A stretch of 43,399 nt of DNA from a virus. Below, piece after piece: positions 1 to 43,399 of the stretch (position 1 is the stretch's first letter; each line of letters begins with the position of its first letter). Location of the stretch: positions 1-43,399 of the IMG/VR virus record IMGVR_UViG_3300025704_000045; one strand, written 5' to 3'. A program made the position numbers and the translations under genes. A model generated the notes under the pieces. The model made no database searches. It was not told the DNA's origin and worked only from the letters and a program-made list of their open reading frames with translations.

Positions 1-404
1 TCTAGTATTTCGATGCTAGTTTGGAATTTGTATGAGCCACTTGATACTGCACTTGACTGCTCGAAGAAATCGAACTGCTTTTGTAGCTGCTGACCGACAA
101 CTTTTTGTACGTTGTTGTTTGCATCTTCGCGTAGTGTAAGTGTAATTGGTTCCCATGTATGCTTACCTGCAAGATATGTTTTGCTGTTGTAAGCTTCAAT
201 TGTCATTTTTTCAAAACTTACGTTTGGACGAGTTACGTCCACTACTTGTCTTGAAATTTCTCTTGTACCATCTGGTCCACCAGTAGTACCAAAATTATCT
301 AGTAATACTCTAAAGCGATACTGTAGTTTAGGCATCAATAATGATGAGTTACTTCCAGCGCCTTCAGTAGGTACACTAATATTTTGTAAAGTTGTGATTG
401 GCAT
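1..404 (-). CDS. 19: Tail tube protein gp19, partial (C-terminus outside window)
   Basis: This is the tail tube subunit that forms the inner tube of the contractile tail. Translating back from the ATG at 402-404 gives an open frame of 134 codons running off the left edge. It starts MPITTLQNISVPTEG and contains PKLQYRFRVLLDNFG and KTYLAGKHTWEPITLTLRED, the pattern of T4-like tube proteins (T4 gp19 is 163 aa, so about four fifths may be present). An AGGAG ribosome site (411-415) lies six bases upstream and a late promoter at 422-428. It follows gp18 on the same strand, the usual T4 order 18-19. The identification comes from pattern and context, not a search. Confidence 0.85.
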   Translation of the reverse strand, partial: MPITTLQNISVPTEGAGSNSSLLMPKLQYRFRVLLDNFGTTGGPDGTREISRQVVDVTRPNVSFEKMTIEAYNSKTYLAGKHTWEPITLTLREDANNNVQKVVGQQLQKQFDFFEQSSAVSSGSYKFQTSIEIL

Positions 405-421
405 TATGTTCTCCTATACAG

Positions 422-428
422 TATTTAT
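422..428 (-). promoter_or_regulatory. T4-type late promoter for gp19
   Basis: On the minus strand the sequence reads CATAAATACTGTATAGGAG. ATAAATA is the T4-family late promoter element (T4 consensus TATAAATA), known to be read by the gp55 sigma factor with gp33 and gp45. It sits just upstream of the gp19 ribosome site, so the leader would be only a few bases. Confidence 0.75.
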
Positions 429-433
429 GCCTC

Positions 434-461
434 AATGAGTGGAGGTAAAACTCCACTCATT
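434..461 (-). terminator. Hairpin between gp18 and gp19
   Basis: A perfect 11-bp inverted repeat (434-444 against 451-461) with a 6-base loop lies just past the gp18 stop codon and just before the gp19 late promoter. There is no long U-tract, so it may be a weak terminator or an RNA-stabilising 3' end rather than a strong intrinsic terminator. Confidence 0.55.
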
Positions 462-472
462 ATGTGCGCATA

Positions 473-3400
473 TTATCCTAGTGCTGCAATTTCGCCTGTG
501 TTCTTAATACGCAACGGAATGTAAATAAATTCAATTGCTTTTACTGGCTCAATAGCAATGTCTAAGTATAGCTCATTTCTATCAATTCTTGCAGGTGTGT
601 TGTTTGATTCATCACACACTACTAAGAAGTCATAAAGTGCTCTTAGTGCTACTAGTTCTAGTAACAGTGCATCTGCTGCTGCTTTAACTTGATCACGTGT
701 GATCTTGTCATTTGGCTCAAACAAGTATGGTTTTGCCAACAGCTCTAGCTGTCCACGTAAGTAAACAGTTAGACGTGCTACGTTTACACGATCCAATGCA
801 CTTGCATTTCTTGCACGAGTCTTCTGTCCAAATACAACAAGTCCTGCACCACTAATAAATGTGATTGGGTTTATGCTGTTGCTGTACAATGTATCGCGCT
901 GTCCAGTGTTTAGTGCTACTGAAACAAATTCGCCTTCGCTATTAATGTAACCTGAACTTGTAGCATTGCTTACGCCACCACGTCTTGTACCTGCTGGAGC
1001 AAACCAGGGAAACGCAACTTGGTCGTTTAGTATAATAGTACGTAATGCCATGTGTGATGCTGGAACAACAATGTTATTACCTGCATTATCACTTGTAAAG
1101 CCTGCGCCATAATACATAGCCATGTACTCGTCAAAGCTAACTGCACCATTGTCGTTATCTTCTAGTGCTAGTTTAACGTTAGTTGCCCATTCATTCAATG
1201 AAGTTGCATCTGGTGTTAAACGTAATGGTGTGTCACCAATAACAAATGCTGTTAAGCGTCTATCATAGTTTAGTGTGATCATTTCACCAATTAGCTCTGG
1301 GTAACCTGGAGCTGCAATTAAGTTAAACTGACGACTTTCTTCGTCACGGATATCTTGGTTACTGTTAACAGTTGCTTGTAGTGCTTGTACAACACTCTTA
1401 CGCTGTGCGTGACGTCCAAAGCTTCCTGAACCATCTGCTTGGTTACCTGAATCAGTAACCCAACGATGTGGGTAGTAAGCTGCCATTGGAGCGCCAGCAT
1501 CTACGCCACCTTGACGAACGTTTTTAGCTGTTAAGTCAACATAGTTACGTTCAAAACGCTTAACGTTAAATCCGCTTCTGCGTAGATTCCATAGCAACAT
1601 ACCTTTTGGATATAGTGTAGGATCTGGTGCATCTGTGTCTAGATAATCACTTACTAGTAATTCTGCAATAGTTGCACTTGGTGCATCGTCTTTTGTGCCG
1701 CCTGTATCGCCATCACGTGCATCTGCAAATAGTACACCGTTTTCAGTTGTTTGATCTGCTTTATCCATTAAGATCCAACCACTTGCACCTGTTGCTGCAA
1801 TTGTTGGATTATACTTGTAAATTGCTGGATAATTTTCAACATCTGCTGTACTTACCCAAATATCGCCTTCTACTAGATTATTGCCGTTGTCTTGCTTAAT
1901 AGGTGCTGTTGCTGAAACCATCGGTCCTTCTGCGTTAGTTCCGCTATATGGACTTGAATCAGCTGATAAGCCAGTACCGCCAACATAGTTTAATCCAACC
2001 CATGTGTCGCCATTATGTACCATAATATCTACTTCGTCAACAACACTACTATACCATAATTGTCCGTGTGCAGGTAAACTTAATGGAACTGAACCAGATG
2101 CTGTGTAAGTTAGTGGCTTCCAGTTAGATGCTACTAATCCAGTTGCATTTGGTCCTACATACAAGTTTACTGTATTTGCTGCACTAAATCCGTATAATGC
2201 TAATCCACCGTCGGTGTCAACAATCTTAATGTCGCCGCCTAGTTTGTGCTGGATTACAACTCTATTTTGTGCGTCAACTAGTGCTATAACATTTGTTAAA
2301 CCTTTTGCATTAATTGCTGCTGCTAATAAATCTGCGTCAGTAGTTGCACCTGTAGTTATAACACTTACTGTTACAGGAGCAGTCATTGCTGCTGTGTTTG
2401 CTCTTGTTTCAGATAAAGTAAATGTATAAGTACCTGCTGCAACACTAGTAACTACTGTACCAGTAATGCTTGTTGCTCCTGCTGATGCTCTTGTAAAGAT
2501 TTTGTAGTTACCAATAGGATTAGCAAGTTCGTCTACATTAACATTAACATAAAGTGCTCCAGTTAATAAGTTTGTGCCACCGCCAGTTTTATCAAGCCCA
2601 TAAATTGCGCCTTGTGGCGTAGTGTAAAGTGGTGCTGTTACAGTTGACCATAGCTGTGTAGCTGTGCTGTACTGCTTAACACTCAGTTTTGCGCCACCGT
2701 TTGGTGTAGTTGTTTTAATCCAAACTGAGCCACTCGGTGCTGGTGTTGTGTCGCCTGATTTAAATTCAGGGACGCTAGTGTGTGGTGCTGGCTGTAGTCT
2801 CGGTGTACTATAGGTAGCTGCTGTAAGTCCTAAGTCTCCTAGCAAGTCGCCTGATCCGCCAGCTGCAATAGCAACTTTACTATCAGCTGTTCCGCCAGTT
2901 GATGCACTTAAACTATTGCCGTAAATTTCAATTGAACCATCAACTAGTGCTGCCGATACCCCTGCAATTCCTGCTGCATTAATAATTGAAACAAGATCTG
3001 CAATATTTGTTTCAGCACCTGTAAAGTTTACAGGAGTAGTATTAATTACTATTCCTTCACTTGCTGCACCTGCTGTTGTTAAGTCAGGGTTACTTGCTGT
3101 ACCGCGTGTAACTGCCCAACTTGCTTTCCAGTTGTCGCTGCCTACTTCTACCCAAGTGCCGCGATTTGTTAATCTTTGAGCTGTTGTACCGTAACCTGGT
3201 GTTTTGTAGTACAAACGGTTCATTGTATCGTTTGCGTCTACAGCATAGTCGCCAATTTGACCGATTGATGCTTTCGGCGCACTAGCTAAACCTGCGCTTA
3301 AATCAGTAACTACAGTTAATACTGTTGGTGTTTTTGCTGTAAATGTTTGGCCGCCTGTTACTGTAATTGCTGCGCTATTCCATTCGAGAATTCCAAAATT

Positions 3401-3826
3401 GCTTGTTGAAGTGTCAAACCAGTAAGCGCCATTTGCTGGATCGCCGCCTGGTGCTGATGCACTTGCTGTTAATTCTGCTGTGTCTAAATTAGCTCTTACA
3501 ACGTATACACGATTCGACACGCCTAGTGCTGAATAAGCAGCTTGTAAGCCATACTCATTAAGCTCGCCACCGTGGATCATATTGCCGTTGTTGTCGCTGT
3601 AAAATAAAGGGTCGCCAAATGTTTCACCAAGCTCTCGTTGACTAGTGATCAAATATGGTTTTCCTGCGTTTGCTGTAATTGTACCTGCTGCTGTTCCTGT
3701 CCCACTGCTTCTAGTTTTATTACTAGCAGTAGCAACAAAGATCATAGGTACCGTTCCAGCTGATGCTGGAGTGTAGAAACTTTCGTCAATTACATTGACT
3801 TCTACGCCTGGTGATACTAATGCCAT
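473..3826 (-). CDS. 18: Tail sheath protein gp18, enlarged
   Basis: This is the contractile tail sheath subunit. I place the start at the ATG at 3824-3826 (MALVSPGVEVNVIDESFY), with AGGAG six bases upstream; 21 extra in-frame residues further upstream have no ribosome site. The N-terminus has the typical sheath opening (SPGVEV..ID.S), and the last 400 or so residues (from about 716) carry the conserved sheath core, including LLWNLRRSGFNVKRFERNY, NPITFISGAGLVVFGQKT and DRVNVARLTVYLRG. At 1117 aa it is far longer than T4 gp18 (659 aa). The extra length is a Gly/Thr/Ala-rich middle (about 125-710) with repeated short Trp modules such as GDIWVSTAD, GAYWFDTSTSN and HGQLWYSSV. These probably form decoration domains on the outside of the sheath (inference). 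Confidence 0.92.
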   Translation of the reverse strand: MALVSPGVEVNVIDESFYTPASAGTVPMIFVATASNKTRSSGTGTAAGTITANAGKPYLITSQRELGETFGDPLFYSDNNGNMIHGGELNEYGLQAAYSALGVSNRVYVVRANLDTAELTASASAPGGDPANGAYWFDTSTSNFGILEWNSAAITVTGGQTFTAKTPTVLTVVTDLSAGLASAPKASIGQIGDYAVDANDTMNRLYYKTPGYGTTAQRLTNRGTWVEVGSDNWKASWAVTRGTASNPDLTTAGAASEGIVINTTPVNFTGAETNIADLVSIINAAGIAGVSAALVDGSIEIYGNSLSASTGGTADSKVAIAAGGSGDLLGDLGLTAATYSTPRLQPAPHTSVPEFKSGDTTPAPSGSVWIKTTTPNGGAKLSVKQYSTATQLWSTVTAPLYTTPQGAIYGLDKTGGGTNLLTGALYVNVNVDELANPIGNYKIFTRASAGATSITGTVVTSVAAGTYTFTLSETRANTAAMTAPVTVSVITTGATTDADLLAAAINAKGLTNVIALVDAQNRVVIQHKLGGDIKIVDTDGGLALYGFSAANTVNLYVGPNATGLVASNWKPLTYTASGSVPLSLPAHGQLWYSSVVDEVDIMVHNGDTWVGLNYVGGTGLSADSSPYSGTNAEGPMVSATAPIKQDNGNNLVEGDIWVSTADVENYPAIYKYNPTIAATGASGWILMDKADQTTENGVLFADARDGDTGGTKDDAPSATIAELLVSDYLDTDAPDPTLYPKGMLLWNLRRSGFNVKRFERNYVDLTAKNVRQGGVDAGAPMAAYYPHRWVTDSGNQADGSGSFGRHAQRKSVVQALQATVNSNQDIRDEESRQFNLIAAPGYPELIGEMITLNYDRRLTAFVIGDTPLRLTPDATSLNEWATNVKLALEDNDNGAVSFDEYMAMYYGAGFTSDNAGNNIVVPASHMALRTIILNDQVAFPWFAPAGTRRGGVSNATSSGYINSEGEFVSVALNTGQRDTLYSNSINPITFISGAGLVVFGQKTRARNASALDRVNVARLTVYLRGQLELLAKPYLFEPNDKITRDQVKAAADALLLELVALRALYDFLVVCDESNNTPARIDRNELYLDIAIEPVKAIEFIYIPLRIKNTGEIAALG

Positions 3827-3863
3827 GTTATTCTCCTGTTGGATGTTAGTGTTTTCTATACAG

Positions 3864-3870
3864 TATTTAT
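3864..3870 (-). promoter_or_regulatory. T4-type late promoter for gp18
   Basis: The minus strand reads AATAAATACTGTATAG about 40 bases upstream of the gp18 start. The ATAAATACTGTATAG core is identical to that before gp19. Confidence 0.75.
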
Positions 3871-3938
3871 TATAATAGACACAAAACACCTAGCATATAC
3901 CACAGAAAAAGGTACCAAAAAGGTGAGCTAAATACGAC

Positions 3939-4274
3939 ATGAGACCATTATGCAAGTGCGGGCTGCGTCCAGCTGCAATAAACTATAAAAAGAACAACAA
4001 AACTTACTATCGTAAACTGTGCGAAAAATGTTTACGCAACGGATTAGGTCACGGGATACCATTTTGGAAGCAGCGCGGGTACGAAAAGAAAAGCGTATGT
4101 GAAAAATGTGGATTTAAATCAAAGCATGACGAACAGTTTAACGTATTTCACATAGACGGTGACTTAGTTAATTGTCGGCCTAATAACTTAAAAACTATCT
4201 GTGCTAACTGTCAACGTATTATGCAAAAAGAAGGGGTACGTTGGAAACAGGGTGATTTACGACCTGACTTCTAA
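3939..4274 (+). CDS. Small HNH-type zinc protein
   Basis: A 111-aa basic protein with two Cys-pair sets (C5/C7 with C28/C31, and C54/C57 with C88/C91). The second set encloses an HNH-like core, FHIDGDLVNCRPNNLKTIC (H71, D73, N82/N83), matching the usual HID..N..NL..LC..C pattern of HNH endonucleases. It may be a homing-type or free-standing nuclease, or a DNA-binding relative. It is the only plus-strand gene between minus-strand gp18 and the dNMP kinase, overlapping the kinase end by 18 bp tail to tail, which fits insertion as a mobile free-standing gene. The ribosome site is weak (AAGGTGAG about 12 bases before ATG). A TAAATAC element at about 3929 may serve as promoter. Confidence 0.65.
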   Translation: MRPLCKCGLRPAAINYKKNNKTYYRKLCEKCLRNGLGHGIPFWKQRGYEKKSVCEKCGFKSKHDEQFNVFHIDGDLVNCRPNNLKTICANCQRIMQKEGVRWKQGDLRPDF

Positions 4275-4763
4275 GTAACACATTAGTCTATCTAAATTAA
4301 ATTTCAAATCATCTAATGTACCATTGTTGTCAATAGTATAATCTGCCATCCATTGTTCAAGACTCATACTGTCTTTTGATTCAGGAGGAAGATGATCGCT
4401 ACGATCAACCCAAATAGCATAATCAAACACACCAGTATTTTTCATAGCGTGGAATTCTTTTTTGTTTCTTAATCCGCAGTAGATATCATATTCGGCAAAC
4501 ATTTCTCTGCCCAAAGTTGCTGCGTCAGGTATATTATAATCACAAATAGCTTCGTACCATTCTTGACGATGATTGTGTCTATCAGCATAGCACTGTTCTT
4601 CGTCAGTGTACCCGTATTTGTCTTTTAGATCATTATAGATAAACAACTTGCTACAGAACTTACTACTGCTTTCAAAACTATAACCATATTTGTCGCGAAG
4701 CATTTCACATACAGTGTCTTTACCGTGTCTACCATGGCCAATAACTAATAGTTTCAGTTTCAT
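4257..4763 (-). CDS. 1: Deoxynucleoside monophosphate kinase (T4 gp1-like)
   Basis: A 168-aa P-loop kinase. The Walker A motif GHGRHGKDT lies at residues 9-17, and the AIWVDRSDHLPPESKDSMS region resembles the C-terminal part of T4 gp1-type dNMP kinases. These convert dNMPs (in T4 dTMP, dGMP and 5-hydroxymethyl-dCMP) to dNDPs for phage DNA synthesis in the cytoplasm. It is shorter than T4 gp1 (241 aa). The start is clear: AGGAG six bases before ATG. It has its own sigma70-type promoter (4786-4813), unlike its late-promoter neighbours, which fits an early gene of nucleotide metabolism. Other P-loop NMP kinases are possible, so the symbol is tentative. Confidence 0.75.
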   Translation of the reverse strand: MKLKLLVIGHGRHGKDTVCEMLRDKYGYSFESSSKFCSKLFIYNDLKDKYGYTDEEQCYADRHNHRQEWYEAICDYNIPDAATLGREMFAEYDIYCGLRNKKEFHAMKNTGVFDYAIWVDRSDHLPPESKDSMSLEQWMADYTIDNNGTLDDLKFNLDRLMCYLEVRS

Positions 4764-4785
4764 ATTGTTCTCCTATAATTATATT

Positions 4786-4813
4786 ATTATAACAGAACTT
4801 ATGTATTTGTCAA
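4786..4813 (-). promoter_or_regulatory. Consensus sigma70 promoter for dNMP kinase
   Basis: On the minus strand, TTGACA (4808-4813) and TATAAT (4786-4791) are both perfect matches, separated by 16 bp. The predicted transcription start is near 4779, giving a 16-base leader that contains the kinase ribosome site. The -35 element lies inside the last codons of the upstream methyltransferase gene. Confidence 0.75.
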
Positions 4814-5446
4814 CCTTGATTTATTCTTAATAATAAAGAAATTTGCGGCGCGAGTAATATGTTTGTATACATTTTTATCTTTAGAATATTCGTCAACTGC
4901 GTCAATTATTCCTTGGAACCTCGGTAGATAATCGTCGCCACATACAATCGAAACATTAGAAAATATTGATAACCATTGTTTCATAACTTCATATTCATGT
5001 CTATCATCGAGATATACTAAATCCCAATTGTTTGTAAATTCTTTACTTACAATCCAGTCATCGGAATCCATTTCCCAAACTGTTTTTATTATTTGTTGAT
5101 TAGGATGATATGATATAAACTTATCAAATATTTCTCTTTGTGTAGTGTTTCTTTTATTGCATTTCCAAATAAAACTTGCTATTATAGGATTTATTCTTTT
5201 ATAATTTGTATATTGACTTTTATGAAGCCACTTACTAGTTAAGCGAAAGTTATCTAATACACAATAAGTTGATGTAGGCGGTAGCGCATCTAACCAAGCC
5301 CAAGTACTTCTGCCATAGCCGCAACCTATTTCTAATACTCGAGGATTTTCTGGAAGCTCTGCTACTAAGTCTTTATATTCTCGATGCTGGATACTGTTAG
5401 TCCAGCCTGGGACGTCCAACGGCTTATTGATTTTGAGTTTTCTCAT
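4799..5446 (-). CDS. Class I SAM-dependent methyltransferase
   Basis: A 215-aa protein starting at the ATG at 5444-5446 (MRKLKINKPLD), with AAGGA seven bases upstream. SAM-binding motif I is VLEIGCGYGRS (37-47), followed by an acidic strand end (YCVLDNF) and the late motif DLVYLDDRHEYEVMKQWL, typical of class I methyltransferases of the Methyltransf_24 type. Substrates in this group are varied, often sugars or small molecules, so none is assigned. Its own late promoter (5476-5482) suggests expression with the virion genes. It is placed between gp13 and the kinase, away from the heptose cassette. The methyltransferase fold is likely; the role is unknown. Confidence 0.7.
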   Translation of the reverse strand: MRKLKINKPLDVPGWTNSIQHREYKDLVAELPENPRVLEIGCGYGRSTWAWLDALPPTSTYCVLDNFRLTSKWLHKSQYTNYKRINPIIASFIWKCNKRNTTQREIFDKFISYHPNQQIIKTVWEMDSDDWIVSKEFTNNWDLVYLDDRHEYEVMKQWLSIFSNVSIVCGDDYLPRFQGIIDAVDEYSKDKNVYKHITRAANFFIIKNKSRLTNT

Positions 5447-5475
5447 ACCTAGTCCTTTATAACACAAATACTAGA

Positions 5476-5482
5476 TATTTAT
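5476..5482 (-). promoter_or_regulatory. T4-type late promoter for methyltransferase
   Basis: The minus strand reads GAATAAATATCTAG, immediately downstream of the stop codon of the 78-aa gene and about 30 bases before the methyltransferase start. Confidence 0.65.
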
Positions 5483-5486
5483 TCAT

Positions 5487-5723
5487 TCAATCGTAACCTA
5501 ATACAGCAACTCGATTTATTTCTTCTGCTTCTCGTTCTGCCCATGCTTGCTCAAATCCATGTTCATACTGATCTAAGCATCCAGATTCATTATTCCACAA
5601 ACGTTTGAAATAACTTTCGTAATAACCTTCTACAATATCGTCTGGCTCTGATATGGGGATTAGGTGACCTTTAACTAACCAAAAAAGTCTGTTGGCTTCT
5701 TTTCTTACAAATGGACTGCACAC
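5487..5723 (-). CDS. Small protein of unknown function (78 aa)
   Basis: I do not recognise this family. The protein is acidic in its C-terminal half (Glu/Asp-rich) with many aromatic residues (FWLVKGHLIPISEPDD; YYESYFKRLWNN). There is no signal peptide or membrane segment. The start is a GTG (5721-5723) supported by an AAGGAG site seven bases upstream (5731-5736) and a late-promoter-like GTAAATAC at 5747-5753. It lies between gp13 and the methyltransferase on the same strand. Confidence 0.6.
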   Translation of the reverse strand: MCSPFVRKEANRLFWLVKGHLIPISEPDDIVEGYYESYFKRLWNNESGCLDQYEHGFEQAWAEREAEEINRVAVLGYD

Positions 5724-5746
5724 AATGTAACTCCTTTGTTATATTG

Positions 5747-5753
5747 TATTTAC
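5747..5753 (-). promoter_or_regulatory. Possible late promoter (GTAAATA variant)
   Basis: The minus strand reads TGTAAATACAATATAAC upstream of the 78-aa gene. It differs from the other late promoters by G instead of A at the first core base, so it may be weaker. Confidence 0.4.
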
Positions 5754-5789
5754 AGCATACGTAAATGTTAGCGTAAACTCGGGTGTTTT

Positions 5790-6548
5790 TTAGCCTATTA
5801 AGAATCCGTAGCCTGTACCACCTGAAACAGCCATACTAACTTCAACTTCTAGTTTTTCCATTTCAGCTTGTGCTTCTGCTTTTAAGCTATCGCCATTGAG
5901 TGTCGAGCCGCCTTGTGGACCGGCAATAGTAGCAAATTTACTACGTGCTTCGCCTAGCATATACTTACATGCTGCTAGTGTGTAATCTTTTAACCATTGC
6001 ACTGCAAGATAATCATTTAGTAATTCACTGTCAGGACGATAGTTATAGCAGTAAAGCAATAGTTCTTCTTCTGCTCTAGGACGCTGTAACAGCGTAAGTT
6101 TTTTGCTTGTGCTGCTCCATTTAAACTCAATAAAGCTGCCGAACATTCTACCTACTAATTCTTGGTGTTGGGAGAACATATCATATGTTGCTAATCCGCC
6201 AAGTTTAGATCCTGACAACAAATATGTATTTGTATAAGCCATGTTAAACGGTTCAAACAAACTGCCGCCGTCTCCGCCGCCAGTACGTGAACCAATTGAT
6301 CTACGGAATAGCTTACGCACTTCCATTACTTCGTTTGGTAATATATAATCATTTTGATCTACAACAGTTGTTAAGAACATATACGACTCTTCAACAGCAT
6401 TATCACTACGCTGTCTAAAACGGGTCAATGCCTTGTTAAGTGCAGTTTGATAGTGTATAGGGTCAAGTTCAACATCAACCATACCTCCGCCGAGGAATGT
6501 GTTAACATAATCGTATACTTCTTGTTTTTGTGTTGCTAAATCTGCCAT
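5790..6548 (-). CDS. 13: Neck / head-completion protein gp13
   Basis: A 252-aa protein. T4 gp13 (309 aa) works with gp14 to close the filled head and join it to the tail. Features seen are an N-terminal helical region with ELDPIHYQTALNKALTRFR, then FLTTVVDQNDYILPNEVMEV, and a C-terminal helix block with WLKDYTLAACKYMLGEARSK and AGPQGGSTLNGDSLKAEAQ. This is the pattern I know from neck proteins annotated gp13 in marine T4-like phages. The start is supported by GGAG seven bases before ATG and a late promoter (6565-6571). It is transcribed away from gp14, whereas in T4 genes 13 and 14 are collinear. Confidence 0.72.
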   Translation of the reverse strand: MADLATQKQEVYDYVNTFLGGGMVDVELDPIHYQTALNKALTRFRQRSDNAVEESYMFLTTVVDQNDYILPNEVMEVRKLFRRSIGSRTGGGDGGSLFEPFNMAYTNTYLLSGSKLGGLATYDMFSQHQELVGRMFGSFIEFKWSSTSKKLTLLQRPRAEEELLLYCYNYRPDSELLNDYLAVQWLKDYTLAACKYMLGEARSKFATIAGPQGGSTLNGDSLKAEAQAEMEKLEVEVSMAVSGGTGYGFLIG

Positions 6549-6564
6549 ATGAGTTCTCCAATAG

Positions 6565-6597
6565 TATTTATCGTAACTGCTATCTTAACGATAAATA
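6565..6597. promoter_or_regulatory. Divergent late promoter pair (gp13 / gp14)
   Basis: Two late promoters face away from each other: minus-strand GATAAATACTATTGGAG (core 6565-6571) for gp13 and plus-strand CGATAAATATACATAACG (core 6591-6597) for gp14-gp15. They form a 10-bp perfect inverted repeat, TATTTATCGT and ACGATAAATA, so the two sigma-binding sites are mirror images about 20 bp apart. Confidence 0.75.
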
Positions 6598-6609
6598 TAC
6601 ATAACGAAT

Positions 6610-6624
6610 AGGAGAATAGCTATC
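6610..6624 (+). promoter_or_regulatory. Ribosome binding site without an AUG (gp14)
   Basis: AGGAG (6610-6614) is followed after seven bases by ATC (6622-6624) in the gp14 frame. Other genes here place AUG or GUG six or seven bases after AGGAG. An ATA codon at 6616-6618 is in frame but only one base from AGGAG, and no in-frame ATG occurs until gp14's internal Met 25 codons downstream. Confidence 0.55.
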
Positions 6625-7782
6625 CCTCGCTTATCATTATACAAACCGGAACGCGGCAATGATTATCACTTTTTGGATCGACAGATTCAAGAGATGTTTA
6701 CTGTCGGCGGTACAGATATTAATATCCACAAGTTCCTTGGTGCAGAAAATCCCGCTGTCGGCGAAGGAACTGCTGACCAGCCGACATACGATGCTGTAAA
6801 AGAAACCAACATACAAGACTTACTGTTCTTAGAAAATAGAGACAGAAAGTATGATCCCGACGTTTACAATATTCGCGGCATTTATAATGTCCAGGATATA
6901 GACTTTGATCTTAGTGCGTTTGGACTATTTTTAAGTAATGATACACTTATGTTAACTATACATATTAATAGTTCAGTTAAAACTCTAGGTAGAAAAATTA
7001 TGTCAGGTGATGTAATTGAACTGCCACATCTAAAAGATGAATATGCTCTTAATGATTACAGTTTCGCACTCAAAAGATTTTATGTTGTAGAAGATGTAAA
7101 TCGTGCAGCAGAAGGATTTAGTCAAACTTGGTATCCGCATTTATATCGCTTAAAATTAAAGCAAATTTATGATGGTCAAGAATACGCAGAAATATTAGAC
7201 TTACCTGCAGAAGAAGGAAGTGACAATACTCTACGTGATTTATTATCAACATATGAAAAAGAAATGCAGATTTCTAATGCTGTGGTTGCACAAGCAGAAG
7301 CTGATGCTCCTAAAAGCGGATATGACATTAGTCACTATTATACAGTAAGTACAAATGACGACGGCAGTGTTGCACTACAAACAGCAGACGACACTGACAT
7401 TGAAGCAAGTAATATAGACAGAACTACAGACGAAGTTACAAGTAGACCAGAACGTGAAGGATATACAGGTTACTTAGTTGGTACTGGTGATGCTGCTCCT
7501 AATGGGGCGCCGTTTGGTTTTGGTATAGGGTTTCCTACTAACAATGAAGAAGGTGATTATTTCTTACGTACAGACTTTTTACCAAATAGAATGTTTAGAT
7601 ATGATGGAACAAGGTGGGTTAAAGTGCAGGATGATATTAGAATGTCTCTAAGCAACACGCTTGAAAGACAAACATATAAAACTACATTTATTAATAATAA
7701 TAAAACTAGTCAAATCGACGGCGAAACTGTTCAAGAAAGACAGAGTTTGTCTAAAGCACTTCGTCCAAAGGCAGATAATTAA
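6622..7782 (+). CDS. 14: Neck protein gp14
   Basis: T4 gp14 (256 aa) forms the neck with gp13. I start it at the ATC at 6622, because the frame upstream of the first listed start (TTG, 6673) encodes a convincing gp14 N-terminus, PRLSLYKPERGNDYHF, followed by DRQIQEMFTVGGTDINIHKF. Further features are YDPDVYNIRGIYNV, SGDVIELPHLKDEYALNDYS and a C-terminal extension of about 200 residues with a GDYFLRTD..FRYDGTRWVKV module. The AGGAG site at 6610 fits the ATC and not the TTG. The stop overlaps the gp15 start (TAATG). Identity as gp14 is likely; the start codon is uncertain. Confidence 0.78.
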   Translation: MPRLSLYKPERGNDYHFLDRQIQEMFTVGGTDINIHKFLGAENPAVGEGTADQPTYDAVKETNIQDLLFLENRDRKYDPDVYNIRGIYNVQDIDFDLSAFGLFLSNDTLMLTIHINSSVKTLGRKIMSGDVIELPHLKDEYALNDYSFALKRFYVVEDVNRAAEGFSQTWYPHLYRLKLKQIYDGQEYAEILDLPAEEGSDNTLRDLLSTYEKEMQISNAVVAQAEADAPKSGYDISHYYTVSTNDDGSVALQTADDTDIEASNIDRTTDEVTSRPEREGYTGYLVGTGDAAPNGAPFGFGIGFPTNNEEGDYFLRTDFLPNRMFRYDGTRWVKVQDDIRMSLSNTLERQTYKTTFINNNKTSQIDGETVQERQSLSKALRPKADN

Positions 7783-9194
7783 TGCAACATTTTTACGACG
7801 GACAAATAAGAAGATATCTTACGCAAATGATGCGCATACTAGCAAACTTTCCTGTACAAGACGGAAAAGGTGTGCAAAAAGATGTTCCAGTTACTTACGG
7901 CGATTTAACACGCCAAGTTGCTAATATTATTAGAGAAAACAGTGAAAACAAATTACCTAGTGCGCCGCGAATTGCTGTGTACTTAACTGGACTAGAACTA
8001 GACAAAGATAGACTAACAGATTCAACATATACTCGCAAAACTAATATTAGAGAACGTGCATATGATAGCGAAGCAGGAGAATACTTAAACACACAAGGTA
8101 AGAATTATACAGTTGAACGTTTAATACCAACTCCATACATGATGCGCATTAATGCAGATATCTGGACAAGCAATACAGATCAAAAATTACAATTGCTAGA
8201 ACAAATATTAGTATTGTTTAATCCTAGCTTAGAAATGCAAACTACCGACAACTTTATTGACTGGACAAGTATCAGTGTTGTTAATTTAGAAAATGTACAA
8301 TGGTCAAACAGAAGTGTACCTGTTGGTGTAGACAGTGAAATAGATATTTGTACTATGACATTTAGTATTCCTATCTATATCAGTCCACCTACTAAAGTAC
8401 GAAAAATGGGAGTAATTACTAATATTATTACAAGCATGTTTGACGAAACACTGGGTGATATTGAAAGTGGAGTTAGTGCTCCAGTGCTTAATGCATACGA
8501 CGATTCGCCAAGAGCAGGAATTACAGAAAACGAATTTGGTAGAAAAGCTATATCCGACACTGCTGCTGAAATGGCAAATGTCAACTACAATACATACGGT
8601 GCATTTGTAAGTGGCAACAATGCGCAATTATTTTCCAATGGTATTGTTGGTAATAAGAATTGGAGAGAAATTTTTGAAGCGTTGCCGGGCACATATGCTG
8701 CTGATGTAAGTCGTATATATTTCACTAGTCAAGATAATTCTAAAACTGTTACAGGAACGTTTACACTAAGTCCGTTTGATGAAACAACAATATTAATAAA
8801 CTGGGACACAGATAGTTTTCCAAGCGACACTGTAATTGCAGGACGTACAAGTATAGATTATATCATTGACCCTACTAATTACAATCCTACTCCAATTAAA
8901 ACACCTGGTGTGAGACTATTGCTATTAGACGATGTTGGTAATGCAGATGCTACTGAATCACCAACAGCATGGCAAAACACAGATACTACTGCAACCGTTG
9001 CAAGTGCAAATGATATTATCGAATGGGATGGTTCTAAATGGAATACAGTATTCGATGCAAGTGCTGCTACTGATGTCACATACACTACTAATTTAAATAC
9101 AAGCGTACAGTATCGATTTAATAACGACGAATGGTTATTAAGTATCGATGGCGACTACCCTGTAGGAACTTGGCGTGTTGAACTAGCAGGATAA
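7782..9194 (+). CDS. 15: Proximal tail sheath stabilisation protein gp15
   Basis: gp15 caps the finished tail and joins it to the head. The N-terminal 210 or so residues show the family pattern: FYDGQIRRYLTQMMRILANF, then VPVTYGDLTRQVANIIRENS, YTVERLIPTPYMMRINADIW, LQLLEQILVLFNPSLE and IPVGVDSEID shifted as VPVGVDSEIDICTMTFSIPI. These match T4 gp15 (FY..RRY, QIL..F.P). At 470 aa it is much longer than T4 gp15 (272 aa). The extra C-terminal half is Thr/Asp-rich and has EWDGSKWNTVF and QYRFNNDEWLLS modules like those in gp14 and gp18. It starts at an ATG overlapping the gp14 stop by one base (translational coupling). Confidence 0.85.
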   Translation: MQHFYDGQIRRYLTQMMRILANFPVQDGKGVQKDVPVTYGDLTRQVANIIRENSENKLPSAPRIAVYLTGLELDKDRLTDSTYTRKTNIRERAYDSEAGEYLNTQGKNYTVERLIPTPYMMRINADIWTSNTDQKLQLLEQILVLFNPSLEMQTTDNFIDWTSISVVNLENVQWSNRSVPVGVDSEIDICTMTFSIPIYISPPTKVRKMGVITNIITSMFDETLGDIESGVSAPVLNAYDDSPRAGITENEFGRKAISDTAAEMANVNYNTYGAFVSGNNAQLFSNGIVGNKNWREIFEALPGTYAADVSRIYFTSQDNSKTVTGTFTLSPFDETTILINWDTDSFPSDTVIAGRTSIDYIIDPTNYNPTPIKTPGVRLLLLDDVGNADATESPTAWQNTDTTATVASANDIIEWDGSKWNTVFDASAATDVTYTTNLNTSVQYRFNNDEWLLSIDGDYPVGTWRVELAG

Positions 9195-9242
9195 TTGTCC
9201 AAATAGCGTGTATTAAGACATACTCGTCTGCTAATTATATGT

Positions 9243-9683
9243 ATGAACAATCGTATTACATGTAGCGGTGCGCTATTTTACACACTAGATACAAATAGAT
9301 TTTTATTTCTGCACAGGGCGCAAGGCAAGCGTAATAATTTGTGGGGACTCGTTGGCGGCACAAACGAAGGTGCCGAAACTCCGTGGGAAGGTTTAAAAAG
9401 AGAAATTGAGGAAGAAATTGGATTTGTTCCTGATATTAAAAAAACACTTCCTTTGGAAAGTTTTATTTCACCTGACAGTAGGTTTTATTTTCATACATAT
9501 CTTTGTGTTATTCAAGAAGAATTTATTCCTAAACTTAATAATGAACACGATGGATATGCTTGGTGCAGTTTTACTAAGTGGCCAAAACCGTTGCACCACG
9601 GCTTGCGCAACACACTTCAAAGTAAAATTAATCTTACTAAGCTAGATACTGTATTTCAAACTATAAATCTTCTTGACAAATAA
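9243..9683 (+). CDS. Nudix hydrolase
   Basis: A 146-aa protein with a perfect Nudix box at residues 39-61 (G, five residues, E45, then R53-E-I-E-E-E-I-G), which binds Mg2+ and hydrolyses nucleoside diphosphates linked to another group. The C-terminal WCSFTKWPKPLHHGLRNTL is typical of GDP-mannose-hydrolase or MutT-like members. The substrate cannot be read from sequence; given the next genes, a nucleotide-sugar or housecleaning role is possible. It follows gp15 by 48 bp with no clear late promoter and a poor ribosome site. Its last codons contain the -35 box of the promoter for hldE. Confidence 0.85.
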   Translation: MNNRITCSGALFYTLDTNRFLFLHRAQGKRNNLWGLVGGTNEGAETPWEGLKREIEEEIGFVPDIKKTLPLESFISPDSRFYFHTYLCVIQEEFIPKLNNEHDGYAWCSFTKWPKPLHHGLRNTLQSKINLTKLDTVFQTINLLDK

Positions 9684-9701
9684 CTCAAAAGAAAGTATAA
9701 T
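9673..9701 (+). promoter_or_regulatory. Perfect consensus sigma70 promoter at hldE
   Basis: TTGACA (9673-9678), a 17-bp spacer and TATAAT (9696-9701) match the consensus in all 12 hexamer bases with optimal spacing. The canonical start point, seven bases past the -10 box, is 9708, which is exactly the A of the hldE ATG. The transcript would therefore be leaderless. The -35 box overlaps the last codons of the Nudix gene. Confidence 0.8.
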
Positions 9702-9707
9702 AGCGTT

Positions 9708-10844
9708 ATGAAAGTATTAATTATTGGCGACATAATAATCGACAAATATATCTATGGAACAAGCACACGTTTAAGTCCTGAGGCTCCTGTGCCTGTAGTA
9801 GCACAAAAACATGTTGTAGAAACTACAGGCGGCGCAGGGCTTGTTTACGAAAACTTAAAAAGTCTCGGTGTTGATGTTGAGCTGTTTGAGTATGCATCTA
9901 AAAAATGTGTAAAGACTCGTGTTATGTGTGACGGACATTATGTTACACGCATAGACGACGATCATTATGCAGACGGCGTTGAAGTTTGCAACACAATTCT
10001 TCGCAACGACTTTAGCAAATACGAGTATGTAATACTAAGCGATTACAACAAAGGTGTATTAGACGAGTCTATTAAGATTATCGAACATCTTAATAAATTT
10101 GGATGCCGTGTAATTGTTGATCCTAAGTCACATGCAGAAAACTACGAAGGTGCATGGTTAGTTAAACCCAACGAAAAGGAATTTCAAGAATACTTCCTTA
10201 ATTGGCACGGTAATATTATTACAACAAGAGCAGGCAAAAGTGTTGTTGCTAAGATCGACAATGAAGTTTACGAAGTAGATGTTGACACTGTTGAAGTTAG
10301 TGATGTAACTGGTGCTGGAGACTGTTTCCTAGCTGCATTTGTTTATGCCCTTACAAAAGATTATGATTACAAAAAAGCAATTGAACTAGCAGTTAAAGGC
10401 TCACGCGAAAGTGTTCAGCACACGGGCACGTATACGCTTGCTGTAAGCGACTTGGAAGAAAGAGTAGTGTTTACTAACGGAGTGTTTGATATACTGCACA
10501 AGGGTCATTTTGAGCTCTTAGCAGAAGCACGTACACTGGGTGATAAACTAATTGTAGGCATTAACAGCGATGCTAGTGTAAAGCGTCTTAAAGGCGAAAC
10601 TAGACCTATTAACAACCAAATGAAACGTATCAGTCAATTAGAAATATTGTCGTGGGTAGATCAAGTAATCGTGTTTCACGAAGATACACCTTACGAATTA
10701 ATTAAGGAATTAAAACCGCATGTTATTGTTAAAGGCGGCGACTATACAGTAGAACAAGTTGTTGGACACGACTTAGCAGATGTACATCTAGTACAAACTG
10801 TAGAAGGTTATTCAACAACTGGCATTATAGAAGCAAGTAAATAA
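9708..10844 (+). CDS. hldE: Bifunctional heptose-7-phosphate kinase / heptose-1-phosphate adenylyltransferase
   Basis: HldE phosphorylates D-glycero-D-manno-heptose 7-phosphate at O-1 and, after GmhB action, transfers AMP to heptose 1-phosphate to form ADP-heptose. The N-terminal ribokinase-like domain (1 to about 240) begins VLIIGDIIIDKYIYG, has the RLSPEAPVPVV substrate region and ends with the catalytic DVTGAGD (199-205, D205). The C-terminal cytidylyltransferase-like domain (from about 252) has FTNGVFDILHKGH with H264 and H267, and KRLKGETRPIN. At 378 aa it is compact against about 477 in E. coli, mostly by kinase shortening, but all motifs are present. It is first in the cassette hldE-oxygenase-hldD-cupin-gmhB and has its own sigma70 promoter with no Shine-Dalgarno sequence. 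Confidence 0.93.
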   Translation: MKVLIIGDIIIDKYIYGTSTRLSPEAPVPVVAQKHVVETTGGAGLVYENLKSLGVDVELFEYASKKCVKTRVMCDGHYVTRIDDDHYADGVEVCNTILRNDFSKYEYVILSDYNKGVLDESIKIIEHLNKFGCRVIVDPKSHAENYEGAWLVKPNEKEFQEYFLNWHGNIITTRAGKSVVAKIDNEVYEVDVDTVEVSDVTGAGDCFLAAFVYALTKDYDYKKAIELAVKGSRESVQHTGTYTLAVSDLEERVVFTNGVFDILHKGHFELLAEARTLGDKLIVGINSDASVKRLKGETRPINNQMKRISQLEILSWVDQVIVFHEDTPYELIKELKPHVIVKGGDYTVEQVVGHDLADVHLVQTVEGYSTTGIIEASK

Positions 10845-10868
10845 GAGAATTATGGAGAATTTTAATAA

Positions 10869-11498
10869 ATGACCAATGATGTATTTGTATTTGATGACAT
10901 TGTGCCAGAGTGGTTATATGAGTCTATTAAAAAAAATATTTTATCAATACCAGTAACGTGCCAACATCATGGCATTGGACCTGATGTAGGTCACTCTTTT
11001 TTTAGTAAAATATGGCCGTTATTTGGATTACACGAAATTCCGTGGGAATACAAAGCAACATTTGCTGCACTTAATGATTCTAGAAATAAATTGAGCAAAG
11101 AAGACGAAGTATTGCCATTGCACTTAATTCAGTGTCAACTTAATCTAACTACAAAAACCTTAGTAGGAGGAGTACATGCAGATATGGGGCCTCCGGCATG
11201 GACCATGGTGCATCTTATTTCTGGTGACACTGGCATGGACTTCTGGACTGATTATCCCGATAACGGTGGCAGAAAAATATGCGAAGTAGATTATAAAGAT
11301 AACCGTTGTATCATATTTCCAAGTGATATATGGCATCGAGGAATTCCCACAATTGATGTCGAGCCTCGTATAACTTTGGGTTATATATTTGGTGGGCCGC
11401 CGCAGAGCCAGCACGAACACGATAACAATATAATAAGTCCTATATTTAAAAAAGATTGGAGTAACAAATTAATGAAAACAGCTGAGAGAAACAAATGA
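10869..11498 (+). CDS. 2-oxoglutarate/Fe(II)-dependent oxygenase-like protein
   Basis: A 209-aa protein with the iron-binding facial triad H103-A-D105 (GGVHADMG) and H156 (IWHRGIP), plus the 2OG-binding arginine R167 (EPRITLGYIFGG), spaced as in prolyl-hydroxylase or phytanoyl-type oxygenases. Such enzymes hydroxylate proteins, sugars, lipids or bases. The substrate is not visible here. Its place inside the heptose cassette (24 bp after hldE, ATGA overlap with hldD) suggests a sugar or LPS-core target; Kdo 3-hydroxylase and LpxO are known precedents for this chemistry in LPS. GGAG lies 13 bases before ATG, a long spacing. The oxygenase assignment is good; the role is inferred. Confidence 0.72.
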   Translation: MTNDVFVFDDIVPEWLYESIKKNILSIPVTCQHHGIGPDVGHSFFSKIWPLFGLHEIPWEYKATFAALNDSRNKLSKEDEVLPLHLIQCQLNLTTKTLVGGVHADMGPPAWTMVHLISGDTGMDFWTDYPDNGGRKICEVDYKDNRCIIFPSDIWHRGIPTIDVEPRITLGYIFGGPPQSQHEHDNNIISPIFKKDWSNKLMKTAERNK

Positions 11499-12319
11499 AA
11501 ATATTAGTTACTGGACATAAAGGATTTATTGGATCGAACATTGCATTATATTTGCAATCGCAAGGACACGATGTAGAAGGTTGGGAGTGGGAACCTGGTA
11601 TTATTCCCAGTACAGAGGATTACGACTGGTGTATACATACAGGTGCTATTAGTAGTACAACATATACGGATGTAAATCAGATACTAGAACAAAACTTTGA
11701 GTTTACTGTAAGATTAGCACAAGTGTGTGAAAACTTTGGTACTAATTTACAATACGCTAGTAGTGCTAGTGTTTATGGACCCACTGAACACTTTACAGAA
11801 AATGGTCCATTGCTCCCGCAAAGTCCTTATGCTTGGAGTAAGTACCTGTTTGATAGATTTTTAGGTCAATTTCAAGACGAGTTTGAAATTATTATTCAAG
11901 GATTCCGTTACTTTAATGTTTATGGACAAGGCGAAGAACACAAAGAAGATCAAGCAAGTCCAGTAAGTAAATTCACACATCAAGCAAAAGATTTAGGGGT
12001 TGTGACATTATTTGAAGACAGTGAAAAATATCTAAGAGATTTCGTATGTGTCGACGATATATGCAAACTACATGAAAAAATGTTCGAAGTGACTCAATCG
12101 GGAATTTTTAACGTGGGCACAGGTGTTCCTGTAAGTTTTGATACTGTTGGCAGAACAATTGCTAAAAAGTACAATTCAGATATTAGGTATATTCCTATGC
12201 CAGAAAATATTAAGTCGCAATATCAAAAGTATACCTGCGCAAACTTAACTAATTTAAATAGTGTAGTAGATATGCAATGGACAAATGTAGAGGATTATAT
12301 AAATGCAAGAACCAACTAG
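11495..12319 (+). CDS. hldD: ADP-L-glycero-D-manno-heptose 6-epimerase
   Basis: HldD inverts C-6 of ADP-D-glycero-D-manno-heptose to give ADP-L-glycero-D-manno-heptose, the donor for LPS inner core. It is an extended SDR protein with the NAD(P)-binding motif GHKGFIGSN (7-15), the serine segment YASSASVYG, and catalytic Y112-A-W-S-K116. Most specific is GFRYFNVYGQGEEHKEDQAS, which closely follows the HldD signature (RYFNVYGP.E.HKG.MAS). Length is 274 aa against 310 in E. coli. The start overlaps the oxygenase stop (ATGA) with a GAGAG site upstream. General sugar epimerases of the same fold are the alternative, but the signature and neighbours favour HldD. Confidence 0.87.
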   Translation: MKILVTGHKGFIGSNIALYLQSQGHDVEGWEWEPGIIPSTEDYDWCIHTGAISSTTYTDVNQILEQNFEFTVRLAQVCENFGTNLQYASSASVYGPTEHFTENGPLLPQSPYAWSKYLFDRFLGQFQDEFEIIIQGFRYFNVYGQGEEHKEDQASPVSKFTHQAKDLGVVTLFEDSEKYLRDFVCVDDICKLHEKMFEVTQSGIFNVGTGVPVSFDTVGRTIAKKYNSDIRYIPMPENIKSQYQKYTCANLTNLNSVVDMQWTNVEDYINARTN

Positions 12320-12695
12320 ATTACAAGGCGTAGTACCCAAAGGTTGGGGATACGAACTTATTTGGGCCACTAACGATAAGTATTGTGGTAAAATTATGTT
12401 TTTTGAAAAGGAAGGCGCCCAATTCAGCATGCACTTTCACCGAGAAAAGGACGAAACATGGTTTGTAAACACAGGTAAATTCAAAGTACAATGGATTGAC
12501 ACTGATACTGCTGGGCTATATGAAAAAGAATTAAATGAGGGTGATGTTTGGCATAATCCTCCGCTACAGCCACATAGGTTGATTTGTCTACAAGGCAGTT
12601 CTAGCATTACCGAAGTTAGCACAGCTGATAGTGTAGAGGACAATTACAGAGTTGCTCCAGGTGACAGTCAACGGTCAAAGGAAAAAAATGGCTAG
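12303..12695 (+). CDS. Cupin-domain protein (sugar-isomerase-like)
   Basis: A 130-aa single-domain cupin. It opens PKGWGYELIWATNDKYCGK, the start seen in mannose-6-phosphate-isomerase-type cupins, and has metal ligands H44, H46, E51 (MHFHREKDETWF) and H91 (PPLQPHRL). It may isomerise or epimerise a phosphosugar. GmhA, the normal first enzyme of ADP-heptose synthesis, is absent from this window, so this protein could feed the pathway, but no sequence evidence shows that. The start overlaps hldD by 17 bp with AGAGGA eight bases upstream, and its end overlaps gmhB by 8 bp, so it is an integral part of the operon. Confidence 0.75.
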   Translation: MQEPTRLQGVVPKGWGYELIWATNDKYCGKIMFFEKEGAQFSMHFHREKDETWFVNTGKFKVQWIDTDTAGLYEKELNEGDVWHNPPLQPHRLICLQGSSSITEVSTADSVEDNYRVAPGDSQRSKEKNG

Positions 12696-13308
12696 GAGTG
12701 TATTAGACAATGCGTTTGTAAACAATACTAATCAAATTAATGATAGTAGCATTTACAACAAACCGGTAATAGGCCTGGATCGAGATGGTGTATTGAATGT
12801 CGATCTTGGAACATATGTTACCACTCCTATGATGTTTGATCCTATACCGAGTAGTTTAGAAGCTGTTGCATTATTGAGGTCTAAAGGTCATAGGATAGCA
12901 GTTATTACCAATCAAGGAGGAATCGAAAAAGGCTTGATGACTCCAGCTGATGTAGATGCAGTAAATAATAGAATGCTCGAGTTACTGGGACAAGCAGGCT
13001 GTCCTAGTATTGATGCCATCTACTATAGTGCCAGTAGTCGTAAGAATGACATGTATGCTAAACCAAATATCGGAATGTTTAAGCGATGTGAGAAAGAACA
13101 TCCGTATATTAAATTTTCAAAAGGTTTTTTTGTTGGTGACAAACTTAGTGACCTAAAAGCCGCCTTCAAAATAGGTGCTAGACCTATACTGGTTAGAACT
13201 GGGTACGGCCTAGAAACCGAAAAACAATTAAACAAACACGCATACAAACAGATTAAAAAACAAACACTTGTGTTTGATAATCTTTGGGAGTTTGCACAAG
13301 CCCTTTAG
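12688..13308 (+). CDS. gmhB: D,D-heptose 1,7-bisphosphate phosphatase (HAD family)
   Basis: GmhB removes the 7-phosphate from heptose 1,7-bisphosphate between the two HldE steps. Start chosen at the ATG at 12688 (MARSVLDNAF), which has AAAGGA five bases upstream; 12 residues further upstream are in frame without a ribosome site. HAD motifs: GLDRDGVLNVD (nucleophile D31, acid D33), VITNQGGIEKG, the lysine region AKPNIGMFKRC, and FVGDKLSDLKAAFKIGARPILVRTGYG, which matches GmhB and the HisB N-domain. The Cys/His zinc loop of E. coli GmhB before the lysine is replaced by YYSASSRKNDMY, so it is a zinc-free form. Last gene of the cassette, 206 aa. Confidence 0.87.
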   Translation: MARSVLDNAFVNNTNQINDSSIYNKPVIGLDRDGVLNVDLGTYVTTPMMFDPIPSSLEAVALLRSKGHRIAVITNQGGIEKGLMTPADVDAVNNRMLELLGQAGCPSIDAIYYSASSRKNDMYAKPNIGMFKRCEKEHPYIKFSKGFFVGDKLSDLKAAFKIGARPILVRTGYGLETEKQLNKHAYKQIKKQTLVFDNLWEFAQAL

Positions 13309-13316
13309 GCTTGTGC
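13294..13316. terminator. Bidirectional hairpin at convergent gene ends
   Basis: GCACAAGCC (13294-13302), loop CTTTA, and GGCTTGTGC (13308-13316) form a perfect 9-bp GC-rich stem. Its loop and edge hold both stop codons: TAG of gmhB (13306-13308) and, on the other strand, TAA of the 1939-aa gene (13305-13307). No strong U-tract follows on either strand, so termination may need a factor. Confidence 0.65.
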
Positions 13317-16300
13317 TTCGCCCCATCTTAGAATAATATTTGCATCAGTTGCTGCGCCGCCAACTTTATATACGTTAAGTGCTAGTACATCTGGACCATT
13401 TGGATATGTTCCTCTACCACCTAACGGTGTATTAGTAAGTTCTTTCAACTGTGATAAGTCTAAACTAGCACGTTCTCCAGGTGTAGCAATGAATGAAAAT
13501 ACTGTTTCTCCAGGCTGTGCATACGGTGGTTGTACAAACGTAAATTCTACTGTACCTGTGCCCACTGGGAGTGTTCCAGTAAACGCATTATTAAACTGCA
13601 CTTCATAGTACTCTGTGCCGCCGAAGTCTAACAAGTTTACACTGTTAACCAATGTGTTTGCAGGGAATGTAACACTGCCGCCGTTGGATAGTTCTGTACC
13701 GATTCCTGCACCTGATATTTCAAAACTTGCTTTATCAAAATATGCAAAGTTTCTGTTAACCAACGCTTCATTAGCAGTTAAGACTGAAAACGCACTTCCA
13801 GTGCCGGCACTTGTTTGACCTTGGGTTCTTCGACTTAATCTAAAATAACCATAACTGCCACTGATATACACATCAGTGATAGTAGTATTTGCATCAATGT
13901 TAGAACCTGTAATAGTTTTACCTAAAACTGGCGCCCTAGATGTAGTTCCGAATGTAGTTTGATAATCTGCTGTATCAATGTATACGTAATCTCTATTATT
14001 TGGACTGTTGTATATGCCTGAATTAATATCTGCACTAATTGCACTTTGAGCTGTAGCTGTTGCAGTTGTTGCAGCATCACCTGTTGACCAGTTAACACTA
14101 CCACCTGAAGCAATTTGTGCAAAACTTGGCTGTCCACCTTGTGCAACACCACTTAGTCCTGTCCAGCCAATGTCTGCTGGATTTAATGGATAGTTTTGCG
14201 GATTAAGAATTCCTTCAACAACAATGCCACCCGTAATATCATTAGTTCCGTCAGTGCCATCTGATGTAACTTCAATTCCTTGTAGTAGTAACTGCGCTCT
14301 GTTTAGTAGTTCTCTTTCACCTAAATCACCAATAAGTGCATTTGATACACTTGGTGCCAATCTAATTAAGAAAGCACTTTGTTTAGTAGTACTAACGTTT
14401 ACTTGATTTTCTGCGTAGGAGAAAATATAACCTCTATCATCATCAAACATACCATCTGTAATAAACGCACTACCCCAGTGACTAATCAATGGTGTAATTG
14501 TTTGAGATATTAATACAACGCCGGTTCTGTCAGTGTGCGTTGTTGCTATACCTGCTGTATAACTGCGTGTTGCTCCTGCTTGGAAATTTGTAAATGTTGC
14601 ACCACGAGTTACACCTGTTAACGTATTAGTAGTTTTATTGTTACCGGTAAACGTCATAATTTCGTTGTCAACATAAACTGTGCCATAGTCCGGGAAGAAA
14701 CTACTATCTGTTAATGGTATTGTAACTTGACTTGCATCGAGTGCTGCTGCAAGTTTGCCACTCGGTCCTTCATTACTAACTTCATAACGCACAGGCAAGT
14801 TACCTGAACGCATAAACGCTTCTGTGTTTACGTTTGAGTTACGCATTCTGTGTGCAAATACAAAGTTACCATCTGCACCACGTAGCATAAAGTCAATGAA
14901 ACCTGCACCGTACCAACTGTATTGAATGCCGATCATCTGCATCTTAGCAATGTCAATATCGTAACCACTTGGTCCGGTGCCGTCCAATTTATCTAGATTA
15001 AAGTCTTTTTGTTTTGTTTTCTTGTCAACAATTAAGTTAGCCTTAGCGCCGGCAATGTTTACAACTCCGCGGAAGTCTGGTGTAACTGTAATTTCAGTTT
15101 GACTGTTAACGTGACTTACAACATGTGTCATACCTTTGATAATAATTCTATCTCCGGCTTTTAATTGATCTTGGAATCTAGTATTTGTGCCTGCTACTAG
15201 GTTATCATCCACGCTTAGGGCAATTGTTCCTGCAAGTTGTCTTGTACCTGTACGTTGTGCTACACTAATTTGCGTTCCGTCAAACTCCCAGAAAATCCCA
15301 TTTTGATCATCAAAGATACCAGAACGCACTGTAGCACCATGCCAACTAACAACACTCATTTGTGAACCAAACCCTAATACTGCTTCAGTTGCTCCTAGTC
15401 TACGCTGTGCTCGAACTGTAAATCTACGTTCGTCTAGTACACTTTCAACAGTATAATCAAATACTGGCGGTACTACTGTTCCAGGGCCACTGTTGTATCC
15501 GGGAGTTTCTACTCCAAGAATTCTAACAACTCCGCCAACTTGTACTCCGTGATCATTGTCGTCTGTTTCAACTGTAATTAGTGATCCTACTTCTACACCG
15601 CCTGCTGTCAAACTACGCAGATCGTAACTTGGTGCAAACAATGCACCAGTAGTATACATAATACCTTTACCTGACTGATAACGAATATACTTTTTACTTT
15701 GACGTATTGCTTGCGCACCGTGTTGCGGACCGCCTGTTCCTAACTGTACTCCGCCGTCATACGGTCTGTGTACAAAGAAACTATCTGGTCTTGAATATAA
15801 TGTGCCTAATATACTAGATGTTGTTGCATCAATTGTTCCAACTGCTCTTGCTTGATATCTTAATTTGTTTACAGCAGGTATATCTGTAACAAAGAACGAT
15901 CCTGCTGATAATGCATGATTATTAACTCCGTCGTCTGATGCAGATGTTACAATAAATGTGTCTCCTGGGACAAGACCATGTGCATTATTTAATGTAATTT
16001 CTAATGTTGCCAAAGCGCCATATGTAATTACTGCATTTTTAGAAATTGTACTACTAGTAGCCTCTGTCACAATTAATGTACTTATAAGTCTTATAATATC
16101 TCCTGATATAGCAGAATCAAAATTTGTAGAAATGCCTGTAATTTCTCCTGTTTCAGAATCAACACTAGTAACACTTATATCAATATCGTGTAAAGGCGAT
16201 ACACCATCAAGCGTTGGTCCGTTTATTCTAAATGTGTTTCCTACAGCATAATTGATGCTACCTAGATCAACTGTAATATTTGAATATGTACCATTTTCTC

Positions 16301-19124
16301 TATTTAAACTTAACGTAAAATTAGTACCTGAAATAGGCTGTATGTTGCCTGTTACAGTAAAAGATCCTGTGCCGTTATATGCTGTGCCAGCATCAGTAAA
16401 GGTTGCTACTGTTCCGGTTGCTATTGCATCTACAGTACTAATAGTGATAGTTATATCATTAGTTGGCGACGTTCCGGGAAGAGCCAATCCTGCCGGTATT
16501 ATTATTGTTTGTCCAGCGCCATAGTTGTTGCCGCCATCTGTCAGTGTTACAGTGTACGTGCCACCAGCAAGGCTTACATCAAAAGTTGCTCCTGTGCCTA
16601 TTTGATTAGTACCGGCAATATTAATAGATGATGATCCGTTATACGCTGTTCCAGTAGCTGTTTGTGCAGTTATTTCGCCAGCGCCGCCTACATTATCAAT
16701 AGTTATTGTTAAATCATTAGCAGGTGTGGCGCCGCCAAGGTCTGTGCCTAATACAGTAATAGTATCACCTGGTAAAAAGTTTGTACCCTGGTTAATAGGA
16801 TCAATTGAAACAGAATATGTTGTTCCATCAGTACTTACTGAAAATAGTGCGCCAACACCAGATCCTGATGTAGAATAAGTAGGCTGATTAAACTGAAGTT
16901 GTGTATCTGGAGCAGTGCCGCTGGCTGTTACACTTACAATAGATCCGCCTGCGCCGATAGTTGCAACTGTTAAATATAGATCATTTGCTGGTCCGCCGGC
17001 TGTTGGATCAATTAAAGAACCATCTACAACTATAATATCTCCAACAGCATAGCCAGTAGAAGTATCCGGTGATGTTATATCAGCTGTATATACATTATTA
17101 ACATATGTTATATCAAAAAATGCATCTAACCCTACGCCGCCTTGGGTGTTACCGGTAACACCAGTAACTGAAGTTGTTCCGTCAAATGCGTCTCCAGATA
17201 AACTTACTGTTCCTATACCTGTGTCACTGTCTAATGTTAAAACAGTTATAGTAAGATCGTTAGTTGGTGATATACCGCCTAAGTTATTACCTGTTACTAA
17301 TAATATGTCGCCTACTTGATAGTTATCACCTTGATTGGAAAAACCGTCTAAGGTATATGTTCCTCCTGCTGATGAAATATTAAATATTGCTCCGGTGCCG
17401 CTCGATACTACGGGACTTGGAGATATTCCTGTGTAAGTAACTTTATTAGATGTAAATCCAGTAGTAAATGCTCCTGACACATTTACTGTTGTTCCTACAA
17501 TGCTAGTAACATATACAGCGGTGCCATCGCCGCGATCTAAAGCAAGATTTGGCACAATGCCAGTGGCGTCGTCTACGTCAAAACTTAGATCGCTAGGGTT
17601 AATATTTGCCGTAATTACAGGAGTTAAGTATTCGCCGCCGCCGGCACTAGTATCTATAATACTAGTAACCTGAGATCCTTCAGGAATTCCTGCATTAATT
17701 AAAGGAGCACCAACTTCGGGCGATGGTCCGTCATATGGTATAATTGTACTTCCAGCTGCAATATCTAATTCAGCCGCTAAGGTTCCTGCACTACCGTTGC
17801 TTACAACCGAAACTGTTGGTTCGCCAATGTTTGCACCTGTGTAGAATGCAGCCTGTCTTAGTTGTGTATATGTTGTAGAAAGTGTAGTTGGATTAACTGT
17901 GCCAACTTTGGATTTTGCATAAAACGTAAAAGTGGTAGGAGTTGGAGCTTCAACAATTACAAAACTACCTTCTGCTCGTGCTGCACCTGGTACTGAGTCT
18001 TCTAGTGCTTTAATAGTTATAGGTGTACCTACTGGAATATTATGCGGACCAACTGTAGTTACAGTAATTAAACTTTGACCAATACCATCTGTGCCTGCAC
18101 TTGCATCAGTTACAACTGATAAAACTGGAGTATCTGTTCCTGGTACTTCGTAAACCGAAGGATAACCTCTCATTGTTGAAATAGCTGCCCATTTAGTAGG
18201 CTGTAATCCATATTCAAAGTCAGCGTCAAGCATTGATTGAGGTTGCGCAACTCTCAAACGTTCGATTGCATCTGTACCAAAATCAAAAGGTCTAGTAGTT
18301 ACTACACTTTTGCCGTTTTCTAATTTTTCTACAAAAATTTGTAATTCGTCTGTTGAGGAATGATTACTAGTATCAAAATTTAAAGTAATCGTTGTAATAG
18401 CATCAGTTGTTTCTAAATATTTGGTAAAATCTGCATCTTTAGATATTTGGTCAGTTTTAAGACTAACTAAGCCACCGGTAGCTGGTGCACTAAAATTATA
18501 TATAATATCATTAGAAGTTACATTAGTAATTAATAATAATTGATCTAAATCATATCTACCTTGAATCTTAATCGTTCCTACACCTGTAGCAACAAACGTT
18601 GGAAATGCTGATATTCCAGTATTAATAACATCAGATGTAGCCTGAACTAAATCTCCAATAATAGTAGATGTACCTGCTTCAGCAGTTTTTGTATTGTCAA
18701 TTGTTTGTGATACTTCAGTATTACTTGCGCTATAAGCAGTATTGGCCAGGACATAAGTTTGTATTAATGTTTTAATAAAATTATAAGTTGCAATTTCTAC
18801 AGCTCTATCGCCGTCAATCTGTGCTACATCTTGATCCCAATAGTATTTTACAACATTGTAAGTATTTTCATTGCCGCCGTATCTTAGATCTTTTAAATAT
18901 GCGTCGATATTATAACCGATATCTCTTTCGCATTTTTCTGAATTATAAGTATAACCTACAAAGCCTGCATTTGCTGCATCAATTTGATCTTGTATCCATT
19001 GCGTTGCTTCCTTTTGTACAAAGCTTTTGTTACTGGATAATAATCCATATGCAGCAGGATATAAGTTATCAGACGCCCCTACCCCTGGTTTAAATACGTA
19101 ATTTTTTACTTGTGTCTTTGCCAT
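13305..19124 (-). CDS. Giant virion structural protein (1939 aa), probably tail-fibre/baseplate-associated
   Basis: The sequence begins with a helical module (residues about 20-100: FVQKEATQWIQDQI, YNSEKCERDIGYNIDAYLKDLRYGGNE) that recurs twice in the 1578-aa protein at 28243-32979. The middle carries five tandem repeats of about 85-95 residues (16100-17410), each with GTYT, a GDxxxVxG turn and a P.NDLTITV strand. The C-terminal third has SFxxDNGxxWxF-like segments (DDQNGIFWEFDG, DDDRGYIFSYAEN), FVFAHRMRNSN and MEIMTFTGN-type turns, typical of large marine T4-like structural proteins. Composition is Thr/Gly/Ser/Val-rich without transmembrane segments. Translation starts 3 bp after the upstream fibre-like gene (TAA AAC ATG) with a poor ribosome site, so it is probably coupled. 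Exact virion location unknown. Confidence 0.75.
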   Translation of the reverse strand: MAKTQVKNYVFKPGVGASDNLYPAAYGLLSSNKSFVQKEATQWIQDQIDAANAGFVGYTYNSEKCERDIGYNIDAYLKDLRYGGNENTYNVVKYYWDQDVAQIDGDRAVEIATYNFIKTLIQTYVLANTAYSASNTEVSQTIDNTKTAEAGTSTIIGDLVQATSDVINTGISAFPTFVATGVGTIKIQGRYDLDQLLLITNVTSNDIIYNFSAPATGGLVSLKTDQISKDADFTKYLETTDAITTITLNFDTSNHSSTDELQIFVEKLENGKSVVTTRPFDFGTDAIERLRVAQPQSMLDADFEYGLQPTKWAAISTMRGYPSVYEVPGTDTPVLSVVTDASAGTDGIGQSLITVTTVGPHNIPVGTPITIKALEDSVPGAARAEGSFVIVEAPTPTTFTFYAKSKVGTVNPTTLSTTYTQLRQAAFYTGANIGEPTVSVVSNGSAGTLAAELDIAAGSTIIPYDGPSPEVGAPLINAGIPEGSQVTSIIDTSAGGGEYLTPVITANINPSDLSFDVDDATGIVPNLALDRGDGTAVYVTSIVGTTVNVSGAFTTGFTSNKVTYTGISPSPVVSSGTGAIFNISSAGGTYTLDGFSNQGDNYQVGDILLVTGNNLGGISPTNDLTITVLTLDSDTGIGTVSLSGDAFDGTTSVTGVTGNTQGGVGLDAFFDITYVNNVYTADITSPDTSTGYAVGDIIVVDGSLIDPTAGGPANDLYLTVATIGAGGSIVSVTASGTAPDTQLQFNQPTYSTSGSGVGALFSVSTDGTTYSVSIDPINQGTNFLPGDTITVLGTDLGGATPANDLTITIDNVGGAGEITAQTATGTAYNGSSSINIAGTNQIGTGATFDVSLAGGTYTVTLTDGGNNYGAGQTIIIPAGLALPGTSPTNDITITISTVDAIATGTVATFTDAGTAYNGTGSFTVTGNIQPISGTNFTLSLNRENGTYSNITVDLGSINYAVGNTFRINGPTLDGVSPLHDIDISVTSVDSETGEITGISTNFDSAISGDIIRLISTLIVTEATSSTISKNAVITYGALATLEITLNNAHGLVPGDTFIVTSASDDGVNNHALSAGSFFVTDIPAVNKLRYQARAVGTIDATTSSILGTLYSRPDSFFVHRPYDGGVQLGTGGPQHGAQAIRQSKKYIRYQSGKGIMYTTGALFAPSYDLRSLTAGGVEVGSLITVETDDNDHGVQVGGVVRILGVETPGYNSGPGTVVPPVFDYTVESVLDERRFTVRAQRRLGATEAVLGFGSQMSVVSWHGATVRSGIFDDQNGIFWEFDGTQISVAQRTGTRQLAGTIALSVDDNLVAGTNTRFQDQLKAGDRIIIKGMTHVVSHVNSQTEITVTPDFRGVVNIAGAKANLIVDKKTKQKDFNLDKLDGTGPSGYDIDIAKMQMIGIQYSWYGAGFIDFMLRGADGNFVFAHRMRNSNVNTEAFMRSGNLPVRYEVSNEGPSGKLAAALDASQVTIPLTDSSFFPDYGTVYVDNEIMTFTGNNKTTNTLTGVTRGATFTNFQAGATRSYTAGIATTHTDRTGVVLISQTITPLISHWGSAFITDGMFDDDRGYIFSYAENQVNVSTTKQSAFLIRLAPSVSNALIGDLGERELLNRAQLLLQGIEVTSDGTDGTNDITGGIVVEGILNPQNYPLNPADIGWTGLSGVAQGGQPSFAQIASGGSVNWSTGDAATTATATAQSAISADINSGIYNSPNNRDYVYIDTADYQTTFGTTSRAPVLGKTITGSNIDANTTITDVYISGSYGYFRLSRRTQGQTSAGTGSAFSVLTANEALVNRNFAYFDKASFEISGAGIGTELSNGGSVTFPANTLVNSVNLLDFGGTEYYEVQFNNAFTGTLPVGTGTVEFTFVQPPYAQPGETVFSFIATPGERASLDLSQLKELTNTPLGGRGTYPNGPDVLALNVYKVGGAATDANIILRWGEAQA
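16100..17410 (-). repeat. Five tandem protein repeats (about 85-95 aa each)
   Basis: Within the 1939-aa gene five consecutive units align by a leading GxGAxF-V/I, GTYT or TYSV, a YxxGDxxxVxG turn and PxNDLxITV. Copies begin near GTGAIFNIS, LDAFFDITY, GVGALFSVS, GTGATFDVS and ISGTNFTLS. They are diverged at the DNA level, so the duplication is old or under diversifying selection. They probably form stacked beta domains. Confidence 0.7.
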
Positions 19125-19127
19125 GTT

Positions 19128-20018
19128 TTATAATCCAAATGCTATTGCCAGTGAAACCGCAGTACGGTCTACATATTGTTTGTTTGCTACGCCACTGTTG
19201 ACCGCAGGCTCTATACTTACTGTTGCCGAAGTAAACGCTGCTGTTGCTGGTGTGGTAGCACCTATTGTAGTGTTATTTATAGTAGTATCAACTACTGGAA
19301 GCGCAGAGCCGGTTGCACCAATACTTCCTAACAATACATCGTTAATTTTTACAACTATTTTATTCCCTGCTGATAAATCTAAATTCGTGCCAGACGATAA
19401 TGCAGGAATACCAAGGCCTTGAATATTTAAATTTCCTCCTAGGTTAATGTCACCAACAACGCCTGCGCCGCCCGCGACTGTAAGTGCTCCAGTAGTTGTA
19501 CTAGTACTTGCTATTGTCGATGTTATATCAACTTCACTGAATGCACTAGGTGCATTCTCTACTGTAATAGTTCCTGACACTGTTCCATTTACATTTGCAT
19601 AATAAAGTGTATTAGGTGCTGATAGTGGCACTGACCAAGCAAGTCTGCCTGCATTCTTGCCTTGCGCATTTTCTCTAGAGTCGCCATCACTATGACTTAA
19701 CCCTGTATTATACAAGGTAGTAAATCCAGCATCGGAGTAAATATTAAATGTAAGAGTCGATAATTCAAGATCAATTGTTGTTGTCTTAGTTCGAAAAACA
19801 GTAAATCCTGGATTATCAGTTGCACTTCCACTTAGTCTAAAATTACCACTAACTTCTACAAATTTTCTATCAGCAGGTAGATCTGTATCAACTTCATCAG
19901 GAACTTCGTCTACTAAACTAATAGATTTAGCAGAAATATTTCCTTCGTCGTCGACTGTAAAGCCAGCACTTTCAAACCCAAATTTTGACTTAAACGGTGA
20001 ATTTACTATTGTTGTCAT
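19128..20018 (-). CDS. Tail-fibre-like structural protein
   Basis: A 296-aa protein. The N-terminus (FKSKFGFESAGFTVDDEGNISAKSI) and the middle TTTGALTVAGGAGVVGDINL are typical of trimeric phage fibre shafts, and the C-terminal ANKQYVD motif (VNSGVANKQYVDRTAVS) is common at the ends of fibre domains. There is no predicted enzyme. Start: ATGGAG six bases before ATG (20018), with a late promoter at 20037-20043. It leads the operon with the 1939-aa protein directly downstream (3-bp gap), so the two may form one appendage. Confidence 0.65.
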   Translation of the reverse strand: MTTIVNSPFKSKFGFESAGFTVDDEGNISAKSISLVDEVPDEVDTDLPADRKFVEVSGNFRLSGSATDNPGFTVFRTKTTTIDLELSTLTFNIYSDAGFTTLYNTGLSHSDGDSRENAQGKNAGRLAWSVPLSAPNTLYYANVNGTVSGTITVENAPSAFSEVDITSTIASTSTTTGALTVAGGAGVVGDINLGGNLNIQGLGIPALSSGTNLDLSAGNKIVVKINDVLLGSIGATGSALPVVDTTINNTTIGATTPATAAFTSATVSIEPAVNSGVANKQYVDRTAVSLAIAFGL

Positions 20019-20036
20019 CTATTACTCCATCTATTG

Positions 20037-20043
20037 TATTTAT
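20037..20043 (-). promoter_or_regulatory. T4-type late promoter
   Basis: The minus strand reads GATAAATACAATAGATGGAG, directly upstream of the ribosome site of the 296-aa fibre-like gene; it should also drive the 1939-aa gene. Confidence 0.72.
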
Positions 20044-20055
20044 CAATCAAAAACA

Positions 20056-20460
20056 TTATGAAGTTAATGGATTTTGATTTCTAAAGTATTGTGCTGTATG
20101 TATAAACTTAGCTCCGTTATATGCTGCATCAGCAGGATTGATAATCAAATCAACATAAGAAGAATTTACTATTGCACTTAATTCAACTATATTAGTTCCT
20201 AAGTTACTTCTTCCTATTACAACTAAACTTGCATAATCTACGCCATTACACACTATGCACTTTATAATTTCTTTTTGAGTTGTGCTATAATCTATACTTA
20301 TTGTAAATTCTGCACTGGAAAATTCGCCTGCATGCCACCGTGCAACTTGTGTATTAGTGTACACTTGTTTCCAAGGGCCGTTATGAGAAAATGATCCGTT
20401 ATCCTGAAGCTGAATACTGGTTCTAATTCCTTTATTAAAGTATCTTGTAATATCAAACAT
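20056..20460 (-). CDS. Small probable virion protein (134 aa), unknown
   Basis: I cannot name this protein. It is predicted to be mostly beta strand, with a conserved-looking core WHAGEFSSAEFTISIDYST and FIHTAQYFRNQNPLTS at the end. It has its own late promoter (20482-20488), which places it in the late structural set, and lies just upstream of the fibre-like gene. The ribosome site is weak (TTGGAACC about 9 bases before ATG). It could be a small capping or attachment protein of the appendage encoded downstream, but this is inference from position. Confidence 0.55.
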   Translation of the reverse strand: MFDITRYFNKGIRTSIQLQDNGSFSHNGPWKQVYTNTQVARWHAGEFSSAEFTISIDYSTTQKEIIKCIVCNGVDYASLVVIGRSNLGTNIVELSAIVNSSYVDLIINPADAAYNGAKFIHTAQYFRNQNPLTS

Positions 20461-20481
20461 GTTTATGGTTCCAATTTATAG

Positions 20482-20488
20482 TATTTAT
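20482..20488 (-). promoter_or_regulatory. T4-type late promoter
   Basis: The minus strand reads CATAAATACTATAAATTGG upstream of the 134-aa gene. Confidence 0.68.
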
Positions 20489-20513
20489 GCTCTTACCAAG
20501 CATAAGTATTATT

Positions 20514-21224
20514 ATGAAAAATGGAAAACTTTGGATTTTTGGCGATAGCTACGGAACATTTCACCAATCAGGTGACGAAATTAAAGACTGGCACTGGATG
20601 TGGAGTCTTACAGAAAAACTAGGCCATGAAAATTTTTATAATATATGCGAAGACGGTGTTGCTAACGAATGGATATATTACCAATTTATAGATAATTCTT
20701 CGAATATAAATCCAGAAACAGACACTATTATTTTTATTACTACTCAAATAAATCGTCAATGGTTTTTTCCAGATAATGAAGGCGTAGGTAATATTCACAT
20801 GGGTCCCCTCGACAATTATGTAACAAAAGACCAATCTAAAGCAATTAATTTATACATCAAACATCTAACAGATAATCCTCAGGATTCTATAAGATTTCAG
20901 TGGCTATTATATGGATTAAATTTTTTAAAAGAACAAAATAATTTAAATTTACTAATACTTCCTGGATTTGAAAATGAAGGATTCTTTTTAAATAATAATA
21001 TTGCAGTAAAAGGTAGTTTACTCGATCCGTGTATTAACGAAGTAAAAGGCAAAAATATGCAATCTTGGTTGAACTGGAAGGGAAAAATTAACGGGAAAGA
21101 TCCTAGGGAAGGCCATATCTCCGAGTGCAATCATCTTATACTTTCTCAAAAGCTATATCAGACTATTAAACATAATCAAGTGTTAGATTTAACCACAGGA
21201 TTTGAACAAGAGTTTATAAATTAA
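20514..21224 (+). CDS. SGNH-hydrolase-like protein
   Basis: A 236-aa protein with block I of SGNH/GDSL hydrolases, LWIFGDSYG (GDS at residues 10-12), and a plausible block V near the C-terminus, DPREGHISECNH (D..H). The middle (TIIFITTQINRQWFF; LLILPGF) fits the alternating strand-helix fold. Such enzymes remove or add acyl groups on glycans, so it could act on the surface sugar targeted by neighbouring genes. I prefer the ATG at 20514; an in-frame ATG at 20487 adds nine residues but overlaps the opposing late promoter. There is no clear ribosome site for either. Its stop overlaps the opposing methyltransferase stop by sharing TTAA. Confidence 0.6.
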   Translation: MKNGKLWIFGDSYGTFHQSGDEIKDWHWMWSLTEKLGHENFYNICEDGVANEWIYYQFIDNSSNINPETDTIIFITTQINRQWFFPDNEGVGNIHMGPLDNYVTKDQSKAINLYIKHLTDNPQDSIRFQWLLYGLNFLKEQNNLNLLILPGFENEGFFLNNNIAVKGSLLDPCINEVKGKNMQSWLNWKGKINGKDPREGHISECNHLILSQKLYQTIKHNQVLDLTTGFEQEFIN

Positions 21225-21919
21225 GATTTTTTAATATGTAAATACCAGATATCATTAGGATAAGTTACACTCAAACAATAATTTTCAATTCTTAATCCGT
21301 TATCTTCGATCATCTTCGCAAATGTTTCTGGATTACTACCTTTTGTATTTTCCATTAGTACAATATCAGCATCATCAGTTATATAGCTACTAACAGTATT
21401 AAAAAAATCTTGATGTATGTTCCAGTTTTGATCTTTATATTTTCGATGCTCGTTAGGGTCGATATTTCCAAATGACGGAGTAAAGCTAAAATGCGGCGGA
21501 TTTCCAATTATTAGATCATATGCTATGTTTGTAGGATGACTTTTAAAATTATTAGACAATACAAAATTTACATTATTATTAAGATTATTTTTATCTATAG
21601 TTTTTTCTACTACAAATTTATTTGGCTCGTGTATGTCTAATAATGTAAGACGTTCTGTTAAGCCTTGGCTTAATGTTCCAAAACCTAAATATCCAGGGCC
21701 AGAACACCATTCTAAACAATGATTATATATTCTGCCATTTGAAAAATGATTAATACAGGATACGGCATCAGCTGCTGTCTGATAACCGTATCCATCTAAT
21801 TTATTCGATGAGTAGACTAAAAATTTATCTAGTCTAACTTCAACAATGTCTGTATTAAGCAACTTTCCAATTTCCGACTGTAAGAAGCTTTCCGTATTCT
21901 GGCAAATACAAATATTCAA
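21221..21919 (-). CDS. NPPH-motif SAM-dependent methyltransferase
   Basis: A 232-aa class I methyltransferase: motif I LEWCSGPGYLGFG (69-81) and motif IV IIGNPPHF (NPPH at 140-143). The N-PP-aromatic/His motif belongs to enzymes methylating planar amide or amino nitrogens: glutamine (PrmC/HemK), guanine or adenine in RNA (RsmC, TrmN6) and adenine in DNA. I cannot choose between these. The start is uncertain: the ATG at 21919 lies 65 bp inside the carbamoyltransferase gene without a good ribosome site, while a TTG at 21862 (213 aa) after TTGGAAAG would overlap only the end. It ends the GT9-carbamoyltransferase operon. Confidence 0.68.
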   Translation of the reverse strand: MNICICQNTESFLQSEIGKLLNTDIVEVRLDKFLVYSSNKLDGYGYQTAADAVSCINHFSNGRIYNHCLEWCSGPGYLGFGTLSQGLTERLTLLDIHEPNKFVVEKTIDKNNLNNNVNFVLSNNFKSHPTNIAYDLIIGNPPHFSFTPSFGNIDPNEHRKYKDQNWNIHQDFFNTVSSYITDDADIVLMENTKGSNPETFAKMIEDNGLRIENYCLSVTYPNDIWYLHIKKS

Positions 21920-23654
21920 TCTTACTTTCGCTCAGTGTCCAAAGTGCATCTTCTAATGTTTCTACAAGAGGTTCTCCGCCTAGATTAAAACTAGTATTAA
22001 AGATAATCGGAACTCCAGTCTTTTCTTTAAATGCCTTAATCACTCGGTAGTAAAGAGGATTTTCTTCTTCAGTAACTGTCTGAATGCGACATGTACCGTC
22101 CACATGAATAATACTAGGTATTTTTTCAGCAATGCCTGGTTGACAATTAACAGCATACATCATATGTGGACTGTCTTCCATTCCCCGTAAATCAAACCAT
22201 TCGTGTGCGTCTTCGGCAAGTATTGATCCTGCAAACGGACGGAAGTATTCTCGATGTTTAATTTCATTAACGAAATCTTTGCCATCTTCAAAGGTCGGAT
22301 CGAACATCAACGAACGATTTCCTAATGCACGTGGACCGTTTTCAGCACGACCTTGAAACATTGCTACAATATTCTTATTAGTCATTAATTCGATAACGTC
22401 ATCGTCTGTTGCATCAGTAACAATAGCATTATATTCTTCTGCCAATTTAGTAATATCTTCATCTTTATAATTATACTGAGGACCTAGATAAATTTCTCTA
22501 GGCTGTGATTCTAAAGATTGACTAGTAGCATAATAATATAGTAAAGCAGCGCCAATGGCTGTTCCGCCATCATTTGATATAGGCTCAACAAATAATTCGA
22601 TACCTTCTTCATTAAGCCTATTAAGATACCAGTAGTTTGCTACACAGTTTAATCCGTAGCCGCCAGATAGTACTACTTTATTTTTACCTGATAATTTTGT
22701 AGCAGACAAAATTATATCTAATGCTTGTTCTTGTGTTTCTTGTTGACATGCATATGCTAAGTCTCTTCGATTTTGGTACTCTGTCCAAGTATGGTCATCT
22801 CCAACAGGACTATCTGACAATTCTTCATAATTTTTATGATTTACTATTGCAGCATTTGGATATGTTGGAACGAAAAGACTTCTATCAGCTAGTGGAATTT
22901 TAGTACTGTTTAAAAACAGTTTGGGTATATTACTATTTTCTTTACCGTATGGAAATAGTCCCATTGTTTTACCTGCTTCGATTGCTTGGAAGCCGCAGTA
23001 TTGTGTTACTGCTTCGTATACTTTTACTATGCCGGCGTGTCCTGAAACTACAGAAGTAAATGTATTGCCTTCTTCGCCAAACTGTGCTCCATCTGTATTG
23101 GTATTAATGGCTGTAACAATTGGATCTCTACATCCAAAATGTTTGTATAGAGTTTTAATATTGTCAGGATAAGAACAATCGTAAATACTCTCAACTTCCC
23201 AAAGTAACACATTACCATCTTGAGTTTGTCCTGAAGTTGCAGATCCAGCGCCATCAATAACTACTGCTACAGCTTCGTCAAAGCCACTCCTATAAAATGC
23301 ACAAGCAGCATGTACTTTATGGTGTAAATGGGAAACATCGATACATTGTGGATGATCATGTATATCACCTTTTCTATCAATTAATCCCATTTTTCTAGCT
23401 AAACCTGAATAAAGATTATCGCCCGTATACTCTATTTTTGGTCCATCATTAATAGACGTTGTGTGACACACCACTAGTGCATCAATTTTATCAGTATATT
23501 CTTTTACTTTCAACATTGTTGCTAAAGGGCCGCCATCATACTTGTGTCTTGTAAAGCGTTCTTCTTCGCTTGCAAATACAATTTTACCATCTTTAAGTAA
23601 GCAAACGCCTGCATTATGGCCTCTTGAAATACCTAAAATATATCCTGATGACAT
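21855..23654 (-). CDS. O-carbamoyltransferase (NodU/CmcH/TobZ family)
   Basis: A 599-aa enzyme of full family length. It transfers a carbamoyl group from carbamoyl phosphate, via carbamoyl-AMP, to a hydroxyl of a sugar or other acceptor. The N-terminal domain begins YILGISRGHNAGVCLL with HHKVHA (111-116; metal ligands H111 and H115 by TobZ analogy) and VVIDGAGS (D134). The C-terminal YrdC-like domain has MFQGRAENGPRALGNRSL and FRPFAGSILAED, both family hallmarks. Relatives include NodU, TobZ and, for LPS, the Pseudomonas WapO enzyme that carbamoylates heptose; others have been linked to 5-carbamoyloxymethylcytosine in phage DNA. It starts 2 bp after the GT9 stop; its AGGAG lies inside the GT9 gene. 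Confidence 0.93.
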   Translation of the reverse strand: MSSGYILGISRGHNAGVCLLKDGKIVFASEEERFTRHKYDGGPLATMLKVKEYTDKIDALVVCHTTSINDGPKIEYTGDNLYSGLARKMGLIDRKGDIHDHPQCIDVSHLHHKVHAACAFYRSGFDEAVAVVIDGAGSATSGQTQDGNVLLWEVESIYDCSYPDNIKTLYKHFGCRDPIVTAINTNTDGAQFGEEGNTFTSVVSGHAGIVKVYEAVTQYCGFQAIEAGKTMGLFPYGKENSNIPKLFLNSTKIPLADRSLFVPTYPNAAIVNHKNYEELSDSPVGDDHTWTEYQNRRDLAYACQQETQEQALDIILSATKLSGKNKVVLSGGYGLNCVANYWYLNRLNEEGIELFVEPISNDGGTAIGAALLYYYATSQSLESQPREIYLGPQYNYKDEDITKLAEEYNAIVTDATDDDVIELMTNKNIVAMFQGRAENGPRALGNRSLMFDPTFEDGKDFVNEIKHREYFRPFAGSILAEDAHEWFDLRGMEDSPHMMYAVNCQPGIAEKIPSIIHVDGTCRIQTVTEEENPLYYRVIKAFKEKTGVPIIFNTSFNLGGEPLVETLEDALWTLSESKIEYLYLPEYGKLLTVGNWKVA

Positions 23655-23656
23655 AA

Positions 23657-24664
23657 TTATTTTTCTCCTATTAGTTTTTTATTTGGTTTATCAAATATGG
23701 TCGAAGGTTTATTATTTGCCGACGGCAATTTCTTATTTGAACTTTCTGGTTTTCCGATTTTATCTGCGATACTTTTCATAATTTTTTTATAATTTTCCTC
23801 GTTTAAAATCATATTATCTTCGTTGTGTCTTTCTCTTGCAGGATCTTGAGTAACTCGATACGGCACGTATACTCTATTTTCTTTTCCGTTATCAATAATT
23901 GTAAAGTCTTTATTTCCTGGATAACTTATGTTTTCTGGAAAAGTTGATCCTATAACCACTGTTGCCGGTTTGCCTAATGCGTGGGCATAGTGTTGTCCCA
24001 TGCTATCGCAACCTAGAAAATAGTCTGCTGCATTAACTATTCCCGTCCACTGTAGCAAGCTTGCATTATCTGGTATAGCAGCACCCATAGGCCTATCGGT
24101 TGGAATTTTGAGATTTGTCATTAATATTACTGCATAATCCTTAGATAGTTCGTCAACTATTCTAAACACATCTGATAATTCAAAACTGCGGCCACTTTCA
24201 TCAAATACAAAATTGCCATCTATTTTAACACCGCTGCCAAATGGTTGAAAGACAATAACCTTTTCTTTTTTCATTTGTTGCTTAACTTGGCCTACTAAAT
24301 TATACCCATAAATTTGATCGGCTTTTCCGAGATCTAAATTTATAGGCTTACTTTCTACAGCTTCGTCAACATCATTAATAAGCATATCAAACGCCTGTAT
24401 TAAATTAACACGTTGATTAAAATAAGCATTTAGTCTGTAAGGCTCTGGACTAATAATTTCTCTATCTTTTAGAACAGTTTTAAATAATTCCTTACTGCCT
24501 ACTGGCCAAATATTATTTCTTAATTTTGAAGAAAGGAATAATTCATGCCATGCTTCTGATACTATTACAACATCTGGATCAGTGTTTTCTTTGTAATACT
24601 CTAATGCAGGTATGCTGCATAAAACTCGGCCAGCGCCGCCGTTTATAAAAAATGCCTTCTTCAT
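23657..24664 (-). CDS. Glycosyltransferase family 9 (ADP-heptosyltransferase-like)
   Basis: A 335-aa GT-B enzyme. GT9 members (WaaC, WaaF, WaaQ) move heptose from ADP-heptose to LPS core. Features seen: an N-terminal FFINGGAGRVLCSIPALEYY acceptor domain start, VIVFQPFGSGVKIDG at the second domain start, and the GT9 hallmark near the nucleotide site, NAADYFLGCDSMGQHYAHAL followed by GKPATVVIGST. The last 30 residues are a Lys/Asn/Ser/Pro-rich tail not seen in normal GT9 enzymes. AGGAG lies five bases before the ATG. It is first in an operon with the carbamoyltransferase and the NPPH methyltransferase. The acceptor could be LPS, a virion protein or modified DNA. Confidence 0.8.
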   Translation of the reverse strand: MKKAFFINGGAGRVLCSIPALEYYKENTDPDVVIVSEAWHELFLSSKLRNNIWPVGSKELFKTVLKDREIISPEPYRLNAYFNQRVNLIQAFDMLINDVDEAVESKPINLDLGKADQIYGYNLVGQVKQQMKKEKVIVFQPFGSGVKIDGNFVFDESGRSFELSDVFRIVDELSKDYAVILMTNLKIPTDRPMGAAIPDNASLLQWTGIVNAADYFLGCDSMGQHYAHALGKPATVVIGSTFPENISYPGNKDFTIIDNGKENRVYVPYRVTQDPARERHNEDNMILNEENYKKIMKSIADKIGKPESSNKKLPSANNKPSTIFDKPNKKLIGEK

Positions 24665-24682
24665 TTGTACTCCTAGGTAAAC

Positions 24683-24717
24683 ATTATACTATTATATATT
24701 ACAATTTAGAGTATCAA
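24683..24717 (-). promoter_or_regulatory. Possible sigma70-type promoter for GT9 operon
   Basis: The minus strand has TTGATA (24712-24717) and TATAAT (24691-24696), spaced 15 bp, with a second TATAAT at 24683-24688. The hexamers are good but the spacing is short. No ATAAATA late promoter is present in this gap. Confidence 0.4.
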
Positions 24718-24741
24718 ATTTTATTTCTGGCTATGAACAAA

Positions 24742-24768
24742 AAAAATCTGCTGAATTAGCAGATTTTT
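24742..24768 (-). terminator. Intrinsic terminator of the adhesion module
   Basis: A perfect 11-bp stem (24742-24752 against 24758-24768) with loop GAATT is followed, on the minus strand, by a run of T residues. This is a classical rho-independent terminator for transcription arriving from the cysteine-rich genes. The stem also has T residues on the plus-strand side. Confidence 0.85.
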
Positions 24769-24800
24769 AATTTGGAAAATTTACAGATATTTTATGGCAT

Positions 24801-24843
24801 TAATCATCTAGTATTTTAAATATATTGCAATACTAGATGATTA
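24801..24843 (-). terminator. Second long hairpin before the terminator
   Basis: A perfect 15-bp inverted repeat (24801-24815 against 24829-24843) with a 13-base AT-rich loop lies between the stop codon of the cysteine-rich gene and the intrinsic terminator. With no T-run of its own it may protect the mRNA 3' end or back up termination. The rest of the 191-bp gap 24665-24855 holds only the GT9 promoter region and ribosome site. Confidence 0.6.
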
Positions 24844-24855
24844 AATGAATAACAA

Positions 24856-25926
24856 TTAGTTACACTCCCAGCTTACACATACCATGCCAAATCGTCCTGA
24901 GTCACCTTGACATCCATTGTAGCCACCACAAGTATAATTGCGCCAGCCGCCGGCGCCTGGTATTCTAAGATAACCTTGTGCGCCGCTACGATAACAACCG
25001 CCGTAACCCTGCGCATTATTCTGACTGCCACTGAAAGCATCAGCACAAGTGCAAGCTTCAAATCCGAATACCGGAGTTGATATAGTACAACTATTGTGTA
25101 AACAGCTGCCTGAGCCGCCGACACATATTGCAGGCCAAAGGCCATTTAACCCATATTTTGTAATAGTTCTGCCGTCGCTTGCTCCAGTATTTAATCTGAA
25201 TGTTGTTCTACTAGCAAATGCGTGACATGCTAAAGATTCATCCCAGTAATCGTCGTAACAGAAGTTCCAGCCGCTACATCTGTTTGCACTACATGTGCCG
25301 CCTGCTTGATCTGGATCTGGTATTCTGTGTCCGCAGGTCGAAGTGTTAGATTTTAAATCTTCGTTCCAGTAACAGAAACAACTAATTCCACTGTCTGCAC
25401 ATGCATTTATACCGGATGTTGAATTAAACCAAGTTGGGTTTCCGCAAATTCCTGGTGTAGTTTGCTCGCCCCAGCAGCAATATGCACAACCTGCGCAAAA
25501 ACAATATGTTTCGCCTTGGTTTACGCAAAACTGCATTACCATATATGCGCCGCTTGGACCAAATGGTGATCCGCCACAGCAGCAGTTACCACTGGTGCCG
25601 CCACCTGGGCCCCACATTTGCACTTGAATATTCGATACTCCTGAACAAATACTATGGTTACAATTGTTGCCACATCTCCAACAACTGCCACAGACTTTAA
25701 AGCCATATGTTTGTGCTGGACAAACTAAAGGAGTTAGATTAGTAACCCAGTCCTTAACAATTTGTGGACACGTATTAAATTCGCCAGCTCCATCGGCGGC
25801 ACCTGTTTGGTAAGGATATCCAGTAGGAGTCGGTTTACTATAATCAATAGCAACTGCACCGTCACCGTCAGCAGCTTTTAGCCGATCTCTTTCTTTAATT
25901 GCTGCATATAATATTACGTCACTCAT
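24856..25926 (-). CDS. Cysteine-rich glycine-rich-domain virion protein A
   Basis: A 356-aa protein with 35 cysteines (about 10 percent), many as CxxC, CC or CCC (KVCGSCWRCGNNC; GNCCCGGSP; CFCAGCAYCCWG). The scaffold resembles the glycine-rich fibre-tip domain: NIQVQMWGPGGGTSG, GPSGAYMVMQF, NQGETYCFCAGC, and an ending GDSGRFGMVCVSWEC that parallels the usual GDGGxGGPGxVxIxW. Cys has replaced many loop Gly residues. There is no signal peptide. It is paralogous to the protein at 26590-27579, with a 212-aa gene between them. Probably a receptor-binding or metal-/disulfide-stabilised tail tip component (inference). Start supported by AAGGAG six bases before ATG. The transcript ends at two hairpins. 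Confidence 0.7.
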   Translation of the reverse strand: MSDVILYAAIKERDRLKAADGDGAVAIDYSKPTPTGYPYQTGAADGAGEFNTCPQIVKDWVTNLTPLVCPAQTYGFKVCGSCWRCGNNCNHSICSGVSNIQVQMWGPGGGTSGNCCCGGSPFGPSGAYMVMQFCVNQGETYCFCAGCAYCCWGEQTTPGICGNPTWFNSTSGINACADSGISCFCYWNEDLKSNTSTCGHRIPDPDQAGGTCSANRCSGWNFCYDDYWDESLACHAFASRTTFRLNTGASDGRTITKYGLNGLWPAICVGGSGSCLHNSCTISTPVFGFEACTCADAFSGSQNNAQGYGGCYRSGAQGYLRIPGAGGWRNYTCGGYNGCQGDSGRFGMVCVSWECN

Positions 25927-25936
25927 TTAAATCTCC

Positions 25937-26575
25937 TTAAGATATATCAGGCAAAGTATTAAACGTTGCTACTAATGACGCAGGAATCTTTGGAATTACA
26001 GTTGCATCAATTGTTACATATCTCCAAGGATAAACTGTAGACATTGTTGTTAAATAATTATCTATATTAGTTTTAAATGTATCAATAACTGTTTGAGTTG
26101 CATCATCGAAATCGTAAGCTTCGTCGTATTTTACAACATATGCTAATCTTTCTTTGGCTGTTCTTTCATTCATAGTTTCTGATTGTTTAATAATCTGTTC
26201 TAATTCAAATCCATTTGCTGGTGTATATACCACTTCGTAAATATCATTTATTGTAGGATTATTAATTTCTTCATGCGTCGAATCATCATGATTTGTAATA
26301 GTAGTATATGTATACTCATGCTCTGCACCTGCATTTACTATTGCATGTGCAATAGCAGTATCAGTATCTGCATCAATAGTTACTACTAGTTGCTTATCTT
26401 CATCATCAACTGTAATGTCGTCTTCGGACCACCTAACAATAGGAAAGTCGTCTGTTAAACTTACTAGCACATTAATAGTCGATGGACCATTGTATGTGTA
26501 GTCTGTTGTTTTATTTTCTGTCCAGCTATCTACCCAAAGATCGTCTGGAACGTTTACTGTAAATGTTTTTTCCAT
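25937..26575 (-). CDS. Acidic protein of unknown function between the Cys-rich pair
   Basis: A 212-aa protein without cysteine, rich in Asp, Glu and Thr (FTVNVPDDLWVDSWTENK; ITVDDEDKQLVVTIDAD). The C-terminal third is more helical (MNERTAKERLAYVVKYDEAYD). I do not recognise a family. Its position between two cysteine-rich adhesin-like genes (10 bp and 14 bp gaps), the lack of cysteines and its charge fit a dedicated chaperone or adaptor, as tail-fibre assembly proteins often sit beside adhesins, but a virion protein is equally possible. Ribosome site AAGGA nine bases before ATG. Confidence 0.55.
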   Translation of the reverse strand: MEKTFTVNVPDDLWVDSWTENKTTDYTYNGPSTINVLVSLTDDFPIVRWSEDDITVDDEDKQLVVTIDADTDTAIAHAIVNAGAEHEYTYTTITNHDDSTHEEINNPTINDIYEVVYTPANGFELEQIIKQSETMNERTAKERLAYVVKYDEAYDFDDATQTVIDTFKTNIDNYLTTMSTVYPWRYVTIDATVIPKIPASLVATFNTLPDIS

Positions 26576-26589
26576 AATTTATTTTCCTT

Positions 26590-27579
26590 TTAACACCAAG
26601 TTACTCTTACCATTCCTGCTCGACCATAATCGCCTGACCAGTACATTGATCCACCCATCATGTGAGTGTACGTTCCACCTGCGCCAGGATAGCATCTGTG
26701 GCCGTCTTGTGCTCTACAGCGACAACCACCACAGCAACTACCACTACTAAATCCATAACAGCAGCATGAATTTGGCTGTGCTGTGTGACATGGACCAATC
26801 ACCGGAGGTGCTTGCATATATCCGTAGTGGTTAGTGTCAAAACATCCGCCGCCCCATGTTGCTGGTAGTCCGTAAACTGTTCCTGATGTAGCTGTGCCTC
26901 CAAAGGTATTATCTGCTGATCCTGTGAATGGTATTACTCCGCATGATGCACAACTATTGTCAAAGCAGTACCAAGTGCCGCCTTCACAAATACAAGGACC
27001 AGACTGTTCGCTAGAACCTACGCCTCTAAATCTACATTGGCCATAACTGCCACCATGTAAATCTTTCATACCGCATGATATTCTAGAGTGGCCACTTTCT
27101 GCACATAGACCACTAAGCCCAGGTCCGTTTACATAAGTACTACTTCCACAAACAGCATATCCTTGACTACAATAACCGTAACAACATGCTGCACAACCTG
27201 CACATAATGTATAACTATCTCCTGGATTAGCGTCGATAATTACTGTTGCAAAAGCTCCTGTTGCGCCTGTTGGCGAACCTGCACAACACATGCCGTTCAT
27301 AGTCGATGCACCTGGACCCCATAACTGGAATTGAACCTTTGAAGTTCCACTCGGAACTGTCCATGTGCAGCCTACACCACAGCCGAATCTAGTCGATGTG
27401 TTAACAACACACAAACACCCGGCAGGGTTACTTAACAACGGCATCAGGCTCCAATTAGCTGGATTGCCTGGTTCCTCTGCAAGTCCTGCTATCGCTAGGG
27501 CTAAGCCTTTTTCTTGCGTAGTAGTTTGGATTGCTTTTGTTTCTTTTAATACTGTGTTATATACTGCTGGATCTGCCAC
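26590..27579 (-). CDS. Cysteine-rich glycine-rich-domain virion protein B
   Basis: A 329-aa protein with 31 cysteines. The paralogy to protein A is clear in order: VQFQLWGPG, CCAGSPTGATGAFATV, NPGDSYTLCAGCAACCYG, VCGSSTYVN, LCAESG, and the end GDYGRAGMVRVTWC. The first part, CTWTVPSGTSKVQFQLWGPG, matches the entry of glycine-rich fibre domains (TVPxGVxxVxVxLWGAGGGG). The C-terminal half has NSCCCYGFSSGSCCGGCRCR. Start is a GTG (27577-27579) with AGGAG six bases upstream. It follows the 97-aa gene by 12 bp. A cytoplasmically assembled protein with so many cysteines suggests metal binding, or oxidation after release in seawater (inference). Confidence 0.7.
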   Translation of the reverse strand: MADPAVYNTVLKETKAIQTTTQEKGLALAIAGLAEEPGNPANWSLMPLLSNPAGCLCVVNTSTRFGCGVGCTWTVPSGTSKVQFQLWGPGASTMNGMCCAGSPTGATGAFATVIIDANPGDSYTLCAGCAACCYGYCSQGYAVCGSSTYVNGPGLSGLCAESGHSRISCGMKDLHGGSYGQCRFRGVGSSEQSGPCICEGGTWYCFDNSCASCGVIPFTGSADNTFGGTATSGTVYGLPATWGGGCFDTNHYGYMQAPPVIGPCHTAQPNSCCCYGFSSGSCCGGCRCRAQDGHRCYPGAGGTYTHMMGGSMYWSGDYGRAGMVRVTWC

Positions 27580-27591
27580 TGTATTCTCCTG

Positions 27592-27885
27592 TTATACTAT
27601 GCTTAGACTTGATACTTCGCCGGTCGTAGCATCATAGTTTACTGTAATTGTTTGTGTTTCGTTAGTAAGGTTATTAGTTTCAGTCCAACTACCTACTTTT
27701 TTGTATGCGCCGCCATAATCAGCATTAGCTCCAGTGTCGTCAACATATGTAATACTTGAATAAGTTATGTTGTTTGCTACATAGGATGTAAGAAATCCAT
27801 CTGCATTTTCGACACTGTTTGTTGCTGTAAATGCAGCTGTCATATCTGACGCTGTACCTGTTGCGCTGCTTGTATATCTTCCCAT
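27592..27885 (-). CDS. Small Thr/Ser-rich virion-type protein (97 aa)
   Basis: The sequence is Thr/Ser/Asn-rich beta-strand type (MTAAFTATNSVENADGF; TETNNLTNETQTITVNYD) with no cysteine and no recognised domain. It begins the cysteine-rich operon: late promoter at 27907-27913, GAGAGG about 9 bases before the ATG, and the Cys-rich gene B 12 bp after. Likely a small structural protein or a neck for the adhesins; unknown. Confidence 0.55.
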   Translation of the reverse strand: MGRYTSSATGTASDMTAAFTATNSVENADGFLTSYVANNITYSSITYVDDTGANADYGGAYKKVGSWTETNNLTNETQTITVNYDATTGEVSSLSIV

Positions 27886-27906
27886 TTTTTAATAACCTCT
27901 CATATG

Positions 27907-27913
27907 TATTTAT
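27907..27913 (-). promoter_or_regulatory. Late promoter overlapping an upstream stop codon
   Basis: The minus strand reads CATAAATACATATGAG. The TAA within ATAAATA is the stop codon (27910-27912) of the 105-aa gene. It should drive the 97-aa gene, both cysteine-rich genes and the 212-aa gene up to the terminator at 24742-24768. Confidence 0.7.
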
Positions 27914-28227
27914 GCTGCGGTTTCGATACCTACTACTACAGCACTAACACTAGCTTGCGTTGAATAAACAACAATACGCTGTGTAGCTGCTAGTACTATA
28001 CCAGTGCGCTCTAATACATTTTTTGAAAATACTTCTGTATCATACTCTATGTATTCTGCTGCGCCAGGCGTTGCCGCATCTGCAATTGCAATACGGATAC
28101 CGGTTGTTGCCGATCCTCTATTGCATATATTTATCGACACTACAGCATACGTTTCCGCGGGGCAGGTATATACTGTAGTTAATGTTGTTGCGCTTAAATC
28201 GTTTGCGCCTAGTTTTCCTGTAGCCAT
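27910..28227 (-). CDS. Small virion structural protein (105 aa)
   Basis: The sequence starts MATGKLGANDLSATTLTTVY, then ETYAVVSINICNRGSATTGIRIAIADA and AAEYIEYDTEVFSKNVLERTGIVL. I recognise this pattern from a small beta-rich structural protein family widespread in marine T4-like phages; its exact place in the virion is not known to me. The protein at 37585-37914 is similar in size and likely fold. It follows the 1578-aa gene by 15 bp on the same transcript; GGAG lies 10 bases before the ATG. Confidence 0.65.
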   Translation of the reverse strand: MATGKLGANDLSATTLTTVYTCPAETYAVVSINICNRGSATTGIRIAIADAATPGAAEYIEYDTEVFSKNVLERTGIVLAATQRIVVYSTQASVSAVVVGIETAA

Positions 28228-28242
28228 TTTCTACTTTCTCCG

Positions 28243-31200
28243 TTAATTTGATAAGAACATATTCATTGCAACAGGATCACCTTTGATACCGCCTGTAAAG
28301 TTAGTTCTAGTAGTTATATTTATCGTTTCGCCAAGTGTGTTAGTAATAGTATCACTATTAATTCTTATATTACCAGCAGTAAGTTGGTTAACATTCAACT
28401 CGCCTGCACCACCGCCGATTTGTGACTGTATATAAGTTTTAATTGCTTTTTGTGTTGGGACAATATTATCACTATTAGCAGTAAATGTACCATCTACGCT
28501 AAACTCTGTAATTGTGGCGTTGGTGCCACCTAAACTAATTGCACCTAGTTGCAGTTCTTGCAAGCCGCTAATATTAAAAGCATCAGCATCAAGAGTAGCA
28601 ATACCAGTTGCTTGTTCAATACTAAACAACTCACCAACTCTAAAGTTACCGTCTTGGTCAGTACTTGTATAGAATACTCTACCGCCACCTAAGTCATTTG
28701 TTTCTTTGGTCGGATCTGGATCTATCAAAGGAACACCTGGATAGTTGGTATTTGCAAAGTTACCAGTACCGATATCTAGGAAATCGTGTCCTGTTAAGCG
28801 TACTTGACTGTAACGAATGCGCATTTCTACACCTTCATTATGTTCCGGAGCATCAGTAATACTAATTGCTGGAGATATTTGTAGTCTTGCAGTATACGGT
28901 CCAGTTCCTGCTAAATCTCTAACAGTAACAAGTTTAAAGAATGTCCCTGTTATTCCGGCTATTTCGACATTTGAGCCAGCTTGCGGAATAGCTGTCAATC
29001 CTGCTACAACTATATTTGTTCCAGGTTGGTATAAGTCTGCATATCCATCACCAGATACTTCAGCCTGTGCTGTTGTAAAGTTTGTGCCTCTATTTGTCCA
29101 CGTTGGCTGACCTAATACTCCGTCACCAATTCTAACTAAGTGCGGAACTTCTACAGTGTTGTTTGGATCAGTAACTGTCATAGTAGGCGCACTTGTGTAT
29201 CCATTGCCTGAATCCCAAATACGAATTTCTACAATCTTTTCGTCGCTTACTCTAGCACGAGCTTTAGCAATATCAGCATAAGCAGTTACGCCGCCGCCGC
29301 TGAATGTTACTCTTGGTTCAATTAAATATTCAGTAGTGTCATCTAGAACACTTGCTATTGCAACACCTGTAACATGATCCCATCCTGCAGAGTCGTCGCT
29401 TTGTTTTTTAACAGTTGCAATTTTTGTACCACTATTGTAAGTATCAATGTAACCATATTGTCCTGCGCCTGTACCACTTACGATCCATATAGCCATTCCT
29501 ACATATTGAGCACTTGATCTAATATCAGTGTTACTTAATGTAATCTGTGTCGAAGTACCAATTTGGGCAGTATTAGTTCCGTCTATAAATCCATCTCCAC
29601 CAAAGTTATTTGACGGATCAGTTAGTCTAACTTCGTATACACCGCCATTGTTAACATTAACTGTTCCTACTGTTGCTCCAAAGCCTTCGCCTGTTGGAGT
29701 TATGGTTGTGGCACCTGATGTATAGTTAACACCAGCATTTGCATATTCAAGAGTAAGAATATTATTACCGTCAGTTAATACAGTAGAAACATTTGCTTCA
29801 GACGAATAATTATTTACTGTTGCGGTTATAGCAGTTTCTGTGCTATCAATGCCTTCAGCGACAGTACCAAAGTCACCGTATGAGGAGTTGCCGTTTGTTG
29901 CTCGAATTTTTCCGCCGTTCTCTGATAAGTAACCAATGTGTCCGTAATACGAGAACACACTAACTAATTCTGAACGTCCTAAGTTAGTAACCCAAACGCC
30001 GATGCCATCACTTAGAATCTGTGTAAAGTCATTAGCAACAATACTATCGTTGCCGCCAGCGTGTAAGTCGCCGTCTACTTTTAGACCAACACACCCAGTA
30101 CCAAACGTAGTTACGTTTTGTATGTATGGTGATTTATTGGTAATCCATGCATGTTCATCTGTTGTGCCGAAACCAGGATCTAGACTTACGTAAGCGCCTG
30201 CTGTTGGGCGTTTTGTGCCATTTGCATTAGCTGCACCTAGTGAACCTGTTAACCCGGTAACAGTACAATTTCTAAATCCAGCGCCATTGCGTAGATAAAG
30301 CATATCTTTATCTAATGATCCTTGAACAGATGCAACATATGCTTGTGCAGCTCTAATTGCTTTGTAATTTCCGGTATTAATTAAATCATATTGCGTAGCA
30401 CTAATGTAACGATCGACATCTCTAGCACATGCAGTTTCATTATAAACATAAGAAGGATATGTATCTGCAATGTATGCTAATACTTCTGCTTTTAAAAATT
30501 CTCTATTTGCTTCGAGTGATTCAATTGCATAAGTGTAATCAGTTGAAGTTAACGGAGTCATTGTTCCTGCTAAGGTCGGTTTAGTTCCTGTAGCATTAAT
30601 TTCAAAATCAATATGATCATATATATCTTGCACAATTCCAGCAGCAGCAGTGCCAGCAGCAGCTGATCCAACTACGTGGGTTGTAACGGGGTCTAATGCA
30701 TTGCCTGTAGTTTTAGTAATATTGCCCGGCGCTGTTACAGCATCGCTTATAATTGCTTGTAATCTAGATATGCCGTCTAAGCTATATGCTACGTCCGAGC
30801 CCGCTACTAGTCCACCTGCTGGACTAATTTTAGTAGAACGCAGTTCGTCGCCGACAAGTGCTGTATTTTTTGGAATTACAATCGGACACACTTCAAGAAA
30901 CTGTCCAGTTTTTACAAAAATAGTATTTTGTGGTTGTACTTCTGCAGGAACATTTGTATCTACTCCTGCTGTTACTGCGGCTGTAAGTATGTCTATAAGA
31001 TTATTAATAATGCCTTGGGCATCTGCTTCTTCTGTAAGTGTTGAATCAGTATGTCTTGTCAATGCGCCGAATGTTGCTACTGGAGCAACATTACTAATAA
31101 TTGCATCTATAACTGTTTCTGCGTATTCTGTTGCCGCAACAAACTCAGCTGTTTTGCCTGTGATATCGCCTGCATTAAAAATTGCTAGTGTTAGTTTACG

Positions 31201-32979
31201 AGATTCTTCGTTGCCGCTGTGTCCTAAATCATACAATAATGCAGTTATTAGTCGTCCAAAATAAACTCTCCATGCTGCTTTGTCATAAGTGAAAGAATTA
31301 GTAAATGGTGTTCCTGCGTTTGCTATTACTTGCGCATCAATCCACTCTACAGTTTCATCTTGTATAAATGCAGCATTTAATTCAATTAACTTACGTGCAT
31401 TAGCTCGCATATATCCATTTTCAATATTGTAAGCAGCATGTTTAATAGTTTTAAACGGTCTATCAATTGTTGTGCCGAAGCTAGGTGCTGCGCCATCTGT
31501 TCCGTTTACATCAACATACACAACATTGTTAATAGCACCATAAAAACCCCATTCAGGAGCATCACCTGCAGAATTTACACGTAAAATTTGTCCAAGTTGT
31601 CCAACTGGTAATCTTGCTGGACCTGCACCACTATAGTAAACTAAATCACCATCTGTAGTCATTACATTGTTTTCAGGCCCGCCGGCCATTAGATTCCATT
31701 CAGATCCATCTGTGTCTTGGTCTGGTCTGTTTTGGACAACTGTTTCGTCTGATGTGTGTTTTGCAACAGCAACATATGAGTTACTGTTATAACTAACAAC
31801 ATCGCCTAGATCGTATTCGGTTGCATCTGACCAAGTGTTTTTCCACTTAAATCCTTCATTAAGTTTTTCCCAATAAGTTGCATTAGGCGGTTCTTGATTG
31901 TTGCTATCAGCTATAGCTACATAAGTAAATCCACTGTGACGTATTACATCGCCTATAAGGTAATCTTGTGATGAGCTATCGTCGCCCCAATCGCCAACGA
32001 AACGAAACCCTGTATTAAATAGATCCCAATCAGTGTCGTTGTCAATAGGACGCAATCCTACATTATTTGTAATAGCAACATACGAGTAGCCTCCGTAGGT
32101 TACAATGTCGCCTGTTTCATAATTTGTTGTCGGGTTCCAGCTATCTTCAAATTCTAAACCTTCTACAAATTCTGCCCAATTTGCTTGGTCTTGACTAATT
32201 CTGTCTCGACCAGTGTACGGAGTTACACATATCCAAAGGCCGCCACTTGATTTAACAACATCGTTTACTTTATAGCGTGTACCGACAGCATACGTTCCTT
32301 TGTACTCGATGCCTTTGTGCATATAATCAAACTTAGCCTGATCTGCTTCTAGTCCTAATGTGTCTGTTGCAGCACTAGTGTGACCTGTATTAACAACATA
32401 AAGTTGTCCGCCATACTTGACAACATCGTTTACACGATATCTAGTATCAATAGCCCAGTCGCCCTGCCATTGCAGACCGTCTGTAAATTTCTGCCAGTTA
32501 GCTTGATCTGCTTCTAAACCTAATGCATCTGATGCAGCACTGGTATGCGCTGTAATACATAGATAAGTTATACCATTATATTTTGCAATATCGTTTACTT
32601 TATAATGAGTACCTGTTGCCCATGTGTTTTTCCAATCAAACCCTTCAGCATATAAATCCCATTTAGACTGATCGTTTTCAAGTAATGTATTAGCTGTGTG
32701 TGCTGTGTTTGCAACATACAAATAACCACCGTACTTTACAATATCGTTTATTTTATAAACGGTAGCGTCTGTCCAATCGCCTTTCCATTCTTGACCATCG
32801 GAAACTTTATCCCAATATGTAGCGAAGTCAGTATCAAAGTTACTTGTACTTGTATGTCCTATTGTACATACAAAGGTATTGCCACCATGCTTTACTATGT
32901 CATCTTTATAGTATACAGTGGTGCCTGTCCAAGCACCTTTCCATATAAATCTAATTCTACCTAATTTAAATTCAGCCAT
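28243..32979 (-). CDS. Large modular tail-fibre-type protein, 1578 aa
   Basis: Domains in order: eight repeats of 50-58 residues (8-433), each with WKGxW, a tyrosine, NDIVKYGGxxYV and a Trp (module like GDWAIDTRYRVNDVVKYGG), resembling small aromatic carbohydrate-binding modules; a start to a beta-helix (PFKTIKHAAYNI); two copies of a helical insert (31190-31400 and 30310-30520) with F.Q.E..EWID and CARDVDRYI; a beta-helix (about 890-1036) with SIVANDFTQILSDGIGVW and YLSENGGKIRATNGNSSYGD; and a C-terminal domain with TGHDFLDIGTGN and VFYTSTDQDGNFRVGELF. It is paralogous to 33007-36813, which lacks the helical inserts. Late promoter at 33004-33010. Likely host-glycan binding; no catalytic residues identified. 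Confidence 0.75.
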   Translation of the reverse strand: MAEFKLGRIRFIWKGAWTGTTVYYKDDIVKHGGNTFVCTIGHTSTSNFDTDFATYWDKVSDGQEWKGDWTDATVYKINDIVKYGGYLYVANTAHTANTLLENDQSKWDLYAEGFDWKNTWATGTHYKVNDIAKYNGITYLCITAHTSAASDALGLEADQANWQKFTDGLQWQGDWAIDTRYRVNDVVKYGGQLYVVNTGHTSAATDTLGLEADQAKFDYMHKGIEYKGTYAVGTRYKVNDVVKSSGGLWICVTPYTGRDRISQDQANWAEFVEGLEFEDSWNPTTNYETGDIVTYGGYSYVAITNNVGLRPIDNDTDWDLFNTGFRFVGDWGDDSSSQDYLIGDVIRHSGFTYVAIADSNNQEPPNATYWEKLNEGFKWKNTWSDATEYDLGDVVSYNSNSYVAVAKHTSDETVVQNRPDQDTDGSEWNLMAGGPENNVMTTDGDLVYYSGAGPARLPVGQLGQILRVNSAGDAPEWGFYGAINNVVYVDVNGTDGAAPSFGTTIDRPFKTIKHAAYNIENGYMRANARKLIELNAAFIQDETVEWIDAQVIANAGTPFTNSFTYDKAAWRVYFGRLITALLYDLGHSGNEESRKLTLAIFNAGDITGKTAEFVAATEYAETVIDAIISNVAPVATFGALTRHTDSTLTEEADAQGIINNLIDILTAAVTAGVDTNVPAEVQPQNTIFVKTGQFLEVCPIVIPKNTALVGDELRSTKISPAGGLVAGSDVAYSLDGISRLQAIISDAVTAPGNITKTTGNALDPVTTHVVGSAAAGTAAAGIVQDIYDHIDFEINATGTKPTLAGTMTPLTSTDYTYAIESLEANREFLKAEVLAYIADTYPSYVYNETACARDVDRYISATQYDLINTGNYKAIRAAQAYVASVQGSLDKDMLYLRNGAGFRNCTVTGLTGSLGAANANGTKRPTAGAYVSLDPGFGTTDEHAWITNKSPYIQNVTTFGTGCVGLKVDGDLHAGGNDSIVANDFTQILSDGIGVWVTNLGRSELVSVFSYYGHIGYLSENGGKIRATNGNSSYGDFGTVAEGIDSTETAITATVNNYSSEANVSTVLTDGNNILTLEYANAGVNYTSGATTITPTGEGFGATVGTVNVNNGGVYEVRLTDPSNNFGGDGFIDGTNTAQIGTSTQITLSNTDIRSSAQYVGMAIWIVSGTGAGQYGYIDTYNSGTKIATVKKQSDDSAGWDHVTGVAIASVLDDTTEYLIEPRVTFSGGGVTAYADIAKARARVSDEKIVEIRIWDSGNGYTSAPTMTVTDPNNTVEVPHLVRIGDGVLGQPTWTNRGTNFTTAQAEVSGDGYADLYQPGTNIVVAGLTAIPQAGSNVEIAGITGTFFKLVTVRDLAGTGPYTARLQISPAISITDAPEHNEGVEMRIRYSQVRLTGHDFLDIGTGNFANTNYPGVPLIDPDPTKETNDLGGGRVFYTSTDQDGNFRVGELFSIEQATGIATLDADAFNISGLQELQLGAISLGGTNATITEFSVDGTFTANSDNIVPTQKAIKTYIQSQIGGGAGELNVNQLTAGNIRINSDTITNTLGETINITTRTNFTGGIKGDPVAMNMFLSN
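31680..32955 (-). repeat. Eight WKGxW modules in the 1578-aa protein
   Basis: Eight consecutive units open with (W/Y/F)(K/Q/E)xxW (e.g. WKGDW, WKNTW, WQGDW), then Y...(N/G)DIV, a GG turn and Y(V/L)(A/C). Copies 3 and 4 share ADALGLEADQA-type linkers nearly unchanged, so the DNA contains short near-identical stretches that could recombine with each other and with the paralogue. Confidence 0.75.
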
Positions 32980-33003
32980 TTAAAAACTCCGCTCTATTTT
33001 ATA

Positions 33004-33010
33004 TATTTAT
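33004..33010 (-). promoter_or_regulatory. Late promoter overlapping an upstream stop codon
   Basis: The minus strand reads AAAGATAAATATATAAAATAG. The TAA inside ATAAATA is the stop codon (33007-33009) of the 1268-aa gene. It should drive the 1578-aa gene and the 105-aa gene. Confidence 0.7.
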
Positions 33011-36000
33011 CTTTTTGATCGATGTGCAAACAATTGCATTGCTAACATGTCGCCGCCGGCGATCCCGCCTGTTAAATTCACAGGAGTAGGAATATTTATT
33101 TCAGTTCCATTTGAACTAATATTACTTAAATCTACAGTAATTTGACCAGCAGTTAATTTATTAGTTGTAGCATTTGAACTACCGCCTGCAATTCTACTAG
33201 TTAAATATTTTATAATAGCAGCCTGTGTAGGTACAATATTATTACTGTTTGCAACAAATGTGCCGTCTTTACTAAACTCATTTACTACTACTGCACTACC
33301 TCCAACTTGTATACCGCCTAGACTAATTTGTGTAAGCCCTGTTAAATCAAACTGCGAAGCATCAATAGTAACAATGCCTGTTGATTGCTCAACTTCAAAT
33401 AGTTCACCAACACGGAAGTTACCATCTTGGTCAGTACTTGTATAGAATACTCTGCCGCCGCCGTTTTCTATAACTTCACTTTGTTGTTGAGGTTTATTTT
33501 CACTACTTATACCGTCCAAGTATAGCTGTGGATATCTTGTACTAGATACGTTTCCTGAGCCAATATCTAAGAAGTCGTGTCCTGTTAATCTTACCTGACT
33601 ATAGTCTTGTCTAATAGTAATCGAACTGTTATGTGCAGGAGATTCGTCTTCGCCAATACTAGGATATAATCTGATAGTTGCACTTAAATTTGGTTCTGAT
33701 CCTGTTATATCTGTAACTCTAGTAAGTTTATAAATTAAAGAGTCGATGCCATTAATAGAAACGTTATCTCCCGGACCAGGCAATCTAGTTAACCCAGTAA
33801 TTTTAAGATCTACGCCAGTTTGATAATTGTCAGCAAAGCCGTTTCCAGTAATGGTAGCAGTTGATCTAATATAACCTATACCACGATTTGCAAAGGTAGG
33901 CAATCCTAACACTCCATCGTTTACAAAAACATCAAACTGTGCGTTGGTAGTTGCTTCGTTATCAGTTACAGTAATATTAGGAGCCGATGTATACCCTGAG
34001 CCAGGATCATAAATATTTACACCTGATATTCTACTATTTTCTATAATAGCTCTACCCCATGCTCGTGTTCCTGAAGCAGGTGCATCAAATACTAGTCTAG
34101 GTTCAATTTTATAACGTGTTGTTAAATTTAATTCACTAGCAATTGCATAGTTGCTACTGATTCTATCCCAGCCTGCTGTACCATCGCTATGTTTTACAAT
34201 AGTAGCTACTTTTGTGCCAGGGGTATATGTATCTATAACGCCATATTGGCCTATGCCTGCGCCGCCCGTAATAAAAATAAATTGTCCTTGATATTTTGCT
34301 GCATCTGTTTGTAGATCTCCATTATCAAGTGTTATACTTGTAGTATCGCCTGTTTGTGCTCCAGCAGCAATATTTGTGTAGTTTAATCCTCCTGGAATAC
34401 TACTATCTCCTAATGTTGCAACTCTTACATTACTTACTGCGCCATTTCTAAAATCGCTCATTGTTAAACTTGCGTTGGCACCTGATCCTGCGACTGTAAC
34501 TGTAGCACTTGAATAAGATTGTCCAGCATTTGAATAAGCTATTGCCATAATCTCATTACCGTTATTATGAACTATGCCTACTTCAGCTTCTTTACTTTGA
34601 TTATTTATAGTAGCAAAAATTGGATCTTCGCCTGCTGTAACACCTTCAGCTACTGATCCATAAGTTCCGTATGAATTATTTCCGTTTGTGGCTCTCATTT
34701 TGCCGCCGTTTTCAGACAAGTAACCAATATAATTAAAATATGTAAACACACTAACAAGTTCTGATAGACCTTCGTTTGTTATCCAGGCTCCAATACCATC
34801 ATCAATTACTTGAGTAAAATCGTTGGCAACAATAGATCTATTGCCACTGTTGTGCAGAGCACCATCTACTTTTAGTCCTACACATGCTGTTCCAAATGTA
34901 GTTACGTTTTGTATATAAGGAGATTTATTTATAATATGTACACTAGTATCTGTCGGGCCTGTGCCTGGATCTAGGCTTACGAATGCACCCGAAATTGGAC
35001 GCTGTGTTAAATAAGAATTCGGACTGCCTAATATTCCTGTTAATCCCTGAAGTGTCATATTTCTAATTCCGCTTCCGTTTCTAACATAAAACATATCTTC
35101 GCCTTCGTATCCGGCAGCCGGTTGTATTACTGTGCTTCTAAGTTCATCTCCTACCAATGCCACATCCACAGGAACAGAAATGGGAAGTATCTCTTCATAT
35201 ATACCAGTTGTAATATATATTGTTGCAGGAGCACGCCCATTAATATCTTCAAGAATGTAATCACAGGCGTGTTTAACTGTTCTAAATGGTGCGTTAGCAG
35301 TAAATCCAAAGCCTACATCGTCTGATCCTTGTGTACTCACAAAATATACTTTTTCAGTTACGCCGAAATTACTAAACGTAGGAAGATTAGAAACCACTTT
35401 AGTTACTTGACCCGGAAGACCGATTCCTAATCTAGATATTTCTGAATTATAAACTCTCATATCACCAGCTTCGGCCAACACATTGTTTACACTGCCTTTG
35501 GATACATATTCCCAATAATTTTCTTGGTCCAAATCTTGATCTAAGTCAGGTCTGCTATCCGACGCCAGCGATGTGTGTCGTAGTATACATGTATAAGGAG
35601 TACCTAAATATGTAACAATTTCTCCGGGGTAGTAAACTTCGTTATCTTGCCATTCTGCTCTAAATTTAGATCCTGGTATTACTACACCCCAAGATAAACT
35701 ACTATCCGGATGTGCAGCTATCGAGTCAGTTATTGCTGAATACAAGCTGCCGCCGTGTCTAACAACATCTCCTGTTTTGTAGTTAGTGGCTTCATTCCAC
35801 TGTCCTGTAATTTTATAATTAGAATTAATTAAATCCCAATTTCCTACGCCTTTTTGAAATCCTGTTGACGACGGTGTTGAATTTAAATTTCTTACTAATG
35901 CAACATATGTATACCCGCCATATAAAACAACATCACCCTTATCGTATTCTACATTAGATAGCCAAGGATCTTCGTATCCAATTCCTGGAATCCAGATTTG

Positions 36001-36813
36001 CCAGTTGGTTAAATTATCAGAAGTAAATGTAGTCGAAGTGTGGGCCGATATACACATGTAAAGAGAAGAATCAACTTTAACAATATCGTTTACTTTGTAC
36101 TTTACACCCGGTGCCCAGTCTGTTTTATACTCCAATCCTGATAATATTGCTTCCCATTTAGATTGATCAGTTTCTAGACCTACTGCTAGCGTAGCAGCAC
36201 TAGTGTGACCTTCAATACATCTATAAACAGTGCCGCCATAGCGCACAACATCGTCTACTACATATCTTGTTTCTATTGCCCAATCTGTTGCCCAGTAGTC
36301 GGAAGTAACTACTGTAGTCCAACTAGATTGATCTGCTTCTAAACCTAAATCTGTAGAAATTGCACTAGTATGTGTAGTTGAACAAATATAAACAATACCA
36401 TTGTATCTAACTACATCGCCTAAATTATAATTATAACTAGTAGACCATGCATTTTTCCAATCGTACGTAGTAGCTATCAATGTCCAATGTGCCAAGTCGT
36501 TAGGTAACCCTAGATTATCTAATAAAACGCTGGTATGATTAGATACGCATCTATAAATATAACCATTATATTTTACAATATTGCCGATACCATAATTAGA
36601 ATTTGCAGTCCAAACGCCGCGCCATTCTTGACCTTCAAACATTAATTCCCATTTAGAAATGTCAGTTCTTATATCAGCTCCAGCTGTGTGTCCAACCATA
36701 CAAACATAAACTCGACCTCTGTAATAAATTACATCGTCCTTAGCGTATACAGTGCCAGATACCCATCCGGCCTTCCATTTAAATCTAATTCTATCTAATA
36801 AAAAATCTGCCAT
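33007..36813 (-). CDS. Large modular tail-fibre-type protein, 1268 aa
   Basis: Paralogue of the 1578-aa protein. It has eight N-terminal repeats (about 8-438; e.g. WRGVWTANSNYGIGNIVKYNG), a beta-helix from about 490 (GFTANAPFRTVKHACDYIL, then IYITTGIYEEILPISVPVDV, SIVANDFTQVIDDGIGAWIT and LSENGGKMRATNGNNSYGTY) and the same C-terminal domain (TGHDFLDIGSGN, VFYTSTDQDGNFRVGELFEV, ANSNNIVPTQAAI). It lacks the two helical inserts, so the pectate-lyase-like beta-helix is continuous. It ends in LFAHRSKR, where the stop lies within the next late promoter. Start at ATG 36813 with AGGA about 7 bases upstream; a GTAAATACAAT element at about 36840 may be its promoter. Confidence 0.75.
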   Translation of the reverse strand: MADFLLDRIRFKWKAGWVSGTVYAKDDVIYYRGRVYVCMVGHTAGADIRTDISKWELMFEGQEWRGVWTANSNYGIGNIVKYNGYIYRCVSNHTSVLLDNLGLPNDLAHWTLIATTYDWKNAWSTSYNYNLGDVVRYNGIVYICSTTHTSAISTDLGLEADQSSWTTVVTSDYWATDWAIETRYVVDDVVRYGGTVYRCIEGHTSAATLAVGLETDQSKWEAILSGLEYKTDWAPGVKYKVNDIVKVDSSLYMCISAHTSTTFTSDNLTNWQIWIPGIGYEDPWLSNVEYDKGDVVLYGGYTYVALVRNLNSTPSSTGFQKGVGNWDLINSNYKITGQWNEATNYKTGDVVRHGGSLYSAITDSIAAHPDSSLSWGVVIPGSKFRAEWQDNEVYYPGEIVTYLGTPYTCILRHTSLASDSRPDLDQDLDQENYWEYVSKGSVNNVLAEAGDMRVYNSEISRLGIGLPGQVTKVVSNLPTFSNFGVTEKVYFVSTQGSDDVGFGFTANAPFRTVKHACDYILEDINGRAPATIYITTGIYEEILPISVPVDVALVGDELRSTVIQPAAGYEGEDMFYVRNGSGIRNMTLQGLTGILGSPNSYLTQRPISGAFVSLDPGTGPTDTSVHIINKSPYIQNVTTFGTACVGLKVDGALHNSGNRSIVANDFTQVIDDGIGAWITNEGLSELVSVFTYFNYIGYLSENGGKMRATNGNNSYGTYGSVAEGVTAGEDPIFATINNQSKEAEVGIVHNNGNEIMAIAYSNAGQSYSSATVTVAGSGANASLTMSDFRNGAVSNVRVATLGDSSIPGGLNYTNIAAGAQTGDTTSITLDNGDLQTDAAKYQGQFIFITGGAGIGQYGVIDTYTPGTKVATIVKHSDGTAGWDRISSNYAIASELNLTTRYKIEPRLVFDAPASGTRAWGRAIIENSRISGVNIYDPGSGYTSAPNITVTDNEATTNAQFDVFVNDGVLGLPTFANRGIGYIRSTATITGNGFADNYQTGVDLKITGLTRLPGPGDNVSINGIDSLIYKLTRVTDITGSEPNLSATIRLYPSIGEDESPAHNSSITIRQDYSQVRLTGHDFLDIGSGNVSSTRYPQLYLDGISSENKPQQQSEVIENGGGRVFYTSTDQDGNFRVGELFEVEQSTGIVTIDASQFDLTGLTQISLGGIQVGGSAVVVNEFSKDGTFVANSNNIVPTQAAIIKYLTSRIAGGSSNATTNKLTAGQITVDLSNISSNGTEINIPTPVNLTGGIAGGDMLAMQLFAHRSKR
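35500..36795 (-). repeat. Eight WKxxW modules in the 1268-aa protein
   Basis: Eight units match one to one with those of the 1578-aa protein in order and spacing (unit 1 IRFKWKAGW against IRFIWKGAW; unit 2 QEWRGVW against QEWKGDW; unit 3 YDWKNAW against FDWKNTW). One-to-one matching shows the whole array was duplicated with its gene rather than expanded separately. Confidence 0.72.
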
Positions 36814-36832
36814 TATCTTTCCTGTTCACTAA

Positions 36833-37573
36833 TTATGTAATTGTATTTACTCGACCGCCCATGCCACTATGATTTATACAGTAATAGTATAAAACAGGGG
36901 CACTTGCTGCTACTGTTATTTGTGTATAAGAACCCGGAGTTCCTGCTGTACCTTCTTTAGTTACACCTGTAGTATATTCTACGCCGCCGGCCCAAGTTCC
37001 GTTTGGAGTTGTTGAAAACAACAATTGATGTGTAGCATTTGAACTATCGTCTTGTCTAAAGATATATGTCTCACCTTCTATTAAGTTAAGAGTTGGACTT
37101 GCGCCATCGTGTCTTTCGATATAATACTTGTTACCAGTACCATAACTGTTAGTACCGCTTGCAACACTAACATCATAGTCGTTTTTGTTGTATTCTACAA
37201 GACCGTCTGTACTTGAATTGTTGTCATATGTAAACGTATGATTAATTCTTGCTACTAATTCACCATCCTCATCTACATAATAGGAAATATTTCTTTCATC
37301 CCAACGCAGTTGCTCGTAATTTAAATTTTCATAAACTATATTATGATTAATATCTCTACCTTCGTAAAAATCTTGCCCTTGCTCAAAATTAGGAAAGTTA
37401 TTTGCAGGATCACCCGGCTTATTAATTGTAACTGTATGATCATCAGTTGTCTTCATTTGATCAGCTTTTGATAAAAATAATTCACCGTTATCTGTTCTAC
37501 GTAAACCGTAAAAGAATCTGTTGGGTACTGATCCCATCATTTTTTCTGGTGACATTCCTGTGTAATTTGACAT
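36833..37573 (-). CDS. Virion protein with a cupredoxin-like C-terminal domain
   Basis: A 246-aa protein. The N-terminal part (MSPEKMMGSVPNRFFYGLRRTDNGELF; FEQGQDFYEGRDINHNIVYE) looks like a fibre or baseplate attachment segment. The C-terminal 100 residues resemble a small cupredoxin: YYIERHDGASPTLNLIEGET, then H182 (SNATHQLLFS) and YYYCINHSGMGG with C232, H235 and M238. His, Cys-x2-His-x2-Met is the ligand set and spacing of type-1 copper sites (plastocyanin, pseudoazurin). Whether copper is bound in the virion is unknown; the fold may serve only as an adhesion domain. AAGGA lies eight bases before the ATG; it follows the 109-aa gene by 11 bp. Confidence 0.65.
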   Translation of the reverse strand: MSNYTGMSPEKMMGSVPNRFFYGLRRTDNGELFLSKADQMKTTDDHTVTINKPGDPANNFPNFEQGQDFYEGRDINHNIVYENLNYEQLRWDERNISYYVDEDGELVARINHTFTYDNNSSTDGLVEYNKNDYDVSVASGTNSYGTGNKYYIERHDGASPTLNLIEGETYIFRQDDSSNATHQLLFSTTPNGTWAGGVEYTTGVTKEGTAGTPGSYTQITVAASAPVLYYYCINHSGMGGRVNTIT

Positions 37574-37584
37574 ATCTTTATTCC

Positions 37585-37914
37585 TTATACAATATCTACG
37601 TAACTTATAACTGCGTCTAATGCATCATTTTGGTCGGCTACTATATATAGCTGATTTGTAGGAGCAAGTATTAGTTTTTCGCCTGCTGATAGCGCATGTA
37701 AACTACTATTTGGAGGGATTATTGTATCTTTCATAAAGTAACCTTCTACACTAGTATCATCATGCACTAATAAACTAGCATAAACTATAAAATCTTGTAA
37801 ATTAGTTAAAGTTAATCCAATTATAGTTGATCTTGTAGCAGCATCTGTTTCTAATGCAAGTATTGGAACACTGCCTATGTCTTTTACTACTTTATTTTTA
37901 AATTGCGTTGCCAT
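37585..37914 (-). CDS. Small virion structural protein (109 aa)
   Basis: A beta-rich protein: FKNKVVKDIGSVPILALETD, STIIGLTLTNLQDFIVYASL and EKLILAPTNQLYIVADQNDA. The pattern of alternating hydrophobic strands and a DTIIPPNSSLHALSAGEKL turn is one I know from small structural proteins of marine T4-like phages, related in style to the 105-aa protein at 27910-28227. It lies 6 bp after the 1111-aa gene with AGGA nine bases before the ATG and no promoter of its own. Confidence 0.6.
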   Translation of the reverse strand: MATQFKNKVVKDIGSVPILALETDAATRSTIIGLTLTNLQDFIVYASLLVHDDTSVEGYFMKDTIIPPNSSLHALSAGEKLILAPTNQLYIVADQNDALDAVISYVDIV

Positions 37915-37920
37915 CTTCGT

Positions 37921-40900
37921 TTATCCTAATGTTAATGCGTATTCTATTGCTAAGTCTTCTGCTGCGGTTACACTAATTGAACCTGTTGCGCCAGCGACAG
38001 ATACCCAGCTAAATCCGTCCCATATTTCTAAATATCTTTGTTCTGTATTATAGCGAACCATTCCAGTTTCTCGGTATGCTGCTGCTGGTCGCTGTACATT
38101 ATCTCCTACCGGAACAACAAATCCGTTTGTACCTTCAATTTTAAAGTAGCCGCTACCTTGTTGCTCAAAATTAAAAATTCCATCAACTTCGGTATTAGTT
38201 ATAGTTGAATCTTTAAATGCAAGATTGTCAATTACAACTGACCCTGTGCCGTTTGCACTAAAAGTTAAATCTGTATTTGATGTTTCTGTTGTAATAACAT
38301 TGCCATCAATACTTATATCGTCTACTTCAATTCTAGGTGTTGATAATTTGTCTGCATCAATAGTTGTAACTACACTGTCTTGGATATAAAATCTAATTAC
38401 ACCATCGTTTGCACCCGGAGTAAGTTCTGCTGTAATACGTGTGTCTAAATCTAAATCGTAAACACCGTTAAGTGCTATCCAGTTGCCGTCATAGCCTTCA
38501 TACAATGCTGTATCAGTATTATAACGAATCATACCAGTTGCAGGTGTTGGACGACTTGCTGTATCACCTTTAGGCAATTGTAGCGCACTTGTTGAATTAA
38601 TTCTAACTGTGCCGCTATCTGCGTCTAAATTGATATCTCCACTCAAACTTTGAATAGTATTGCCACTAATTCTTAAATTACCAGTATCAATTTTATCACC
38701 AGTAATAGTAGTTTGACTTCCGCCTGTAGTAATTGTAATACCAGCAGATGTATTAATGTTAAATGTTGAACTACTGAAGTCTACAGTGCCGTCTTCTTGA
38801 TTTACATAAAATAAATCACCAACTCTAAAGTCACCTTTGTGATCTACACTACTGTATCTTATTTGTGCATTGTTTGTTTCGACTACTTCGTTTGCTTGTA
38901 TTACACTAGTTTCGTCGTTGTCAGTTTCTTTACCTACACCGATGTACGCTAAGTTTTGACTAATCAAATACATTAGTACACCTGGACCGTCTCCTACAAT
39001 ACCGTAGTTGCCGTATACACAAGCACTTGCAATTGCACGTACTTCTGCACCAAATTCTGTTTGATCTGCAAGAGTAACAAAGCTAGCAGTTGCACCATTA
39101 CTAAATCTTAAATCTTGTGAATTAAGTGTATCGTCTACAATAGTGTTTGCACCGTCAACTGCATTATTAAAATGTAATAATAGTTTTGTATCAGTGTCAC
39201 TTGCAAATTCTGAACTTGGTTCTACAAATGCACTAGTATATCGTGCTAATCCTTTTGTAACTCTAAACTCATCTATATAACCGTCTAGTTTGTTTGCAGC
39301 ATCCCAACGTGCTCCGATTATGAGAGGCTTTGCAACATCGTAATCTGTTGCTGCTACAGTCCACGTTCCTTCTAGAGAACCATTTAAAAATAGTTTAGTA
39401 TCATTACCACTACGACTAATTGCAATATGATACCATGTATCTGCTACTAATGTTGTGCCTGTAATTCTATCTGCACTATATGAGTAAAAGCGTAATTCGC
39501 CGCCGGCATCAATATAAACTACTGGTGCAACATCTGATCCTGCACCTGCTCTAAAATCAAATAAATTTGTTGTAGCAGCTACGCTATTAAAATAAAACCA
39601 TCCTTCAACAGTATAATCACCAGTGCCAAACCCAAAGTCGTTGTTGCTTACTACACCTAGATAATCAGTAGTTCCATTGAGTTCTAAACTACTTGTGCCA
39701 AACTTTTTAACAGTTGTGTCTGTAGTAGGAGTTCCGTACTTGGTTATAATCTTGCCGCCGCGTTCGCCAGCAGTTTCTAGACCTGTTAGATTTCCGTCTA
39801 CATAAAACTTACCATCTGCATCTACACCGTTAATAGTACCTGTTGCAAGAACAGTAGTTCCATCTGTATCGTAGTATGTAAAGGTGTTTCCGTCTACGAT
39901 AGTACCTGTTAAGTCATCTACTCTAACTGCTGTCTTACCTGTACCACGTAAACCTGTTGCTCCGTCTACACCATATATGCCACGATTAGCAAAGTATGTA
40001 AAGCTGTTAAGCCATTCTACTCTAGCGCCGTTAGTAATTGTAATAGCGTCTACGCCGGGTGTAATAAATGTGACACTATGGAACAGCATAGTCGCTTCCA
40101 AGCTTGTAGCGGCTGCTACAGCGCCGTCTATGTACGCTCCGCGCCCTGCATCACCCTCGTCAAAACCTCTCGGGTCTGCTGCGCTTGAAACGCTGCCTTG
40201 AGTAATAACACTGATGTTTCTTATGTAAGGTGAACGGTTGTTTCCTGATACTGTAAAGCCAGGAGCAAACTTAAATGCATATCCTGTGTAGAATCCTGAA
40301 ATAGTTAAATCTTCTATTGTTGCACCGCCGTTGAGCAAGAATGCATCATTGCTTTGTGTAGCAGGTGTTGGAGTAATATTAACTCCGCGGAGGCTGTGTC
40401 CTTTAACAGTTACACCCACTGGCACTGTCATTGGAAATGCTTCTTGATATACGCCTGGATAAATGTGTATTGTGTCGCCGCTGGTTGCTTGTGTTAGTGC
40501 AAACTTTAACGAGCCATACGGATCATTAGGATGATCACCTGTGTAACTGTCACTACCGTTTTCAGCAACATAATAGATATTTCCTTGGCGCAATGCAATA
40601 TCTACACCGTCTACTGTAATTGCAGTTGTTCTTACTGTTCCGGCAGTTAGTGTTTGAGTAAACACATCAGACCACTGAGAACCTCCCAGTGCAGGGTCAC
40701 TTCCCAATGAGTATGTATTTGTTGCATCGGGTATAATATCTGAATTAATTTCTGCGTTAAATGTAATATTATCTGTGTCGGCATCACCAATAGTGATATT
40801 ACCATCTGCTGTAATTGAACCAGTTGCAAACACATTACCAGTCACATTTGTGTCTGCAAATATTTCTACAGTACCGGTGCCGTTAGGCGAAAACTCTATG

Positions 40901-41256
40901 TTTGCATTAGTTTCGTTTGAACTGATAACATTGTTTTCTAAATCTAAACTGTCGATTGTTAAGCGATTTTGATAGATTACATTATCAGCTGCACCTAATG
41001 TAAGTGTAGGCTGATTTGTTGAAATTGTTGTACCTGTGATATTTACATCACCGATGTTAGCAAGTGTGCTAACTTCAAGTGCAGGTGCTCTAGTTGTTCC
41101 GATTATATCTAAATCGTATTGAGGTGACGCATTGTTAATACCGATGCGGCTGTTATTAACATCTAGATATAGTAAGTCGTTCTCAAAAGCTAAGTTTACT
41201 CCCTCACGAAGTAAGTTTGCCTTTAAGAGCGGACCACTTATGCGACCGATAGCCAT
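37921..41256 (-). CDS. Beta-helix tail-fibre-type protein with LamG-like insertion, 1111 aa
   Basis: Domains: an N-terminal fibre segment (LLREGVNLAFENDLLYLDVN, SRIGINNASPQYDLDI); a pectate-lyase-like beta-helix (about 235-440; GDTIHIYPGVYQEAFPMTVP, RVEWLNSFTYFANRGIYG); then an inserted concanavalin/LamG-like domain (about 440-740; GTSSLELNGTTDYL, YTVEGWFYFN, WYHIAISRSGNDTKLFLNG, LDGYIDEFRVTKGLARYT); then the helix continues (VYGNYGIVGDGPGVLMYLIS) and a C-terminal domain with IRYSSVDHKGDFRVGDLF and two RYNT...YDGNW modules. The adjacent paralogue lacks the LamG part. Likely glycan binding. Start ATG 41256 with GAGGAG upstream. Confidence 0.75.
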   Translation of the reverse strand: MAIGRISGPLLKANLLREGVNLAFENDLLYLDVNNSRIGINNASPQYDLDIIGTTRAPALEVSTLANIGDVNITGTTISTNQPTLTLGAADNVIYQNRLTIDSLDLENNVISSNETNANIEFSPNGTGTVEIFADTNVTGNVFATGSITADGNITIGDADTDNITFNAEINSDIIPDATNTYSLGSDPALGGSQWSDVFTQTLTAGTVRTTAITVDGVDIALRQGNIYYVAENGSDSYTGDHPNDPYGSLKFALTQATSGDTIHIYPGVYQEAFPMTVPVGVTVKGHSLRGVNITPTPATQSNDAFLLNGGATIEDLTISGFYTGYAFKFAPGFTVSGNNRSPYIRNISVITQGSVSSAADPRGFDEGDAGRGAYIDGAVAAATSLEATMLFHSVTFITPGVDAITITNGARVEWLNSFTYFANRGIYGVDGATGLRGTGKTAVRVDDLTGTIVDGNTFTYYDTDGTTVLATGTINGVDADGKFYVDGNLTGLETAGERGGKIITKYGTPTTDTTVKKFGTSSLELNGTTDYLGVVSNNDFGFGTGDYTVEGWFYFNSVAATTNLFDFRAGAGSDVAPVVYIDAGGELRFYSYSADRITGTTLVADTWYHIAISRSGNDTKLFLNGSLEGTWTVAATDYDVAKPLIIGARWDAANKLDGYIDEFRVTKGLARYTSAFVEPSSEFASDTDTKLLLHFNNAVDGANTIVDDTLNSQDLRFSNGATASFVTLADQTEFGAEVRAIASACVYGNYGIVGDGPGVLMYLISQNLAYIGVGKETDNDETSVIQANEVVETNNAQIRYSSVDHKGDFRVGDLFYVNQEDGTVDFSSSTFNINTSAGITITTGGSQTTITGDKIDTGNLRISGNTIQSLSGDINLDADSGTVRINSTSALQLPKGDTASRPTPATGMIRYNTDTALYEGYDGNWIALNGVYDLDLDTRITAELTPGANDGVIRFYIQDSVVTTIDADKLSTPRIEVDDISIDGNVITTETSNTDLTFSANGTGSVVIDNLAFKDSTITNTEVDGIFNFEQQGSGYFKIEGTNGFVVPVGDNVQRPAAAYRETGMVRYNTEQRYLEIWDGFSWVSVAGATGSISVTAAEDLAIEYALTLG

Positions 41257-41373
41257 CTCTTCTCCTCAATACGGGGATCCTGTCCCTCTAGCCGAATTCT
41301 CAGTCTCACGACTCTTTGCTGGTTAACCACAGTTTGATAGTGCAATACAATGGTCGCTGTACTGCATTAATAG
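41257..41373 (-). other. Unusually long leader of the 1111-aa gene
   Basis: Between the late promoter (41374-41380) and the start codon lie about 115 bases with no ORF, whereas most late genes here have leaders of 20-40 bases. The stretch is less AT-rich than its surroundings and has a small GGGA-loop-TCCC hairpin near the ribosome site and a GGTTAACC palindrome. It may be a structured 5' UTR or carry a small RNA; I see no tRNA. Confidence 0.4.
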
Positions 41374-41380
41374 TATTTAT
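41374..41380 (-). promoter_or_regulatory. T4-type late promoter
   Basis: The minus strand reads CGATAAATACTATTAATG. It lies just past the end of the partial paralogue and should drive the 1111-aa gene and the 109-aa, 246-aa and possibly 1268-aa genes. Confidence 0.72.
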
Positions 41381-41392
41381 CGTTTTTTGAAA

Positions 41393-43399
41393 TTATCCTA
41401 GTACAAGGGTGTAAATATCAACTAATTCTTTAAGAACTTCGTCAGTAACTTCTTCGCCTTCGCCGGCGCTTCTCTGCCATGATTCGCCATTCCAAGTTTC
41501 AAGATATGCTTGCTCTGTATTATATCTAGTTTCGCCTGCTAGTGGTGCAATTGATTGTTCTGATTCTAATCCAGACGGAATAACTAGTCCTGTAGTACCA
41601 CTAAATTTTACAAATCCTAATCCAGTGGTTGCAAGAGTGAAAAGATTATTACTTGAATTCGAAAAATTATTTTCTTTTATTTCTATATCAAAAATATCAA
41701 CTACATTTGTAGCAGTTGCTCTTCTAAGTTCTAAATCTGAATTAGATAAAGTTGTTGTAATTAAGTTATTGTCAAATAACACATCACCAGTAGACAAGCC
41801 GTGTAAATTAGTACTATTATTATCAATAGAACCTATTTGAGTTCCGCCTACAGTTAATACTATTGTATTATTAATATCGTGTGCGTCTATACCGTCGGAT
41901 CTATCAGAACTATATATTCCGCCAAAGCTTAAATTACCCGAACTGTATCCCTCGTACAAATCCGTTTCTGTATTATATCTGATATCAGCAGTTTCATTAT
42001 TTCTTTGAAGATCAGTACCTCTACTAATTATCAAACTTGCATTATTATCAGTATTAAATAGTTCAGTTTGTGGGCTTAGATTTAAATCTCCATCGAGCGT
42101 AGTAACAGTATTGCCAGTAAATCTTATATTACCAGTATCAACTCTTTCGCCGTCTATATAAGTTGTTTCAACTCCGTTGTTTACAGTAATATTACCAATA
42201 CCACTAAAGTCTACTTCATTTGCATCAATGCTTGTTTCACCAGTTTCAAAATCTACGAAAAAGCTGTCGCCTACTTTAAATTTACCTTTTTGATCTGTAC
42301 TTGTGTAAACAACTGTTCCAGAATTTAATTCTAATACTTCTTGACTTTCAGTAGCAAGTGTGTTATCATTACTTGCGTCTTTGCCTGTACCAATATAAGC
42401 AAAGTTATGACTAATTAGATACATTAGTGTATTTGCGCCGTCAGCTACTGCACCGTAGTTTCCGTAAACGTTTGCTGATCCAATTGAACGTATTTCTGCA
42501 CCGTATCGTATTGATGCATCTGGCATTAGTTTACCACTTGCGCCTTGTGTTGCATATAGTCCACGGTTAGCAAAATATGTAAAGCTGTTTAGCCATTCTA
42601 TTCTTACACCATTTGTCATTGTAATAGTGTCGACGCCAGGTGTTATAAACGTACAACTGTGGAACAGCATACTTGCTTCTAGACTAGAACTATCTAATGC
42701 AGCGCCATCTATTAGTGCGCCTTTACCTGCATCGCCTTGTGAAAATCCTCTTGGGTCGTCTGCACTTGTAACACTGCCTTTTGTAATTACAGTCACGTTT
42801 CTAATATATGGTGAACGTGTATTTACTAGCCCTCCTGATGTAAATTGAAATGCATAGCCTGTATAAAAGTCTTTAACAGTTAAATTTTCAATAGTAACAT
42901 CATCTTCTAAATAAAATACACTATTATTTTGTGTAGCAACTGTTGGTTTGATAACAACATTTCTTATGTCTTCGCCAACTATGTCTACATGTGACGGAAC
43001 AGTTAAAGGAAATTCTTCTTCATACACTCCGGGGTATACATGTATTACAGTTGGTCCAGAAGTACTTCCGTCTACTTGTGTAAGTGCATGTTTTAGTGTA
43101 CGAAATGCGCCGTGTTGATGATCGCCGACATTAGTATCGCTACCGAGTGTACTAACATAAAATGTATTACCTTGTCTACGTGCTAAACTCGATTCACCAT
43201 CTCCTACAACTAGTTCGTCTAATTCAATAGCTTCGCCATTTACTAGACTAGTATAGAGATCTAACCATCGTTTAGATTCTGATCCTAAACTGCTTGTATC
43301 TGTTTGATTGGGGATAATATCACTGTTTACATTAGCAGCAAATGATACATTATCTTCATCTCCTGAACCGAATGTAAAATCACCTACAGTTTGAATATT
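41393..43399 (-). CDS. Beta-helix tail-fibre-type protein, partial (N-terminus outside window)
   Basis: The frame stays open from the stop at 41393 to the right edge (668 residues), so the GTG at 43025-43027 is an internal codon, not the start. The upstream part reads FAANVNSDIIPNQTDTSSLG, then RRQGNTFYVSTLGSDTNVGD and VIHVYPGVYEEEFPLTVPSH, parallel to the 1111-aa protein. The beta-helix (RIEWLNSFTYFANRGLYA directly joined to IRYGAEIRSIGSANVYGNYG) has no LamG domain. The C-terminal part shares VVYTSTDQKGKFKVGDSFFV, a TGNIRFTGN segment and the RYNTEQAYLETWNGESW module. Tandem paralogue of the 1111-aa gene. Confidence 0.78.
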   Translation of the reverse strand, partial: NIQTVGDFTFGSGDEDNVSFAANVNSDIIPNQTDTSSLGSESKRWLDLYTSLVNGEAIELDELVVGDGESSLARRQGNTFYVSTLGSDTNVGDHQHGAFRTLKHALTQVDGSTSGPTVIHVYPGVYEEEFPLTVPSHVDIVGEDIRNVVIKPTVATQNNSVFYLEDDVTIENLTVKDFYTGYAFQFTSGGLVNTRSPYIRNVTVITKGSVTSADDPRGFSQGDAGKGALIDGAALDSSSLEASMLFHSCTFITPGVDTITMTNGVRIEWLNSFTYFANRGLYATQGASGKLMPDASIRYGAEIRSIGSANVYGNYGAVADGANTLMYLISHNFAYIGTGKDASNDNTLATESQEVLELNSGTVVYTSTDQKGKFKVGDSFFVDFETGETSIDANEVDFSGIGNITVNNGVETTYIDGERVDTGNIRFTGNTVTTLDGDLNLSPQTELFNTDNNASLIISRGTDLQRNNETADIRYNTETDLYEGYSSGNLSFGGIYSSDRSDGIDAHDINNTIVLTVGGTQIGSIDNNSTNLHGLSTGDVLFDNNLITTTLSNSDLELRRATATNVVDIFDIEIKENNFSNSSNNLFTLATTGLGFVKFSGTTGLVIPSGLESEQSIAPLAGETRYNTEQAYLETWNGESWQRSAGEGEEVTDEVLKELVDIYTLVLG

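Follow-up and report, generated by a model that had tools for sequence, protein, structure and literature searches.

The window analysed here is the whole 43,399-nucleotide stretch that opens IMG/VR virus record IMGVR_UViG_3300025704_000045. Its minus strand carries a cassette built around two putative fibre-tip paralogues, paralogue 1 at 26590–27579 (329 aa, 31 Cys; PSSM2_304 position; GTG start codon with AGGAGA upstream) and paralogue 2 at 24856–25926 (356 aa, 35 Cys; PSSM2_306 position), separated by a gene at 25937–26575 for a Cys-free, Gly-poor protein that is a putative chaperone (212 aa, 0 Cys, 1.4% Gly). Upstream on the same strand lie a small cassette protein (27592–27885; PSSM2_303 position), a small conserved tail-fibre-associated protein (27910–28227; PSSM2_302 position) and a tail fibre with CBM_5_12 repeats (28243–32979; PSSM2_301 position). 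Downstream, also on the minus strand, are the proposed partner enzyme, a divergent GT9/heptosyltransferase-like protein (23657–24664; PSSM2_307-like; hereafter the GT), and, adjoining it, a NodU-type carbamoyltransferase (21855–23654; PSSM2_308-like). The extreme Cys content that an earlier note had ascribed to both paralogues is confirmed in counts and positions: Cys and Gly make up 9.4% and 17.0% of paralogue 1 and 9.8% and 14.9% of paralogue 2, whereas the remaining 29 window open reading frames taken as genes contain 92 Cys in 13,135 residues (0.70%), a rate at which the binomial chance of 35/356 and 31/329 is 1.5e-28 and 6.5e-25, respectively. The motifs said to be common to the two proteins (the WGPG entry, GAY/GAF, CAGCA.CC and the terminal GD.GR.GMV.V.W) do co-align.

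The structure predicted for paralogue 1, the one of the two that was folded (pLDDT 91), begins with helices at residues 4–35 and 40–45 and continues into a beta domain plus a Gly/Cys-rich domain. This model matches the tail fibre of cyanophage Pam3, 7ypx_A, with Z 12.8 over 188 residues at 3.0 Å (Foldseek E 2.1e-5), the Bxb1 tail tip with Z 11.8 and the glycine-rich domain of ALK/LTK with Z 9.6–6.9, unrelated rows of the same comparison lying at Z 3.8 and below. It shows the TNF-like plus glycine-lattice fold of the Pam3-gp24 type and N-terminal docking helices of the Pam3-gp24/Gly_rich_2 type; such helices are described for the Pam3 tail fibre (PMC9608196). By sequence, neither paralogue matches anything in Pfam at E up to 1, PF21722 included, and a PDB sequence search returned no match; 4 of 20 relatives match PF21722 weakly in Pfam (best E 0.2). 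In a further scan the best-scoring Cys-rich relative reached 19.3 bits, under the curated cut-off of 24.3. Because the paralogue 1 model matches the glycine-rich Pam3 fibre, the designation "fibre tip" is supported, and together with the sub-threshold PF21722 matches and the adjoining tail-fibre genes it bears out the suggestion that a glycine-rich scaffold carries a tip of receptor-binding type. The predicted fold supports the pair as tail-fibre tips of Pam3-gp24/glycine-rich type in which many positions would have turned to Cys.

The protein between the paralogues has a beta N-domain and a helical C-domain, and a similar-sized open reading frame separates both Cys-rich copies in 79 of 83 two-copy loci (loci on the same contig being counted repeatedly). 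Its match to Pam3 gp25 (Z 4.7 over 74 residues) falls among unrelated rows, its best Foldseek E is 0.84, and the PDB offers no strong match. No Pfam chaperone is among the 25 families listed for 45 relatives, 36 of which belong to a single PHROGs family of unknown function. It may act as a fibre-assembly chaperone.

One GT9-like family and Cys-rich tail proteins of several architectures show a near-obligate genetic linkage. The GT lies within 3.5 kb downstream of the Cys-rich cassette in all 86 testable loci (60 distinct loci when clustered at 95% identity and 45 at 70%), 4 further loci being too short. Taking as a Cys-rich neighbour any protein that reaches 15 Cys or more in 150 aa, and counting loci for which both flanks are present, we found one beside 45/45 close GTs and 45/57 of the more remote ones, and in 0/36 loci of a neck-gene control; since the control genes are close homologues (77–99% identity) of the neck gene in the window, this control covers position, not phage lineage. 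When the GTs are clustered at 70% identity (45 clusters in all), 40 of the 44 testable clusters have a Cys-rich neighbour, or 41 including L253, where the Cys-rich genes are on the opposite strand from the GT; in L110, the Cys-rich genes are separated from the GT by the gene of a Phage_tail_APC protein. The other three of the 44 (L224, L237 and L255) have no neighbour at that threshold, and the first Cys-rich type has no relative anywhere on their contigs. The second architecture, A7, which matched nothing in a PDB search, gave no match in the contigs of the negative clusters L237, L240 and L255, and one weak match with two stops in the L224 contig. At 50% identity just 4 groups of GT loci are left, of which 2 are positive and 2 negative. 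A 2x2 test anchored on a neutral gene, the one at 27910–28227, gave 61 loci with both GT and Cys-rich genes, 4 with neither (only two independent loci) and 0 in each mixed cell. Three Cys-rich architectures (126, 4 and 2 sequences) adjoin the same GT family, one of them Gly-poor and helical by eye, and in all three no residue is as strongly enriched as Cys (+3.46, +3.72 and +2.93 log2). Cys-richness tracks the GT in cyanophages as well as in Vibrio and Aeromonas phages, and the carbamoyltransferase is present in 81/81 Cys-positive GT loci with long flanks compared with 0/34 control loci. A pattern scan of bacterial and archaeal genomes with two patterns found no relatives of the Cys-rich proteins; GT-carrying contigs in the same collection do contain Cys-rich neighbours, which the scan thus overlooked.

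The GT of the window scores 12.8 bits against PF01075, far under the cut-off of 22; across 12 family members, 10 match PF01075 (best 1.1e-5) and 11 match a heptosyltransferase III model (best 3.5e-7) at E up to 0.1. In the 12-member alignment D220 and H225 (window numbering) are invariant, as is E74, and the C-terminal region, whose D..G..H we take to be the nucleotide-sugar motif, aligns to WaaC. GT9 enzymes have an N-terminal GD motif in which the Asp is catalytic; in the HMMER alignment an invariant Arg (R13) stands where WaaC has this Asp, so the phage GT may work by a different mechanism or with a different donor. A TibC-type heptosyltransferase was considered as well: BAHT (TibC) carries an iron-finger with four Cys (PMC4358343). 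This identity was rejected, as the 12-member alignment has no iron-finger motif and no invariant Cys; a PDB search with the phage GT did not match TibC.

A sugar cluster on the plus strand encodes proteins resembling enzymes of ADP-heptose synthesis, all scoring below the curated cut-offs of their families: an HldE-like heptose-7-P kinase/heptose-1-P adenylyltransferase (9708–10844; PRK11316, E 2.6e-84), an HldD-like ADP-heptose 6-epimerase (11495–12319; TIGR02197, E 1.9e-67) and a GmhB-like heptose-bisphosphate phosphatase (12652–13308; PRK08942, E 2.5e-36), along with a small cupin (12303–12695; Cupin_2, E 3.1e-7). No GmhA gene was seen in family scans over part of the window's open reading frames. 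By comparison of record names, an HldE-like match accompanies 23/23 GT-positive cyanobacterial or single-cell phage records and 0/32 GT-positive Vibrio or Aeromonas records. Such matches surround the control neck gene (16–18/34) almost as often as they do the GT (30–33/52 and 32/62), so the link of ADP-heptose to the GT is suggestive only. In a separate HldE scan no match exceeded the family cut-off; control genomes were matched in 11 of 14 cases, 3 of them over the cut-off. The LPS of Synechococcus WH8102 and CC9311 contains neither heptose nor KDO (PMC4515613), so the "LPS genes" of phages of marine Synechococcus had no obvious target.

We propose, with the case evenly balanced in our judgement, that the GT9-like enzyme S-glycosylates, and probably heptosylates, the fibre-tip cysteines, a reading in which acceptor, sugar and virion presence are all inferred. 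In the infected cell, the enzyme would transfer a sugar onto Cys thiols of fibre tips soon after their synthesis, while the Cys-free middle protein holds them as a chaperone. The likeliest sugar is heptose, with ADP-heptose as its donor; carbamoylation of the transferred sugar by the carbamoyltransferase may follow, and the virion would present to the host tips bearing a thioether-linked glycan coat. Cyanophages would carry ADP-heptose genes because the LPS of their hosts lacks heptose. More broadly, and a shade more tentatively, tailed phages may possess a mobile two-part module of GT9-like S-glycosyl(heptosyl)transferase and Cys-saturated tip that coats the host-contacting virion end with enzyme-resistant thio-linked (carbamoyl-)heptose and is installed on several unlike tail architectures; to supply it would be at least part of the purpose of the puzzling LPS genes in cyanophages like P-SSM2.

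The earlier note had suggested that the tips are either hardened by disulfides or metal-binding. In the former case, cysteines of neighbouring glycine-rich strands would pair after lysis, and the GT would glycosylate Ser/Thr or serve otherwise. The spacing of about 5 Å between neighbouring strands given for the Pam3 glycine-rich domain (PMC9608196) suits disulfides, and 12 Cys columns are retained in at least 85% of 108 aligned sequences. The phage family that the Cys-rich proteins form is large, with 107 non-redundant members of 6–12.5% Cys, among which even and odd Cys counts are nearly equal (56 versus 51) and coincident gain or loss of Cys on the tree shows no excess over 1,596 column pairs (679 observed against 741.7 expected), nor do 13 other residues tested. 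Most Cys columns vary independently of each other; C67, C129, C132 and C133 tend to disappear together, a pattern as would be expected of a disulfide pair or a metal site. Parity and tree-based gain and loss give no support to either reading beyond this one set, and Cys tracks the GT across unlike architectures, among them the Gly-poor one, so neither idea is supported as the cause of the Cys content. Disulfide hardening, which leaves the GT linkage unexplained, seems rather unlikely to us. The tips may have some disulfides, incomplete or joining subunits, or a small number of metal sites. That the tips bind metal (for example, Fe or Zn clusters) for receptor binding, the GT being unrelated, would accord with the CxxC and CCC clusters and the joint loss of the four-Cys set; with independent variation of most columns, no sequence match to a metal-protein family in Pfam or the PDB and, again, no account of the GT, we hold it to be very improbable.

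Alternatively, the GT, carbamoyltransferase and ADP-heptose genes could alter the host surface (superinfection exclusion), with tips co-evolving and the fibre unmodified. Surface-modifying genes often adjoin receptor-binding genes, and 9 cyanobacterial phage records without the GT have an HldE-like match as well; in four of five of these that were inspected the gene lies in large polysaccharide clusters, the fifth being a fragment. Host-surface alteration is also what has been suggested for the P-SSM2 LPS genes (PMC2984593). It fails, however, to explain why Cys follows the GT in unlike architectures, in cyanophages and Vibrio/Aeromonas phages alike, and we consider it improbable.

With S-glycosylation, the Cys-rich tips would gain a partner enzyme and a chemistry open to testing, and the ADP-heptose genes, earlier read as surface-modification genes, a possible target in phages of hosts with heptose-free LPS. 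If true, it would mean that protein of a virus tail is S-glycosylated at many sites, it would supply a new enzyme family for sugar attachment to Cys, and cyanophage adsorption would have to be understood differently. Should the chemistry prove wrong, there would still be a near-obligate linkage between one enzyme family and Cys-saturated tail proteins of unlike architectures to explain. Judged by titles and abstract openings, none of the publications searched deals with Cys-rich fibre tips in phages, with S-glycosylation of tail fibres or with a heptosyltransferase linked to a fibre.

Several known systems resemble parts of this proposal. In mycobacteriophages, phage-encoded enzymes decorate a virion structural protein, as proposed here, with other enzymes and acceptors and, to our knowledge, no Cys-rich target. 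SunS-type S-glycosyltransferases of glycocins place sugar on Cys thiols, as the phage genes lead us to propose, on small peptides of Gram-positives. Bacterial autotransporter heptosyltransferases (TibC/AAH, BAHT) parallel the proposal that a surface adhesin protein receives heptose from ADP-heptose; the proposed acceptor in the phage system is Cys. The LPS heptosyltransferases WaaC, WaaF and WaaQ (GT9) have the C-terminal D-S-x-G-x-H region in common with the phage GT, with weak profile matches, and differ from it at the Arg that replaces the N-terminal GD Asp. Resembling the tip itself is Pam3 gp24 (PDB 7YPX/7YFW; TNF-like plus glycine-rich domain, chaperone gp25), with which the Cys-rich proteins share a long and a short N-terminal helix followed by a beta domain and strand lattice, as well as an adjacent gene for a beta-plus-helical protein. 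The Pam3 glycine-rich domain has 39% Gly (PMC9608196), compared with 15–17% Gly and 9–10% Cys across the whole proteins here, and, unlike Pam3, the Cys-rich loci have two or three paralogues and a linked GT and carbamoyltransferase.

P0001 (24856-25926, minus strand) and P0002 (26590-27579, minus strand) are as cysteine-rich as the earlier note described, 35 of 356 residues being cysteine in the first and 31 of 329 in the second; the remaining 29 window ORFs taken as genes contain 92 in 13,135 residues. The ORF that separates them encodes a cysteine-free, glycine-poor protein of 212 aa. The cassette runs fibre, two small genes, Cys-rich gene, middle gene, Cys-rich gene, glycosyltransferase (GT)-like gene and carbamoyltransferase gene, an order that recurs in Prochlorococcus phage P-SSM2 (PSSM2_301 to 308, on a single strand throughout). 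Upstream of the cassette, the tail fibre (28243-32979, minus strand) has seven stretches of the carbohydrate-binding type CBM_5_12 (PF02839, E 2.5e-40), and the ORF at 33007-36813 appears by eye to begin with similar repeats. The sole further ORF of the gene set with more than 4% cysteine encodes 111 aa (3939-4274, plus strand; 9 cysteines, 8.1%, in CxxC pairs) and resembles by eye a small HNH-type zinc endonuclease, and the C-terminal part (YYYCINHSGMGG) of the product of 36833-37573 (minus strand) looks cupredoxin-like by eye.

Homologues in marine phages, for which the earlier note had proposed a search, were recovered. Among 50,697 phage records (tblastn), P0001 matched 6 and P0002 7, an onward search from PSSM2_306 of P-SSM2 reached 18, including Synechococcus phages S-SSM7, S-CAM1 and Sf-FS3, and a search starting from S-CAM1 added S-CAM3; these last four phages each encode three Cys-rich copies (8.0-11.6% cysteine) in the same region. 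A profile scan of IMG/VR returned 122 relatives, of which 80, representing 75 loci, were kept, and a profile search of the ORFs from the loci then collected yielded 132 unique sequences (126 full-length). Clustering at 90% left 107 family members with 6.05-12.5% cysteine (median 9.3); none was Cys-poor, the search profile itself being Cys-rich.

The fold was assessed on P0002 alone of the two window proteins. Its AlphaFold2 model (106 sequences; mean pLDDT 91.1, pTM 0.89) comprises helices at residues 4-35 and 40-45 followed by beta strands. Among solved structures the Pam3 fibre, described in PMC9608196, ranks first (E 2.1e-5 in Foldseek; in VIA, Z 12.8 and 3.0 A over 188 residues). Next come the tail tip of Bxb1 at Z 11.8 and, at Z 9.6 to 6.9, the glycine-rich domain of ALK/LTK; unrelated structures begin at Z 3.8. 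The top viral models are relatives in P-SSM2 and S-CAM3, then many named glycine-rich domain-containing. In single-genome searches, matches of the Cys-rich proteins to the Gly_rich_2 family (PF21722) fell below threshold (PSSM2_304, E 1e-4, 19.3 of 24.3 bits). The glycine-rich scaffold proposed in the earlier note therefore stands, and the Cys-rich proteins probably form a fibre tip.

The partner gene (23657-24664, minus strand) belongs to a divergent GT9/heptosyltransferase-like family. The heptosyltransferase III model is matched by 11 of 12 members (E no higher than 0.1, best 3.5e-7) and PF01075 by 10 of 12 (best E 1.1e-5), the window protein on its own being far under the cut-off; a PDB search with the family profile recovered WaaC (E 0.017) and WaaF (E 0.045), in each case by way of a C-terminal D-S-x-G-x-H region. 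The family occurs in 55 phage records, of which 23 are from cyanobacterial or marine single-cell phages and 32 from phages of Vibrio or Aeromonas. A Cys-rich protein adjoins the GT in all 11 phages inspected (P-SSM2, S-SSM7, S-CAM1, S-CAM3, Sf-FS3, AG-345-F15, AG-345-O18, AG-345-P14, HJ05, SBP1 and D505), with at least 7.6% cysteine over the whole protein in eight and local concentrations of 17, 13 and 15 per 150 aa in HJ05, SBP1 and D505, respectively, the SBP1 value lying below the threshold of 15 applied in our locus counts.

Starting from the Cys-rich side, the GT lies within 3.5 kb downstream in 86/86 loci of sufficient length (60 distinct at 95% identity, 45 at 70%, some sharing one contig), four others being too short. 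From the GT side, a locus was scored positive if a same-strand neighbour within 6 kb had at least 15 cysteines per 150 aa. For the close set (the 80 closest loci of 588 relatives), all 45 loci flanked by 3 kb or more on each side were positive; 11 of the 80 fell below 12 per 150 aa, and there just 2 to 1,020 bp lie upstream of the GT. In a more distant set of 76 further loci, 45 of 57 were positive, rising to 46 and 53 at thresholds of at least 10 and 8. The neck-gene control gave 0/36 at 12 or 15, two at 10 and three at 8, and none across all 80 control loci at 12. When both sets, 156 GT loci in all, were clustered together at 70% identity, with a truncated locus counted as testable if positive and untestable if negative, 45 clusters resulted, 44 testable and 40 positive, or 41 with L253, which has three Cys-rich relatives on the opposite strand within about 7 kb. 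L224, L237 and L255 were negative on either strand (best 11, 7 and 10 per 150 aa), and no Cys-rich relatives of the first type were found in their contigs. At 50% identity only four clusters remain, two of them positive, so the count is carried by close clusters. In metagenome-assembled genomes, all seven strong GT matches lie beside a Cys-rich gene whose product has 19 to 30 cysteines per 150 aa, and two weak ones (E 9e-6 and 1e-4) do not (best 10). The genomes with this phage module (L353-L359) are labelled bacteria and archaea; viral contigs have probably been placed in cellular bins here.

The small conserved gene that precedes the cassette (27910-28227, minus strand; 80 of 406 relatives kept) served as a neutral anchor. 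Among the 65 loci that extend 6 kb or more downstream of it, GT and Cys-rich protein occur together in 61, both are missing from four and none has one alone. Because L430, L434 and L439 list identical ORFs, the four negatives represent only two independent cases; the cassette region of L430 encodes an ordinary PF21722 member (E 3.2e-18) with 23% glycine and 5 cysteines in 652 residues. The 15 shorter loci comprise four with both genes, seven with the Cys-rich protein whose contig stops no more than 3.1 kb from the anchor start, and four with neither whose contig stops within 1.1 kb. The Cys-rich proteins are very likely linked to the GT in function.

The earlier note suggested metal binding or disulfide hardening; if most cysteines were paired within a chain, even counts should be commoner and cysteines should be gained and lost in pairs. 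Counts were instead even in 56 and odd in 51 of the 107 members. On a tree built with cysteines masked (57 cysteine columns, 1,596 pairs), coincident same-direction changes numbered 679 against 741.7 expected, and two column pairs reached p below 1e-3 against 1.6 expected; the same test gave no excess for thirteen other residues. A single coherent set emerged, C67, C129, C132 and C133 of P0002. Disulfide hardening is thus not borne out as the explanation of most cysteines, which by these sequence patterns would not simply be disulfides within a chain; inter-subunit or partial disulfides in the tips may be compatible with both results. The scaffold also varies. A second Cys-rich domain lies beside the GT in L223, L137, L182 and L254, with no match to the first-type profile or, in the two members scanned, to Pfam, and in Vibrio phages the cysteines fall within a glycine-poor stretch that looks helical by eye. 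The second paralogue of L223 (5817-6512) has the N-terminal segment MSDVILYAA of P0001 and a dissimilar Cys-rich C-terminal domain, as if by a fibre-tip domain swap. Cysteine is the top-enriched residue in all three architectures (+3.46, +3.72 and +2.93 log2 over background; 126, 4 and 2 sequences). The shared element is cysteine plus GT, not the scaffold, and cysteine is therefore favoured as the acceptor. S-glycosylation of the tip cysteines is the best available explanation, to which we give an even chance.

Heptose is plausible as the transferred sugar, albeit tentatively. Proteins resembling HldE (E 2.6e-84), HldD (E 1.9e-67) and GmhB (E 2.5e-36), all under curated cut-offs, are encoded in the window, as is a NodU-type carbamoyltransferase. 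An HldE adenylyltransferase match occurs in 23/23 GT-positive cyanobacterial or single-cell records and 0/32 GT-positive Vibrio or Aeromonas records, compared by name and with many genomes near-identical, and also in nine GT-negative cyanobacterial or single-cell records. ADP-heptose is an LPS precursor that Vibrio and Aeromonas synthesise themselves. A profile search agrees (5/5 versus 0/3), with none over the family cut-off and 11/14 control genomes matching as well. HldE-like matches are almost as frequent near the control neck gene (16-18/34) as near the GT (30-33/52 and 32/62), which counts against a heptose-donor link. Among five GT-negative carriers inspected, P-TIM68, S-SM2, S-T4 and Sf-CH8 (L442, L443, L444 and L445) have HldE-like genes without the Cys-linked GT, in larger polysaccharide clusters, and AG-345-E08 is a fragment; the ADP-heptose genes of cyanophages may therefore have more than one use. 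The LPS of marine Synechococcus WH8102 and CC9311 is described in PMC4515613 as having neither heptose nor KDO, and PMC2984593 suggests that the P-SSM2 LPS genes modify the surface of the host. The link to the carbamoyltransferase is firmer than that to HldE: the gene is present at 81/81 Cys-positive GT loci with long flanks, 57/62 distant GT loci with at least 5 kb downstream and 0/34 control loci. Of 133 phage records with related carbamoyltransferases, many lack the GT and none, in that search, is from Vibrio or Aeromonas.

The window is possibly a mosaic, its sheath having relatives that differ from the P-SSM2-like fibre module: for the tail sheath (473-3889, minus strand; 1138 aa), the best 15 of 2,517 records are mostly rhizobial and Pseudomonas phages at 43-48% identity. 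These 15 include Agrobacterium phage Atu_ph07, Sinorhizobium phage Phosso and Pseudomonas PA5oct-type phages, and no cyanophage. The middle protein (25937-26575, minus strand) may be a chaperone. Between the GT and Cys-rich genes of L110 sits a Phage_tail_APC protein (E 1.2e-9). The middle protein is confidently modelled as beta-plus-helical (pLDDT 96.3), as is known of the two-domain Pam3 chaperone gp25, but its structural match to gp25 is not significant (Z 4.7).
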